From contig NC_090319.1 of the NCBI RefSeq assembly GCF_040869045.1, positions 64,080,779 to 64,144,778 of the forward strand: a stretch of 64,000 nt of DNA, given 5' to 3'. Under the pieces are notes generated by a model. It was not told the DNA's origin. It did not search any database and saw only the letters and a program-made list of their open reading frames with translations. The stretch is from Eurosta solidaginis. Lineage: Eukaryota; Arthropoda; Insecta; Diptera; Tephritidae. Position 1 is the stretch's first letter; each line of letters begins with the position of its first letter. Positions 1-64,000 of this stretch are shown here, in pieces. The translations under genes were made by a program, and so were the position numbers.

Positions 1-146
1 TTACACAGATTTTATTTTGAGTGTATATTGCGCGGCAAGCGTTACCTTAATCGCTCTATTAATTCTATTATGAAGTCGCGACATATATTACGTAGCTTTC
101 TTTCAATGAATTCGTCTATACATTTATCTTATTTTTTAATTCGTAT
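1..146. other. Left-edge flank, no gene seen
   Basis: AT-rich sequence before the first gypsy LTR. It ends with GTAT (143-146), the left copy of the target duplication. No coding or RNA feature is recognisable. Confidence 0.6.
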
Positions 147-749
147 TGTTACGAATATTAGCAACACTAAGGGGTACTGCCATCTCTAAGCCGATGCTAA
201 ACAGTGATGTTATGCACATCCATAGATCAATAATTATGTATCTACATAAACGAATCAATAATTGCGTCTACACATATGTGCCATGTACGTATACGAGCAG
301 CGGAGAATCAATGCACAAATACATGCATATATCTGAGATACTCCTGAAAGTATGCAATGAGAGAAGCAATAAATCGTGCAATTGTAGTTACAGCTGAGAA
401 GTTTGAGAGCGGATGGACTAGTAGATTCTGGAAGTGCCTAAAAGATGCGAACGTTGAAATCAGAGAGTATAAAAGGCAGCAAATGTAGAGGCGCTGGAAT
501 TCAGTTTGAGTTGAGCTATCAAGCAGTTATTGATTAAGCACGCAATCTGGCGGGCAATAGAGAGTTTCATTTGAGCTATCAATCAGTTTGGTTGTCAAGC
601 AAGCTAGTTGCAAAGTATAAGTGTATTGTGAAGTACTTTAATAAAGGCCATTTTTCCATTATTCAATATTGGAGTTATTTATTCAACAGTTTAGTGATTC
701 GAACTTGCCAGAAGGGCAAATAAGAAGATTTGCAAGTAAAATCGTTACA
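147..749 (+). repeat. 5' LTR of gypsy copy 1
   Basis: The LTR runs from TGTTACG to GTTACA. It contains a TATA box (468-475) and a polyadenylation signal AATAAA (640-645), in the order expected of U3-R-U5. It aligns over its whole length with 3295-3897, with scattered substitutions and small indels. Confidence 0.93.
468..475 (+). promoter_or_regulatory. TATA box in 5' LTR
   Basis: TATAAAAG lies about 165 bp upstream of the LTR AATAAA signal. The same element is found in the 3' LTR and in the related LTRs near 32030 and 40950 (minus strand). Confidence 0.7.
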
Positions 750-768
750 ATTGGTGTCAGAAGAGGAA
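750..768 (+). other. Primer-binding site, tRNA-Leu type
   Basis: TTGGTGTCAGAAG starts just after the LTR. TGGTGTCAGAAG is complementary to the 3' end (TTCTGACACCA) typical of an insect tRNA-Leu. The same motif lies next to the 5' LTR of the minus-strand gypsy at 40721-40733. The tRNA identity is from memory. Confidence 0.75.
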
Positions 769-800
769 TTGTTGAATAAATTCCAGAGGACAACAAGGAC

Positions 801-2085
801 ATGGCAAAGTTCAGTGAATTGAAGATCCAGCAACTGAAGAAGGAGTTGGACAGCCGTGGATTGAATACAACCGGCAATAAACTCGAACTCCAGGCACGAC
901 TACGAGAGGCAATGGAATTAAAGGGAATTAACGTGGAAGAGTATGTCTTTCATCTTGATGGCGAGGACACTACAAAAATTGAAGAGAAAAACGAAACATC
1001 GCAGACAGTTACCAGCACAGACTTGAACATGATATTGGCTGCAATATCTGCACAAACGTTGACAGTAGCATCAATGTCGTCGCAATTGGCATCCCAGCTG
1101 GAAGCGCAAGAGGCACGTATAGCAGAAATGTCATCACAAATATCCACAAATATGTCATCACAACTGGAAGCGCAAGAGGAACGTATAACAGAAATGTCAT
1201 CACAAATATGTCTTCACAACTAGAAGCGCAAGAGGCACGTATAACAGAAATGTCTTCACAAATATCCACAAATATGTCATCACAACTGAAAGAGCAGAAC
1301 ACATATATGGCATCCCAACTGGAAGAGCTAAAGACATATATGACATCTCAGTTGGCTGAGCAGTTGAAAGCACAGGGGACCCGCATATCCTCGCAGCTTG
1401 AGGCACAGGAGATAAGGGTAACATCGAAGCTGGAGGCCCAGGATACAAAAATTTTACAGTTTGAGGAAAAAATCGAGGCCGAAGTGGATGCTTTGAGAGG
1501 ATGTATCGAGCAGTTGCACCTAAATCGCCCAGCAGTTTCAGCAAGCAATCCGAAGGTAAAAACTCCATCTTTTGACGTCTCTGTTTCTTCCCAGGTCTTT
1601 AAGCTACAGTTTGAGAAGACCGCAGCAGTGAACAACTGGAATGCTGAAGATAAAGTTGCTGCTCTGTTCGTGGCATTGAAAGGGCCTGCCGCGGAAATCT
1701 TACAGACGATTCCAGAGTACGAACGGAACAGATATGAGGCATTGATGGTCGCTGTCGAGAGACGTTATGGAAGCGAGCATAGAAAACAGATATTACAAAT
1801 TGAGTTACAAAACCGTCACCAAAGAGCGAATGAGACTTTGCCTCGGATGTTGAAAGGTTGGCACATTTGGCAAATGCGGAGGCACCCGTGGAGTACGCCG
1901 AGAGGGTAAAAATCCAGAGTTTTATAAATGGCATACGGGACGTAGAAACGAAGCGGGCGACATATGCAAACCCAAAACCCACATTCGCAGAAACGGTATC
2001 CCACTCACTGACTCAAGAAACAGCGTCGCTTTTGAGTAAGCCCGCATACAAAGCTCATCGCGTGGAAGTAGGCCAGAGTGGGTAG
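801..2085 (+). pseudogene. gag: gypsy gag, broken by frameshifts
   Basis: The reading frame starts at ATG 801 and covers the structural protein of the retrotransposon. Residues 3-40 form a SAP-like helix-turn-helix motif (KFSELKIQQLKKELDSRG), a domain that binds DNA in other proteins. A run of imperfect repeats follows, built on MSSQLEAQEARI and forming a predicted coiled coil (about 1073-1480). The capsid-like region follows at about 1500-2000. The frame breaks near 1205, where an ATATCCACAAAT repeat unit is 8 bp short. It breaks again near 1840, where 10 bp between two TTTGC repeats are missing relative to the copy at 36850-36880, and near 2085. The zinc knuckle continues in the next frame. 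No intact Gag can be made from this copy. Confidence 0.85.
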
Positions 2086-2093
2086 ACGCAATA

Positions 2094-3374
2094 TTGGAGG
2101 CGCTGAAGGGATCGCAAAAGCGGAGTGAAAAAGTTATCAAATGCTTCAAATGCGGGAAGTCCGGTCACATTGCACGTCATTGCGATCTTGGTCCTAATAG
2201 TTCCAACAATGTGGGTGGCCGTAAACGCAAAGCTGGAGGAGATGAGCAAGAGCGAGTAAGAGATAGAGATCGAGAGCTAGATCCAGCTATTGAATGCCCT
2301 GTGATATCTCTGTTGCAAATTGGTAGAAAATCGAGCAGTCTTACCGTCAGAGGGAATGTGGATGGTAAAGAGCATGTATTGACTGTAGATACGGGAGCAT
2401 CTCATTCCTTGATTCGATCTGATTTGGTCTACAGGAGAGTAAAGTCATTACCTGGAGCGAGGTTGCGTACGGTCACTGGCGAGTATAACCAAGTCCGGGG
2501 AGAAGTGATCTGTGAAGTCTTAATTGGGAAGGTCATGGTTTTACACAAATTCGTTGTGGCGGAGATCGTTGATGAAGTCATATTGGGAGTGGACTTCTTG
2601 GTTGACCAGCACATCAAGATCGATATGCAGAAAAGGGTGATGCGTTATGAGAACCAGGAGATACCACTTAACTTTAAGTTGGAGAAAGGGTTCAGTAGTA
2701 ATCGAGTAATGGTGGAGAAGACTCAACAAAGGCCACGAAAGTCAAAAGAAAAGGTTGATGGATCGAATGTGCCAAATAAAGCGAAATTAAAAGTGCCTGC
2801 GAGAAAAAGACCGGCATCGACAAACCCTAATGGACGAACTAAAATGACTGAAAGAATTTTTCAGAAGGAATGCAAGGGTGGTTTCAAGCCAACGCGCACT
2901 ACTGTTGTGAAACGTCCAGACGATAATGATAATGCAAAGTCAATTCGTCAAGTGCAAGCTCTGCGAAGAAGTTCATTGGCCAAACAACAGAGTGCGAGGG
3001 AACGATCAAGACTAATGAGTAGTAAGATGAAACGCAGGTACAATGAGAACAAAAATTCGGAAGGTTTCTTGGAGGGAGATTTGGTACTGTTAAACAACCC
3101 TCACCGGCGGAAAGATGTCCCAGCTAAATTTCGGTGCAGTTGGGAAGGCCCGTACAAAGTTGTGAAGATACCATCTACCGCATACAAACCACTGGGAAAC
3201 CACGGAGTAGAAGAGTGGTACATTTGGAAATGCTGTCAACGTTTAGATCGAGATATTTGTCTGATCGGGACGATCAGACTTAGGTGGAGGGCAGTGTTAC
3301 GAATATTAGCAACACTAAGGGGTACTGCCATCTCCAGGCCGATGCTAAGCAGTGACGTGAATTCGCATCAATAA
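2094..3374 (+). pseudogene. pol: gypsy zinc knuckle and protease fused to integrase tail
   Basis: A single open frame of 426 residues. A CCHC zinc knuckle (CFKCGKSGHIARHC, residues 17-30) is followed by a retroviral-type aspartic protease with an intact VDTGAS active site (residues 98-103). The frame then jumps from a few residues of the N-terminal part of reverse transcriptase (near 2880-2980) to the C-terminal part of integrase (WEGPYKVVK, near 3140). The copy at 31830-41322 shows that RT, RNase H and the integrase core normally lie between. The last 27 codons run into the 3' LTR. This is an internal-deletion product that happens to stay open. Confidence 0.85.
3282..3294 (+). other. Polypurine tract
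   Basis: GGTGGAGGGCAG immediately precedes the 3' LTR, where plus-strand synthesis would be primed. The minus-strand gypsy has an equivalent AGGAGGAGGGCAG next to its LTR at 32402-32414. Confidence 0.7.
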
Positions 3375-3897
3375 TTCAATCATTATGTATCTACATAAAC
3401 GAATCAATAATTGCGTCTACACATATGTGCCATGTACGTATACGAGCAGCGGAGAATCAATGCACAAATACATGCATATATCTGAGATACTCCTGAAAGT
3501 ATGCAAGGAGAGAAGCTATACATCGTGCAATTGTAGTTACAGCTTAGAAGTTTGAGAGCGGATGGCAACTAGTAGATTCTGCAAGCGCCTAGAAGATGCG
3601 AACGTTGAAATCAGAGAGTATAAAAGGCAGCAAATGTAGAGGCGCTGGAATTCAGTTTGTGTTGAGCTATCAAGCAGTTATTGATTAAGCACGCAATCCG
3701 GCGGGCAATAGAGTTTCATTTGAGCTATCAATCAGTTTGGTTGTTAAGCAAGCTAGTTGCAAAGTATAAGAGTATTGTGAAGTACTTTAATAAAGGCCAT
3801 TTTTCTATTATTCAATATTGGAGTTATTTATTCAAAAGTTAGTGATTCGAACTTAGCAGAAGGGCAAATAAGAAGATTTGCAAGTAAAATCGTTACA
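3295..3897 (+). repeat. 3' LTR of gypsy copy 1
   Basis: Full-length partner of 147-749, ending TCGTTACA and followed by GTAT (3898-3901). It differs by substitutions and small indels, so the insertion is not brand new. Confidence 0.93.
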
Positions 3898-3901
3898 GTA
3901 T

Positions 3902-4310
3902 ATATTCTTCAAAGGTATAATGAAAATAAGGTACGGGAGACAAAAATTTATTATAATCTGAAGTTAAAGGGTCGAAACTCTGAGAAGGTGGCACTATGCT
4001 GTTGCACAAGCTGGAAAGCAAATATACAACCTCATGGCACAGTTTATCGATTAAAGTTTTTGTTATCAGTTGAGTACAGAGTTGCCACATCATACATAAC
4101 GAAACAAATAAAATAAAACTTCGACACATATAAAACACACTACAAATTTCACAATACGTATTGCCGAAATAGATTTGGAGCCAAAAAAGGGCAAATATTT
4201 TAAAGAGGGCCAAAAAAAGGGATAAACCGGAATTTTTGGAGGTAAACGCAAGAAAAAAGGGCTAGATCTGGCTCCAAAAGCACCAAACTGGCACGCATCA
4301 CGATATAGTC
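3902..4310. other. Non-coding flank
   Basis: AT-rich flank between the gypsy and the block that is duplicated near 50700. It contains purine runs (4185-4265). No gene or known element recognised. Confidence 0.5.
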
Positions 4311-4677
4311 ACACGTATAGCGTCTGTGTTGACTTATGTATGGGAATTTTTTAAAGTGATATTTTAGCGCTCAATAACAAGAAAATATTGATTTAAAAAA
4401 AATTGGAAAATGTTTATCAAAGCCGCGCTAATTGCGTTCCGCTGGAATATAAACAAAAATCTTGAATTTGTTATTTTGATAGAGCAAAAGTTGTTTGTTC
4501 AGCTCATATGTTGAAATGTTAGCTGGCACTTTTAATACGCAATTCCCCCCAGGCTTATGTATAATGGGCCGAGTGAACAAAAAAATAATATTTTCTTTGT
4601 ACAGCTTTAACTTAAATTTAATAAAATTTTTATTGTGTCAATTCTTTTCTCTTTTTTTTTTCGCATGACCCAATATG

Positions 4678-4686
4678 TATAAAAAG
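4678..4686 (+). promoter_or_regulatory. TATA box of protease-homologue gene copy 1
   Basis: TATAAAAAG lies 74 bp before the ATG, leaving room for a start site near 4708-4712 and a short leader. It is conserved in copy 2 at 51040-51048. Confidence 0.7.
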
Positions 4687-4751
4687 CGCCCACAAAATCT
4701 ATCTTACTTAAGTATAAAGTAAAAAAGCGTTGGAAAAAGTTATAAGTAATA

Positions 4752-5441
4752 ATGAATTTACTGAAAAATTTTACGCTCCTTTTTATCGTCATTCTTGTAA
4801 TTATTGGCGGCACACCTTCGGGCCTAACGGAAAGTCCATATTTCGTTGCAATATATTATAACGGCAAATATGATTGCGCTGGCTCATTGGTGACCTTTCA
4901 AATAGTGGCTACAATTGCGAAATGCGTGAAAAAATTTTCTGTAAAGAAAATGTCCGTTACAGCTGGTGTATACAAATTATATGGAAAACCGGAACAAGTT
5001 CGCAATGTCCAGCGTGTGTATTATAAAATTGGCTTACTTTCCAATAACAATGTAGGTGTGATTAAAGTGAGAGAACCCTTTAATCAGACTCTTCAAGTAA
5101 ACACAATACCACTTTGTACTCAACCATTAGCAGATCACAAAGTAATGCGAGTTAGTGTATATGGTTCAAACTCAGTACTCGAAACTATTTACGTGCCTAT
5201 AGAAAAACGGCAGGAATGTTTGTGTCGTTTCAAACGGATAGGAGTCACTGTACCAAAATCAATGATTTGCGGCTTAAGAAGAAGAAATCTTGATGTGCCT
5301 TCTGGAGCACCGGGCGTTGTGAATAAAGAACTTTGTGCAATGGCAATGTATGATCGGTATGGTTGGCTATATCCGCAGCAATATAAAAATGTATCTAATG
5401 AAGATGTTCGAAGTTTTATACAAAGCAAGATGAAAGATTAA
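4752..5441 (+). CDS. Secreted trypsin-fold serine protease homologue, predicted inactive
   Basis: Single-exon gene of 229 residues. A hydrophobic signal peptide (about residues 1-16) is followed directly by IIGG (17-20), the usual N-terminus of an active S1 chymotrypsin-like domain. The remaining length fits one S1 domain with no clip domain. The Cys42/Cys58 pair around the first catalytic site is kept, but the His of TAAHC is Lys57 (TIAKC). The DIAL-type Asp is replaced (NNVGV, near 100). The GDSGGP motif reads PSGAP, keeping only Ser184. Two of three catalytic residues are lost, so this is a pseudoprotease; such proteins in insects act as binding or regulatory partners, or reproductive or immune secreted proteins. 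The specific role is unknown. TATA box upstream, AATAAA 68 bp after the stop. A near-identical copy lies at 51114. Confidence 0.85.
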   Translation: MNLLKNFTLLFIVILVIIGGTPSGLTESPYFVAIYYNGKYDCAGSLVTFQIVATIAKCVKKFSVKKMSVTAGVYKLYGKPEQVRNVQRVYYKIGLLSNNNVGVIKVREPFNQTLQVNTIPLCTQPLADHKVMRVSVYGSNSVLETIYVPIEKRQECLCRFKRIGVTVPKSMICGLRRRNLDVPSGAPGVVNKELCAMAMYDRYGWLYPQQYKNVSNEDVRSFIQSKMKD

Positions 5442-5508
5442 TTGGAGGGTGTTGTGATGAATCGAGTGCTGACATTATATGTACATATGTAATCTATAAA
5501 TCTTATAA

Positions 5509-5514
5509 AATAAA
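5509..5514 (+). terminator. Polyadenylation signal, copy 1
   Basis: AATAAA 68 bp downstream of the stop codon, conserved at 51865-51870 in copy 2. Confidence 0.7.
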
Positions 5515-5754
5515 GTCACTAAATACGGTTGAAGTGCCATATCTTCACACAGAATTCTCCGATTTTAAAATGGTGTTTTGCATTTGAAAGCTTAGCTATG
5601 TATGTGAGATGGATGATATTTTAATATATATGAATTAAGTGGGGATAGCCCTCATTGCTTTAAATGTATGAAAACATTTATTTGAATCAATTTTTAATTT
5701 ATAATTTATTTAATAATTTGGGAAAATTTTTTAAACAACGTGATATCAGGGCGT

Positions 5755-5935
5755 ACAAGGCGGCAGCTGCTCCGATTACACCTTTTAAATCTCTTCAAAG
5801 CCTTTTCTCCTGGGAGTGGGATTTGAGCCCGCACTCCTACGATAGTTAAAGTGTTGCAAAAGCATTCAGCCATGTCATGCCTTAGTTGTTGTAAACTTTA
5901 TCCCAATTTCCTTCCTTGCATATTTTATTCGTTTG
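5755..5935 (-). repeat. tRNA-like/SINE-like block, inverted relative to copy 2
   Basis: Read on the minus strand, the block has a box-A-like TGGCTGAATGC and, about 30 bp on, a box-B-like GGCTCAAATCC within a GAGTG/CACTC stem. This is the layout of a pol III promoter from a tRNA-derived SINE. The same block is present on the plus strand at about 51995-52135, where the box-A half is deleted. No complete tRNA cloverleaf is evident. Confidence 0.45.
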
Positions 5936-6231
5936 CACAGTACATACTTTGCTTGTAATTATATGTTAAAGTTATGCTCGTTGTTTGTGGCGATTTCAAA
6001 GAAACTGGTATTTATGCTTTTTGTTCTATTTAGGTCCGGTTTTTCAGTACAAGTTCAACTCAGTTTATCAGTTAAACTACGCTGAACCTTATTCTGCAGT
6101 TTTCAGTGTACTTTATCTGAAGTTTAAGCTGAGCTTAAGCGGTCGATCTGGCAGGGTTAAAGTCTAGTTATCCGCTCAGTTATTTGCGTTCGTTCGAAAT
6201 GGCGTCAAATATACCCACAAAGTATTTGGGC
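5936..6231. other. Non-coding; degenerate inverted motifs
   Basis: Contains a GTTCAACTCAGTTTATCAG-like stretch and its loose inverse (6030-6150). It weakly resembles the terminus-like sequence at about 53990-54050 (CTACTGAAAATCCGGGCC). It may be the remains of an old DNA transposon end. Confidence 0.25.
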
Positions 6232-6281
6232 TTAACCCTAGTTCGGCCTACGATTTTTACACCTATTTTTGGCCGACGCAG

Positions 6282-6299
6282 TCACCGCGGTGACTGCCT
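6282..6299. repeat. Short palindrome inside the piggyBac-type MITE
   Basis: GCAGTCACCGCGGTGACTGC is a perfect palindrome near the left end. It is related to the GTCACCCCGG(C/T)GAC motif near the right end, so it may be a subterminal repeat used by the transposase. Confidence 0.5.
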
Positions 6300-6472
6300 G
6301 AAAAGAATAAAATTGTTCAACCCGTTACAGCTGTCTATGACTAAAATTATAAAACCTTATTTTATATTTTTTCCACTTAAAATTCATAAAGTTAAGAGGT
6401 TACGGAAAATTAGTTAACAAAATTTTTTAAAAATATGTTTTTTATTAAAAAATTAAATAGTCACCCCGGTTA

Positions 6473-6956
6473 AGGCTTGGTTTCCTCGAAAGCGGTGCCG
6501 CTATATAGCGGCCGTTACATAGCGTTTGAGTACGTTGTCAAAAATATTGCAATGTAGAAGTAATTATGTGGAAACTAAGAAGACGGTGAAGTTCACCGTA
6601 ACGTAATACAGCGGCCAGGCATAAAACAACCCTGCCGTCAGGACGGTAGAAACTCGTACATCACCGTTTTTTCCCACCGCTATTGTCAAAGCGGTGAATA
6701 TTTTGTTAAATATTTCAAATTATTTATAAAATAAACAACATTTGTGAATTGAAATTTCTTTCTTGCGAGTTTATTAAAAGAAAAATTATAAAAAAACTAA
6801 AAAAGACATGCAAAAATGTAAAATTAACTTTTGCAACTCGTCTGCCGTAACAGTTCGTAGTTTCCAACAAAGCGTTGCCGCTAGAAACGGCGAGTATACC
6901 GGCCGCTCTTTAGCGGTCGTAACATAGCGGTACCGCTTTTGGAGGAAACCAAGCCT
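6473..6956. mobile_element. PIF/Harbinger-type MITE nested in the piggyBac MITE
   Basis: The 484-bp element has inverted ends AGGCTTGGTTTCCTC...CAAGCCT that continue imperfectly through AAGCGGTRCCGCTAT for about 45 bp. It is flanked by TTA on both sides (6470-6472, 6957-6959). A 3-bp TWA duplication is typical of PIF/Harbinger. There is no coding capacity. Internal GCGG/CCGC motifs suggest extended folding of the ends. Confidence 0.75.
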
Positions 6957-7121
6957 TTACTCGTCGCACAAATACGTTGTAAAACAGTTGTTTTTTCGAA
7001 TTAAAATTCATAAAGTTAAGAGGTTGCGGAAAAAGTTAAAAAAATTTATTTAAAATGTGTTTTTTTGAGGGGAGAATATGAAAAAGTCACCCCGGCGACT
7101 CATCGGCCGAACTAGGGTTAA

Positions 7122-7376
7122 GTACCATTAGCGCTCATGTTGGCATACTTGTAAAATCTCAAGAGTTGTTTCGAAACGGTGGCTAAACTCGAGAATCATA
7201 CCGTACTCAGCAAAAGAGGAAATTTTTTATAAGTTGAACAAATTTAATTCCCAAATTGTGGTGCCCTAACTGGACTCGAATGTGAGATTCCATACCACAG
7301 TACTCACGAAAATAAAATAAAATAAAATTAAAATAAAATATATATAATTTATTTTTGATTAATTACACTTCATTAC
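7122..7376. other. Non-coding sequence with AAAAT-rich simple repeat
   Basis: Shared with 52331-52530. Contains an AAAATAAAAT/TATATA-rich tract (7308-7345). No gene seen. Confidence 0.5.
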
Positions 7377-8410
7377 TGCTTCCAATCAAACTCTGGCACC
7401 CTCATCCTGAAATATTGGATACATTGCACTCGTTGCTAAATGACAACAACGGAGGGAGCTTCATTCCCCGACGGGTCGAAAGGCTTAGAGGAGGAACTTA
7501 GTTTTGTCCGGCAGTTTCATGGCTCTGCGAATGCAGACTGGAATCAACAAAAGAAAACTATGCTGTAAAATAAAAATTTATATCCCTTGTCTCTTCAAAT
7601 TTTTTACATCACATGATTTGGCACTGATTTAATGTACATACTGCCATATTGTTCACGACATGGACCATGCACATAACACAACAACTGGACAGCCACTTCG
7701 ATGGCATAAGGTAACTACTGTGGAACCCCAACAACTTTTGGTTGTGACGTTCGAACACAGTCTCAGCTTCAATACAAATGCATCCGAAATTGCCTACAAT
7801 GTACAAAGATGCATCAAAATCCTCAAGTCGCTGCAACGGAGAACGTTGCAGGGCTGCCAAATTTCCCACTTAGAACTGCCGCGGAATATCTTCTTAAGCC
7901 GAAAAAATATTGATTGATGTAGTTGCACCTCCAAGGTAGATAAGTAGACACCTCCATAAGCCCGATGACGAGATGTGGTGTAGTGCAATCCAAAGCAACA
8001 CGAACGCAGAGTCTGTGCTTTCCTTCAAAATCAGGCTCCCGCCTTTGCAGACATCGCCGAAGAAGAGTGCACACTTCCGAAGGATATGCGCGTTACTCTG
8101 CCCCAAAATCGATGTCTATGTATGGCCCCAGCCTGGAGTATAGCACAAACCATCTATTCGTCTGTAATGTGGAACAACAATCTGTAATAGCAACTTCTTT
8201 TTGGTAAAACCATATTGGAATTGCACGATTCCTGACCTCCGTTAGAAGATTTAAAGTTTCTTGAATGTTCTAGCCTATTAACTCAGGCGAGGGATTTGTA
8301 CAACAAAAGTAAGAACCATACATGGACGGACGGGAAAAAGACTATGCCGCCTAGTTCTGTCGCTGATAAACAGGAAAATGTATATGTATGTGTGCTGCTC
8401 TCTGAATGTC
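7377..8410. repeat. Dispersed segment, copy 1 of 3
   Basis: Closely matches about 24895-25855 and 56514-57500, starting at CTCTGGCACCCTCATCCTG. Reading frames differ between the three copies through indels, so it is probably not coding. In this copy the segment joins directly to the last satellite monomer of a Helentron near 8410-8430, whereas in the other two copies a hAT relic follows. Identity unrecognised. Confidence 0.7.
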
Positions 8411-8424
8411 ATCAAAGCAAAATA

Positions 8425-8821
8425 GGGATGTGGGTGGACCAGGGGTGACTCCAGAATGTGTTTGTACGATATGGGTATCAAATTAAAAGTATACATGAGG
8501 GTTTTAAAAGGGAGTATCCCTTAGTTGTATATGTGAAGGCGTTTTCGAGATATCTACCAAAATGTGGACCAGGGTGACCCAGAACATCTTCTGTCGGGTA
8601 CCGCTAATTTATTTATATATGTCATACCACGAACAGTATTCCTGCCAAGATTCCAAGGGCTTTTGATTTCGCCCTGCACAACTTTTTCATTTTCTTCTAC
8701 TTCTACTTCTGGTAGGTGTCACACCCATTTTACAAAGTTTTTTCTAAAGTTATATTTTGCGTCAAAAAACCAATCCAATTACAATGTTCCATCCCTTTTT
8801 TCGTATTTGGTATATTATTAT
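8425..8821 (+). mobile_element. Truncated Helentron fragment (last satellite monomers and start of 3' body)
   Basis: Contains GTTTGTACGATATGGGTATC and the GTATATGTGAAGGCGTTTTC junction found where the satellite arrays end (about 22000, 29450 and 61600). It then continues into the same 3' body up to TTTGGTATATTATTATGG, where the gypsy fragment takes over. Confidence 0.8.
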
Positions 8822-8994
8822 GGTTAGTCGTAAACGCAGAGCAGAAGGAGATGAGCAAATCTCCAAGAACACTCAATCGTCAAACTAAAGCAAGTCAGTC
8901 GCAAGGAGTGACAGCTGGCTCCCACAATTGAATCCCCATATTCTCTATCTCGAAGATTGGAAGAAGGTCGAGCAATCTTACTGTCGGAGGACAT

Positions 8995-9597
8995 GTGGAT
9001 GGAAAGGAACGTTTACTGACTGTAGATAAGGGTGCATCTCATTCCATCATTCGAGCGGATTTAGTCAACAAGAAGATAAGACCATTGCATGGAGCAAGAT
9101 TGCATACAGCCACTGGAGAAGACACCACGGTTATAGGAGAAGTAGCATGTGAAGTCGCAATTGGGAACGTCACGGTAGTACACAATTTTATGGTGGCAGA
9201 GATTGTTGATGAAATCATAATTGGAGTGGACTTCTTAATCGACCAGGGCATCAAGATCGACATGCAAAGCAAGACGATGCGATATAAGAACATGTATGTA
9301 CCACTTAATTTCGGCTACGACAGAAGCTACAGCAGTAAACGAGTGCTGGTGGAAGAGAGTCAGCAAATGCCACCAAAATCAGAAGCAGTCATCTGGGCAA
9401 AGGTTGATGGAGATTGTGGGACAAACAAATTGTGCGTTGTCGAAGCAGCAAACAAATCAGCACCGAACGTACTTGTAGGAAAAACCCTGGCTATGACAAA
9501 ACAAGACGGACGTATTCCCGTAAGAGTACTCAATGAGTTCAAGTCACCACTCAAACTGACCAAAGGAGCTATATTGGGAAGATGCCAAGAGGCTTAA
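8995..9597 (+). pseudogene. pol: gypsy aspartic protease and linker to RT, active site changed
   Basis: The open frame of 200 residues aligns with the protease region of the other two gypsy copies (ASHSIIRADLV, IIIGVDFLIDQGIKID). The catalytic triplet reads Asp-Lys-Gly (VDKGAS) rather than Asp-Thr-Gly, which should reduce or abolish activity. The frame stops at 9597 (CAAGAGGCTTAAG), inside the linker to reverse transcriptase. Confidence 0.8.
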
Positions 9598-10360
9598 GTA
9601 GTTATTAACTGTGAAGAGTTCCAGGAACACGTTTCATCTAGTAATACTGATCTTTCAAATGACATCACGGCATGGACGGAGGGGCTAGAGGAAGACTATC
9701 ATAGTAAGGAAAACCAGCCGCACGAATGTTGTGAAACATCAAATTGACACTGGAGACGCGAGGCCGATACGTCATGCTCCTCGTAGTGTTCCACTGGCGA
9801 AGCGGGAAGTTGTGAGTCAAATCGTACAAGAAATGAGAGCTCGCCGGTGGTACTTGTGAGGAAGAAGGATCGGAAAATGAGGTTTTGCGTGGACTACCGC
9901 ATGTTGAACGATGTCACGAAAAAGGATGGCTACCCATTGCCAATAATTGACGACACTCTGGACTACGAAATGGTTTTCCACACTGGACTTGAAAAGTGGC
10001 TACTGGCAAGTGGAGGTGAAGGAGGAAGATAAAGAGAAAAAAGCCTTCAGTGTCGGTGATGATCTTTGGCAATTTACAGTGATGCCTTTTTGGACTTTGT
10101 AATGCACCAGCTACTTTTGAGAGACTCATGGATCAGGTACTGAAAGGGCTACATTGGAAAACATGCTTGGTGTACCTGGACGACATCATCGTATTGGGCA
10201 AGAACTTTGATGAACATCTTAAGAACTTGGAGGAAGTTTTCCAGGGAATAGCTGGGGCTGGTCTGAAACTAAGCCCCAAAAAGTGTTCGCTGTTTAAAAG
10301 GGAAGTAAATTATTTGGGTCACAAGGTAACGACAGAAGGTATCCGAATGAAAAGATAGAG
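9598..10360 (+). pseudogene. pol: gypsy reverse transcriptase, broken
   Basis: RT motifs appear in pieces. [20 protein letters not shown] lies at about 9885-9945. LVYLDDIIVLGKNFDEH, with the YLDD catalytic box, lies at about 10165-10215. [10 protein letters not shown] ends the thumb. Relative to the copy at 35300-35500, about 20 bp are missing around DTLD (near 9960), and stretches before 9840 are deleted. Not functional. Confidence 0.85.
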
Positions 10361-10525
10361 GCAGTAAAGGATTGGCCAAGACCACAGAACTTGCATGAAT
10401 TAAGAAGTTTCCTTGGGCTGTGCACATATTACCGCCGATTTTAACCAAACTTTTCCAGCGTAGCCCATATCCTCCATGAGCTTACAAGAAAAAATAAAGC
10501 TTTTGAATGGAAGAAGGAGCAAGAA

Positions 10526-10894
10526 GTGGCTTTCCAAACATTGAAGGAGCGTTTGTGCACTGCCCCAATGTTGGCATATCCGATTCCAGGAGCAACATTT
10601 AATCTAGATACAGATGCGGGTGGATATGCTATAGGAGGCGTTTTATCACAACTGGTCGATGGACAGGAGAAGGTAGTTGCATATTACAGCCGATCAATTG
10701 AAAAACCAGAGAGGAACTATTGCGTTACATGGAGGGAGCTGTTGGCATTGGTAGAGTGTATTAAACATGTTCACAAGTACCTCTGCGGTCAGCGATTCCG
10801 CGTCAGGACAGATCACGCAGCGTTGATATGGCTCTTGCAGTTCCGTAATCCAGAAGGACAATTGGCACGGTGGATCGAGCGACTGCAGAGCTAA
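10526..10894 (+). pseudogene. pol: gypsy RNase H domain, open but detached
   Basis: The 122-residue frame has the retroviral RNase H layout: LDTDAGGYAIGGVLSQ, then RELLALVECIKH, then RTDHAAL. The acidic catalytic residues of this family are therefore present. A stop at 10892 (GAGCTAAGAC, where the other copy reads tyrosine) separates it from downstream integrase sequence (11050-11375). Confidence 0.85.
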
Positions 10895-11049
10895 GACTTT
10901 TCCATTGAGCATCGAAAAGGTAGTACCCATGGATATACTGATGCAATGTCACGAAGACCATGCAGTTTGGAATGCAAGCACTGTTCAAAGGTCGACGCTA
11001 AATAAGAAATTAAAGATGTGCGGCTAATGACTGTAACATGTACTGATGA

Positions 11050-11380
11050 ATGGGACAAAGAACAACTAAGGAAGTGTCAGCTAGAAATACAGATCTGTCA
11101 CATGTTATGCGAGGGCTCGAACGAAATGAAAGACCAAACAGAGAGATGTCAGCAGAGATTCCTATTGCGAAGTCACATTGGACGCAGTGGAACAGTTTAG
11201 AATTGATATCTAGTTGCTTGCATCGAGTATGGGAGAGTAAAGATGGTCAAAGTAAGAAGAAACTTATAGTTGTTCCAAAGGAAAAGGATTCCCGACCTTC
11301 TCAGTGAATTACATAACGGTCCAAGTGGAGGCCATCTTGGGATCACGAAGACGCTCGAGAAAATCAAGCAGAGATTCTAA
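11050..11380 (+). pseudogene. pol: gypsy integrase N-terminal zinc region, 3' truncated
   Basis: Frameshifted pieces correspond to the linker and the first His residues of the HHCC zinc domain (ELHNGPSGGHLGIT equivalent, 11300-11350). The element ends near AAAATCAAGCAGAGATTCTA, before the Cys pair and the catalytic core. Confidence 0.7.
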
Positions 11381-11381
11381 G

Positions 11382-11705
11382 AGATTTTCTAAGCCCCTCT
11401 GCAGTTATTTGGAAAGCACTCCGAGTGTATTTCTGTCACGAAAAAGCTTCTCACCGTTCGTAGTCTGCACAAACATACATAAGCGGGTCGCCCCTCGGCA
11501 GTGATTTGGTAGGCACTCCGAGGGTATTTCTATTATGAAATGCTTATCTACCTTGTAGATGCAGATCGGAGTCGGCATAAAACATGTAGGACCCTACCCC
11601 AAAATTTTTAGAAACATTAAAAGTAGCACGACGCAATTTGGAAGAGGAGCTCGGCCTAAAGTCTCTTTGGAGGTAATCGCGCTTTACTTTTATTTATTTT
11701 ATATA
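11382..11705 (+). mobile_element. tRNA-type SINE family, 5'-truncated copy with internal duplication
   Basis: The body reads CACTCCGAGTGTATTTCTG, then GATCGGAGTCGGCATAAAAC, then GAGCTCGGCCTAAAGTCTC, and ends in TTTATTTATTTTAT. It matches the complement of 11907-12266. The GGCACTCCGAG-GTATTTCT segment occurs twice (11410-11440 and 11500-11535), so part of the body is duplicated. The tRNA-like head is missing. Confidence 0.75.
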
Positions 11706-11906
11706 AGCCACGCTATAAATGCCGCTAACATATAATGAGATTATCTTCACTTTCTTACTTAATTCCTTATCGGTAACTAAGTAACTATATTTACTATGTA
11801 AAGTTTCCCCTCCGATAATTGGTAATTATGAACGAAATGGAGAGAAATGATACTTTTTCTAAGATCTAGCGATGATTGTTAGGTTCCGTCTCTTTCTCTC
11901 TCTCTT
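11706..11906. other. Spacer between the two SINEs
   Basis: AT-rich with a CT-rich tract (11890-11907). Nothing recognised. Confidence 0.5.
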
Positions 11907-12266
11907 AAAAAAATAAATAAATGTAAGGCGTGATAGCCTCCGAAGAGATTTTAGGCCGAGCTTCTCTTCCAACTTGCGCCGTGCTCCTTTTTAATTTTTC
12001 CTACAAATTGGCGGGACGGGACCTATTTGTTTTATGCCGACTCCGAAGGCATCTGCGAGGCAGATGAATTTTCACTGAGAGCTTTTCATGGCAGAAATAC
12101 ACTCGGAGTGCTTGCTAAACACTGCCGAGGGGCGACACCGCTTAGAAAAATGTTCTTCTAATTAAAAGCCTTATTTCTAAAACTTTGATGTTGCTTTGCC
12201 ACGGGTGTGAACCCAGGGCATACGGTGTGGTAGGCGGAGTAAGCTACCATCACACCACGGTCCCTC
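11907..12266 (-). mobile_element. tRNA-type SINE, near full length
   Basis: Read on the minus strand, it begins ACCGTGGTGTGATGGTAGC and carries a box-B-like GGGTTCACACCC about 40 bp on. It then has the conserved body (GTCGCCCCTCGGCAGTG, GGAGTCGGCATAAAAC, GCTCGGCCTAAAATCTC) and ends in an ATTTATTTATTT tail. This is a pol III-type SINE with a tRNA-like head. It lies tail to tail with the copy at 11382-11705. Confidence 0.78.
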
Positions 12267-12419
12267 TCTCTTGGAAACATAAAAATGAATAGGAAACGTC
12301 AAAAATGCGTTAACGAAATGGCCGGCCAAGAGACTGGACGTTTAATAATCAAGTGCTTAGGGATGGGACATATGTAGTGGTGTATATTATGTCTAAAAAT
12401 TAGACACTTGATGCTTACA

Positions 12420-13092
12420 GCATAGTTCAGATCTGGGAGACATTAAATGCAAGTGAAAAAATAATCCGCTAGGTGGCGCACGGATCGAGATATACAGAAA
12501 ATTTATTTTAAAATGGAAAATTTGCGACCGAATTTCAACTAACTTTTCGGTGATCCAGAGACTTGAAACTTAGCACATAGTTTGAGAGTTGATGGCACTA
12601 CAATTCGTGGGAAACAAAATGCCGCCAGGTAGCAGACGAATCGAGATAAACGAAAATCCCTGAAAATCCCTGAAAAAACGCAGGGAATCTTGCGATCGAT
12701 TTTTAAGTAACTTCCCGGTGAGCTAGAGACCTGAAACTTGGGCCGTGAGCCAGAACCCTATGACAATGCAATATTTGATCAAACAAAACCCGCTAGGTGG
12801 CGCATGGATCGAGATATTAAGAAAATTAGTTTTGATTTGGGAATCTTTCAATCCATTTTTAACTAACTTCCCGGTGACCTAGAGACTTGAAACTTGGCAC
12901 ACTGTTCGAGGCTTTTTGACAATACAATTTACATAAAACAATTCCGCTAGGTGGCGCGCTAAGTGAGCTAACTACATATCCTTGAAAAACGAGGGGAATC
13001 TTGCGATCTATTTTTGAGTAACTTGCTGGTGAGCTAGAGACGTGGAACTAGGGCCGTGGTTCAGAACCCGGTGACAATGCAACATTTATCAA
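12420..13092. repeat. Degenerate tandem repeat, unit about 155-170 bp, four units
   Basis: The anchor CCGCTAGGTGGCGC and its variants start near 12466, 12622, 12790 and 12944. Each is followed by ATCGAGATA, then CTTCCCGGTGA-CTAGAGAC-TGAAACTTGG. The units are diverged. A similar CTTCCCGGTG...CTGAAATTTTGCACAC phrase occurs at 37614-37655. The repeat ends just before the start of Helentron A. Confidence 0.7.
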
Positions 13093-13430
13093 AATAAGTA
13101 AGGAAGGTTAAGTTCGGGTGTAACCGAACATTACATACTCAGTTGAGAGCTATGGTGACAACATAAGGGAAAATAACCATGTAGGAAAATGAACCGAGGG
13201 AAACCCTGGAATGTGTTTGTATGACATGTGTATCAAATGAAAGGCATTAAAGAGTATTTTATGAAGGAGTGGGCCGTAGTTCTATAGGCGGACGCCATTT
13301 AGGGATATCGCCATAAAGGTGGATCAGGGTTGACTCTAGAATTTGTTTGTAAAATATGGGTATCAAATGAAAGGTGTTAAAGAGTATTTTATGAGGGAGT
13401 GGGCCATAGTTCTATAGGTGGACGCCATTT

Positions 13431-14139
13431 CAGGCTGAGCTCAGGCCAAGGGGGTCACTGCTGGCGGACAGTGAACGGCCTATTAATTAGGTTAGCTGCG
13501 AATATCAAATAAGCAGCCCTCGACCAAGAGCGGCTGGTGAGGAGGGTTTGGCTTAAAAGGCCTAAAGCACCCTGAGAACCTCCAGTGACAGGGCGAGTAG
13601 ATGCCGCCCTGAATTAAGCATCCACAGCCTAGTGCGGGGTTGCTTCGAGGGAATACCTACCCAAGATAGGGAGGCAACTATACGACGTGGGATACACACT
13701 CAGGAAGGTAAAGAGGTAAATTATTTGTAAATTTAAGGTGATTGTCACATTAAGACTGAGCCTTAATTAAGGTATACTGGAATCAACGACTCGGATATGT
13801 TTGTTAAGGGCTGGCGAATGTGGCATTCGGAAATCTCAGTACACGGCTTGACACACCGTCGAAATGACTTTCCGGTTAATGTCCCATTCGTCTCCGTCCC
13901 GTTAAAACCTTGGCAGGCCTTGGGGTACGTTCAAAGTCCGTCATCATTAAGTTGGTGGTGCAGGTTCGGTTGAGATCCTCCCGATTAATACTGATCTGGC
14001 TCTGAACGCAGTCTTCATGAGGGACTGCGTCAACCATCACGTGGCCTCCCTGCCTTCGCATAGACAACCACGGGATCTATATAGGTAACTGCACACTCGG
14101 ACCAAGATAGCGGCCTCAAGTGGGGACCCAATTAAATAA
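13431..14139 (+). promoter_or_regulatory. 5' UTR of the R1-clade element
   Basis: GC-richer than its surroundings, with no frame of note. It begins CAGGCTGAGCTCAGG at the target junction. Non-LTR elements carry their promoter internally here. Confidence 0.6.
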
Positions 14140-14469
14140 ATGATGAGCAACAACAATACTAAAATAAAAAACCAAACACAGGAGAATGAAATGGCGTTCA
14201 ATCCATTCGTAGGAAGGAAGCTAGCTCGCTCTCCAGAAGGGCGTGGCCCATCGGCTGGGGGCCTTAACATTTCGTCGCAAGTGGTAACGAAACCCAAAGG
14301 AGCGGAGGCCGAAAGCAAGCAAGGAGCATTGTCGCCGGGTGCTACACCGAAGCTTTGCAAAAAGAACTCCGACGGCAAGGCTCAAACGGGCACACCATTA
14401 TTAAGTGAGCTAATTAAGCAGGCGTCAGCTGCGTTAAATCAGCAAAACCCCCTGGAGAGAAAAAGATGA
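14140..14469 (+). pseudogene. R1-clade ORF1, N-terminal part
   Basis: 109 residues from ATG 14140, a basic, low-complexity N-terminus of the gag-like protein. It ends in a TGA that overlaps the ATG of the next frame (ATGA, 14466-14469) just after GAGAGAAAAAG. Two readings are possible: a one-base indel in the A-run splits a single ORF1, or the downstream frame is a separate start. The continuing Gag-like sequence in the next frame makes a frameshift more likely. Confidence 0.6.
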
Positions 14470-15572
14470 CCAAGCTAGGCAAGGCGATTGAGGACTTGAT
14501 GCAGTTCTTCATAGGGCGTAATAATATACACGCGGAAATCAAGCGCTTGGCCTCCGTAATAAAAGTGCTGTACATCGAGTCGGCCCTAGAGGTAAAGAAT
14601 TTAGAACATAAATTGCGTGCAAGCGAATGCGCCAAGGATAGAAGTCCATCACCCCCAGGAAAGCGACCGAGGAATAATTCGTACTCGACCAAGGAGAACA
14701 ACGTGGTAAAACCCACTACTACTCTAAAAGATGTCTTACCAGGGCACGTGGGTGGACACAAACGACGGCAAGAAACGCAAGAGAAGACGGAGCGGAAAGA
14801 GGAAACTGCAGCCCAAAAGACGGGAGAGTGGCAGTTAGCCAAAAAGAAGAGCAAGAAAAAATCACTTAAGGCTAGGCCGGATGCAATCATCATTTCCAAG
14901 GCGGGGGATGCGACGTACGCCGACATATTGCGTAAAGTGAGAAGATGCGACGAATTAAAATCCCTGGGTGATGACGTCAAAACGATTAGAAGAACGGCGA
15001 AAGGAGAGCTGTTACTAGAGCTGAAAAAATCGCAAGATGGGAAAACAAGCGCGTACCAAGCAGAAATTGAAGCGGTACTAAAGGACTCAGCTAAAGTTAT
15101 AACAAAGTCCCAAATGGTCACGCTACAGTGCAGAGATCTCGATGAGATTACTACGCCCGAGGAGATTTGCAACGCCCTCCACCAGCAATGCAACATCAAA
15201 CTTCCAGATGTGGCTGCCATAAAAAGCATACGCACAGGGTACAGTGGCACGAAGTCGGCACTTATAAGCCTTACAGCGGATGATGCCAAGGCGGTTCTTA
15301 ATACGCAAAGAATCCGGGTAGGATGGGTTTCCTGCCGAATTAGAGAGCTCAAGCAAGAAAAACGCTGTTATAGGTGCTGGGGCTACGGGCATATAGCTCA
15401 GAAATGTAAGGAGACTGTAGATAGGTCTAGCCTATGCAGGAAATGCGGCCAGGAAGGTCATAAGGCTGCAAGTTGCGAAAATGCACCGAAATGCGCGCTA
15501 TGTGGGGGACAACATTCAGCAGGCAGTTTTAAATGCCCACAACGAGAGGGCAGCAAAATGACTGTCTCATGA
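14466..15572 (+). CDS. R1-clade ORF1 (gag-like) with three CCHC zinc knuckles
   Basis: The 368-residue nucleic-acid-binding protein of the retrotransposon. The N-terminal half is charged and Lys/Glu-rich (KEETAAQKTGEWQLAKKKSK). The middle contains a Gag fold typical of the group (residues about 130-280). The C-terminus has three zinc knuckles: CYRCWGYGHIAQKC, CRKCGQEGHKAASC and CALCGGQHSAGSFKC. It would coat the element RNA in the RNP. Its TGA overlaps the ORF2 start (ATGA, 15569-15572), which suggests coupled re-initiation. The true N-terminus probably includes the preceding frame. Confidence 0.85.
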   Translation: MTKLGKAIEDLMQFFIGRNNIHAEIKRLASVIKVLYIESALEVKNLEHKLRASECAKDRSPSPPGKRPRNNSYSTKENNVVKPTTTLKDVLPGHVGGHKRRQETQEKTERKEETAAQKTGEWQLAKKKSKKKSLKARPDAIIISKAGDATYADILRKVRRCDELKSLGDDVKTIRRTAKGELLLELKKSQDGKTSAYQAEIEAVLKDSAKVITKSQMVTLQCRDLDEITTPEEICNALHQQCNIKLPDVAAIKSIRTGYSGTKSALISLTADDAKAVLNTQRIRVGWVSCRIRELKQEKRCYRCWGYGHIAQKCKETVDRSSLCRKCGQEGHKAASCENAPKCALCGGQHSAGSFKCPQREGSKMTVS

Positions 15573-18541
15573 GGGTATTGCAGCTCAATTTAAACCATTG
15601 CGAGGCAGCCCAAGAGCTATTATCCCAAACAGTCTATGAAGGAGGATATGACATAGTGGTACTCTCTGAACAATACAAAAATCGCCAGGAGCAGGGTTGG
15701 CTCTCAGATTCAGCAGGGAAAGCCTCAATTTGGGCACCAGGGAAATTTCTCCCACAGGAAATTATGACGCCAACGGTAGCAGGATTCACGTGGGCAAAAA
15801 TCAACGGTATATACGTCTTCAGTTGCTATGCCCCTCCGAGCATGACCATCGCCGAGTTCGAAGACATGATATACGGGATCACCATTGAAGCACGAGGTAA
15901 ACACCCGCTTTTTGTGTGTGGAGACTTCAATGCATGGTCATCTGTGTGGGGAAGTAGACGAACCAACGAAAGAGGGAGAGTTCTCCTCGAAAGTCTTACT
16001 TCTTTGAGGCTAGAACTCCTAAATGAACCAGGGATATATACCTTCGATACAGGTACCAGACGATCCATTATATATCTCACCTTCGCTAGCAGCGAAATAG
16101 CAAGACGAGCAAAATGGTCCATAAGCAACGTCTACACACACAGCGACCATAAAGCTATTAGCGTAGAGCTGCTCGAAACTCCACGAACGGTAGCAGCAAG
16201 ACATCGACAAAGTAGGAAATGGAAACAGCACCTTTTCGACCCTCAAATATTTGACATTATCTGGAAGGACGCCATAGTACGAGAATCGCATGCGGAAGAC
16301 CAGTCGGTTCAAATCACTAAGTTGCTATGTATGGCATGTGATGCTGCCATGCCCAGAAGTCGCGGAAAAGCACAGCGCACTCCGGTATATTGGTGGAATG
16401 ACGAAATTGCGGAAGAGCGTAGAAAATGCCACAAAGCACGAAGAACAGCGCAGAGGGCACGCTCATCACCACGATATGCAGAGCTACACAGCACCTATGT
16501 CGCACAAAGAAAGGCACTTAAAAATGCCATAAAAAAGAGCAAGAAGTTATGCTTTAGGGAACTGCTGGATAATGTCGACCTAGATCCTTGGGGATCAGCC
16601 TACAGAACTGTGATGGCCAAAGTTAAAGGACCGATATCACAGCAACCTACGTGCACGATACTGATGAATATTATTGTTGAAACACTTTTCCCGGCGCAAG
16701 ATCGCTGGACTTATCCAAGCGAGGATCTAGAAAGTACGGAAATTCCGCAAATTACAGAGCAAGAGGTGCTGGACGCTGCAAAAAGAGTTGCTGATAACAA
16801 ATCCCCAGGACCCGACGAAGTACCAAACATAGCCCTTAAAGCCGCGATTACAACTAGGGCTGCATTATTTACTGATCTTTTTAATGCCTGTATGCAAGAA
16901 GGCGTGTTCCCTCGCCCGTGGAAACGACAAAGACTTGTCCTATTGCTGAAACGTGGTAAACAGCCGGACCAACCATCCTCATATAGGCCACTTTGTATGC
17001 TGGATTCCCTAGGGAAGATTTTCGAGCGTATAATTAGTGAGCGCCTACAGCTGACTCTAGAAAGACCAGGTGGCTTATCGAATAGTCAATATGGATTTCG
17101 CAAATCAAGATCCACCGTAGATGCAATACAAACAGTCGTCAATATAGCTAGAGAAGCTATCTCTGGAGGCCAAAATAAAAGGAAGTTCTGTGCACTGATT
17201 ATGTTGGACATCAAGAATGCTTTTAACACTGCGAACTGGATGCAGATAATGGCAGCGCTGCAAAGCTTCGGCACTCCAGCTTACTTACGCAGAATTATAG
17301 GTAGCTATCTTAAAGACAGAGTACTTCTTTTTGACACGGATCAAGGAGCTAAAGAGTACAAAATCACAGGAGGCGTCCCGCAGGGATCTGTTCTCGGTCC
17401 AACGCTTTGGAATGTAATGTATGACGGGGTGCTAAAGATTGATCTACCAGAAAACACGCAAATTGTGGGATATGCTGATGATATTGCAGTGGTAGTAGTG
17501 GCCAAGAAACTGGACCTGCTTCAAGCATTATGTAATGACGCCGTAGCAAGAATAAAGGAATGGCTGACCAATACAGGACTGGAGTTGGCTAGCCAAAAGA
17601 CGGAAGTGGTATTAGTAAGCTCCAAACGGTCGGCGAACGAGTTAGTCTTAACTGTCGGGGATCATCAAATCACCTCAAAGGATTCCTTAAAATACTTAGG
17701 AGTGCACATTGACTCTAAGTTAACTTTCAAAGAGCACTTCAGAGCGGTGGGGGAGAAAATTACCAAAGTTAATGGATCACTTATGCGAATAATGCCTAAC
17801 ATTGGTGGTCCGCGCGAAGCTATACGTCAGCTATTGTCCACAGTAACCAGCTCAATAATACTATACGCAGCACCAGTGTGGTATGGATCTAAACAGACCC
17901 ATCAAAAATATATATTAGCAGCGTACCGACTTGCTTCTTTAAGAATAGCAAGTGCTTATCGGACGGTGTCCGACGACGCGATCCTGGTTATAACCCGGAA
18001 AATCCCAGTGGACTTACTGGCAAGCGAAATGGCCGATCTGTATAACACTAATATCGAGCGACCATCTGAAGAAGACAAGAAAAGAGCAAGGACACAAACA
18101 ATAGCTAAGTGGCAAGAACGGTGGGAGGCCTCGAGTAAAGGGCGTTGGACTTTCACACTAGTTTGGAACGTAGCTCAATGGAATGAGCGGAAGCGCGGCG
18201 AACTGAACTACCATCTCACGCAAATAATGAGTGGACATGGCGGTTTCAAAGAGTATTTATGGAAGCGTAGGATAGAGGAAGATCCTCATTGCCCAATGTG
18301 TACCACAGAGTTAGAAAACGCAGAACACGTCATGTTCTACTGCCCCCGTTTCCACGAAGAAAGACTCACCTTGCATGGAGTCTTTGGGGAGGAACCTACC
18401 ACGAGAAATTTAGTTTCACATATGTGCAGCAGGAAAGAATGCTGGACTGCAGTGAGCAAAATGGCATTTATAGTAATGACACGCCTGATGGATGCTGAGA
18501 GGGAGCGCAGAGAAATGCGCATGCGAAGCAGTGGTGATTAA
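15569..18541 (+). CDS. R1-clade ORF2: endonuclease and reverse transcriptase
   Basis: The start is set at ATG 15569 (MRVLQLNLNHCEAAQELL), where the endonuclease homology begins. An upstream in-frame ATG at 15533 lies inside ORF1. It gives 990 residues, about the usual length. The APE-type endonuclease (residues 1-220) shows SEQY, CGDFNAWSSVWGS and a final SDH, but the conserved SxIDLTxxS reads SIIYLTFAS (codon 16073-16075), replacing a catalytic Asp. The reverse transcriptase follows (about 400-700) with the catalytic box YADDIAVVVV and GGVPQGSVLGPTLWN. The C-terminus has CPMC...HVMFYC. It would nick the target and copy the RNA there. The frame is uninterrupted, so the copy is recent, but nicking is probably lost. 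Confidence 0.9.
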   Translation: MRVLQLNLNHCEAAQELLSQTVYEGGYDIVVLSEQYKNRQEQGWLSDSAGKASIWAPGKFLPQEIMTPTVAGFTWAKINGIYVFSCYAPPSMTIAEFEDMIYGITIEARGKHPLFVCGDFNAWSSVWGSRRTNERGRVLLESLTSLRLELLNEPGIYTFDTGTRRSIIYLTFASSEIARRAKWSISNVYTHSDHKAISVELLETPRTVAARHRQSRKWKQHLFDPQIFDIIWKDAIVRESHAEDQSVQITKLLCMACDAAMPRSRGKAQRTPVYWWNDEIAEERRKCHKARRTAQRARSSPRYAELHSTYVAQRKALKNAIKKSKKLCFRELLDNVDLDPWGSAYRTVMAKVKGPISQQPTCTILMNIIVETLFPAQDRWTYPSEDLESTEIPQITEQEVLDAAKRVADNKSPGPDEVPNIALKAAITTRAALFTDLFNACMQEGVFPRPWKRQRLVLLLKRGKQPDQPSSYRPLCMLDSLGKIFERIISERLQLTLERPGGLSNSQYGFRKSRSTVDAIQTVVNIAREAISGGQNKRKFCALIMLDIKNAFNTANWMQIMAALQSFGTPAYLRRIIGSYLKDRVLLFDTDQGAKEYKITGGVPQGSVLGPTLWNVMYDGVLKIDLPENTQIVGYADDIAVVVVAKKLDLLQALCNDAVARIKEWLTNTGLELASQKTEVVLVSSKRSANELVLTVGDHQITSKDSLKYLGVHIDSKLTFKEHFRAVGEKITKVNGSLMRIMPNIGGPREAIRQLLSTVTSSIILYAAPVWYGSKQTHQKYILAAYRLASLRIASAYRTVSDDAILVITRKIPVDLLASEMADLYNTNIERPSEEDKKRARTQTIAKWQERWEASSKGRWTFTLVWNVAQWNERKRGELNYHLTQIMSGHGGFKEYLWKRRIEEDPHCPMCTTELENAEHVMFYCPRFHEERLTLHGVFGEEPTTRNLVSHMCSRKECWTAVSKMAFIVMTRLMDAERERREMRMRSSGD

Positions 18542-18751
18542 ATGGACACTCAGAGCAAATAGCGGGAACCTGGACGCAGGGACAACAGTAGGCTCTTAAA
18601 AAATGAGAAATATGGAACGCCACCCTGAAGTAATGCGAAAGTGGTGCCGGGGTGGGCGACGGTTCCAGAACGGGGCTGTTTTTTAGTCTACGGACACACG
18701 GTTGCTGCGACGGCAGCAATTATGGTGCATTAGGCATTTTTCAGCCTCCCC

Positions 18752-18791
<40 letters not shown>
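18542..18791 (+). other. R1-clade 3' UTR and poly(A) tail
   Basis: A 3' UTR of about 210 bp and a run of about 38 A (18754-18791) that ends at the target duplication. A long clean A run fits a recent insertion. Confidence 0.85.
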
Positions 18792-18793
<2 letters not shown>

Positions 18794-21700
18794 GCCATTT
18801 AGGGATATAGCCATAAAGGTGGATCAGGGTTGACTCTAGAATGCGTTTGTACGATATGGGTATCAAATGAAAGGTGTTAATGAGTATTTTAAAAGGGAGT
18901 AATCCTTAGTTCCATAGGTGGACGCCGTTTCGAGATATCGCCATAAAGGTGGACCAGGGGTGACCCTAGAATTTGTTTGTACAATATGGGTATCAAAAGA
19001 AAGGTGTTAATGATCTTTTTAAAAGGGAGTGATGCTTAGTTCCACAGGTGGACGCCGTTTCGAGATGTCTCCATAAAGGTGGACCAGGTGTGACCCTAGA
19101 ATTTGTTTGTACGATATGGGTATCAAATTAAAGGTATTAAGGAGGGTTTTAAAAGGGAGTGGTGGTAGTTGTATAGGTGGTCGCCTTTTCGAGATATCGC
19201 CTTAAGGTGGACCAGGGGTGACTCTAGAATGCGTTTGTACGATATGGGTATCAAATGAAAGGTGTTAATGATTATTTTAAAAGGGAGTAATCCTTAGTTC
19301 CATAGGTGGACGCCGTTTCGAGATATCGCCATAAAGGTGGACCAGGGGTGACCCTAGAATTTGTTTGTACAATATGGGTATCAAAAGAAAGGTGTTAATG
19401 ATTTTTTTAAAAGGGAGTGATGCTTAGTTCCACAGGTGGACGCCGTTTCGAGATGTCTCCATAAAGGTGGACCAGGTGTGACCCTAGAATTTGTTTGTAC
19501 GATATGGGTATCAAATTAAAGGTATTAAGGAGGGTTTTAAAAGGGAGTGGTGGTAATTGTATAGGTGGTCGCCTTTTCGAGATATCGCCATAAAGGTGGA
19601 CCAGGGGAGACTCTAGAATGCGTTTGTACGATATGGGTATCAAATGAAAGGCGTTAATGAGTATTTTAAAAGGGAGTAATCCTTAGTTCCATAGGTGGAC
19701 GCCGTTTCGAGATATCGCCACAAAGGTGGACCAGGGGTGACCCTAGAATTTGTTTGTACAATATGGGTATCAAAAGAAAGGTGTTAATGATTTTTTTAAA
19801 AGGGAGTGATGCTTAGTTCCACAGGTGGACGCCGTTTCGAGATGTCTCCATAAAGGTGGACCAGGTGTGACCCTAGAATTTGTTTGTACGATATGGGTAT
19901 CAAATTAAAGGTATTAAGGAGGGTTTTAAAAGGGAGTGGTGGTAGTTGTATAGGTGGTCGCCTTTTCGAGATATCGCCTTAAGGTGGACCAGGGGTGACT
20001 CTAGAATGCGTTTGTACGATATGGGTATCAAATTAAAGGTATTAAGGAGGGTTTTAAAAGGGAGTGGTGGTAGTTGTATAGGTGGTCGCCTTTTCGAGAT
20101 ATCGCCTTAAGGTGGACCAGGGGAGACTCTAGAATGCGTTTGTACGATATGGGTATCAAATGAAAGGTGTTAATGAGTATTTTAAAAGGGAGTAATCCTT
20201 AGTTCCATAGGTGGACGCCGTTTCGAGATATCGCCATAAAGGTGGACCAGGGGTGACCCTAGAATTTGTTTGTACAATATGGGTATCAAAAGAAAGGTGT
20301 TAATGATTTTTTTAAAAGGGAGTGATGCTTAGTTCCACAGGTGGACGCCGTTTCGAGATGTCTCCATAAAGGTGGACCAGGTGTGACCCTAGAATTTGTT
20401 TGTACGATATGGGTATCAAATTAAAGGTATTAAGGAGGGTTTTAAAAGGGAGTGGTGGTAGTTGTATAGGTGGTCGCCTTTTCGAGATATCGCCTTAAGG
20501 TGGACCAGGGGTGACTCTAGAATGCGTTTGTACGATATGGGTATCAAATTAAAGGTATTAAGGAGGGTTTTAAAAGGGAGTGGTGGTAGTTGTATAGGTG
20601 GTCGCCTTTTCGAGATATCGCCTTAAGGTGGACCAGGGGAGACTCTAGAATGCGTTTGTACGATATGGGTATCAAATGAAAGGTGTTAATGAGTATTTTA
20701 AAAGGGAGTAATCCTTAGTTCCATAGGTGGACGCCGTTTCGAGATATCGCCATAAAGGTGGACCAGGGGTGACCCTAGAATTTGTTTGTACAATATGGGT
20801 ATCAAAAGAAAGGTGTTAATGATTTTTTTAAAAGGGAGTGATGCTTAGTTCCACAGGTGGACGCCGTTTCGAGATGTCTCCATAAAGGTGGACCAGGTGT
20901 GACCCTAGAATTTGTTTGTACGATATGGGTATCAAATTAAAGGTATTAAGGAGGGTTTTAAAAGGGAGTGGTGGTAGTTGTATAGGTGGTCGCCTTTTCG
21001 AGATATCGCCTTAAGGTGGACCAGGGGAGACTCTAGAATGCGTTTGTACGATATGGGTATCAAATGAAAGGTGTTAATGAGTATTTTAAAAGGGAGTAAT
21101 CCTTAGTTCCATAGGTGGACGCCGTTTCGAGATATCGCCATAAAGGTGGACCAGGGGTGACCCTAGAATTTGTTTGTACAATATGGGTATCAAAAGAAAG
21201 GTGTTAATGATTTTTTTAAAAGGGAGTGATGCTTAGTTCCACAGGTGGACGCCGTTTCGAGATGTCTCCATAAAGGTGGACCAGGTGTGACCCTAGAATT
21301 TGTTTGTACGATATGGGTATCAAATTAAAGGTATTAAGGAGGGTTTTAAAAGGGAGTGGTGGTAGTTGTATAGGTGGTCGCCTTTTCGAGATATCGCCTT
21401 AAGGTGGACCAGGGGTGACTCTAGAATGCGTTTGTACGATATGGGTATCAAATGAAAGGTGTTAATGATTATTTTAAAAGGGAGTAATCCTTAGTTCCAT
21501 AGGTGGACGCCGTTTCGAGATATCGCCATAAAGGTGGACCAGGTGTGACCCTATAATTTGTTTGTACAATATGGGTATCAAAAGAAAGGTGTTAATGATT
21601 TTTTTAAAAGGGAGTGATGCTTAGTTCCACAGGTGGACGCCGTTTCGAGATGTCTCCATAAAGGTGGACCAGGTGTGACCCTAGAATTTGTTTGTACGAT

Positions 21701-22030
21701 ATGGGTATCAAATTAAAGGTATTAAGGAGGGTTTTAAAAGGGAGTGGTGGTAGTTGTATAGGTGGTCGCCTTTTCGAGATATCGCCATAAAGGTGGACCA
21801 GGGGAGACTCTAGAATGCGTTTGTACGATATGGGTATCAAAAGAATGGTGTTAATGAGTATTTTAAAAGGGAGTGATGCTTAGTTCCACAGGTGGACGCC
21901 GTTTCGAGATATCGCCATAAAGGTGGACCAGGGGTGACTCTAGAATGTGTTTGTACGATATGGGTATCAAATTAAAGGTATTAATGGGAGTTTTAAAAGG
22001 GAGTGGTGGTAGTTGTATATGTGAAGGCGT
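18792..22030. repeat. 130-bp satellite array of Helentron A with higher-order repeats
   Basis: The monomer is about 128-130 bp (anchor GTTTGTACGATATGGGTATC at 18845, 18975, 19105, 19233). Three monomer types alternate. Type 1 carries AATCCTTAGTTCCAT, type 2 GATGCTTAGTTCCAC, and type 3 GGTGGTAGTTGTAT. The type-1 marker recurs at 18901, 19289, 19678, 20194, 20710, 21098 and 21485, giving steps of 388, 389, 516, 516, 388 and 387. The higher-order unit is thus a trimer, with a tetramer in two places through an extra type-3 monomer. The array also includes about two diverged monomers left of the R1-clade insertion (13200-13430). Short open frames here are by-products of the repeat. Confidence 0.92.
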
Positions 22031-23289
22031 TTTCCAGATATCGACCAAAATGTGGACCAGGGTGACCCAGAACATCATCTGTTGGATACCGCTAATTTAT
22101 TTATATATGTAATACCTGCCAAGATTTTAAGGGTTTTTTATTTCGCCCTGCAGAACTTTTTCATTTTCTTCTACTTAATATGGTAGGTGTCACAAACATT
22201 TTATAAAGTTTTTTCTAAAGTTATATTTCGCGTCAATAAAACAATCCCATTACCTTACCATGTTTCATCCCTTTTTTCGTATTTGGGATAGAATTATGGC
22301 ATTTTTTTCATTTTTCGTAATTTTCGATATCGAAAAAGTGGGCGTGGTCATAGTCGGATTTCGTTCATTTTTCATACCAAGATAAAGTGAGTTCAAGTAA
22401 GCACGTGAACTAAGTTCATTAAAGATATGTCAATTTTTGCTCAAGTTATCGTGTTAAAGGCCATGCGGAAGGACAGACGGACGACTGTGTATAAAAACTG
22501 GGCGTGGCATCAACCGATTTCGCCCATTTTCACAGAAAACAGTTAGCGTCACAAAATCTATGCCCCTTTCAATTTTAAAAGGATTGGTTAATTTTTGTTC
22601 GACTTATGGCGTTAAAAGTATCCTAGACAAATTAAATGAAAAAGGGCGGAGCCACGCCCATTTTGAAATTTTCTTTTATTTTTGTATTTTGTTGCACCAT
22701 ATCATTACTGGAGTTGAATGTTGACATAATTTACTTATATACTGTAAAGATATTAAATTTTTTGTTAAAATTTCCAAATTCCATCATGATATCTTCAACG
22801 ACTGACAAATTACAGCTTGCAAAAGTTTTAAATTACCTTCTTTTAAAAGTGGACGGTGCCACGCCCATTGTCCAAAATTTTACTACTTTTCTATTCTGCG
22901 TCATAAATTCACCTCATCCACCAAGTTTCGTCGCTTTATCTGTCTTTGGTAATGAATTATCGCACTTTTTCGGTTTTTCGAAATTTTCGATATCGAAAAA
23001 GTGGGTGTGGTTATAGTCCGATATCGTTCATTTTAAATAGCGATCTAATATGAGTGCTCGGGAACCTACATACCAAATTTCATCAAGATACCTCAAAATT
23101 TACTCAAGTTATCGTGTTAACGGACGGACGGACGGACGGACATGGCTCAATCAAATTTTTTTTCGATCCTGATTATTTTGATATATGGAAGTCTATATCT
23201 ATCTCGATTCCTTTATATATGTACAACCACCCGTTATCCAATCAAACTTAATATACTCTGTGAGCTCTGCTCAACTGAGTATAAAAATT
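22031..23289 (+). other. Helentron A 3' body
   Basis: Non-coding. It is built from loosely related phrases around GGGCGTGG, CGATTTCG and CTCAAGTTATCGTGTTAA. TTTTCGATATCGAAAA appears twice (near 22321 and 22985). The (GGAC)n run lies at 23121-23142, then the CTCTGCTCAACTGAGTAT end. Near-identical bodies follow the arrays at 29500-30750 and 61650-62967. Confidence 0.8.
23121..23142. repeat. (GGAC)n microsatellite in Helentron A
   Basis: CGGACGGACGGACGGACGGAC preceded by CAAGTTATCGTGTTAA. Equivalent runs occur at 30576-30604, 62796-62820 and, inverted, 47803-47838 and 50046-50060. Confidence 0.85.
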
Positions 23290-23861
23290 AATAAAGCAGT
23301 GAAGTCGTAGGCTGAAGAATGATACAAATATTACAAGGTAAAACGCATGAACCAATAAACAGATCCCGCATTAAAAAATTAGAGAGCAAAAAATCATAGT
23401 TAGCTCTGACATAAATTTTCTCAGAGTGATGTCCCGCCTTTGATGTTTCATTGCTGAAGTAGTGTTCAGAATTTATTCCAATCGGAATATTTTGCTCCGC
23501 TCTTACCTCCTATTACATTTTTTATCTCAAAGATTTATTTGGATCGAGTTTAAAACTAAATAGCATTATCTACTACCTAAAATGTTTTGGTTGAAGTTTT
23601 CATTGTATACGTATGAAAAGCTGATTGTTTACAAGTGACGATTGGATGAAATGACGTGAATTCATTATTCGTGTCTTAAGACGTATTTGTTCACATTTAA
23701 TTACAGTTTTTGTTTTTTTTTTTCGTACGGAATGAAAAATAAGGAGTAAAATGTAAGCAAAAATGTGTCCGGACGCGATCTGTAAATCCTGCTATACAGC
23801 ACTTCTTGAAGTTGTATATAAAAATGAAGTACGTTGTGCCAGCTAACCCTATTTGGCGATA

Positions 23862-24305
23862 CTAGTCGTCAATTGGGATCACCAAAAAAAGTGACGTGGC
23901 TACAAAGGCTACGATGACAGCAAATACTTCGTATTGTCCACATATACTGCAAGACCCACTTTTCTGCTTCTTTATCTTATACCAACTCTTCGCCTCCATG
24001 TTTGAACAGCTCGGCGGGTATTCCGTCATTACTTGGCACCTTTTTTTTAGCCGGGATATTGGCATTCTCACTTCGCCATAGTTGAATGCTGGAGCGTCAG
24101 TTACCAGGTCGGCATTATCGTTCCTGCAAGAATCTGCCACGGTCTTAAAACCTTCCGTCATTAAAAGAGCATGAAATATGTATGGTAAACCGAAAATAAT
24201 AATAATAATAGTATTTTTTTTCGCGATAAATGTCCGGGGAGATAGAGCCCACTTTTCTTCCAGAATGTGGTTTGCTACTGGGAAAAATAATTGGTCATCG
24301 TACAT
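23862..24305 (-). CDS. Unidentified 147-residue frame with two hydrophobic stretches
   Basis: Not recognised. Starts at ATG 24303-24305 on the minus strand. A hydrophobic stretch lies at about residues 30-48 (IIIIIFGLPYIFHALL, encoded partly by an AAT repeat) and a second near the C-terminus (FAVIVAFVATSLFLVI). Between them are CxxC-like cysteines (CSICG). In the duplicated copy (55498-55920) the frame is broken by indels, and the N-terminal third overlaps sequence resembling the SINE body. It may be a chance frame or a decayed gene. Confidence 0.22.
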   Translation of the reverse strand: MYDDQLFFPVANHILEEKWALSPRTFIAKKNTIIIIIFGLPYIFHALLMTEGFKTVADSCRNDNADLVTDAPAFNYGEVRMPISRLKKRCQVMTEYPPSCSNMEAKSWYKIKKQKSGSCSICGQYEVFAVIVAFVATSLFLVIPIDD

Positions 24306-24395
24306 ATTTTAGCCCGACTCCATCTGCATCTGATAAGGCAGATAACTTTTTTGCTTAGAAACATTTCATGGCCAAAACACAATCGAGGGTTTGCC
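24303..24395 (-). repeat. Diverged SINE-body fragment
   Basis: AGCCCGACTCCATCTGCATC...GGCAGATAACTTTTTTGC...CATTTCATGGC resembles, in order, the ATGCCGACTCCGAAGGCATC...GGCAGATGAATTTTCAC...CTTTTCATGGC part of the SINE at 12035-12095. It is also present at about 55925-56015. Confidence 0.4.
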
Positions 24396-24894
24396 AAGCC
24401 ACAAAATCATTTTGATCTTAGTTGTTCGCCCGCTTTCAAAAAAGGAAGAAAAAATATAATCTGAAAATATAATTTTCACTTCGGCGTAGTCGTTTACTCT
24501 GGTGACACTTTTAAATACTCCGAACACTGGTAGCGAAATATGAGAGAAATGTATTAAATCGAAATATTTCAAAAGCCCTACGTCATCAAACTTTTTTATG
24601 AAATTCGATTACAAATACAACAATTCCGGAATGCGTGATCTTGGCTCATTTGTTTATGGGTAAAACGGGTGAGAGTCAAATGACGTTTACAAAAATTGGC
24701 TCTCATATTTTGTTATTTTATTTTGATTTTGTTTTCATTACAAAAAAATTTACATAAGCAAACATTACATTTTTATTTTATTATATTAAATATTTTTACG
24801 TTAAGCTCAAACTTTTTTATGGGAACCACCGGAATCTTAATCGGAGCGTAATCATTTTGGTTGAAAAGCCATCAGAACGGAGGGGAAGTTATCA

Positions 24895-25855
24895 TAACTC
24901 TGGCACCCTCATCCTGAAATATTGGAAACATTGCACTCGTTGCTGAACGACAACAACGGAGGGAGCTTCATTTCCCGGCGGGTTGAAAGGCTTAGAGGAG
25001 GCAGTTCATGGCTCTGCGAATGCAGACTGGAATCAACAAAAGAAAACTATGCTGTAAAATAAACATTTATATCCCTTGTCTCTTCAAATTTTTCACATCA
25101 CAGGACTTGGTACTGATTTAATGTACATACTGCCATATTGTTCATGACGTGGACCTTGCACATAACACAACAACTGGACAGCCACTTCGATGTTATAAGG
25201 TTACTACTGTGGAACTCCAACAACTTTTGGTTGTGATACAAAATAAATGCATCCGAAATTGCATACAATGCACAAAGATGCATCAAAATCCTCAAATCGC
25301 TGCAACGGAGAAAGTTGCAGGGCTGCCAAATTTCCCACCTAGAAATGCCACGGAATATCTTCTTAAGACGTCTGAGCACCGGGCATCCCAAAAAATAATT
25401 GATCGATGTAGTTGCACCTCCAAGGTAGATAAGAAGACACCTGCATAAGCCCTATGACGAGATGGCGTAGTACGATCCAGAACAAAGTCCTCAAAGTCAG
25501 GCTCCCGCCTTTGCAGACATCGCCGAAGAAGAATGCACACTTCCGAAGAATATGCGCGTTACTCTGCCCTAAAGTCGATGTCTATGTATGGCCCCAGCCT
25601 GGTGTATAGCACAAATCATCCATTCGTCTGTAATTGGGAACAAAAATCTGTAATAGAAACTTCTTTTTGCTAAAACCATATTGGAACTGCACGATTCCTG
25701 ACCTCCGTTAGAGGATTTCATTAAAGCTTTTTGAGTGTTCTACCCTATTAACCCAGGCGAGGGATTTGTACAATAAAAGTAAGAACCATACATGGACGGA
25801 CGGGAAAAAGACTATGCCGCCCAGTTCCGTTGCCACAAACAGGAAAATGTATATG
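24895..25855. repeat. Dispersed segment, copy 2 of 3
   Basis: Matches 7377-8400 and 56514-57500 (see 7377). Small indels shift all short frames between copies. Confidence 0.75.
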
Positions 25856-25859
25856 TATC

Positions 25860-26152
25860 TTCGCAGCTAGCAATTGATACTAAGATAGTCAAGAGTATTT
25901 GAAGTGCCACTCGCAAGTTTTGAAAAACATTTTCTCCATACGAGATTATAAAAGTGAGTAATTCTAACGGAGTTTTAGGTCCAATTTCTTTTCTTACTGC
26001 GAAGTAATATTTTGCAGTTAATATTTCGATAAAAAATTCTGATCCATCGAAATCTTATTATAAAATACACCCAAGTTCTTACAATTTCTTTCTAAGTCGT
26101 TATTATTCTTGTTTAACAAATTTCCAACGTATAAGAGAAATCCAAATTAAAC
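25860..26152 (-). pseudogene. hAT transposase C-terminal relic (ZMYM1/DUF4371-like)
   Basis: On the minus strand, broken frames read KTPLELLTFIISYGENVFQNL followed by VALQILLTILVSIASCE. This fits the end of ZMYM1-like hAT transposases, where a TPLDVLN stretch leads to the LRILLTIPVSVASGERSFS dimerisation motif. The upstream part of the same frame is found on the far side of Helentron B (30751-31045). Stops and shifts make it non-functional. Family assignment rests on remembered motifs. Confidence 0.6.
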
Positions 26153-26263
26153 AAGTAAGGAAGGCTAAGTTCGGGTGTAACCGAACATTACATACTCAGT
26201 TGAGAGCTGTGGAGACAAAGTAAGGGAAATCACCATGTTGTAAAAGGAACCTAGGGTAACCCT

Positions 26264-29200
26264 GGAATGTGTTTGTATGACAGGTGTATCAAATGGAAGG
26301 TATTAAAGAGTATTTTAAGAGGAAGTGGGCCATAGATCTATAGATGGACGCCATTTAGGGATATCGCCATAAAGGTGCACCAGGCCTGACTCGAGCATTT
26401 GTTTGTACGATATGGGTACCAAATGAAATGTGTTAATGATAATTTTAAAAGGGAGTGGGCCTAAGTTCTATAGGTGGACGTCTTTTCGAGATATCGCCAT
26501 AAAGGTGGACCAGGGGTGACTCTAGAATTTATTTTATACGATATGGGTATCAAATGAAAGGTGTTAATGAGTATTTTAAAAGGGAGTGGGCCTAAGTTCT
26601 ATAGGTGGACGCATTTCGGAATATCGTTATAAAAGTGGACCTGGGTTGACTCTAGAATACGTTTGTACAATATGGGTGTCAAACGAAAAGTGTAATAATT
26701 GTTTTAAAATGGAGTGGGCCTTTGTTCTATGGGTGGACGCCTTTTCGGGATATCGCCATAAACGTGGACCAGGGGTGACTCTAGAATGCGTTTGTACAAT
26801 ATGGGCATCAAATGAAAGGTGCTAATGAGTATTTTAAAAGGGTGTGGGCCTTAGTTCTATAGGTGGACGCCTTTTCGAGATATCGCCATAAAGGTGGACC
26901 AGGGGTGACTCTAGAATTTGTTTATACGATATGAGTATCAAATGAAAGGTGTTAATGAGTATTTTAAGAGGGCGTGGGCCTTAGTTCTATATGTGGACGC
27001 CTCTTCGAGATATCGCCATAAACGTGGACCAGGGGTGACTCTAGAATTTGTTTGTACTATATGGGTATCAAATGAAAGGTGTTAATGAGTATTTTAAAAG
27101 GGAGTGGGCCTAAGTTCTATAGGTGGACGCATTTCGGAATATCGTTATAATAGTGGACCTGGGTTGACTCTAGAATGCGTTTGTACAATATGGGTGTCAA
27201 ACGAAAAGTGTAATAATTGTTTTAAAATGGAGTGGGCCTTTGTTCTATGGGTGGACGCCTTTTCGGGATATCGCCATAAACGTGGACCAGGGGTGACTCT
27301 AGAATGCGTTTGTACAATATGGGTATCAAATGAAAGGTGTTAATGAGTATTTTGAGAGGGCGTGGGCCTTAGTTCTATGTGTGGACGCCTTTTCGAGATA
27401 TCGCCATAAACGTGGACCAGGGGTGACTCTAGAATTTGTTTGTACTATATGGGTATCAAATGAAAGGTGTTAATGAGTATTTTAAAAGGGAGTGGGTCTA
27501 AGTTCTATAGGTGGACGCATTTCGGAATATCGTTATAAAAGTGGACCTGGGGTGACTCTAGAATGCGTTTGTACAATATGGGCGTCAAACGAAAAGTGTA
27601 ATAATTGTTTTAAAATGGAGTGGGCCTTTGTTCTATGGGTGGACGCCTTTTCGGGATATCGCCATAAACGTGGATCAGTGGTGACTCTAGAATGCGTTTG
27701 TACAATATGGGTATCAAATGAAAGGTGCTAATGAGTATTTTAAAAGGGTGTGGGCCTTAGTTCTATAGGTGGATGCCTTTTCGAGATATCGCAATAAAGG
27801 TGGCCCAGGGGTGACTCTAGAATTTTTGTGTACGATATGGGTATCAAATGAAAGGTGTTAATAAGTATTTTAAAAAGGCGTGGGCCTTAGTTCTATAGGT
27901 GGACGCCTTTTCGAGATATCGACATGAAGGTGGACCAGGGGTGACTCTAGAATTTGTTTGTACGATATGGGTATCAAATGAAAGGTGTTAATAAGTATTT
28001 TAAAAAGGAGTGGGCCTTAGTTCTATAGGTGGATGCCTTTTCGAGATATCGCCATAAAGGTGGACCAGGGGTGACTCTAGAATTTTTTTGTACGATATGG
28101 GTATCAAATGAAAGGTGTTAATAAGTATTTTAAAAAGGCGTGGGCCTTAATTCTATAGGTGGACGCCTTTTCGAGATATCGACATGAAGGTGGACCAGGG
28201 GTGACTCTAGAATTTGTTTGTACGATATAGGTATCAAATGAAAGGTGTTAATAAGTATTTTAAAAAGAGTGGGCCTTAGTTCTATAGGTGGATGCCTTTT
28301 CGAGATATCGCCATAAAGGTGGACCAGGGGTGACTCTAGAATTTTTTTGTACGATATGGGTATCAAATGAAAGGTGTTAATGAGTATTTTAAAAAGGCGT
28401 GGGCCTTAGTTCTATAGGTGGATGCCTTTTCGAGATAACGCCATAAAGGTGGACCAGGGGTGACTCTAGAATGCGTTTGTACGATATGGGTATCAAATGA
28501 AAGGTATTAATGAGTATTTTCAAAGGGTGTGGGCCTTAGTTCTATAGGTGGACGCGTTTTCGAGATATCGCCATAAAGGTGGACCAGGGGTGACTCTAGA
28601 ATTTGTTTGTACGATATGGGTATCAAATGAAAGGTGTTAATGAGTATTTTAAAAGGGCGTGGGCCTTAGTTCTATAGGTGGACGCCTTTTCGAGATATCG
28701 ACATAAAGGTGGACCAGGGGTGACTCTAGAATTTGTTTATACGATATGGGTATCAAATGCAAGGTGTTAATAAGTATTTTAAAAAGGAGTGGGCCTTAGT
28801 TCTATAGGTGGATGCCTTTTCGAGATATCGCCATAAAGGTGGACCTGGGGTGACTCTAGAATTTTTTTGTACGATATGGGTATCAAATGAAAGGTGTTAA
28901 TAAGTATTTTAAAAAGGCGTGGGCCTTAGTTCTATAGGTGGACGCCTTTTCGAGATATCGACATGAAGGTGGACCAGGGGTGACTCTAGAATTTGTTTGT
29001 ACGATATGGGTATCAAATGAAAGGTGTTAATAAGTATTTTAAAAAGGAGTGGGCCTTAGTTCTATAGGTGGATGCCTTTTCGAGATATCGCCATAAAGGT
29101 GGACCAGGGGTGACTCTAGAATTTTTTTGTACGATATGGGTATCAAATGAAAGGTGTTAATGAGTATTTTAAAAAGGCGTGGGCCTTAGTTCTATAGGTG

Positions 29201-29500
29201 GATGCCTTTTCGAGATAACACCATAAAGGTGGACCAGGGGTGACTCTAGAATTTTTTTGTACGATATGGGTAACAAATGAAAGGTGTTAATGAGTATTTT
29301 AAAAAGGAGTGGGCCTTAGTTCTATATGTGGACGCCTTTTCGAGATATCGCCATAAACGTGGACCAGGGGTGACTCTAGAATGTGTTTGTACGATATGGG
29401 TATCAAATTAAAGGTATTAATGAGGGTTTTAAAAGGCAGTGGCCCTTAGTTGTATATGTGAAGGCGTTTTCGAGATATCTACCAAAATGTGGACCAGGGT
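26264..29500. repeat. 130-bp satellite array of Helentron B
   Basis: About 25 monomers of 130 bp. The left half carries a multimer marked by GGACGCATTTCGGAATATCG at about 26607, 27125 and 27513 (steps 518 and 388: a tetramer, then a trimer). The right half is mainly dimers of 260 bp, alternating AATTTTTTTGTACG and AATTTGTTTGTACG (28081, 28340, 28860, 29120). The first monomers (26264-26400) are diverged, as in the other copies. Confidence 0.9.
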
Positions 29501-30750
29501 GATCCAGAACATCATCTGTCGGGTACCGCTAATTTATTTATATATGTAATACCACGTACAGTATTCTTTCCAAGATTCCAAGGGCCTTTGATTTCGCCCT
29601 GAAAAACTTTTTCATTTTCTTCTACTTAATATGGTAGGTGTCACACCCATTTTACAAAGTTTTTTCTAAAGTTATATTTTGCGTCAACAGACCAATACAA
29701 TTACCATGTTTCATTCCTTTTTTCGTATTTGGTATATAATTATGGCATTTTTTTCATTTTTCGTAATTTTCGATATCGAAAAATTGGGCGTGGTCATAGT
29801 CGGATTTCGGCCATTTTTTACACCAATACAAAGTGAGTTCAGATAAGTACGTGAACTGAGTTTAGTAAAGATATATCGATTTTTGCTCAAGTTATCGTGT
29901 TAACGGCCGACCGGAAGGACTGACGGTCGACTGTGTATAAAAACTGGGCGTGGCTTCAACCGATTTCGCCCTTTTTCTAGACAAATTAAATGAAAAAGGG
30001 CGGTGCCACGCCCATTTTTAAATTTTCTATTATTTGTTGTACTTTGTTGCACCATGTCATTACTGGAGTTGAATGTTGGCATAATTTACTTATATACTGT
30101 AAAAATATTAACTTTTCTTTTAAAATTTGAATTAAAAAAAAAAAAATTTTAAAAAGTGGGCGTGGTCGTTCTCCGATTTTGCTAATTTTTATTAAGCAGA
30201 CATAAACTAATAAGAGTAACGTTCCTGCCAAATTTCATCATGATATCTTCAACGACTGCCAAATTACAGCTTGCAAAACTTCTAAATTACCTTCATTTAA
30301 AAGTGGGCGGTGTCACACCCATTGTTCAAAATTTTACTAGTTTTCTATTCTGCGTCATAAGCTCAACTCACCTACCAAGTTTCATCGCTTAATGCGTATT
30401 TGGTAATGAATTATCGCACTTTTTCGATTTTTCGAAATTTTCGATATCGAAAAAGTGGGCGTGGTTATTGTCCGATATCGTTCATTTTAAATAGCGGTCT
30501 GAGATGAGTGCCCAGGAACCTACGTACCAAATTTCATCAAGATACCTCAAAATTTACTCAAGTTATCGTGTTAACAGACAGACGGACGGACGGACGGACG
30601 GACATGGCTCAATCGAATTTTTTTCGATACTGATGATTTTGATATATGGAAGTCTATATCTATCTCGATTCCTTTATACCTGTACAACCAACCGTTATGC
30701 AATCAAAATTAATATACTCTGTGAGCTCTGCTCAACTGAGTATAAAAATT
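29500..30750 (+). other. Helentron B 3' body
   Basis: Same non-coding body as 22031-23289, with a deletion near 29980 relative to 62130-62230 that removes a CACAGAAAACAGTTA segment. Confidence 0.75.
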
Positions 30751-31045
30751 ATTTAGTCGTGTAAATCTTGTACGTATTTCTTGTTGGAGACGATCGAAAA
30801 CACTTTTCATAACGTGAGAAATTTCACATTCTGAGGAAAGACTCTAGCCGATTCGCCGAGTTTTTTGCGGCGCCTTCTTACACGGTTTACTATATCAATA
30901 TCCAATTTTTCACAAAGAGACCGCTTTTTCTTTTGCTTCTTCACAGAGTTTCTCGAATTTCACAAAGTTCAGTCCCTAAGGATTTAAGACCATCATACGC
31001 TTCTCTAAAATTCATCTCCGGATCTTGTAATATGAGCTACACACG
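30751..31045 (-). pseudogene. hAT transposase middle relic, upstream half of the split frame
   Basis: Minus-strand pieces read LILQDPEMNFREAYDGLKSL, a shifted CEKLDIDIVNRVRRRRKK, and SECEISHVMKSVFDRLQQE ending RTRFTRLN at the Helentron edge. Their order matches ZMYM1-like hAT transposases: a basic RRRRK patch before a helix with TRF. The continuation is 25860-26152. Several frameshifts. Confidence 0.6.
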
Positions 31046-31829
31046 CTTAAGATTTTTTATGTAACGATGCACGTGTGTATGGTACACATTGAGACAGGGC
31101 GCATATTACATGGTCGTTCTAAATCTGTGTTCGCCTGGGCTTACCGCGAGGAAGCCCACCCTACCTTGGATCGCTCCTTTTTAAATTCCTATACTTACGC
31201 GATTCCCTTGGTGTGACTCCAATTCCGGTTCCGTAATTTATGTTCCCTTCCCCATCTTCCCCTTCTCCTTCAAGAATATTGAACTTACACCAACATTTCG
31301 TTTACATCAAATAATACAAAAAAACATTTTTATTAACAATATTGTTTTACATAGGTGCCATTTTAAACATTCAAGGCATTTTCAAGCTTCTGAAGATCCC
31401 TCACCAAAACAAAATTCACCGCCCTTAGTTAGGCAATCTGCCTCCGAAAATTTACTAGGCTACTAAGACCCTACCTCAAAGAGCTCTTCTAGATCGGTCA
31501 GGGAACCTATGCCCGGCCTTTTGCCAGTCGCATCAACAAACAAAATTTTAAATTCGCGGCTATTTACTTTGGAGGGAGAGACTCACAAGCGTACAGGTCA
31601 GTTATATTTAAGGATATACAAACATTTTCTTTCTTAACATACAACAAATTTTCTTGAAGTCTCCTATCACGTATCGGTCGTGCGACTTTAAAGGGCAATT
31701 CACAAAATTTATGTTGACAGACAATTTACGAAATGTACATATATTCTGAATGACAATTTACGACACATATCTTCTGGAGAACATTCCTGAATATATTTTT
31801 AATGTGTGACTACTAAAATTTATATATAT
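31046..31829. other. Non-coding remainder of duplicated unit 1
   Basis: Matches 63261-64000. No frame or motif recognised; may be more of the decayed hAT or its host flank. Confidence 0.45.
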
Positions 31830-32401
31830 TGTAACGAATTTTCTACAATTCTCCTTATTTGCAATCTTCTGCTAACGTTCGTATCGCTAAACTGTTGAAT
31901 AAATAACTCCAATATTGAATAATGGAAAAATGGCCTTTATTAAAGTACTTCACAATAACACTTATACTTTGCAAAAAGCTTGCTTAATAACCAAACTGAC
32001 TGATAGCTCGCCTCTACCGTTGTCGCCTTTTTATACTGTCTGATTTCCTCGTTGCATATTTCTAGGCTTTTCTAATTCCAGAACTTACTAGTTAGTTATA
32101 AATTTCTCAGCTACAACTACAGATGTATAATTTTTATAGCTTCTCTCATACCCCATGCGCTTGTATGTGTGAGCGACACTTCCACAATTACAATTGCATA
32201 CTTTCGGGAGCATCTCAGATAAGATATATGCATGTGTTTTTGCACTGTTTCTCCCTGCGTGTACGTACATATGTGTAGACATAATTTATTGATTCGTTTG
32301 TGTAGATACATAATGATTGATTTACGGATGTGCATGCAGGTCACTGTTTAGCATCGGCTTAGAGATGGCAGTACCCCTTAGTGTTGCTAATATTCGTAAC
32401 A
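31830..32401 (-). repeat. 3' LTR of the minus-strand gypsy
   Basis: 572 bp. It carries a 15-bp deletion (AATGAAACTGAGT region near 32008) relative to the 5' LTR. A TATA box in minus orientation lies near 32030. Confidence 0.9.
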
Positions 32402-32412
32402 CTGCCCTCCTC

Positions 32413-32964
32413 CTAAGTCTGGTCGTCCCGATCAGACAAATCTCTCGATCTAAACGCTGCCAGCCTTTCCAAGTGGACCACCTTCATTTTGGTTCGTGGT
32501 CTACCGATGGTTTGTATACGGTACAATACATCGTTGATCCGTTTTACAACTTTGTATGGGCCTTCCCAATTACACTGCAATTTCGGAGTCAAACCCCTTT
32601 TCCGTTGTGGGTTGTATAACAGCACCAACTCTCCTTCCTGAAAGCCTTCCGAATTAATTGCTGTATCGTATCTGGCTTTCATCTTGTCACTCATAATCTT
32701 TGTTCGTTGCCTTATCAGATTGTGAATTTCTCTCAGCTCTTCTTCCAAATCACCAGTGGATTTCCTGACATTTCTCTCCGCATCGGCATCTATCCCAAAC
32801 TTCAAATCAGCTGGCAGTCTAAGGTCATAGCCAAAAATTAATTTTGCAGGGGTTTGACCCGTTGTCTCATGCACTGCTGATCGGTAAGCCATAAAGATTA
32901 ATGGTATGCGGGTATCCCATTCTTTATGGAACTTGTCCACTACTTTCCTTAAGTGCTCCTCCAA
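32413..32964 (-). pseudogene. pol: gypsy integrase C-terminal part
   Basis: Open frame of 183 residues: MAYRSAVHETTGQTPAKLIFG (end of the integrase core) through WEGPYKVVKRINDVLYRIQ (C-terminal DNA-binding fold). It ends 12 bp before the LTR, so no envelope gene follows. The upstream core is separated by a solo LTR. Confidence 0.85.
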
Positions 32965-32978
32965 TGTTCTATTGAATC

Positions 32979-33525
32979 TGAAAAAACCTCTTGGGGCTTC
33001 GATAGCTCAAGTGAGTTCCCAAGGGGTTTTTGCGCTCGTTGAAAAAAGAGAAAAAAGGAGAAGAACACACAGCAGATTAAATTCAAGAATGTAACAATTT
33101 AATTATTTTCAGTTCAAAGCTAACTCACAATATATATACAAAAGCTAATTCACAGTTTGATTAATTATACATAGGTTAAGTTATACAAGCGAAAAGAAAA
33201 ATCTTACCTATAACAGGGCTGATGGCTGCAGTGATCACGGAGCTTTCCAAAAAAGAAGTGAAAGAGTTTCTTTCTTGTAAAACGCGTTCACCCTTCAATT
33301 CCGTCGAAAAGCGGTTTTGAGGGGTAATTGAACGAAAGTAAGTTAAATTTGGAAAGTTAAATTGGAAAGTCGCGCACCAACACGTACACATACGCCTGCA
33401 CGGACATATATATAGCCGTTGGTGTTAGTGCGCGAAAGTAGATAGAAGCAAGCACAGATAGTTTACATTAGGCTGGGTCACTATTGGCCGTGCTCATTCT
33501 TGGGTTTAGCTTGATGGCCTAAACA
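32979..33525 (-). mobile_element. Solo LTR nested in integrase
   Basis: The 547-bp insert starts TG and ends CA on either strand, flanked by a 5-bp duplication GAATC (32974-32978 and 33526-33530). It interrupts the integrase core between GIVERF and NRTLEEH. On the minus strand it begins TGTTTAGGCCATCAAGC and has a TATATATA box near 33405, so minus is the likelier orientation. No interior remains, as expected after LTR-LTR recombination. The 5-bp duplication and unrelated sequence show a different family (possibly Bel/Pao). Confidence 0.78.
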
Positions 33526-33529
33526 GAAT

Positions 33530-34242
33530 CGTTCCACTATACCATCGGACTGAGGATGCAATGCAGTTGTCCGTGTTTTTCGAATGCCCAATTATTTACA
33601 CATTTCCTGGAACACAGCTGATTCGGAATTCCTGCCTTGGTCAGAATGTAACTTCACTGGTACACCATACCTTGCAACCCAATTGTTTATAAACACTTCT
33701 GCTACAGTTTCCGCTCCTTGATTTGGGAGATTGGGTATATCTCTGGCCATTTGCTGAAATAACCCATAACCACCAGTACATATTTGTTTCCGCAGTTGCT
33801 AGTAGGAAATGGACCTGCGACATTCATAGCGATCCTTTCAAATGGCGCACCTGAGTTATTGCTTCATCTGGCCATGACTTTGGGTTTTGGGCACTTTCGC
33901 TCTGCTGCAAACCTCGCAGTTCGCAATCCACTCAGTAACCGACTGACGGCAACCAACCCAATAGAATATCTGTTTAATCTTCTCGAGCGTCTCCGTGATT
34001 CCAAGATGACCTCCGCTTGGACCATTATGCAGCTCGCTGAGCACGTCAGGAATCCTTGTTCTGGGAACAACTATCAGTTTCTTTTTTCTTTGACCATCCT
34101 CACTCTCCCATACTCGATGCAAGCAACAGGATATCAATTCTAAACTGTTCCACTGTGCCCAAATAGGACTTCGCAATGGGACTCTCTGCTGACATCTCCT
34201 CTCTGCTTGGTCTTTGGTTTCGTTCGAGCCCCTGCATAACAT
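33530..34242 (-). pseudogene. pol: gypsy integrase N-terminal zinc domain and core, broken
   Basis: The open part (33856-34242) has the HHCC zinc domain: LHNGPSGGHLGIT, then CEVCSRAK. The catalytic core (33530-33850) is in several frames and contains RIAMNVAGPFPTS and WPEIYPISQ-like pieces. Confidence 0.8.
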
Positions 34243-34343
34243 GTGACGGATCTGTATCTTCTAGCTGACACTTTCTTAGTTGTTCCTTGTCCCATTCATC
34301 CGTACACGTTATAGTCATTAGCCGGACATCTATAATGTTTTCT

Positions 34344-34772
34344 TTAGCCTCGGCCTTTGAACTTGCATTTCAAACTACATGGTCTTCGTGACATTGCATC
34401 GGCATTTCCATGCGTACTACCTTTTCGATGCTCAATGGAAAAGTCATAGCTTTGTAGTCGCTCGATCCACCGTGCCAATTGTCCTTCCGAATTACGGAAC
34501 TGCAGAAGCCATTTCAACGCTGCGTGATCTGTCCTGTCACGGAATCGCTGGTCGTAGAGGTATTTGTGAAAATGTTTAATGCACTCTACCAATGCCAACA
34601 GCTCTCTCCGCGTAACGCAGTAGTTCCTCTCTGGTTTTCCAATCGAACGGCTGTAATATGCAACTACCTTCTCCTGTCCATCGACCAGTCGTGATAAAAC
34701 GCCTCCTATAGCATATCCACTCGCATCTGTATCTAGCATAAATGTTGCTCCTGGCATCGGATATGCTAACAT
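34344..34772 (-). pseudogene. pol: gypsy RNase H domain
   Basis: Open frame of 142 residues with LDTDASGYAIGGVLSR, RRELLALVECIKH, RTDHAALKWLL and the connection motif IEHRKGSTHGNADAMSR. All catalytic acids look intact. It is better preserved than 10526-10894. Confidence 0.88.
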
Positions 34773-35319
34773 TGGGGCAGTTCACAAACGCTCCTTCAGT
34801 GTTTGGAAAGCCACTTCTTGCTCCTTCTTCCATTCAAAAGCTTTATTTTTTCTTGTAAGCTCATGGAGGCTATGGGCTACGCTGGAAAAATTTGGTACAA
34901 ATCGGCGGTAATATGTGCACAGCCCAAGGAAACTTCTCAATTCATGTAGGTTCTGTGGTCTTGGCCAATCCTTTACAGCCTCTATCTTTTCGTTCGCAAT
35001 GCAGATGCCCTATGTCGTTACCTTGTGACCCAAATAATTTACTTCCTTTTTTAAACAGCGCACACTTTTTGGGACTTAACTTCAGACCAGCGCCAGCTAT
35101 TCTCTGGAAAACTTCCTCCAAGTTCTTAAGATATTCATCAAAGTTCTTGCTCAATACGATGATGTCGTCCAGGTACACCAAGCATGTTTTCCAATGTAGT
35201 CCTTTCAGTACCTGGTCCACGAGTCCCTCAAAAGTAGCTGGTGCATTACAAAGTCCAAAAGGCATCACTGTAAATTGCCAAAGACCATCACCGACACTGA
35301 AGCCTGTTTTCTCTTTATC
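34773..35319 (-). pseudogene. pol: gypsy reverse transcriptase, C-terminal half
   Basis: Contains MPFGLCNAPATFE, LVYLDDIIVLSKNFDE (catalytic YLDD) and LKLSPKKCALF. One extra A in the run after CGCTGTTT (near 35050) shifts the frame, and a TAA replaces a Glu codon at about 35320, separating it from the N-terminal half. Confidence 0.87.
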
Positions 35320-36252
35320 TTACTCTTTCACCTCAACTTGCCAGTAGCCGCTTTTCAAATCCAGCGTGGAAAACCATTTCGTACCAGATAGCGAATCCAG
35401 AGTGTCGTCAATTCTTGGATATGGATAGCTATCCTTTTTCGTTACGTCGTTCAACTTGCGGTAGTCCACGCAAAACCTCATTTTCCCATCCATCTTCTTC
35501 ACAAGTACCACAGGTGAGCTCCATGGACTAGCTGATGGTTCGATGACGCCACTGTCGCTCATTTCTTGTACGATTTGACTCACAACATCCCATTTCGCCA
35601 GTGGAACACTACGAGGAGCTTGACGTATCGGCCTCGCGTCTCCAGTGTCAATTTGATGTTTCACAACATTGGTGCGGCCTGGTTTGGAACCATCCTGTTC
35701 AAATATGTTTGCGTACTTTAGGAGCAGTTGCTTTGCCTTACTCTGATAATCTCCCTCTAGCTCCTCCGTCCATGCCGTGATGTCATTTGAAAGATCAGTA
35801 TTACTAGATGAAACGTGTTCCTGGAGCCGTTCACAGTTAATAACTACTTCAGCCTCTTGGCATCTTTCCAAAATAGCTCCTTTGGTCAGTTTGAGTGGTG
35901 ACTTGAACTCATTGAGTACTCTTACCCGAATACGTCCATCTTGTTTTGTCATAGCCAGGGTTTTTTCTACAAGTATGTTCGGTGTTGATTTGTTTGCTGC
36001 TTCGACAACCCACAATTTGTTTGTCCCACAATCTCCATCAACCTTTGCCCAGATGACTGCTTCGGATTTTGGTGGTATTTGCTGACTCTCTTCCACCAGC
36101 ACTCGTTTACTGCTGTAGCCTCTCTCGTAGCCGAAATTAAGTGGCACATCCATGTTCTTATATCGCATCGTCTTGCTTTGCAAATCGATCTTGATGCCTT
36201 GGTCGATTAAGAAGTCCACTCCAATTATGATTTCATCAACAATCTCTGCCAC
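35320..36252 (-). pseudogene. pol: gypsy protease end and reverse transcriptase, N-terminal half
   Basis: Open frame of 310 residues: IIIGVDFLIDQGIKID (protease flap region), then the linker, then RT motifs [20 protein letters not shown] and [13 protein letters not shown] (first catalytic Asp). It ends at a single nonsense codon (GAG TAA GAT) within VKE-EDKEK. Confidence 0.88.
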
Positions 36253-36501
36253 TATAAAATTGTGTTGTACCGTGACGTTCCTAATTACTACTTCTCCAAT
36301 TACCTAGGTGTCTCTCCCGTGGCTGTACGTAATCTTGCTCCAAGCAATGCTTTTATCTTCTTTTTGACTAAATCTGATCGAATGATGGAATGGGATGCAC
36401 TCGTATCTACAGTCAGTAAACATTCCTTTCCATCCACATATCCTCCGACAGTAAGATTGCTTGACCTTCTTCCAGTTTGCGAGATAGAGATTATGGGGCA
36501 T
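36253..36501 (-). pseudogene. pol: gypsy protease active-site region, mutated
   Basis: The sequence reads LTVDTSASHSIIRSDLV in a frame different from the shown neighbours. The catalytic triplet is Asp-Thr-Ser instead of Asp-Thr-Gly. An in-frame TAG near 36300 and a deletion follow. Confidence 0.7.
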
Positions 36502-36544
36502 TCAATTGAGGGAGCTAACTGTCGCCCCTTGCGGCTGACTCGCT

Positions 36545-37553
36545 TTAGTTTAACGATTGTTTGGTCTTGGAGATCTGCTCATCTCCTTCAGCTCTGCGTT
36601 TACGACCACTCACATTGTTGGAACTGTTAGGGTTGGTGTTGAAATAACGCGGAATGTGCCCTGGCTTTCCACACTTAAAGCATTTGACTGCATCATCATT
36701 CTTCTGCTGCGTACCCTTTAATGCTTCCAAAATTGTGTCTACCCAGGCTGGGTTTGCATATGTCGCTCGCTTCTTTTATACGTCCCGTATGTCATTTATA
36801 AAACTCTGGGTGCGTCCGCATTTGCCAAATGTGCCAACCTTTCAACATCCGAGGCAAACTCCTGCAAAGTCTCATTCGTTCTTTGGTGACGGTTTTGCAA
36901 CTCAATTTGGAATATCTGTTTTCTATGCTCGCTTCCATAACGTCTCTCGACAGCGGCCACCAATGCTTCATAGCTGTTCCGTTCGTACTCTGGAATCGTC
37001 TGTAAGATTTCCGCAGCAGGCCCTTTCAATGACACGAACAGAGCTGCAACTTTATCTTCAGCATTCCAGTTGTTCACTGCTGCGGTCTTCTCAAACTGTA
37101 GCTTAAAGACCTGGAAAGGAACAGAGCCGTCAAAAGATGGAGTTTTTACATTCGGATTGTTTGCTGAAACTGCTGGGCGATTTAGTTGCAACTGATCGAT
37201 ACATCCTCTCAATGCATCCACTTCGGCCTCGATTTTTTCCTCAAACTGTAAAATTTTTGTATCCTGGGCCTCCAGCTTCGATATTACCCTTATCTCCTGT
37301 GCCTCCAGCTGCGAGGATATGCGGGCCTCCTGTGCTTTCAACTGCTCAGCCAACTGAGATGTCATATATGTCTTGCTCTTCCAATTGGGATGCCATATAT
37401 GTCTTCTGCTCTTCCAGTTGTGATGACATTTGTGACGACATTTCTGACATTTGCGACGACATTGATGTTACTGTCGATGTTTGTGCAGATACTGCAGCCA
37501 ATATCATGTTCAAGTCTGTGCTGGTAACTGTCTGCGATGTTTCTTTTTTATAA
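36545..37553 (-). pseudogene. gag: gypsy gag, capsid and zinc knuckle part
   Basis: The zinc knuckle CFKCGKPGHIPRYFN (36640-36700) has its last Cys replaced. The capsid-like frame 36796-37365 is intact through ETLQEFASDVERLAHLANAD, giving the undeleted version of the segment lost at 1840. The coiled-coil repeats (MSSQL, MTSQL) extend to 37553, where the large insertion begins. Confidence 0.85.
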
Positions 37554-38250
37554 GCTTTTATTTAGTTTCACTTTTGTTGTCTGTAATGGAATCTTGCAAG
37601 TTACATTTGATACACTTCCCGGTGTCCGATTGAGCTGAAATTTTGCACACATGTATAACTCCGATGACAATTCAATATTACTTTGTTAGAATTCGATAAA
37701 TTAATCGATAACACAGTTATCGGTAAAGATTTGTATTTACTTTGGCATAACAGCCTAAGTCCCATACAAACCCGCCGGTACCTATCCGTGGATTGTGATA
37801 TTTGGACGTGGTGAATCTCAACGCTTGCGAAAAGCGGAGACACAACCCTCTGTTGTATTTCTGTGTATAAACAACATAGCTGAATTTTTAGGGCTGTTTA
37901 ACTCTGTAATCTTTTCTGTAATTTATTTTGCTTTTGGAAAAATGACTTATTTGAAAAAAGCTGGCTGAAAAATATTGGCATAACAGCTTAAGTTAAATCA
38001 AGAATGGAAAAACATTGAAAATTTGAGCAGATGTGGCAATTTCGCGTGTCCGTTGAACGAAATATTGACAATCTATTGATCATCGCTACGAAATTAGAGA
38101 CATTCCATCAACTTAGCAGCACTTTAGCAATACTACTGTTATTATTTGGCCGCTCAAACACACCCATATTAATTGTGCATTAAATTTAAAATATACAACT
38201 CAAAAATGACTCCGGTTGTTATGTCCGCAGCATTTATTTGGTGCAAATAC

Positions 38251-38862
38251 TTACTTACTTACTTAATTGGCGCTTAACCGTCTAAACGGTTATGGCCGTC
38301 CAACAAGGCGCGCCAGTCGCTCCTTCGCTCCGCCAACCGGCGCCAATTGGTCACACCAAGGGAGTTTAAATCGTTTTCCACCTGGTCCTTCCAACGGAGT
38401 GGGGGCCGCCCTCTACCTCTGCTTCCATAGGCGGGTTCCGATAGAAACACTTTCTTGGCCGGAGCATCATCTTTCATTCGCATAACATAGCCTAGCCAGC
38501 GCAGCCGCTGCGTTTTAATTCGCTGGACTATGTTGATGTCTGCGTATAGCTCGTACAGCTCATCATTAAATCTTCTTCGGTACTCGCCATCGCCAACGCG
38601 TAGAGGTCCATAAATCTTTCGAAGAACTTTTCTCTCGAACACTCCCAAAGCCGCTTCATCTGCTGTTGTCATGGTCCATGCTTCTGCCCCATATAGCAGG
38701 ACGGGTACGATAAGTGACTTGTAGAGTATGATTTTCGTTCGCCGAGAGAGGACTTTACTTTTCAATTGCCTACCTAGTCCAAAGTAGCATTTATTGGCAA
38801 GATTGATTCTTCGCTGGATTTCAGTGCTGATGTTGTTGCTAGTGTTGATGCTGGTTCCCAAA
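38251..38862 (-). mobile_element. 5'-truncated RTE-like non-LTR retrotransposon
   Basis: Flanked by a 15-bp duplication, ATTTGGTGCAAATAC (38236-38250 and 38863-38877). Its 3' end is a short (TTAC)n tail (38251-38263) rather than poly(A), typical of RTE-type elements. It encodes only the C-terminal part of the ORF. Confidence 0.85.
38274..38862 (-). pseudogene. C-terminal end of RTE-like reverse transcriptase
   Basis: The frame is open for 202 residues, but its first few residues come from flanking DNA. The element part starts near GTSINTSNNISTEIQRRI. It contains LLYGAEAWTMTTADE and QRLRWLGYVMRM, then the RGRPPLRWKDQVENDL tail common to RTE-type ORFs. The endonuclease and catalytic RT motifs are absent (5' truncation). 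No internal stop, so the insertion is fairly young. Confidence 0.82.
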
Positions 38863-39903
38863 ATTTGGTGCAAATACAACATAATAATTTACACGACCAA
38901 AGCCATAATAATTTGCACGGGTCATCAATTCTTTCTCTGATTCAAAAGCTGAACTACCAGCGCTACCGCCATCAGCTCAGTGTCATCATTGCCAGTAGCG
39001 CCAATAACACCAAACTCGTGCCTGACATACAAAAGTCGTTTCACTCAATAGCGCAAGTGAAATGTACTACGCACTCACTACTAAGTAGCGTCAAAAATTC
39101 GATTGGAGTCATTTCGTCAATAAGCTACCATTGAGCTGGCACCGCATTGGCGCTGGCGCCATGCAATTTACATCACTAAAATTGCACGAATGTCCCGGCT
39201 CATGACTTTGTTAATCCATATGGTGAAAACGAAGACTCAAAGGAATGCAACCTTGCAAACAACAGCCGTCATTTTCAAAGTGTAAAAATTCTGTGATACA
39301 ACGAACGCTAACGCCGTTAGGCTGTTATCGGTAAGTGTTGCATACTTTTCTGCGCACTTGATTTTGTTTTACAGATTTTTGGCGATGGAATTTTAGCTAA
39401 GCGAAAGTAGGAATTTTATTTTAAAACAGATTTAACCCACAGATGAGAGATCTGCAATAAGTAGTTGTAAACTGAACGCGGCATAGGCAAAGTTAAGTTA
39501 TTTAACACTGTTTGACACAATTTATATGCGCTCTCTGTCAAAAATGCTTCAACTAACTTAGTCACATTTTATTTCGATTATGAATATGCCCCAATATATT
39601 CGGATTATGATATAATAAAATTACAGAAAAAAATAAAATTAAAGAAAAAAAACTTTTTTAAAAATAAGCTTTTATTATTGGCTAATAAAATTAACCAAAA
39701 AGTAAGTTGATGCATTAAAAGAAATGGATAGAATGAGAAACGTTACAAATAACTAAGTAAAGATTACGTAACTAATTTAAACAATATTTTACCCTACTAA
39801 ACATTTAAAAAAATTCCTATTTAAATTAAATTTAAGAAAAAGGCTTTTCTAAGAATAAGCTTATATTACTTGTTAATAAAACGAACTAAAAAGTAAAAAA
39901 TAT

Positions 39904-40490
39904 AATTAAAGAAAAAAACTTTTTTAAAAATAAGCTTTTATTATTGGTTAATAAAATTAACTAAAAAGTAAACAATAAATTGACTCTAAAGAAATATAAC
40001 ACTTTATAAGTTCATTGTAAGCTTTAACGATAATTAGGCTTTTTCGTCTGCGACAAAAGAATTCTATATTGTACATAATTATATATTTTTAACATAAAAT
40101 TTTACACCTAAATTATTAAACCTTACAGTTTATATCACAGTCCTAATTGTTCTAATAAAAGCATGTTACATTGCGATAGCAAGAAAAGGAGATCCTAAAT
40201 GTTCTTAATTATACCATCAAAATTCAACACGTTTTTTATTAGAACAATTAGAACTGTGATATAAACTGTAAGGTTTAATAATTTAGGTGTAAAGTTTTAT
40301 GTTAAAAATATATAATTATGTACAATATAGAATTCTTTTGTCGCAGACGAAAAAGCCTAATTATCGTTAAAGCTTACAATGAACTTATAAAGTGTTATAT
40401 TTCTTTAGAGTCAATTTATTGTTTACTTTTTAGTTAATTTTATTAACCAATAATAAAAGCTTATTTTTAAAAAAGTTTTTTTCTTTAATT
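39904..40490. repeat. Giant inverted repeat, 257-bp arms, 73-bp loop
   Basis: 39904-40160 is almost exactly the reverse complement of 40234-40490, apart from a few mismatches (for example TCCTAATTG against CAATTAGAA). The loop is 40161-40233. The right arm ends exactly where gag sequence resumes (40491). Confidence 0.9.
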
Positions 40491-40491
40491 T

Positions 40492-40682
40492 TATTTCTCT
40501 TCAATTTTTGTTGTCTCCTCGCCATCAAGATGAAAGACACACTCTTCCACGTTAATTCCCTCTAATTCCATTGCCTCTCGTAGTCGTGCCTGAAGTTCGA
40601 GTTTATTGCCGGTTTTATTCAATCCACGGCTGTCCAACTCCTTCTTCAGTTGCTGGATCTTCAATTCACTGAACTTTGCCAT
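40492..40682 (-). pseudogene. gag: gypsy gag N-terminus with SAP-like motif
   Basis: 63 residues starting MAKFSELKIQQLKKEL and matching 801-990, cut off at TTKIEEK by the foldback-like insertion. This is a second copy supporting the SAP-like domain as an original part of this gypsy family. Confidence 0.85.
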
Positions 40683-40720
40683 GTCCTTGTTGTCCTCTGG
40701 AATTTATTCAACAATTCCTC

Positions 40721-40733
40721 TTCTGACACCAAT
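40721..40733 (-). other. Primer-binding site of the minus-strand gypsy
   Basis: On the minus strand ATTGGTGTCAGAAG follows the 5' LTR, the same tRNA-Leu-type site as at 750. Confidence 0.75.
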
Positions 40734-41322
40734 TGTAACGAATTTACTGCAATTCCCCTTATTTGCAAACTTCTGCTAACGTTCGTATCGCTAAACTGTT
40801 GAATAAATAACTCCAATATTGAATAATGGAGTAATGGCCTTTATTAAAGAACTTCACAATAACACTTATACTTTGCAACTAGCTTGCTTAATAACCAAAC
40901 TGACTGATAGCTTAAATGAAACTGAGTCTCGCCTCTACTGTTGTCGCCTTTTTATACTGTCTGATTTCCTCGTTGCATATTTCTAGGCTTTTCTAATTCC
41001 AGAACTTACAAGTTAGTTATAAATTTCTCAGCTACAACTACAGATGTATAATTTTTATATCTTCTCTCATACCCCATGCGCTTGTATGTGTGAGCGACAC
41101 TTCGGCAATTACAACTGCATACTTTCGGGAGCATCTCAGATAAGATATATGCATTTGTTTGTGCACTGTTTCTTACTGCGTGTACGTACATATGTGTAGA
41201 CATACTTTATTGATTCGTTTGTGTAGATACATAATAATTGATTTACGGATGTGCATGCAAGTCACTGTTTAGCATCGGCTTAGAGATGGCAGTACCCCTT
41301 AGTGTTGCTAATATTCGTAACA
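40734..41322 (-). repeat. 5' LTR of the minus-strand gypsy
   Basis: 589 bp, TGTTACGAATATTAG to TTCGTTACA on the minus strand. Followed by ATATATAT on the plus strand (target duplication ATAT). Confidence 0.9.
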
Positions 41323-42286
41323 ATATATATACATGTATACGTGTGCCTCTACGGGTTATTTGTGACTTATCGAGTCACCCTCGTATTTTTAAAGTCGTTC
41401 CTTGCTGCAAACTTCTGCTACGATTTTCTCGTTTTTGGTACATTAATTATGGCTTTGACCCAATGGCACCTTTGGCGTGGTGGGATTACCAACGATTCCC
41501 AACAAAAAATTATATATGTAATTACGGACTGTGTGACTTACTCAGTGCGGGTGTTTAATGGATTTTTTTGAGTAACCGTCGCCTGGAGTTGGATGTGCGG
41601 AACTACCCTTCCGTCCTCCGGGTGATCAACTATATGGCTACTTACGTTGGTTATGAGGTGCTTTATACAAACAAATTGTTCCGGTCGATCGCCAGCCGTT
41701 AACTCTGCTACTTCCACAATGTACCTTCTTCGCTTGAGGCCGTGGTTGAATCCTCGTGGTTCCCCACCTGGTGTCTGCTTTTCCTTTTTGCTGCATGTTA
41801 ATTTGTTGTGGCGTTCATGCCCCTTGATATCGTCTGATTTTATTTAATGCGGCTTTCTTTTGATTTGGTTGTAATTTATATCTTTTTCATTACGCCCGTC
41901 CACATTTTTTTATACCGCACCATTTGATCCAGCCAAAAGTAAAGAAACTTCTCCTCTTTTCCGTCGCCGTTAGCGCTTTTATACCATCATTTTCTCCGAA
42001 ACATTCGGCTCTCTCTCTAATTGCCGCAGTGCGCATGATTCGAGTTCAATTTTGCCGCGAAACCCTTTCCTTCACTCTTTTACGCAGTGCGCTCATCATA
42101 CGATTTTCAATATCTATTCATCCCCTTTTTACCACACTACAACTCTCCACTTTATCTACCATCTGGCAACCCCTTCCCACGACTACTCTTTGCGTAATTT
42201 GCTTTGTTATGACGTTTCTTTTATAACTACCAAATAGCTGCCAGATGTACGTCTAGTTCTTTGTTTACAATGCATTTATGAAAAAT
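41323..42286. other. Unassigned non-coding sequence
   Basis: More GC-balanced than its flanks, with short chance frames only. On the minus strand it carries GGTATAAAAGCGC (near 41975) and a GT-splice-like CCAACGTAAGTAGCC (near 41650). It may be an exon or leader of a decayed element or gene. No recognisable protein. Confidence 0.35.
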
Positions 42287-42575
42287 TTATTGTTTTATTT
42301 TATTTCTTTTCAGGTGTTGGAGCGGGACAAGGCTGGGAACCCCCATGAGACAGATTTCATACCAGAAATGAACTAATGTTATGGAACTAAAATTTAGTAT
42401 ATTTTGCAACGAAATAGTACCTTCGCTTCTGGTGTTGCTTGTGGTGTTAGTTTCCTCTGTTAATTGATCTAAGAGTTCTACCACATTCTCTAGCCCATCG
42501 ACGATAACGCTAACCGCTTGTCTTCTGGCGCTCCATCGTGTTTCAGATTCACGTTTGACAGCTTTTATTAAAGCA
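42287..42575 (-). pseudogene. hAT transposase relic, DUF4371-type segment
   Basis: The minus-strand frame reads ALIKAVKRESETRWSARRQA, then VELLDQLTEETNTTS and ILNFSSITLVHFWYEI. In ZMYM1-like hAT transposases, a TRWSAR motif is followed by an acidic helix and then a hydrophobic W-containing stretch. It is probably the same family as the relic at 25860/30751, but a different segment of the protein. Confidence 0.6.
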
Positions 42576-42794
42576 TTTTTTTAATAATTCCCAGCGTTAC
42601 GTTGAACGTGAGAAAAAAAAGATATATGATTTTAATTAGTAATTCCACAACCTGTCGCAAGTGTTCCGGATATATTGATGCACTTTTTATTATATAAAAC
42701 TTTTTCCCGAAATCAATACTTTCCAGAAATCAGTTACAATAAAAATACAAATTATCCAGGAAGTTCTGCTTTGCAGACCATTTGGCTCCCCCTA

Positions 42795-42850
42795 TGAGTA
42801 GCGCCCGGGGCAAGATGCCCCATTGTCGCCCCCTCCGCAATACGCCAATG
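42795..42850 (-). repeat. hAT-type terminus candidate
   Basis: On the minus strand CATTGGCGTATTGCGGAGG...GCCCCGGGCGC resembles the CAGTGGCGTAG...GCGCCCGGG ends of some hAT elements, and the similar sequence at 54785-54815. It lies 220 bp upstream of the relic frame, so this could be an internally deleted copy. Confidence 0.45.
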
Positions 42851-43403
42851 CCTTTTAGTTTCATTTTAAAACCAGAAATGTATACAAGTTTCTATTTTTC
42901 GACTTATTAAACTGTTTTGGTTTTGTTTTAAAATAATTGCAAGAATTAGATTTAATTCTAAAATAAGCTTAAAGTTTAAAGTAAATGAAATCAATTAATA
43001 CCGTTGTAAGTTGAGAGGTTTCCGGGGAATAGCTTAAAACCAGCGAACTTTTAATAAAAAAATCGAGTCTCTGCAAAGGTGGCTTTTTATGCAATGTGCT
43101 ATTGTGCCAGAGAGGGGAAAGATTTTTTGCTTGGAGGGAACTGTTCAGGGATATGTTCACAGCGAAAATATAGCTAACAACTCAATAAACTACAGGACAA
43201 AAAAACTTCAGAAGCTCGTAGAAAAGGTAAGTAATAAAAAAAATGTTCAGCTCTATTTATCAAGTGAAACTAAACCTTTTTTCCATCTCCTCTCGAACGT
43301 TAGTTTTTTACTTAAGTACCGGGTCCAAGTTTACCGAGCTTTCTGCGCTGCTGAAATATTCCTCTTTGATACATCGTGAGGTTAGGCCGACATCGGTACG
43401 AAC
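42851..43403. other. Non-coding spacer
   Basis: AT-rich; no gene or repeat recognised. Confidence 0.45.
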
Positions 43404-43689
43404 TAGTGTTGGCAAAACATCGATAGTCTATCGATAGTGTCAATAGTTTCTGAACTTTCGATCCATCGATAGTTCGTTAAAACAAGCGTTAAAGCTATCG
43501 ATTATGTCGCACTTTACGTGAATAGAAAACCTACCAAATTTCTACACATTGCCATCTCTTGAGCGAATTCGCCGTCTCATTATTTTCTGTGTTATTTGAA
43601 TTAACGTCAACGCTTTTCAGCTCAGAAAATTATAAATGTGAAAAATTAATAGGCAGCAATCCAGTGTGTGGCTATTTTTTTAGAAAGTT

Positions 43690-44600
43690 GAAAACTCGAT
43701 GTTCGTACAATGCGAGCCTTGTTCCAGTAAATATAAATATTATGGAAATACCACAAATATATTAAAAGAAAGCATAACCACAAACTAAAGCGTTTACTTC
43801 AAGAGCCATCAACTGAAGAAAACAATTATCTGCATATCCTCTCTGATTCTGAATCAGATGTACCAAAAAAGAAGAGTGCAATCAAAGATTTCTTAAATCG
43901 GGATATATATTATGGCGATAATTCTATAACAAAAACAAATAGATAAAGCATTCATAAAGATGATTGCAGTCGATATGCAGCCATTTAGATTGTGTGAATA
44001 CATATGATGGACTGAGAGAGTTTGTAAGTGTTTTAAATAAGCAGCATCAAATGCCTACTAGGATCACGGTAAAAGGTCACATGCCATGTCATCAAAAATC
44101 AAAATATTTTATCACTGCCATTAAAAGTTATAAAACTTGGGGGAAGCCACAGCGCAAATGCTATTGCTACGGCAAGTTGTCAATTGCACTCTATAATTAA
44201 AGGATTAGATGTAAAAAATCTTATTTCCAGGTAATAGACTCGGTAATGGAGGAGTTTAAAATTAAAAACAAAGTGGTAGCGATTGTAACGGATAACGCCA
44301 CTACAATGGTTAAGGCTGCAGATATTCTTCAAATTCGTCACATATCATGTTTTGTGCATTCAACTAACTTAGCAATGCAGGACAGTTTTAAAAGCAAAAA
44401 TTTTGAAAACATTTTAAAAAAGTGTATAAGTCTGGTAACATATTTTCGTTAAAGTACGTTAGCTTCCGACAAATTACGTCAAATACAGAGACTCAACTAT
44501 AAAGAAGAGCTGAAACTAATTCAACAAGTATGTACTAGATGGAACAGCTCATATTATATGATGGAACGCATTTCTAAAGTAAAAACGGGGGAAAATTTTA
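43690..44600 (+). pseudogene. hAT transposase, BED finger and N-terminal catalytic part
   Basis: A BED-type zinc finger is seen as VQCEPCSSKYKYYGNTTN, then, after a one-base shift, KRKHNHKLK. It is followed by a Ser/Glu-rich linker. A degenerate VDMQPFRLCE leads to DGLREFVSVLNKQHQMPTR. The frame at 44246-44452 has VAIVTDNATTMVKA and CFVHSTNLAM, the RNase H-like core with the CxxH motif. RWNSSYYMMERISKVK ends the piece. Many stops. Confidence 0.75.
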
Positions 44601-44603
44601 GAA

Positions 44604-46577
44604 TAGCACCCCCCGAGTTCGGGGTTAAACTTGGTATCAAATGAAAGAGGGAGTTCTCCCGATCACAAATATATATAACTTAAAGTGCGCAGACTTATAG
44701 TTTACGAGTTATTTGATGTTAAAGTTTGCAAATTTAGCAAATTTCTATAGCACTTTCAGTTACAATTTACACATCTTTCACAACCTTTATGCACATAAAT
44801 ATCTATATAAATTGGCAACGATACACTTAAATTTCATTTTAGTATATTTCACATATAATTCTTGCATTGTTTTTACTTAATATAAAAGTTTTTATTAAAT
44901 CAATCGCGCTTTTGTAGCAACATTCACATTTATGTATATATATATTTTATTGATGACATTACAAAGCTGTGCTGCCACATCTAAAAAACGGAACAAGTGC
45001 AGAATCGAAAAATAACTTATAAAAATATCTTTCATCTGATGTATATATATCTTTAACTTTTCTAGTCTTTATTTACCAAAAATATGAAAAAGCTCTTTTT
45101 TGCATTCGTGAACGAGCTGATATTACCTTATAACTCTTATGTTTATTGTTATGTTAGCCGATCCAACAACGGCTGCGCCATGCACAGTAATTCTGCATAG
45201 AACACCTTTCCGCGTAGGCGGCCTTCGGCCGCGCTTATTTAAAATAACCCTGGGCTACGCCATGCCAAGTCCGGGTGCGTGGTATAACCGTGGCTTCCGC
45301 CACGGTGATGTCCTTCCGCATATTACCTTATAACTCTTATGTTTATTGCTATGTTAGCCGATCCAACACCGGCTGCGCCATGCACAGTAATTCTCGTAGA
45401 ACACCTTTCCGCGTAGGCGGCCTTCGGCCGCGCTTATTTAAAATAACCCTGGGCTACGCCATGCCAAGTCCGGGTGCGTGGTATAACCGTGGCTACCGCC
45501 ACGGTGATGTCCTTCCGCATATTACCTTATAACTCTTATGTTTATTGTTATGTTAGCCGATCCAACACCGGCTGCGCCATGCACAGTAATTCTGCGTAGA
45601 ACAACTTTCCGCATAGGCGGCCTTCGGCCGCGCTTATTTAAAATAACCCTGGGCTACGCCATGCCAAGTCCGGGTGCGTGGTATAACCGTGGCTACCGCC
45701 ACGGTGATGTCCTTCCGCATATTACCTTATAACTCTTATGTTTATTGCTATGTTAGCCGATCCAACACCGGCTGCGCCATGCACAGTAATTCTCGTAGAA
45801 CACCTTTCCGCGTAGGCGGCCTTCGGCCGCGCTTATTTAAAATAACCCTGGGCTACGCCATGCCAAGTCCGGGTGCGTGGTATAACCGTGGCTACCGCCA
45901 CGGTGATGTCCTTCCGCATATTACCTTATAACTCTTATGTTTATTGTTATGTTAGCCGATCCAACACCGGCTGCGGCATGCACAGTAATTCTGCGCAGAA
46001 CACCTTTCCGCGTAGGCGGCCTTCGGCCGCGCTTATTTAAAATAACCCTGGGCTACGCCATGCCAAGTCCGGGTGCGTGGTATAACCGTGGCTTCCGCCA
46101 CGGTGATGTCCTTCCGCATAGTAGTAAAAATATATATTTTCCTTTTTCTTTATTAACTGAAAGGTGGCACGTTAATATTTATATTTGTTTTTTCTTTGTT
46201 GATGTGGCAGCACAGCTTTGTAATGTCATCGATAAAATATATACATACATAAATGTGAATGTTGCTACAAAAGCGCGATTTATTTAATAAAAACATTTAA
46301 ATTAAGTAAAAACAATGCAAGAATTATATGTGAAATATACTAAAATGAAATTTAAGTGTATCGTTGCCAATTTATATAGGTATTAATGAGCATAAAAGTT
46401 TTGAAAGATGTGTAAATTGTAAGTGAGAGTGCTATAGAAATTTGCTAAATTTGCAAACTTTAACATCAAATAACTCGTAAACTATAAGTCTGCGCACTTT
46501 AAGTTATATATATTTGTGATCGGGAAAACTCCCTCTTTCATTTGATACCAAGTTTAACCCCGAACTCGGGGGGTGCT
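44604..46577. mobile_element. Non-autonomous element with long inverted ends and a 199-bp tandem core
   Basis: The ends TAGCACCCCCCGAGTTCGGG and their inverse begin inverted arms of about 380 bp (44604-44985 and about 46202-46577). Between the arms is a five-unit tandem array (45122-46119). No transposase is present. The target duplication is uncertain (possibly only AA). hAT transposase coding sequence resumes directly after it (KSLPKTELS), so it is a clean insertion. Confidence 0.8.
45122..46119 (+). repeat. Five-unit tandem array, 199/200 bp, alternating types
   Basis: Units start at 45122, 45322, 45521, 45721 and 45920. Odd units have TATTGTTATG and TTCTGCGTAGAAC; even units have TATTGCTATG and TTCTCGTAGAAC, so the higher-order period is 399 bp. 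Each unit is GC-rich and contains two hairpins, GCGGCCTTCGGCCGC and CCGTGGCTWCCGCCACGG. Open frames of 64-116 codons (MFIVMLADP...) repeat with the array. The unit length is not a multiple of three in half the steps, so coding is unlikely. Confidence 0.9.
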
Positions 46578-46579
46578 AA

Positions 46580-47076
46580 ACTAAATCGCTGCCAAAAACG
46601 GAACTATCAGCAGCTCCTGCGGATTGTGAAAAAGCCCCACCTGATCTCACTGTCTAAGAGTATGGTGAAATCGATGAAATTTTAAAAATGCTCCCACCTT
46701 TTGAAGTAGTAACAAAAAGATATCAGGAGTAAGCTACCCAACTTCATTCTTGGTAATATCTCTTGTTCGTTGAATCACGCTGCAGTTGAAAGAATTGGAA
46801 AAATAAATTAATACTGACTGTGCAAAAGGCGTATTGAAGCTAAGGCAATATATAGAGAAACCAGTTATTGATAAAGACCAATGTCCTCTCTTATATTGGG
46901 CGTCTTCTTCTAATGGCTTGAAGAAACTTGCTGACAAGCATTTATGCATTCCCGCAACATCAGTGCCATCTGAGCGCATATTTTCGAAAGCCGGCCACAT
47001 ACATAGTGAAAAAAGAAACATATTGAAAGATACCAATTTATATTTTTTAAAGCAAAATATCAAATACTTTGATTGA
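46580..47076 (+). pseudogene. hAT transposase C-terminal dimerisation part
   Basis: A degenerate frame EILKMLPPFEVVTKRYQE continues the core. The frame at 46834-47076 then has CPLLYWASSSNGLKKLADKH and CIPATSVPSERIFSKAGHI, the hallmark hAT C-terminal dimerisation motif. It ends with a normal stop at 47076. Confidence 0.85.
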
Positions 47077-47625
47077 AACCATATCCGCTATATTCACAAT
47101 CAATTATGCAAGACTGCTCTAGAATATGTGATTATCTCTGAAATATTTTGGCAGTAGGCAGATTAAATCATTTTACTGTGAAACATAACTTTTCATCTGT
47201 GTATATTTAATATAGTTTATGTCATTAACTTGTTTGTTACGTTCAAAAAGCTTTCGATTTAAATAAACTTTCGTTTAATAATAATTCGTCTGTATTTCAT
47301 TATCAAGTTTTCTGAATGTTTTATTTCTACTAATAACGAAATAAGCGGACTACGTGTACTTGTCTGTATTTAGTCAATAAAAATACACACAGCACATAAT
47401 CTTTTTAAACTTAATACCACAATTCAACTATGCAAATACATAACACGACTCCACAAAAAACAATTTGTTCTTTGTCCTAAAGTTTACTTCATTATTTTCT
47501 GTTTTATTATAAACAAAAACGAAAAGAAAACACCTTTTTTCGGTATAAAGTTTGCTTTCATAATAGTTATAGTAACAATACTCATGGCGCTAGAGGTGTT
47601 TTGTACAAATCTAGAATAACTTAAA

Positions 47626-49335
47626 ATGACGTCGCGAAAGTGTAAATATGAAGCTGATGCTTTTTTATACTCAGCGTGCTTTGCACACAGAGTATATTAA
47701 CTTTGATTGGATAACGGTCGTGTTGTACAGGCATAAAGGAATCGAGATAGACTTCCATATATCAAAATGATCAGTGTCGAAAAAAAAATTGTATGGAGCT
47801 ATATCCGTCCGCCCGTCCGTCCGTCCGTCTGTCCGTTAACACGATAACTTGAGTAAATATTGAGATATATTCACCAAATTTGGTACACGAGCTTATCTGG
47901 ACCCAGAATAGATTGGTATTGAAAATGAGCGAAATCGGATGATAACCACGCCCACTTTTTATATATAAAACATTTTGGAAAACACAAAAAACTTGATTAT
48001 TTAGTAAATAATACACCTAGAATGTTGAAATTTGACGTGTGGACTGATATTGAAATGGGCGTGGCACCGCCCACTTGTGATAAAATCAATTTTACAAATA
48101 TTATTAATCATAAATCAAAAATCGTTAAACCTATCGTAACAAACTTCTGCAGAGAGGTCGCCTTTACTGTAAGGAATGCTTTGAAGAAAAATTAGCGAAA
48201 TCGGTTAAGGACCATATAAAAGATTCTTAAAAGGGTCGTGGACGACTAAAATAAGCTCTTTCTTTGCAAAAAAGAGCTTTATATCAATGGTATTTCATTT
48301 CCCAAGTGGATTTATAACAATAAATAGGAAACCTTCAAATTTTAAATAATGGGCATGGCACCGCCCCTTTTATGACTAAGCAATTTTCATGTTTCATGCC
48401 ATAACTCGAAGCAAAATTAACGGATCGTAATAAAATTGGGTACACACATTTTCCCTATAGTTGAAAATATTTCTAGTAAAAATTGGCGGGATCGGTTAAA
48501 GACTACGGCAACTTAGACATAAAATAAATTAAAATGGGTCGTATACTAGAATAATAAGCTATAACTTAGCAAAAAAATAGTTTTTAGTGTTATGTAAAAA
48601 AGTAATTTATCTGAAATGAGATGTGAAATTGAAGCTCACGCTGAGTATATAATGATCGGTTACACCCGAACTAAGACACCTTTACTTGTTATATATGTGA
48701 GCAATTTACTAATGTTCGAGATATAAAATATGAATTAAATACATCTCTCATCCTCTGTGAAGCCTACGAAGTATATTTTGGCTGTCCTGTTTGGAATCAA
48801 GACAAGACATGCGCTCCACAAGTTGCTTGTAGTTATTGTAAAAGATGTTTGGAAGGTAAGCAAATTTTATTTAAATAGTAAATTAAATAAAGTAGACATA
48901 TTGATTCCTCTTTCTATATTTTAGGTTGGTATCGAGGTGAGAAAAGATCTATGAAATATGCAACACCAAGAATCTGGCGAGAACTAAAAGACCACGTTAA
49001 AGACTGCTACTTTTGCATTGTTAATCCGAATAAAAGACGTAGAAATGCAAAACCTGTCGAATATTCTGATCTTAAATCTTCTTCTGCTCCAGTTTAATAC
49101 GATCTGACACGACCAGTACCAGAGCCACCGAATAAAATTATCGCAGAGAAGTGTGTCATCTATTAGTTCTTATAAAAGCAATGCCGATAAGGAGTTTTTA
49201 CCGACACCAGAACAACCAAAACATCATTTCATCACTACTGAAGATTTTAATGATTTGATTAGAGATTTAAATTTACTAAAAAGTAAAGCAGAGGTTTTAG
49301 GCTCTTCTTCGAACAACGTTATAAGGCCAATATAA
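47626..49335 (+). pseudogene. Remnant of an uncharacterised Cys-rich arthropod gene family, split by a Helentron
   Basis: Exon sequence starts ATG ACG TCG (47626-47664, MTSRKCKYEADAF). It continues after the Helentron at 48690 as YICEQFTNVRDIKYELN and FGCPVWNQDKTCAPQVAC. A spliced intron with GT...AG (48856-48924) interrupts EG|WYRG. The second exon reads YATPRIWRELKDH and DCYFCIVNPNK. A TAA at about 49095 and a frameshift precede a tail, HHFITTEDFNDLIRDLNLLKSKAE. The pattern of Cys pairs, IWRE and CYFC matches a protein repeated in many arthropod genomes; its function is unknown to me. The insertion, stop and shift make it a pseudogene. Confidence 0.65.
47665..48689 (-). mobile_element. Short Helentron/DINE-1-like element without satellite
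   Basis: On the plus strand it starts TTATACTCAGCGTGC and ends GGTTACACCCGAACTAAGACACCTTT. It is the reverse orientation of the large Helentrons and carries the inverted microsatellite (CCGTCCGCCCGTCCGTCC, 47803-47838). It contains GGGCGTGGCACCGCCC-type phrases. It lies between T and T-A inside the gene remnant's first exon. Confidence 0.8.
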
Positions 49336-49339
49336 TGAA

Positions 49340-49898
49340 AACGTGATGGGAGATTATATTTGGGGTTTATTGAGGGATAGTACCTATGAACATAAAAGAA
49401 AAAGTAAAATTGTACACTTTTAAATCATTTTCCACTTTTTTGTAAGCTATTTCGATATTAAAACCTAATAAATATATTGAATTGAATTGTTCCATTTTCA
49501 AGTAAAAATTAAAAGCGCAGATTTTGAAAGGTTTCGTTCAAGCGGTTTCCTAAATGGGAAAGCAAACTTTTTCGTGCCATATATATTTTTTTTCGTCAAA
49601 TTACGACCTAAAGAATTGAAATTTAATGCTTTGAAGTCAAAATGAAATTTTGTGTTGAGCCCTTTAATCAAACAATAACAAGGAAAATTTATTTTGAAAG
49701 ATAGTGCCAAAATGTATTTGCGTGGAACATAAATATAAATACCTTGAATTTGTTATTTTGATAGACCAAAAGTTGTTTGTTCAACTGATTAAAGATTTTC
49801 ATTATATTCATTGAAAAACTAAATAGGTTTTCTATGCAATGTTGGTCGCTGAGCGTACGTACGCTTGAAAAAAAGGAGGAACAACATGTTTGTTTACA
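49340..49898. other. Non-coding spacer with a short duplicate of the protease-homologue upstream region
   Basis: 49738-49785 matches 4450-4505 (CTTGAATTTGTTATTTTGATAG, AAAAGTTGTTTGTTCA). The rest is not recognised. Confidence 0.45.
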
Positions 49899-50706
49899 TT
49901 TTTATACTCAACCGAGTAGAGCTTACAGAGCATATTAACTTTGTTCGCATAACGGTAATCCGTAATGGCATAAACTAATCGAGATAGTTATAGACTTCTA
50001 TATATTAAAATGATCTGGGCCAAAAAAGAAATTCATTTAGCCATGTCCGTCCGTCCGTAAACACGATAACTTGAGTAAGTTTTGAGGTATCTTAGTGAAA
50101 TTTGGTACGTAAGTTCCTGAGCACTCATATCAGATCGCTATTTAAAATGAACGAAATCGGACTATAATCACTCCCACTTTTTCGATATCGAAAATTTCGA
50201 AAAACCGAAAAAGTGCGATAATTCATTACCAAAGATGGATAAAGCGATGCAACTTGGTAGGTAGGTTGACCTTATGACGCAGAATAGAAAATTTGTAAAA
50301 TTTTGGACAATGGGAGTGGCACCGCCCACTTTTAAAAGAAGGATATTCAAAAGTTTTGCAAACTGTAATTTGGCAGTCGTTGAAGATATCATGATAACTG
50401 TATGTGTGCTAAATAAAAATTAGCAAAATCGGATGACGAACACGCCCACTTAAAACAATAATTTTAAGTCAAATTTTAGTAAAAAATTTAATATCTTTAC
50501 AGTATATAAGTAAATTATGTCAACATTCAACTCCAGTAATGATATGGTGGAACGAAATACAAAAATAAAAGAAAATTTCAAAATGGGCGTGGCTCCGCCC
50601 TTTTTAATTTAATTGTTCTGGAATACTTTTGATGCCATAAGTCTCCAAAGCTCTCAGCTGAGTATGTAATGTTCGGTTACACCCGAACTTAGCCTTCCTT
50701 ATTTGT
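49899..50706 (-). mobile_element. Helentron/DINE-1-like element F, no satellite
   Basis: Plus-strand start TTTATACTCAACCGAGTAG and end GTTCGGTTACACCCGAACTTAGCCTTCCTTA, the reverse of the Helentron A start. It contains CCGTCCGTCCGT and TTTTCGATATCGAAAA. It sits directly upstream of the second protease-homologue block and is absent upstream of the first block at the same point (about 4350). Confidence 0.8.
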
Positions 50707-51039
50707 TTAAAGTGATATTTTAGCGCACAATAACAAGAAAATATTGATTTGAAAAATAATTGCGTTGATGTTTATCAAAGCCGCGCTAATTGCGTTCCGC
50801 TGGAATATAAACAAAAATCTTGAATTTGTTATTTTGATAGAGCAAAAGTTGTTTGTTCAGCTCATATGTTGAAATGTTAGCTGGCACTTTTAATACGCAA
50901 TTCCCCCCAGGCTTATGCATAATGGGCAGAGTGAACAAAAAAATAATATTTTCTTTGTACAGCTTTAACTTAAATTTAATCAAATTTTTATTTTGTCAAT
51001 TCTTTTCTCTATTTTTTTTTTTTCGCATGACCCAATATG

Positions 51040-51048
51040 TATAAAAAG
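51040..51048 (+). promoter_or_regulatory. TATA box of protease-homologue copy 2
   Basis: TATAAAAAG, same spacing to the ATG as in copy 1. Confidence 0.65.
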
Positions 51049-51113
51049 CGCCCACAAAATCTATCTTACTTAAGTTTAAGGTAAAAAAGCGTTGGAAAAA
51101 GTTATAAGTAATA

Positions 51114-51758
51114 ATGAATTTACTGAAAAATTTCACGCTCCTTTTTATCGTCATTCTTGTAATTATAGACGGCACACCTTCGGGCCTAACGGAAAGTCCA
51201 TATTTCGTTGCAATATATTATAACGGCAAATATGATTGCGCTGGCTCATTGGTGACCTTTCAAATAGTGGCTACAATTGCGAAATGCGTGAAAAAATTTT
51301 CTGTAAAGAAAATGTCCGTTAGAGCTGGTGTATACAAATTATATGGAAAACCGGAACAAGTTCGCAATGTCCAGCGTGTTTATAATAAAATTGGCTTATT
51401 TTCCAATAACAATGTAGGTGTGATTAAAGTGAGAGAACCCTTTAATCAGACTCTTCAAGTAAACACAATACCACTTTGTACTCAACCATTAGCAGATCAC
51501 AAAGTAATGCGAGTTAGTGTATACGGTTCAAACTCAGTACTCGAAACTATTTACGTGCCTATAGTAAAACGGCAGGAATGTTTGTGTCGTTTCAAACGGA
51601 TAGGGGTCACTGTACCAAAATCAATGATTTGTGGCTTAAGAAATCTTAATGTGTCTTCTGGAGCACCGGGCGTTGTGAATGGTGAACTTTGTGCAATGGC
51701 AATAGATGATGGGCATGGTTGGCTATATCCGCAGCTATATCAAAATATATCTAATTAG
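51114..51758 (+). pseudogene. Serine protease homologue, copy 2, prematurely truncated
   Basis: 214 residues, near-identical to 4752-5441. It differs by IIDG instead of IIGG at residues 17-20, which would alter the mature N-terminus, by loss of two Arg codons (LRRRN to LRN), by SSGAP instead of PSGAP at the catalytic-Ser region, and by a TAG in place of GAA near the end. The stop removes the last C-terminal helix; the ancestral stop is still readable at 51794-51796. Promoter and AATAAA (51865-51870) are kept, so it may still be transcribed. Whether the shortened protein folds is uncertain. Confidence 0.78.
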
Positions 51759-51864
51759 GATGTTCGAAGTTTTATAAAAAGCAAGATGAAAGATTAATTG
51801 GAGTGTGTTGTGATGGATCGAGTGCTGACATTATATGTACATATGTAATCTATAAATCTTATAA

Positions 51865-51870
51865 AATAAA
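51865..51870 (+). terminator. Polyadenylation signal, copy 2
   Basis: AATAAA equivalent to 5509-5514. Confidence 0.65.
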
Positions 51871-51994
51871 GTCACTAAATACGGTTGAAGTGCCATAACT
51901 TCACACAGAATGCTCCGATTTTAAAATGGTGTTTTGCATTTGAAAGCTTAGGTAAGATGGGCGATATTTTAATTTTAATTAATATATGAATTAA

Positions 51995-52135
51995 GAATAA
52001 AATATGCAAGGAATTGGGGTAAAGTTTGCAACAAATAAGGCAATGCTTTTGCAACACTTCAACCATCGTAGGAGTGCGAGTTCAAATCCCACTCCCGGGA
52101 GAAAAGGCTTTGAGGAGATAACAAGTTATAAAGAA
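51995..52135 (+). repeat. tRNA-like/SINE-like block, copy in direct orientation
   Basis: Contains AATAAAATATGCAAGGAA, then GGAGTGCGAGTTCAAATCCC (box-B-like), then GAGAAAAGGCTTTGAGGAG. This is the inverse of 5755-5935, with about 13 bp of the box-A region missing. Confidence 0.5.
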
Positions 52136-52139
52136 AAAG

Positions 52140-52327
52140 AATAAAAGTGTTCAACCCATTACAGTTGTCTACGACTAAAATTATAAAACCTTATTTTTAT
52201 TTTTTCTACTTAAAATTCATAAAGTTAAGAGGTTACGGAAAATGAGTTAACAAAATTTATTAAAAATGTGTTTTTTTGAGGGGAGAATATGAAAAAGTCA
52301 CCCCGGTGACTCGTCGGGCGAACTAGG
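52140..52327. mobile_element. Right end of the piggyBac-type MITE
   Basis: Matches 7005-7117 and ends GGGCGAACTAGG followed by TTAA (52328-52331). The left end and the nested Harbinger-type MITE are absent. Confidence 0.65.
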
Positions 52328-52330
52328 TTA

Positions 52331-52674
52331 AGTACCATTAGCGCTCGGGCATCATAACGTACTCAGCAAAAGAGGCCATTTTTTATAAGTTGAACAAATT
52401 TAATTCCCAAATTGTGGTTCCCTAACTGTACTCGAATGTGAGATTACATACCACAATATTTTAACGAAAATAAAATAAAATATATATATAATTTATTTTT
52501 GATTAATTACGCTTCATTACTGCTATCATTCAGGTGTTTATTTCTCACAATAAACAGCTGTTGGTTTTGGTTGTACCTCCTTGGAGATTTTGTTTTCAAC
52601 TCCACCTCAACTCGATATCCTATGTAGGATATTAACTGGAGAAATGTGTTGAATATTCATTTGAGCACTGTACT
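52331..52674. other. Non-coding flank
   Basis: Shared with 7121-7370 up to about 52530, then unique. No gene seen. Confidence 0.45.
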
Positions 52675-53641
52675 CTCAGAGAAAAAATCGTTCTAAAACT
52701 AACGAAACAACTTCAAAATTAAGAACATTCGTTGAGAAAAATCTGTTAAGTACGTTTTTTCTTAACTCGTGACCGATGGGCTTGTTTTAAGAACAGTTTT
52801 TCCAAGCACACCGTTCGTATTTTGTGAACAGTTTGGTATTGATGGTGTGAACCTTCTGTGTTCATTTCAAGCACTACCTGGGCTTGATTTAAGATTTTTC
52901 GTTTTCACGCTTCGAGAACGATTTGGGGCCGATTTAACAGTTTTCGGTCTCAATTCAAGAACGGTTTGTGCTTGATCACTGGCGGGAGTGGGAAGGTACC
53001 ATTTATTTATTTTTTTATTAATAAATATTTTTTTGTCATTAATAAAAATATTAATAAAAAAAATTATTATTAAATGCCAAAATACGCATAATATGCATTT
53101 TTTCGTATATTTCTCTTATTGAGAAATTCTTCTTATTTGATGATGCAATCTGAATATATATTTAAAATATTGCATAACAAGATTAAGAATTACCTGTGCA
53201 TATGTGAATGGAAAAATAAGAGTTAAAAAAATAGAATATAAAAAAATTGTTTTAAAAAACTTCAGAGATTGACGGTGATCGAACTCGCACCACGCGATCG
53301 CAACTTCAACATCATAGCCGCTGGGCCACTACAACTGCTTGATGACTTGTGCCAAATGTTGTATTTAACATTGTAGTGCACACTAATTATACCGTTTCTT
53401 TTTTCTTGAACTTAATTTAAGAACATTGTTCTTAATTTAAGAGCATTGTTCTCATTAATAGAACATTTGTTCATATTGTAAGACCAGCCGTTTTATTTTC
53501 AAGAAAATGGTTGTCAGCTCAAGAACAAGGTTGTTGTTTTGAGAACAGGTCTTTCGTTTTTCAAGAACAAAAAAGTTAAAAAATGAAAAGCTTGAATTGA
53601 GTCCGGTGGTGGTGGATTTTAGAACGGCGTTTTTCTCTGAG
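52675..53641. mobile_element. Candidate inverted-repeat transposon with a tRNA-like insert
   Basis: Ends CTCAGAGAAAAAATCGTTCTAAAA (52675-52698) and, inverted, 53617-53641, differing in a few bases. The interior is rich in AAGAACA/TGTTCTT motifs (53400-53575) and lacks a transposase. The target duplication is not clear, so the superfamily is undetermined. Confidence 0.5.
53271..53346 (-). repeat. tRNA-like sequence (SINE head or tRNA pseudogene)
   Basis: On the minus strand TGGCCCAGCGG matches the box A consensus fully. About 33 bp on, GAGTTCGATCACC is close to box B. A clean cloverleaf with acceptor stem is not obvious, so it is more likely a SINE head or pseudogene than a working tRNA gene. 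Confidence 0.45.
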
Positions 53642-54522
53642 TGACGCCTTAAGGAAGGTTGCGACTTTGGAGATTCAAGAACTATACATTTTACAAAATT
53701 TCTCAAAGGTTGGATAGTGATTGGAGAATGAAGTTGGATAACAACTAGAGAACTATACGATTTAAGAATGATTAAATAATGATATTGGATATCACCTCCG
53801 GTACTAGATATATTTCGCTGGAGGAATATTCTTTCATTGTTTGTTGGGTAAACATAATCCAGCTGTTGCCGTATCTACACGTTATCTACATAGATAATAA
53901 AAAAAAAAGTGTTGCCGCACAAAAAAGTCTACACCAAAGGCGGCCTTTAACTGAAAAATTGCTCAGTAGTTTAACAGGAGTTTAAATTTGACTAGAATTT
54001 AAGCAAACTTAGTTTAAGCTTAGCTTAACCAACTACTGAAAATCCGGGCCTTATAGAACTACAAAGAATTAACCAATGTTGTCTATTAGTATGAATTAAG
54101 CGGTGATTGCCCTCATTGCATTGTATGAAAACATTTATTTGATGAAATTTTTAATTTATAATTTATTTAATACATATAATTTGTTTCTAAACAACCCTCT
54201 CTTATTACTTTTTTTTATCATTGCTAATTACATATCTCTTTGTTGTACTACAAAAGATCTTAGATCTTATTGTACTAATATTCTTTTTGCAATAAATGAA
54301 AATGAAATGAATTGGCGTCCAAAAGCTTTCATCCTTAAGTCTAGCCAATTTTGCTAAATCCAAAATTAATATATCCGCTATTTTGAATTTCGGTATGGGT
54401 ATGCAGTGAGTGTTCTGTAATCAAAGTTAGTCATATTTTTAGTACTAGAGTTCGCCCAGTGGATGAAACTCAACCACTGCAGTGGTCACTCATTACACCA
54501 CATAGAACAATAGTACACCATA
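53642..54522. other. Non-coding; partial repeat of the region downstream of protease-homologue copy 1
   Basis: 54090-54170 matches 5630-5715 (GAATTAAG-GG, ATGAAAACATTTATTTGA, TTTATAATTTATTTAATA). 53990-54050 has a CTACTGAAAATCCGGGCC terminus-like sequence. No gene. Confidence 0.4.
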
Positions 54523-54700
54523 ATCCTTCCTTTCTTCCTTTTTCTTATTTTCATTACCTTTCCATTTCTCTCCTTCACTTTCCTTTCTTTACGTTTACCC
54601 TCATATCTCTTCCTTTCCTTTTTTTCCTTTCCTCTCTTTTCTTTAATTTCCTTTCATTTATTTTCCTTTCCTTTCTTTTCTATTATTTTGCTTTCTGACT
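54523..54700. repeat. Polypyrimidine tract (TTTCC-rich)
   Basis: Strand-biased C/T run with CCTTTC and TTTCCTTT units over about 180 bp. Confidence 0.8.
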
Positions 54701-54784
54701 TTATACGGACACCAAGGAATCGTGTACTTTCCTGAACATATGAATATACGAAACCTAAACCAATTTTAAATTCATTGTTGAATG

Positions 54785-54852
54785 CAGTGGCGTAGTGAGG
54801 TTTTCTTGCGCCCGGGAAATATTTGTTTGACGCACCCCCCCCCCCCCCCCCC
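54785..54852. repeat. hAT-type terminus candidate followed by poly(C)
   Basis: CAGTGGCGTAGTGAGG then TTGCGCCCGGG matches the common CAGTGGCGTAG ends of hAT elements. A run of 18 C follows (54835-54852). It could be the 3' end of the minus-strand hAT relic at 57505-63260. Confidence 0.5.
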
Positions 54853-55497
54853 ACCCAACGCACACTAGATTACCAAAACAATATGATCTTATACATATAT
54901 TCAAAAATTAATAAACCAGTGAAGTCGTAGGCTGAAGAATGATACAAATATTACAAGGTAAAACGCATGAACCAATAAACAGATCCCGCATTAAAAAATT
55001 AGAGAGCAAAAAATCATAGTTAGCTCTGACATAAATTTTCTCAGAGTGATGTCACGCCTTTGATGTTTCATTGCTGAAGTAGTGTTCGGAATTTATTCCA
55101 ATCGGAATATTTTGCTCCGCTCTTACCTCCTACTACATTTTTTATGTCAAAGATTTATTTGGATCGAGTTTAAAACTAAATAGTATTATCTACTACCTAA
55201 AATGTTTGGTTGAAGTTTTCATTGTATACGTATGAAAAGCTGATTGTTTACATGTGACGATTGGATGAAATGACCTGAATTCATTGTACGTGTCTTAAGA
55301 CGTATTTGTTCACATTTAATTACAGTTTTTGTTTTTTTTTAAGTACGGAATGAAAAATAAGGAGTAAAATGTAAGCAAAAAATGTGTCCGGACGCGATCT
55401 GTAAATCCTGCTATACAGCACTTCTTGAAGCTGTATATAAAAATGAAGTACATTGTGTCAGCTAACCCTATTTGGTGATACTAGTCGTCAATTGGGA

Positions 55498-55920
55498 TCA
55501 CCAAAAAAAGTGACGTACAAAGGTCACGATGACAGCAAATACTTCGTATTGTCCACATATACTGCAAGACCCACTTTTTTGCTTCTTTATCTTATACCAA
55601 CTCTTCGCCTCCATGTTTGAACAGGTCGGCGGGTATTCCGTCATTACTTGGCACCTTTTTTTTAGCCGGGATATTGGCATTCTCACTTCGCCATAGTTGA
55701 ATGCTGGAGCGTCAGTTACCAGGTCGGCATTATCGTTCCTGCAGGAATCTGCGACGCGGTCTTAAAACCTTCTGTCATTAAAAGAGCATGAAATATGTAT
55801 GGTAAACCGAAAATAATAATAATAATAGTATTGTTTTCGCGATAAATGTCCGGGGAGATAGAGCCCACTTTTCTTCCAGAATGTGGTTTGCTACTGGGAA
55901 CCATAATTGGTCATCGTACA
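55498..55920 (-). pseudogene. Broken copy of the unidentified frame at 23862
   Basis: Two offset frames (55498-55686 and 55716-55904) together correspond to the 147-residue frame of unit 1. They are split by an indel near 55700 and altered at the C-terminus by a 6-bp loss near 55515. Confidence 0.3.
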
Positions 55921-56513
55921 TATTTTAGCCCGACTCCATCTGCATCTGATAAGGCATATAACTTTTTTGCTTAGAAACATTTCATCGCCAAAACATAATC
56001 GAGGGTTTGCCAAGCCACAAAATCATTTTGATCTTAGTTGTTCGCACGATTTCAAAAAAGGAAGAACAAATATAATCCGAAAATATAATTTTCACTTCGG
56101 CGTAGTCGTTTACTCTGGTGACACTTTTAAATACTCCGAACACTGGTAGCGAAATATGAGAGAAATGTATTAAATCGGTATATTTCAAAAGCGCTACGTC
56201 ATCAAACTTTTTTATCAAATTCGATTACAAATACAACAATTCCGGAATGCGTGATCTTGGCTCATTTGTTTATGGGTAAAACGGGTGAGAGTCAAATGAC
56301 GTTTACAAAAATTGGCTCTCATATTTTGTTATTTTATTTTGGTTTTGTTTTCATTACAAAAAAATTTACATAAGCAAACATTATATTTTTATTTTATTAT
56401 ATTAAATATTTTTACGTTAAGCTCAAACTCTTTTATGGGAACCACCGAATTCTTAATCGGAGCGTAATCATTTTGGTTGAAAAGCCATCAGAACGGAGGG
56501 GAAGGTATCATAA

Positions 56514-57500
56514 CTCTGGCACCCTCATCCTGAAATATTGGAAACATTGCACTCGTTGCTGAACGACAACAACGGAGGGAGCTTCATTTCCCGGCGGGTT
56601 GAAAGGCTTAGAGGAGGCAGTTCATGGCTCTGCGAATGCAGACTGGAATCAACAAAAGAAAACTATGCTGTAAAATAAACATTTATATCCCTTGTCTCTT
56701 CAAATTTTTCACATCACAGGACTTGGTACTGATTTAATGTACATACTGCCATATTGTTCATGACGTGGACCTTGCACATAACACAACAACTGGACAGCCA
56801 CTTCGATGTCATAAGGTTACTACTGTGGAACTCCAACAACTTTTGGTTGTGATACAAAACAAATGCATCCGAAATTGCATACAATGCACAAAGATGCATC
56901 AAAATCCTCAAATCGCTGCAACCGAGAAAGTTGCAGGGCTGCCAAATTTCCCACTTAGAACTGCCACGGAATATCTTCTTAAGACGTCTGAGCACCGGGC
57001 ATCCCAAAAAATAATTGATTGATGTAGTTGCACCTCCAAGGTAGATAAGAAGACAGCTGCATAAGCCCTATGACGAGATCTGGTGTAGTACGATCCAGAA
57101 CAACACGAACGCAGAGTCTGTGATTTCCCTCAAAGTCAGGCTCCCGCCTTTGCAGACATCGCCGAAGAAGAATGCACACTTCCGAAGGATATGCGCGTTT
57201 TTCTTCCCCAAAATCGATGTCTATGTATGGCCCCAGCCTGGTGTATAGCACAAATCATCCATTCGTCTGTAATTGGGAACATAAATCTGTAATAGCAACT
57301 TCTTTTTGGTAAAACCATATTGGAACTGCACGATTCCTGACCTCTGTTAGAGGATTTAATTAAAGTTTTTTGAGTGTTCTAACCTATTAACCCAGGCGAG
57401 GGATTTGTACAACAAAAGTAAGAACCATACATGGACGGACGGGAAAAAGACTATGCCGCCCAGTTCCGTCGCCACAAACAGGAAAATGTATATGTATGTT
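56514..57500. repeat. Dispersed segment, copy 3 of 3
   Basis: Matches 24895-25855 closely and 7377-8400 less closely. Confidence 0.75.
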
Positions 57501-57504
57501 CGCA

Positions 57505-57791
57505 GCTAGCAATTGATGCTAAGATAGTCAAGAGTATTTGAAGTGCCACTCGCAAGTTTGGAAAAACATTTTCTTCATACGAGATTATAAAAGTGAGTAA
57601 TTCTAACGGAGTTTTAGGTCAAATTTCTTTTCTTACTGCGAAGTAATATTTTGCAGTTAATATTTCGATAAAAATTTCTGATCCATCGAAATATTATTAT
57701 AAAATACACCCAAGTTTTTACAATTTCTTTCTAAGTCGTTATTATTCTTGTTTAACAAATTTCCAACGTATAAGAGAAATCCAAATTAAAC
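57505..57791 (-). pseudogene. hAT C-terminal relic, unit 2
   Basis: Counterpart of 25860-26152, likewise cut by the start of a Helentron. Confidence 0.58.
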
Positions 57792-57902
57792 AAGTAAGGA
57801 AGGCTAAGTTCGGGTGTAACCGATGTAACATTACATACTCAGTTGAGAGCTGTGGAGACAAAGTAAGGGAAATCACCATGTTGTAAAAGGAACCTAGGGT
57901 AA

Positions 57903-60900
57903 CCCTGGAATGTGTTTGTATGACAGGTGTATCAAATGGAAGGTATTAAAGAGTATTTTAAGAGGAAGTGGGCCATAGATCTATAGATGGACGCCATTTA
58001 GGGATATCGCCATAAAGGTGGACCAGGCCTGACTCGAGCATTTGTTTGTATGATATGGGTATCAAATGAAATGTGTTAATGATAATTTTAAAAGGGAGTG
58101 GGCCTAAGTTCTATAGGTGGACGTCTTTTCGAGATATCGCCATTAAGGTGGACCAGGGGTGACTCTAGAATTTATTTTGTACGATATGGGTATTAAATAA
58201 AAGGTATTAATGAGTATTTTAAAAGAGCGTGGGTCAAAGTTCTATATATGTACGCCTTTTCGAGATATCGCCATAAAGATGGACAAGGGGTGACTCTAGA
58301 ATTTGTTTGTACGATATGAGTATCAAATGAAAGGTGTTAATGAGTATTTTAAGAGGGCGTGGGCCTTAGTTCTATATGTGGACGCCTTTTCGAGATATCG
58401 CCAAAAACGTGGACCAGGGGTGACTCTAGAATTTGTTTGTACTATATGAGTATCAAATGAAAGGTGTTAATGAGTATTTTAAAAGGGAGTGGGCCTAAGT
58501 TCTATAGGTGGACGCATTTCGGAATATCGTTATAAAAGTGGACCTGGGTTGACTCTAGAATGCGTTTGTACAATATGGGTATCAAATGAAAGGTGCTAAT
58601 GAGTATTTTAAAAGGGTGTGGGCCTTAGTTCTATAGGTGGACGCCTTTTCGAGATATCTCCATAATAGTAGACCAGGGGTGACTCTAGAATTTGTTTGTA
58701 CGATATGGGTATCAAATTAAAGGTGTTAATGAGTGTTTAAAAAGGGAGTGGGCCTTAGTTCTATAGGTGGATGCCCTTTCGAAATATCGCCATAAAGGTG
58801 GGAAGGGGGTGACTCTAGAATTTTTGTGTACGATATGGGTATCAAATGAAAGGTATTAATGAGTATTTTAAAAGGGGGTGGATCTTAGTTCTATAGGTGG
58901 ACGCCTTTTCGAGATATCGCCATAAAGGTGGACCAGGGGTGACTCTAGAATTTGTTTGTACGATATGGGTATCAAATGAAAGGTGTTAATGAGTATTTTA
59001 AAAAGGGCGTGGGCCTTAGTTCTATAGGTGGACGCCTTTTCGAGATATCGACATAAAGGTGGACCAGGGGTGACTCTAGAATTTGTTTGTACAATATGGG
59101 TACCAAATGAAAGGTGTTAATGAGTGTTTTAAAAGGGAGTGGGCCTTAGTTCTATAGGTGGACGCCTTTTCGAGATATCGACATAAAGGTGGACCAGGGG
59201 TGACTCTAGAATTTATTTGTACAATATGGGTACCAAATGAAAGGTGTTAATAGGTGTTTTAAAAGGGAGTGGGCCTTAGTTCTATAGGTGGACGCCTTTT
59301 CGAGATATCTCCATAAAGGTAGACCAGGGGTGACTCTGTTTTTTGTTTGTACGATATGGGTACCAAATGAAAGGTGTTAATGAGTGTTTTAAAAGGGAGT
59401 GGGCCTTAGTTCTATAGGTGGATGCCCTTTCGAAATATCGCCATAAAGGTGGGAAGGAGGTGACTCTAGAATTTTTGTGTACGATATGGGTATCAAATGA
59501 AAGGTATTAATGAGTATTTTAAAAGGGTGTGGGCCTTAGTTCTATAGGTGGACGCCTTTTCGAGATATCGCCATAAAGGTGGACCAGGGGTGACTCTAGA
59601 ATTTGTTTGTACAATATGGGTACCAAATGAAAGGTGCTGATGAGTGTTTTAAAAGGGAGTGGGCCTTAGTTCTATAGGTGGACGCCTTTTCGAGATATCG
59701 ACATAATGGTGGACCAGGGGTGACTCTAGAATTTATTTGTACAATATGGGTACCAAATGAAAGGTGTTAATGGGTGTTTTAAAAGGGAGTGGGCCTTAGT
59801 TCTATAGGTGGACGCCTTTTCGAGATATCTCCATAAAGGTGGACCAGGGGTGACTCTAGAATTTGTTTGTACGATATGGGTATCAAATGAAAGGTGTTAA
59901 TGAGTGTTTTAAAAGGGAGTGGGCCTTAGTTCTATAGGTGGATGCCCTTTCGAAATATCGCCATAAAGGTGGGAAGGAGGTGACTCTAGAATTTTTGTGT
60001 ACGATATGGGTATCAAATGAAAGGTATTAATGAGTATTTTAAAAGGGTGTGGGCCTTAGTTCTATAGGTGGACGCCGTTTCGAGATATCGCCATAAAGGT
60101 GGACCAGGGGTGACTCTAGAATTTGTTTGTACAATATGGGTACCAAATGAAAGGTGCTGATGAGTGTTTTAAAAGGGAGTGGGCCTTAGTTCTATAGGTG
60201 GACGCCTTTTCGAGATATCGACATAAAGGTGGACCAGGGGTGACTCTAGAATTTATTTGTACAATATGGGTACCAAATGAAAGGTGTTAATGGGTGTTTT
60301 AAAAGGGAGTGGGCCTTAGTTCTATAGGTGGACGCCTTTTCGAGATATCTCCATAAAGGTAGACCAGGGGTGACTCTAGAATTTGTTTGTACGATATGGG
60401 TACCAAATGAAAGGTGTTAATGAGTATTTTAAGAGGGCGTGGGCCTTAGTTCTATATGTGGACGCCTTTTCGAGATATCGACAAAAACGTGGACCAGGGG
60501 TGACTCTAGAATTTGTTTGTACAATATGGGTACCAAATGAAAGGTGTTAATGATTGTTTTAAAAGGGAGTGGGCCTTAGTTCTATAGGTGGACGCCTTTT
60601 CGAGATATCTCCATAAAGGTGGACCAGGGTGACTCTAGAATTTGTTTGTACGATATGGGTATCAAATGAAAGGTGTTAATGAGTATTTTAAAAGGGCGTG
60701 GGTCTTAGTTCTATAGGTGGACGCCTTTTCGAGATATCTCCATAAAGGTAGACCAGGGGTGACTCTAGAATTTGTTTGTACGATATGGGTATCAAATGAA
60801 AGGTGTTAATGAGTGTTTTAAAAGGGAGTGGGCCTTAGTTCTATAGGTGGATGCCCTTTCGAAATATCGCCATAAAGGTGGGAAGGGGGTGACTCTAGAA

Positions 60901-61620
60901 TTTTTGTGTACGATATGGGTATCAAATGAAAGGTATTAATGAGTATTTTAAAAGGGTGTGGGCCTTAGTTCTATAGGTAAACGCCTTTTCGAGATATCGC
61001 CATAAAGGTGGACCAGGGGTGACTCTAGAATTTGTTTGTACGATATGGGTATCAAATGAAAGATGTTAATGAGTGTTTTAAAAGGGCGTGGGCCTTAGTT
61101 CTATAGGTGGATGCTTTTTCGAGATATCGACATAAAGGTGGACCAGGGGTGACTCTAGAATTTGTTTATACGATATGGGTATCAAATGAAAGGTGTTAAT
61201 AAGTATTTTAAAAAGGAGTGGGCCTTAGTTCTATAGGTGGATGCCTTTTCGAGATATCGCCATAAAGGTGGACCAGGGGTGACTCTAGAATTTTTTTGTA
61301 GGATATGGGTATCAAATGAAAGGTGTTAATGAGTATTTTAAAAAGGCGTGGGTGGACGCCTTTTCGAGATATCGACATGAAGGTGGACCAGGGGTGATTC
61401 TAGAATTTGTTTGTACGATATGGGTATCAAATGAAAGGTGTTAATGAGTATTTTAAAAAGGAGTGGGCCTTAGTTCTATATGTGGACGCCTTTTCGAGAT
61501 ATCGCCATAAACGTGGACCAGGGGTGACTCTAGAATGTGTTTGTACGATATGGGTATCAAATTAAAGGTATTAATGAGGGTTTTAAAAGGGAGTGGCCCT
61601 TAGTTGTATATGTGAAGGCG
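57903..61620. repeat. 130-bp satellite array of Helentron C
   Basis: About 28-29 monomers. A marker monomer with GGATGCCCTTTCGAAATATCG and GTGGGAAGG occurs near 58770, 59421, 59941 and 60850 (steps of about 651, 520 and 909, that is 5, 4 and 7 monomers). The longer-period pattern is unlike the trimer/dimer patterns of arrays A and B. The final monomers (61240-61620) again match those of array B. Confidence 0.9.
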
Positions 61621-62967
61621 TTTTCGAGATATCTACCAAAATGTGGACCAGGGTGATCCAGAACATCATCTGTCGGGTACCGCTAATTTATTTATATATG
61701 TAATACCACGTACAGTATTCCTTCCAAGATTCCAAGGGCTTTTGATTTCGCCCTGCAAAACTTTTTCATTTTCTTCTACTTAATATGGTAGGTGTCACAC
61801 CCATTTTACCAAGTTTTTTTCTAAAGTTATATTTTGCGTCAATAGACCAATACAATTACCATGTTTCATTCCTTTTTTCGTATTTGGTATATAATTATGG
61901 CATTTTTTTCATTTTTCGTAATTTTCGATATCGAAAAAGTAGGCGTGGTCATAGTCGGATTTCGGCCATTTTTTACACCAATACAAAGTGAGTTCAGATA
62001 AGTACGTGAACTGAGTTTAGTAAAGATATATCGATTTTTGCTCAAGTTATCGTGTTAACGGCCGAGCGGAAGGACAGACGGTCGACCGTGTATAAAAACT
62101 GGGCGTGGCTTCAACTGATTTCGCCCTTTTTCACAGAAAACAGTTATCGTCCTAGGAGCTAAGCCTGTACCAAATTTCACAAGGATTGGTTAATTTTTGT
62201 TCGACTTATGGCATTAAAATTATTCTAGACAAATTAAATGAAAAAGGGCGGAGCCACGCCCATTTTGAAATTTTCTTTTATTTTTTTAATTTTGTTGCAC
62301 CATATCATTACTGGAGTTGAATGTTCGCATAATTTACTTATATGCTGTAAAAATATTAACTTTTCTTTTAAAATTTGAATTTAAAAAAAATTTTTTTAAA
62401 AAGTGGGCGTGGTCGTTCTCCGATTTTGCTAATTTTTATTAAGCAGACATAAACTAATAAGAGTAACGTTCCTGCCAAATTATATCATGATACCTTCAAC
62501 GACTGCCAAATTACAGCTTGCAAAACTTCTAAATTACCTACATTTAAGTGGGCGGTGCCACGTCCATTGTCCAAAATTTTACTAGTTTTCTATTCTGCGT
62601 CATAAGCTCAACTCACATACCAAGTTTCATCGCTTAATGCGTATTTGGTAATGAATTATCGCACTTTTTCGATTTTTCGAAATTTTCGATATCGAAAAAG
62701 TGGGCGTGGTTATTGTCCGATATCGTTCATTTTAGGAACCTACATACCAAATTTTATCAAGATACCTCAAAATTTACTCAAGTTATCGTGTTAACGGACA
62801 GGCGGACGGACGGACGGACATGGCTCAATCGAATTTTTTTTCGATACTGATGATTTTGATATATGGAAGTCTATATCTATCTCGATTCCTTTATACCTGT
62901 ACAAGCAACCGTTATGCAATCAAAGTTAATATACTCTGTGAGCTCTGCTCAACGGAGTATAAAAATT
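61621..62967 (+). other. Helentron C 3' body
   Basis: Same body as 22031-23289 and 29500-30750, the least deleted of the three. A 35-bp stretch (AATAGCGGTCTGAGATGAGTGCCC in B) is missing near 62735. Confidence 0.75.
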
Positions 62968-63260
62968 ATTTAGTGTTGTAAATCTTGTACGTATTTCTTG
63001 TTGGAGACGATCGAAAACACTTTTTATAACGTGAGAAATTTCACATTCTGAGGAAAGACTCTAGCCGATTCTCCGAGCTTTTTGCGGCGCCTTCTTACAC
63101 GGTTTACTATATCAATATCCCATTTTTAACAAAGAGACTTCGCTTTTTCTTTTGCTTCTTCACAGAGTTTCTCGAATTTCACAAAGTTCAGTCCCTAAGG
63201 ATTTAAGACCATCATACGCTTCTCTAAAATTCATCCCCGGATCTTGTAATATGAGCTACA
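62968..63260 (-). pseudogene. hAT middle relic, unit 2
   Basis: Counterpart of 30751-31045, with the same SECEISHVMKSVF-like and RRRRKK-like pieces in broken frames. Confidence 0.58.
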
Positions 63261-64000
63261 CACGCTTAAAATTTTTTATGTAACGATGCACGTGTGTATG
63301 GTACACATTGAGACAGGGCGCATATTACATGGTCGTTCTAAGTCTGTGTTCGCCTGGGGTTACCGCGAGGAAGCCCACCCTACCTTGGATCGCTCCTTTT
63401 TAAATTCCTATACTTACGCGATCCCTTTGGTGTGACTCCAATTCCGGTTCCCTTCCCCATCTTCCCCTTCTTCAAGAATATTGAACTTACACCAACATAT
63501 CGTTTACATCAAATAATACAAAAAAAAACATTTTTATTGACAATATTGTTTTACATAGGTGCCATTTTAAACATTCAAGGCATTTTCAAGCTTCTGAAGA
63601 TCCCTCACCAAAACAAAATTCACCGCCCTTAGTTAGGCAATCTGCCTCCGAAAATTTACTAGGCTACCTACACCCTACCTCAAAGAGCTCTTCTAGATCG
63701 GTCAGGGAACCTATGCCCGGCCTTTTGCCAGCATCAACAAACAAAATTTTAAATTCGCGGCTATTTACTTTGGAGGGAGAGACCCACAAGCGTACAGGTC
63801 AGTTATATTTAAGGATATACAAACATTTTCTTTCTTAACATACAACAAATTTTCTTGAAGTCTCTTATCACGTATCGGTCGTGCGACTTTAAAGGGCAAT
63901 TCACAAAATTTATGTACAGAAAATTTACGAAATGTACATATATTCTGAATGACAATTTACGACACATATCTGCTGGAGAACATTCCTGAATATATTTTTA
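63261..64000. other. Non-coding remainder of duplicated unit 2
   Basis: Matches 31046-31815; nothing recognised. Confidence 0.45.

What the first reader, a model, noticed from the sequence alone, without database searches (positions are those of the whole stretch)
13096..23289. Helentron-like element that carries a satellite array of several kb
Three full elements (A here, B 26153-30750, C 57792-62967) share identical ends and 3' bodies, and each holds 25 or more tandem 130-bp monomers. Two other copies (47665-48689, 49899-50706) have the same ends but no array. DINE-1 relatives with short central tandem repeats are known in Drosophila (DINE-TR1). Arrays this long, inside the element and with higher-order structure, suggest these elements seed satellite DNA.
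Basis: partly seen in the sequence, partly recalled or inferred. Interest (0 to 1): 0.75.

Follow-up and report, generated by a model that had tools for sequence, protein, structure and literature searches.

The report
Satellite-carrying Helentron transposon family
These are copies of a non-protein-coding rolling-circle transposon that carries a tandem-repeat (satellite) array inside itself; the type is already known, but here it is very abundant, the arrays differ from copy to copy, and a second, different transposon in the same genome carries a related array.

Summary
A, B and C are Helentron-type elements with 27, 25 and 29 tandem ~130-bp monomers and the sequence hallmarks of DINE-1/HINE elements; the target site is only partly tested. 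Corrections: their canonical direction is the minus strand; A is split by a 5.36-kb LINE; B and C are one insertion copied by segmental duplication (flanks 97-98% identical); D is a diverged relative.

The host assembly (1.9 Gb) holds 45,634 exact 3' hairpins; the hairpin followed at 84-112 bases by the monomer motif occurs 26,523 times (controls 0). In 364 kb read, 21 of 21 arrays of this monomer type touch Helentron sequence, in 16-17 insertions. Edge monomers are conserved between insertions (first 17 of 18, last 16 of 18); inner arrangements mostly differ. So the array moves with the element and its middle is remodelled in place.

New within the known kind: a canonical-type Helitron here carries homologous monomers (score 187; largest of 500 shuffles 53).

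I read no free-standing array, but candidates could not be read, so satellite seeding is unproven. Satellite-bearing Helentrons are published (DINE-TR1, oyster HINEs).

The parts
13092..23289 (-). Element A: array-bearing Helentron/HINE (canonical 5' end at 23289, 3' end at 13092), interrupted by a LINE
   Evidence: BLAST homology to B stops at these ends; subTIRs and hairpin
13112..13129 (-). A: 3' hairpin GTTCGG-TTACAC-CCGAAC
13135..13147 (-). A: 3' subTIR, 13 bp, exact inverted copy of the 5' subTIR
13190..13431 (+). A: first two monomers of the array (tail side)
13432..18791 (+). LINE (ORF1 14466-15572, ORF2 15533-18541 with endonuclease and reverse transcriptase, A run) inserted in the array of A; target duplication ACGCCATTT
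18792..22072 (+). A: main array, 25 monomers, 388-bp (3-monomer) higher-order repeat
22073..23289 (-). A: 5' body with GTCC microsatellite, inverted repeat and 5' subTIR (23270-23282)
26147..30750 (-). Element B: uninterrupted array-bearing Helentron
26248..29500 (+). B: array of 25 monomers
57786..62967 (-). Element C: array-bearing Helentron, segmental-duplication partner of B
57891..61654 (+). C: array of 29 monomers with a partial 4-monomer (about 520 bp) order
49898..50710 (+). Element E: array-free copy (about 810 bp); the array was probably lost by a deletion at a GTC microhomology
47662..48691 (+). Element D: diverged relative without array, different subTIR
8433..8823 (-). Remnant R: last monomer plus part of the 5' body; deleted copy of the B/C locus
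23283..31801 (+). Segmental duplication copy 1 (holds B)
54903..64000 (+). Segmental duplication copy 2 (holds C)

Best explanation
A, B, C, E and, as a diverged relative, D are non-autonomous rolling-circle transposons of the Helentron group (HINE/DINE-1 type). The array-bearing element is: T-rich 5' end, subTIR with inverted repeat, GTCC microsatellite, core, a second degenerate core, a block of ~130-bp tandem repeats, 3' subTIR, 3' hairpin, T-rich 3' end. The array is an integral part that moves with the element. Shown: the array joins the element at the same two places in separate insertions; the outermost monomer on each side is nearly always a conserved variant of its own; array length and inner arrangement differ between copies, also between copies of one insertion made by segmental duplication. 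Inferred: a helicase-encoding partner moves the element by rolling-circle replication, and unequal exchange or replication slippage in the middle of the array expands, shrinks and reorders it after insertion, giving private higher-order repeats. Inferred and weaker: the array started as two diverged monomers (now the edges), and the middle grew between them.
For: Hallmarks: 13-bp subTIR pair perfect in A and B, 12 of 13 in C and D, 11 of 13 in E; inverted repeat in A-D; 3' hairpin; GTCC microsatellite starting at 146-151 in all five, as in the published definitions. One-sided empty site for the copy at -14487, in a run of six T. Homology between A and B stops at the ends; flank comparison separates 16-17 array-bearing insertions. 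Edges: outside their own locus, 17 of 18 first monomers match a first monomer best and 16 of 18 last monomers match a last one. Middle: of 188 interior monomers 96 match best in their own array, 15 in the duplication partner, 77 in another locus; repeated orders are mostly private; 0 of 27 A monomers has a counterpart of 95% or more in B or C. B and C, flanks 97-98% identical, keep their two outermost monomers on each side (96.9-100%), but only 11 collinear pairs reach 95% among 25 and 29 monomers. Copies of the E insertion carry 0, 2 and 3 monomers. Genome: 26,523 exact hairpin-to-monomer junctions and 45,634 exact hairpins, controls 0.
Against: Movement and the enzyme were not observed. Pfam found no Helitron-type domain in the 14 ORFs of 150 aa or more in the window, and the assembly search for one (PF14214) did not complete. 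77 of 188 interior monomers are nearest to another locus and several monomer types recur in several arrays, so the middle is not purely private. One genuine last monomer (L030 array of 11) does not fall in the last class. The B/C contrast is moderate: 11 collinear pairs against a mean of 6.5 and a maximum of 9 in 100 shuffles of B's order, and 19 of 25 B monomers and 16 of 29 C monomers still have a counterpart of 95% or more somewhere in the other array. No two-sided empty site was found.
Confidence: 0.85

Rival explanations
1. Satellite first: the 130-bp repeat is an independent dispersed satellite into which Helentrons inserted, or which inserted into Helentrons.
For: 16 of 31 clusters of exact monomers in a capped listing of the first 2.9 Mb of C1 have no exact hairpin within 2.5 kb on the expected side; a second carrier has homologous monomers, so the repeat is not bound to one element.
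Against: 21 of 21 arrays of this monomer type in 364 kb touch Helentron tail or body; junctions and edge monomers recur in separate insertions. Missing exact hairpins are expected: the same 364 kb hold 17 exact hairpins against 27 tail matches.
Confidence: 0.07
2. The arrays are made by aberrant rolling-circle replication during transposition (slippage or partial rounds), not by exchange after insertion.
For: The review PMC12628747 (passages) describes such a route for plant Helitrons; 77 of 188 interior monomers match another locus best, so array content does travel.
Against: B and C are one insertion, yet their array lengths and middles differ (25 and 29); copies of the E insertion carry 0, 2 and 3 monomers. 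Change after insertion is therefore real; the first array may still have arisen by rolling circle.
Confidence: 0.2
3. The resemblance to Helentrons is superficial, and A, B and C are another class (for example a foldback or MITE-like element).
For: No transposase-like protein was recognised in the window; no two-sided empty site was found.
Against: 13-bp subTIRs, inverted repeat, GTCC microsatellite, 3' hairpin about 19 bases from the end and T-run boundaries, in the published order.
Confidence: 0.04
4. On the second carrier: the match between Helentron-borne and Helitron-borne repeats is old common ancestry of the two transposon groups' central repeats, not transfer of the repeat between carriers.
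For: The monomers are only 93 of 136 columns identical, so any transfer is old.
Against: Published DINE-1 central repeats change so fast that species sharing a subTIR have unrelated ones (PMC2374699, passages), which makes retention since the split of Helitrons and Helentrons unlikely.
Confidence: 0.25

Closest known systems
DINE-TR1 (Helentron with ~150-bp central tandem repeats; Dias et al. 2015, not read, known only through passages of PMC9957191 and PMC6922343)
   Same: Non-autonomous Helentron with central tandem repeats of similar length that expanded in some species; reported also in Bactrocera tryoni.
   Different: The monomer here is about 130 bp; whether it is homologous to the DINE-TR1 repeat could not be tested, because no DINE-TR1 sequence was at hand. 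Arrays over 10 copies were reported in three species, with a derived satellite in two more. For scale, 2,219 clusters of the 154-bp repeat were counted in the D. virilis assembly (PMC3833285, passages); here 26,523 exact junctions.
Cg_HINE elements of the Pacific oyster (PMC7492417, passages)
   Same: HINE anatomy with satellite-like arrays between microsatellite and 3' end; variable array length; longest 29.3 monomers.
   Different: There most arrays have 2-3 monomers, mostly of 140-180 bp; in the copies read here 1-29 of about 130 bp. Edge against middle of the array is resolved here.
DINE-1 (PMC2374699 and PMC4067079, passages)
   Same: 13-bp subTIRs, inverted repeat, GTCY microsatellite, central repeats, 3' hairpin; T-rich boundary.
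   Different: Another subTIR sequence (ATACTCAGTTGAG) than those in the part of the published table that I saw.
Canonical Helitron (definition in PMC4067079, passages), for the second carrier in L024, L026 and the left flank
   Same: 5' TC, 3' CTAG (CAAG in L024), 18-base palindrome 11 bases from the end, insertion between A and T.
   Different: Non-autonomous as far as read; carries ~129-bp monomers homologous to those of the Helentron.

Membership tests
HINE / DINE-1 (non-autonomous Helentron) | 12-15 bp subterminal inverted repeats near both ends | tested here: met
   13 of 13 in A and B, 12 of 13 in C and D, 11 of 13 in E
[quoted passage not shown]
   TATACTC/GAGTATA present in A-D, absent as an exact match in E
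HINE / DINE-1 (non-autonomous Helentron) | short hairpin between 3' subTIR and 3' end | tested here: met
   GTTCGG-N6-CCGAAC exact in A, B and E, 1 mismatch in D, 2 in C, where the folding program gave only part of this hairpin; tails after the 3' subTIR of 43-49 bases as cut
HINE / DINE-1 (non-autonomous Helentron) | GTCY microsatellite in block A | tested here: met
   starts at 146-151 in 5 of 5 elements
HINE / DINE-1 (non-autonomous Helentron) | insertion in a TT/T-rich target without long target duplication | tested here: inconclusive
   T runs at the ends of many copies and a one-sided empty site with six T; no two-sided empty site
HINE / DINE-1 (non-autonomous Helentron) | autonomous partner with Rep/helicase/endonuclease and the same ends | tested here: inconclusive
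   no such domain in the 14 ORFs of 150 aa or more in the window; the assembly search for PF14214 did not complete
DINE-TR1 | central repeats homologous to the ~150-bp DINE-TR1 repeat | not testable with these tools
   no DINE-TR1 sequence was held; words of the monomer were not found in relevant papers
Classical satellite DNA | long free-standing arrays | tested here: inconclusive
   none in the 364 kb read; candidate clusters elsewhere could not be read
Canonical Helitron (second carrier) | 5' TC, 3' CTRR, palindrome about 11 bp from the 3' end, A|T target | tested here: met
   L024: 1,692 bp, A|TC...CAAG|T; L026 copy...CTAG at GTGGTA|TTACAT inside a Helentron body; stem GGCAGA/TCTGCC and 11 bases after it. 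The 5' end was seen in 1 copy only, and L024's CAAG departs from CTRR at one base

The most novel reading that the evidence does not exclude
The 130-bp tandem repeat is a module shared by different carriers: it rides on Helentrons (26,523 exact junctions) and, as a version with 93 of 136 columns identical, on a canonical-type Helitron family of the same genome (949 exact array-body junctions and 2,206 exact 3' ends), while a 15-base core of it also sits in both arms of an inverted-repeat element. The repeat would then be a selfish or replication-promoting passenger that has moved between rolling-circle transposons, with fixed edge monomers and a middle that evolves separately in each copy.
Probability: 0.35. 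Interest if true: 0.68.

Novelty: new member of a known kind. Interest (0 to 1): 0.48.

Why it matters
How transposons give rise to satellites is an open question. This genome offers tens of thousands of copies of one satellite-bearing transposon; in the copies read, arrays differ from copy to copy, edge monomers mark the ancestral boundaries, and segmental duplications give natural before-and-after pairs. That makes the rate and place of array growth directly measurable. A homologous repeat on a second transposon type raises the question of what the repeat does for its carriers.

Tried and rejected
Words of the repeat in the paper library (0 papers; 6 papers, none on this subject by title).

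Rejected: (a) B and C as independent insertions. (b) The monomer as a tandem copy of the element's own body: score 32, reached by 10 of 200 shuffles; reverse strand 83 of 200. (c) E as the ancestral array-free form: copies of the same insertion keep 2 or 3 monomers, and E joins GTC to GTC. (d) Homology of the inverted-repeat arm to the monomer beyond the exact 15-mer: 12 of 200 shuffles as good, and 104 of 300 for the Helitron-type monomer. (e) A 102-base DNA query of the assembly returned 0, but the tool says that very common words are skipped; pattern counts replaced it.

Weak: array length rises with closeness to the consensus body (rho 0.56, p 0.047, 13 copies, C dropped as the duplicate of B); suggestive only. 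One search timed out; one search replaced it.

Rows dropped: the edge analysis left out 4 of the 25 rows that scored under 60 bits (three Helitron-type, and the partial monomer at -6290), one partial hit of the array at -13187, and, for the edge classes, arrays of one monomer (R and L026:1009).
Full report
1. What is in the window. Three places hold tandem ~130-bp repeats. Counting by a conserved anchor gives 82 monomers, all on the plus strand: 27 in A, 25 in B, 29 in C and 1 in a remnant at 8433-8823. A is split by a LINE of 5,360 bp with an A run, a target duplication of 8-9 bases, a 368-aa ORF and a 1,002-aa ORF with endonuclease and reverse transcriptase; without it A is about 4.84 kb. 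Self-comparison shows that 23283-31801 and 54903-64000 are copies of one another, with flanks 97.3% (2,840 columns) and 97.9% (1,027 columns) identical. B and C are therefore one insertion; part of the remnant's left flank matches theirs at about 91%, so it is a third, deleted copy.

2. What the element is. Read on the minus strand, A and B have a perfect pair of 13-bp subterminal inverted repeats (ATACTCAGTTGAG); C and D have one mismatch, E two. The inverted repeat beside the 5' one is present in A-D; a GTCC microsatellite starts at 146-151 in all five; the tail after the 3' repeat is 43-49 bases as I cut it and contains a hairpin. Published features of DINE-1 and HINE elements are 13-bp subTIRs, inverted repeat, GTCY microsatellite, central repeats, 3' stem-loop and TT preference (PMC2374699, passages), and, in mite HINEs, a 3' subTIR 38-60 bases from the end with a palindrome 8-35 bases from it (PMC4067079, passages). 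By that paper's rule (80% over the last 60 bases) D is another subfamily (0.65-0.73), C and E fall just short of each other (0.79), and D's two subTIRs differ from A's in a matched way. A one-sided empty site exists for the copy that begins 14,487 bases left of the window: the D locus has AAAACACC|TTTTTTCGG where that copy has AAAACACC|TTTTTATACTC.

3. How general it is. The window is C1:64080779-64144778 of a 1.9078-Gb assembly in 569 contigs. No tool named the organism; that it is a fly is my inference from the DINE-1 type and is not tested. Exact pattern counts in the assembly: 3' hairpin 45,634; hairpin followed after 84-112 bases by GTATCAAATG 26,523, or 58% of the hairpin count; monomer 26-mer 89,234; reversed-pattern controls 0 each time. 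I read 200 kb around the window and 10 spread stretches of 10 kb. In these and the window, 364 kb, a profile search gives 241 monomer hits in 25 rows; A takes two rows, so 24 loci. Three are the Helitron type of paragraph 6; the other 21 all touch Helentron tail or body. Of 27 tail matches, 17 have an array attached, 1 has an array 1.7 kb away behind other sequence, and 9 have none. Scaling the exact 26-mer by its yield in the read sequence (54 exact among 228 Helentron-type hits; 6 among 21 in the spread samples alone) gives roughly 0.3-0.4 million monomers, 2.1-2.6% of the assembly: an estimate from a small sample, most of it one region.

4. Independent insertions. I compared 47 flanks of 24 elements. 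Two sets share flanks: B, C and R; and E with the copies at -48825, -7237 and 81427 (left flank) and -42227 (right flank of E). The left flank of D matches that of the copy at -14487, which is the empty site above. The other matches are pieces of at most 159 bp, overlaps of neighbouring elements, or a repeat on both sides of one element. The 21 array loci thus represent 17 insertions by flanks, or 16 if the two opposite copies 56 bases apart at -57155 and -54214 are one rearranged event.

5. How the array behaves. For each monomer in arrays of two or more I asked for the best match outside its own locus. First (tail-side) monomers match first monomers in 17 of 18 cases, last (body-side) monomers match last ones in 16 of 18. 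Of the three misses one array has lost its tail, one is cut by the end of the sample, and one (L030, 11 monomers) is a genuine exception. B and C were treated as one locus there; the copies of the E insertion were not, but none of their edge matches is to each other. Interior monomers (188 in arrays of three or more) match best in their own array in 96 cases, in the B/C partner in 15, in another locus in 77. Joint clustering shows repeated orders that are mostly private (a 3-monomer order in A, blocks in B, a 4-monomer order in C, others elsewhere), although several monomer types recur in several arrays. B and C share 11 collinear monomer pairs at 95% identity, of 25 and 29, including the outer two on each side; shuffled order gives a mean of 6.5 and at most 9; 19 of 25 B and 16 of 29 C monomers still have such a counterpart somewhere in the other array. 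Copies of the E insertion carry 0, 2 and 3 monomers (another is truncated), and E joins GTC to GTC across the missing part. Hence the array entered with the element and has been changed after insertion, mostly in the middle. The 77 matches to other loci show that inner composition is also inherited or exchanged.

6. A second carrier. L024, L026 and the left flank at -67924 hold weaker-scoring monomers (27-50 bits). The consensus of six of them from L024 (129 bp) aligns with the Helentron monomer at score 187, against a maximum of 53 in 500 shuffles; 93 of 136 columns are identical. The carrier in L024 is 1,692 bp, starts A|TC and ends CAAG|T; the L026 copy ends CTAG, has an 18-base palindrome 11 bases before the end, and sits between A and T inside a Helentron body. 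That fits the canonical Helitron definition; the 5' end was seen in one copy only. A fourth match to its 3' part, in L023, shows no monomers. Its 3' end (28 bases) occurs 2,206 times exactly and its array-to-body junction (34 bases) 949 times. In the first 62 Mb of C1, 11 of 30 listed junctions have a listed 3' end 452-555 bases further on (read by eye, distances). So two kinds of rolling-circle transposon carry homologous tandem repeats. I did not see this in the passages I read. One search on Helentron, canonical Helitron and satellite found 31 papers and listed 12, and I opened none for this point, so I do not claim that it is unpublished.

7. What is known. Helentrons with satellite-like central arrays are published: DINE-TR1, whose repeats became satellites in several Drosophila lineages and which is reported in Bactrocera tryoni (PMC9957191 and PMC6922343, passages); 154-bp Helitron-derived repeats in 2,219 clusters of D. 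virilis (PMC3833285, passages); oyster HINEs with a longest array of 29.3 monomers (PMC7492417, passages); DINE-type repeats making 69% of the Y in D. americana (PMC10783647, passages); a 2025 review (PMC12628747, passages). Less usual are the number of copies with arrays, the clear split between conserved edges and changing middle, and the second carrier.

8. What is not shown. Transposition, the enzyme, and the birth of a free satellite. In the first 2.9 Mb of C1, 15 of 31 clusters of exact monomers have an exact hairpin within 2.5 kb on the expected side (chance about 3.5% each); 16 do not. The listing is capped at 100 places and holds no minus-strand place beyond 0.58 Mb, so it is a rough sample. 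Many of the 16 may have mutated or lost tails, since the read sequence has 17 exact hairpins against 27 tails; but some could be free arrays.

Noticed in passing
44597-46585: Foldback-like element: 391-bp inverted arms (95.7%) around five 200-bp tandem units (45120-46120). Both arms hold the exact 15-mer GGTATCAAATGAAAG of the satellite monomer; beyond that the alignment is matched by 12 of 200 shuffles.
   Followed up: partly
L026:946 and L024:2169-3860: Canonical-type Helitron with homologous 129-bp monomers, in L026 inserted at A|T inside a Helentron body.
   Followed up: yes
13432-18791: LINE with two open frames and a clean target duplication, so probably young.
   Followed up: partly
4752-5441 and 51114-51758: Two trypsin-like genes (Pfam Trypsin) in a duplication 4347-5639 / 50703-51995; the second found no relative in the protein database.
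   Followed up: partly
23283 and 50703: Ends of segmental-duplication matches coincide with Helentron ends (A's 5' end, E's 3' end); the other flanks do not match, so the cause is unresolved.
   Followed up: partly
12457-13091: A few diverged ~156-bp tandem units directly left of A; no similarity to the 130-bp monomer beyond shuffles.
   Followed up: partly
1208-3374, 8827-11379, 32413-37365: LTR-retrotransposon-like fragments with gag, zinc knuckle, protease, partial reverse transcriptase and integrase C-terminal matches, partly in inverted copies.
   Followed up: no
C1:1118479-1125381 of the assembly: 3 and 13 exact monomers, mostly at 130-bp spacing, with no exact hairpin on the expected side: candidate free-standing array, not readable.
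   Followed up: partly
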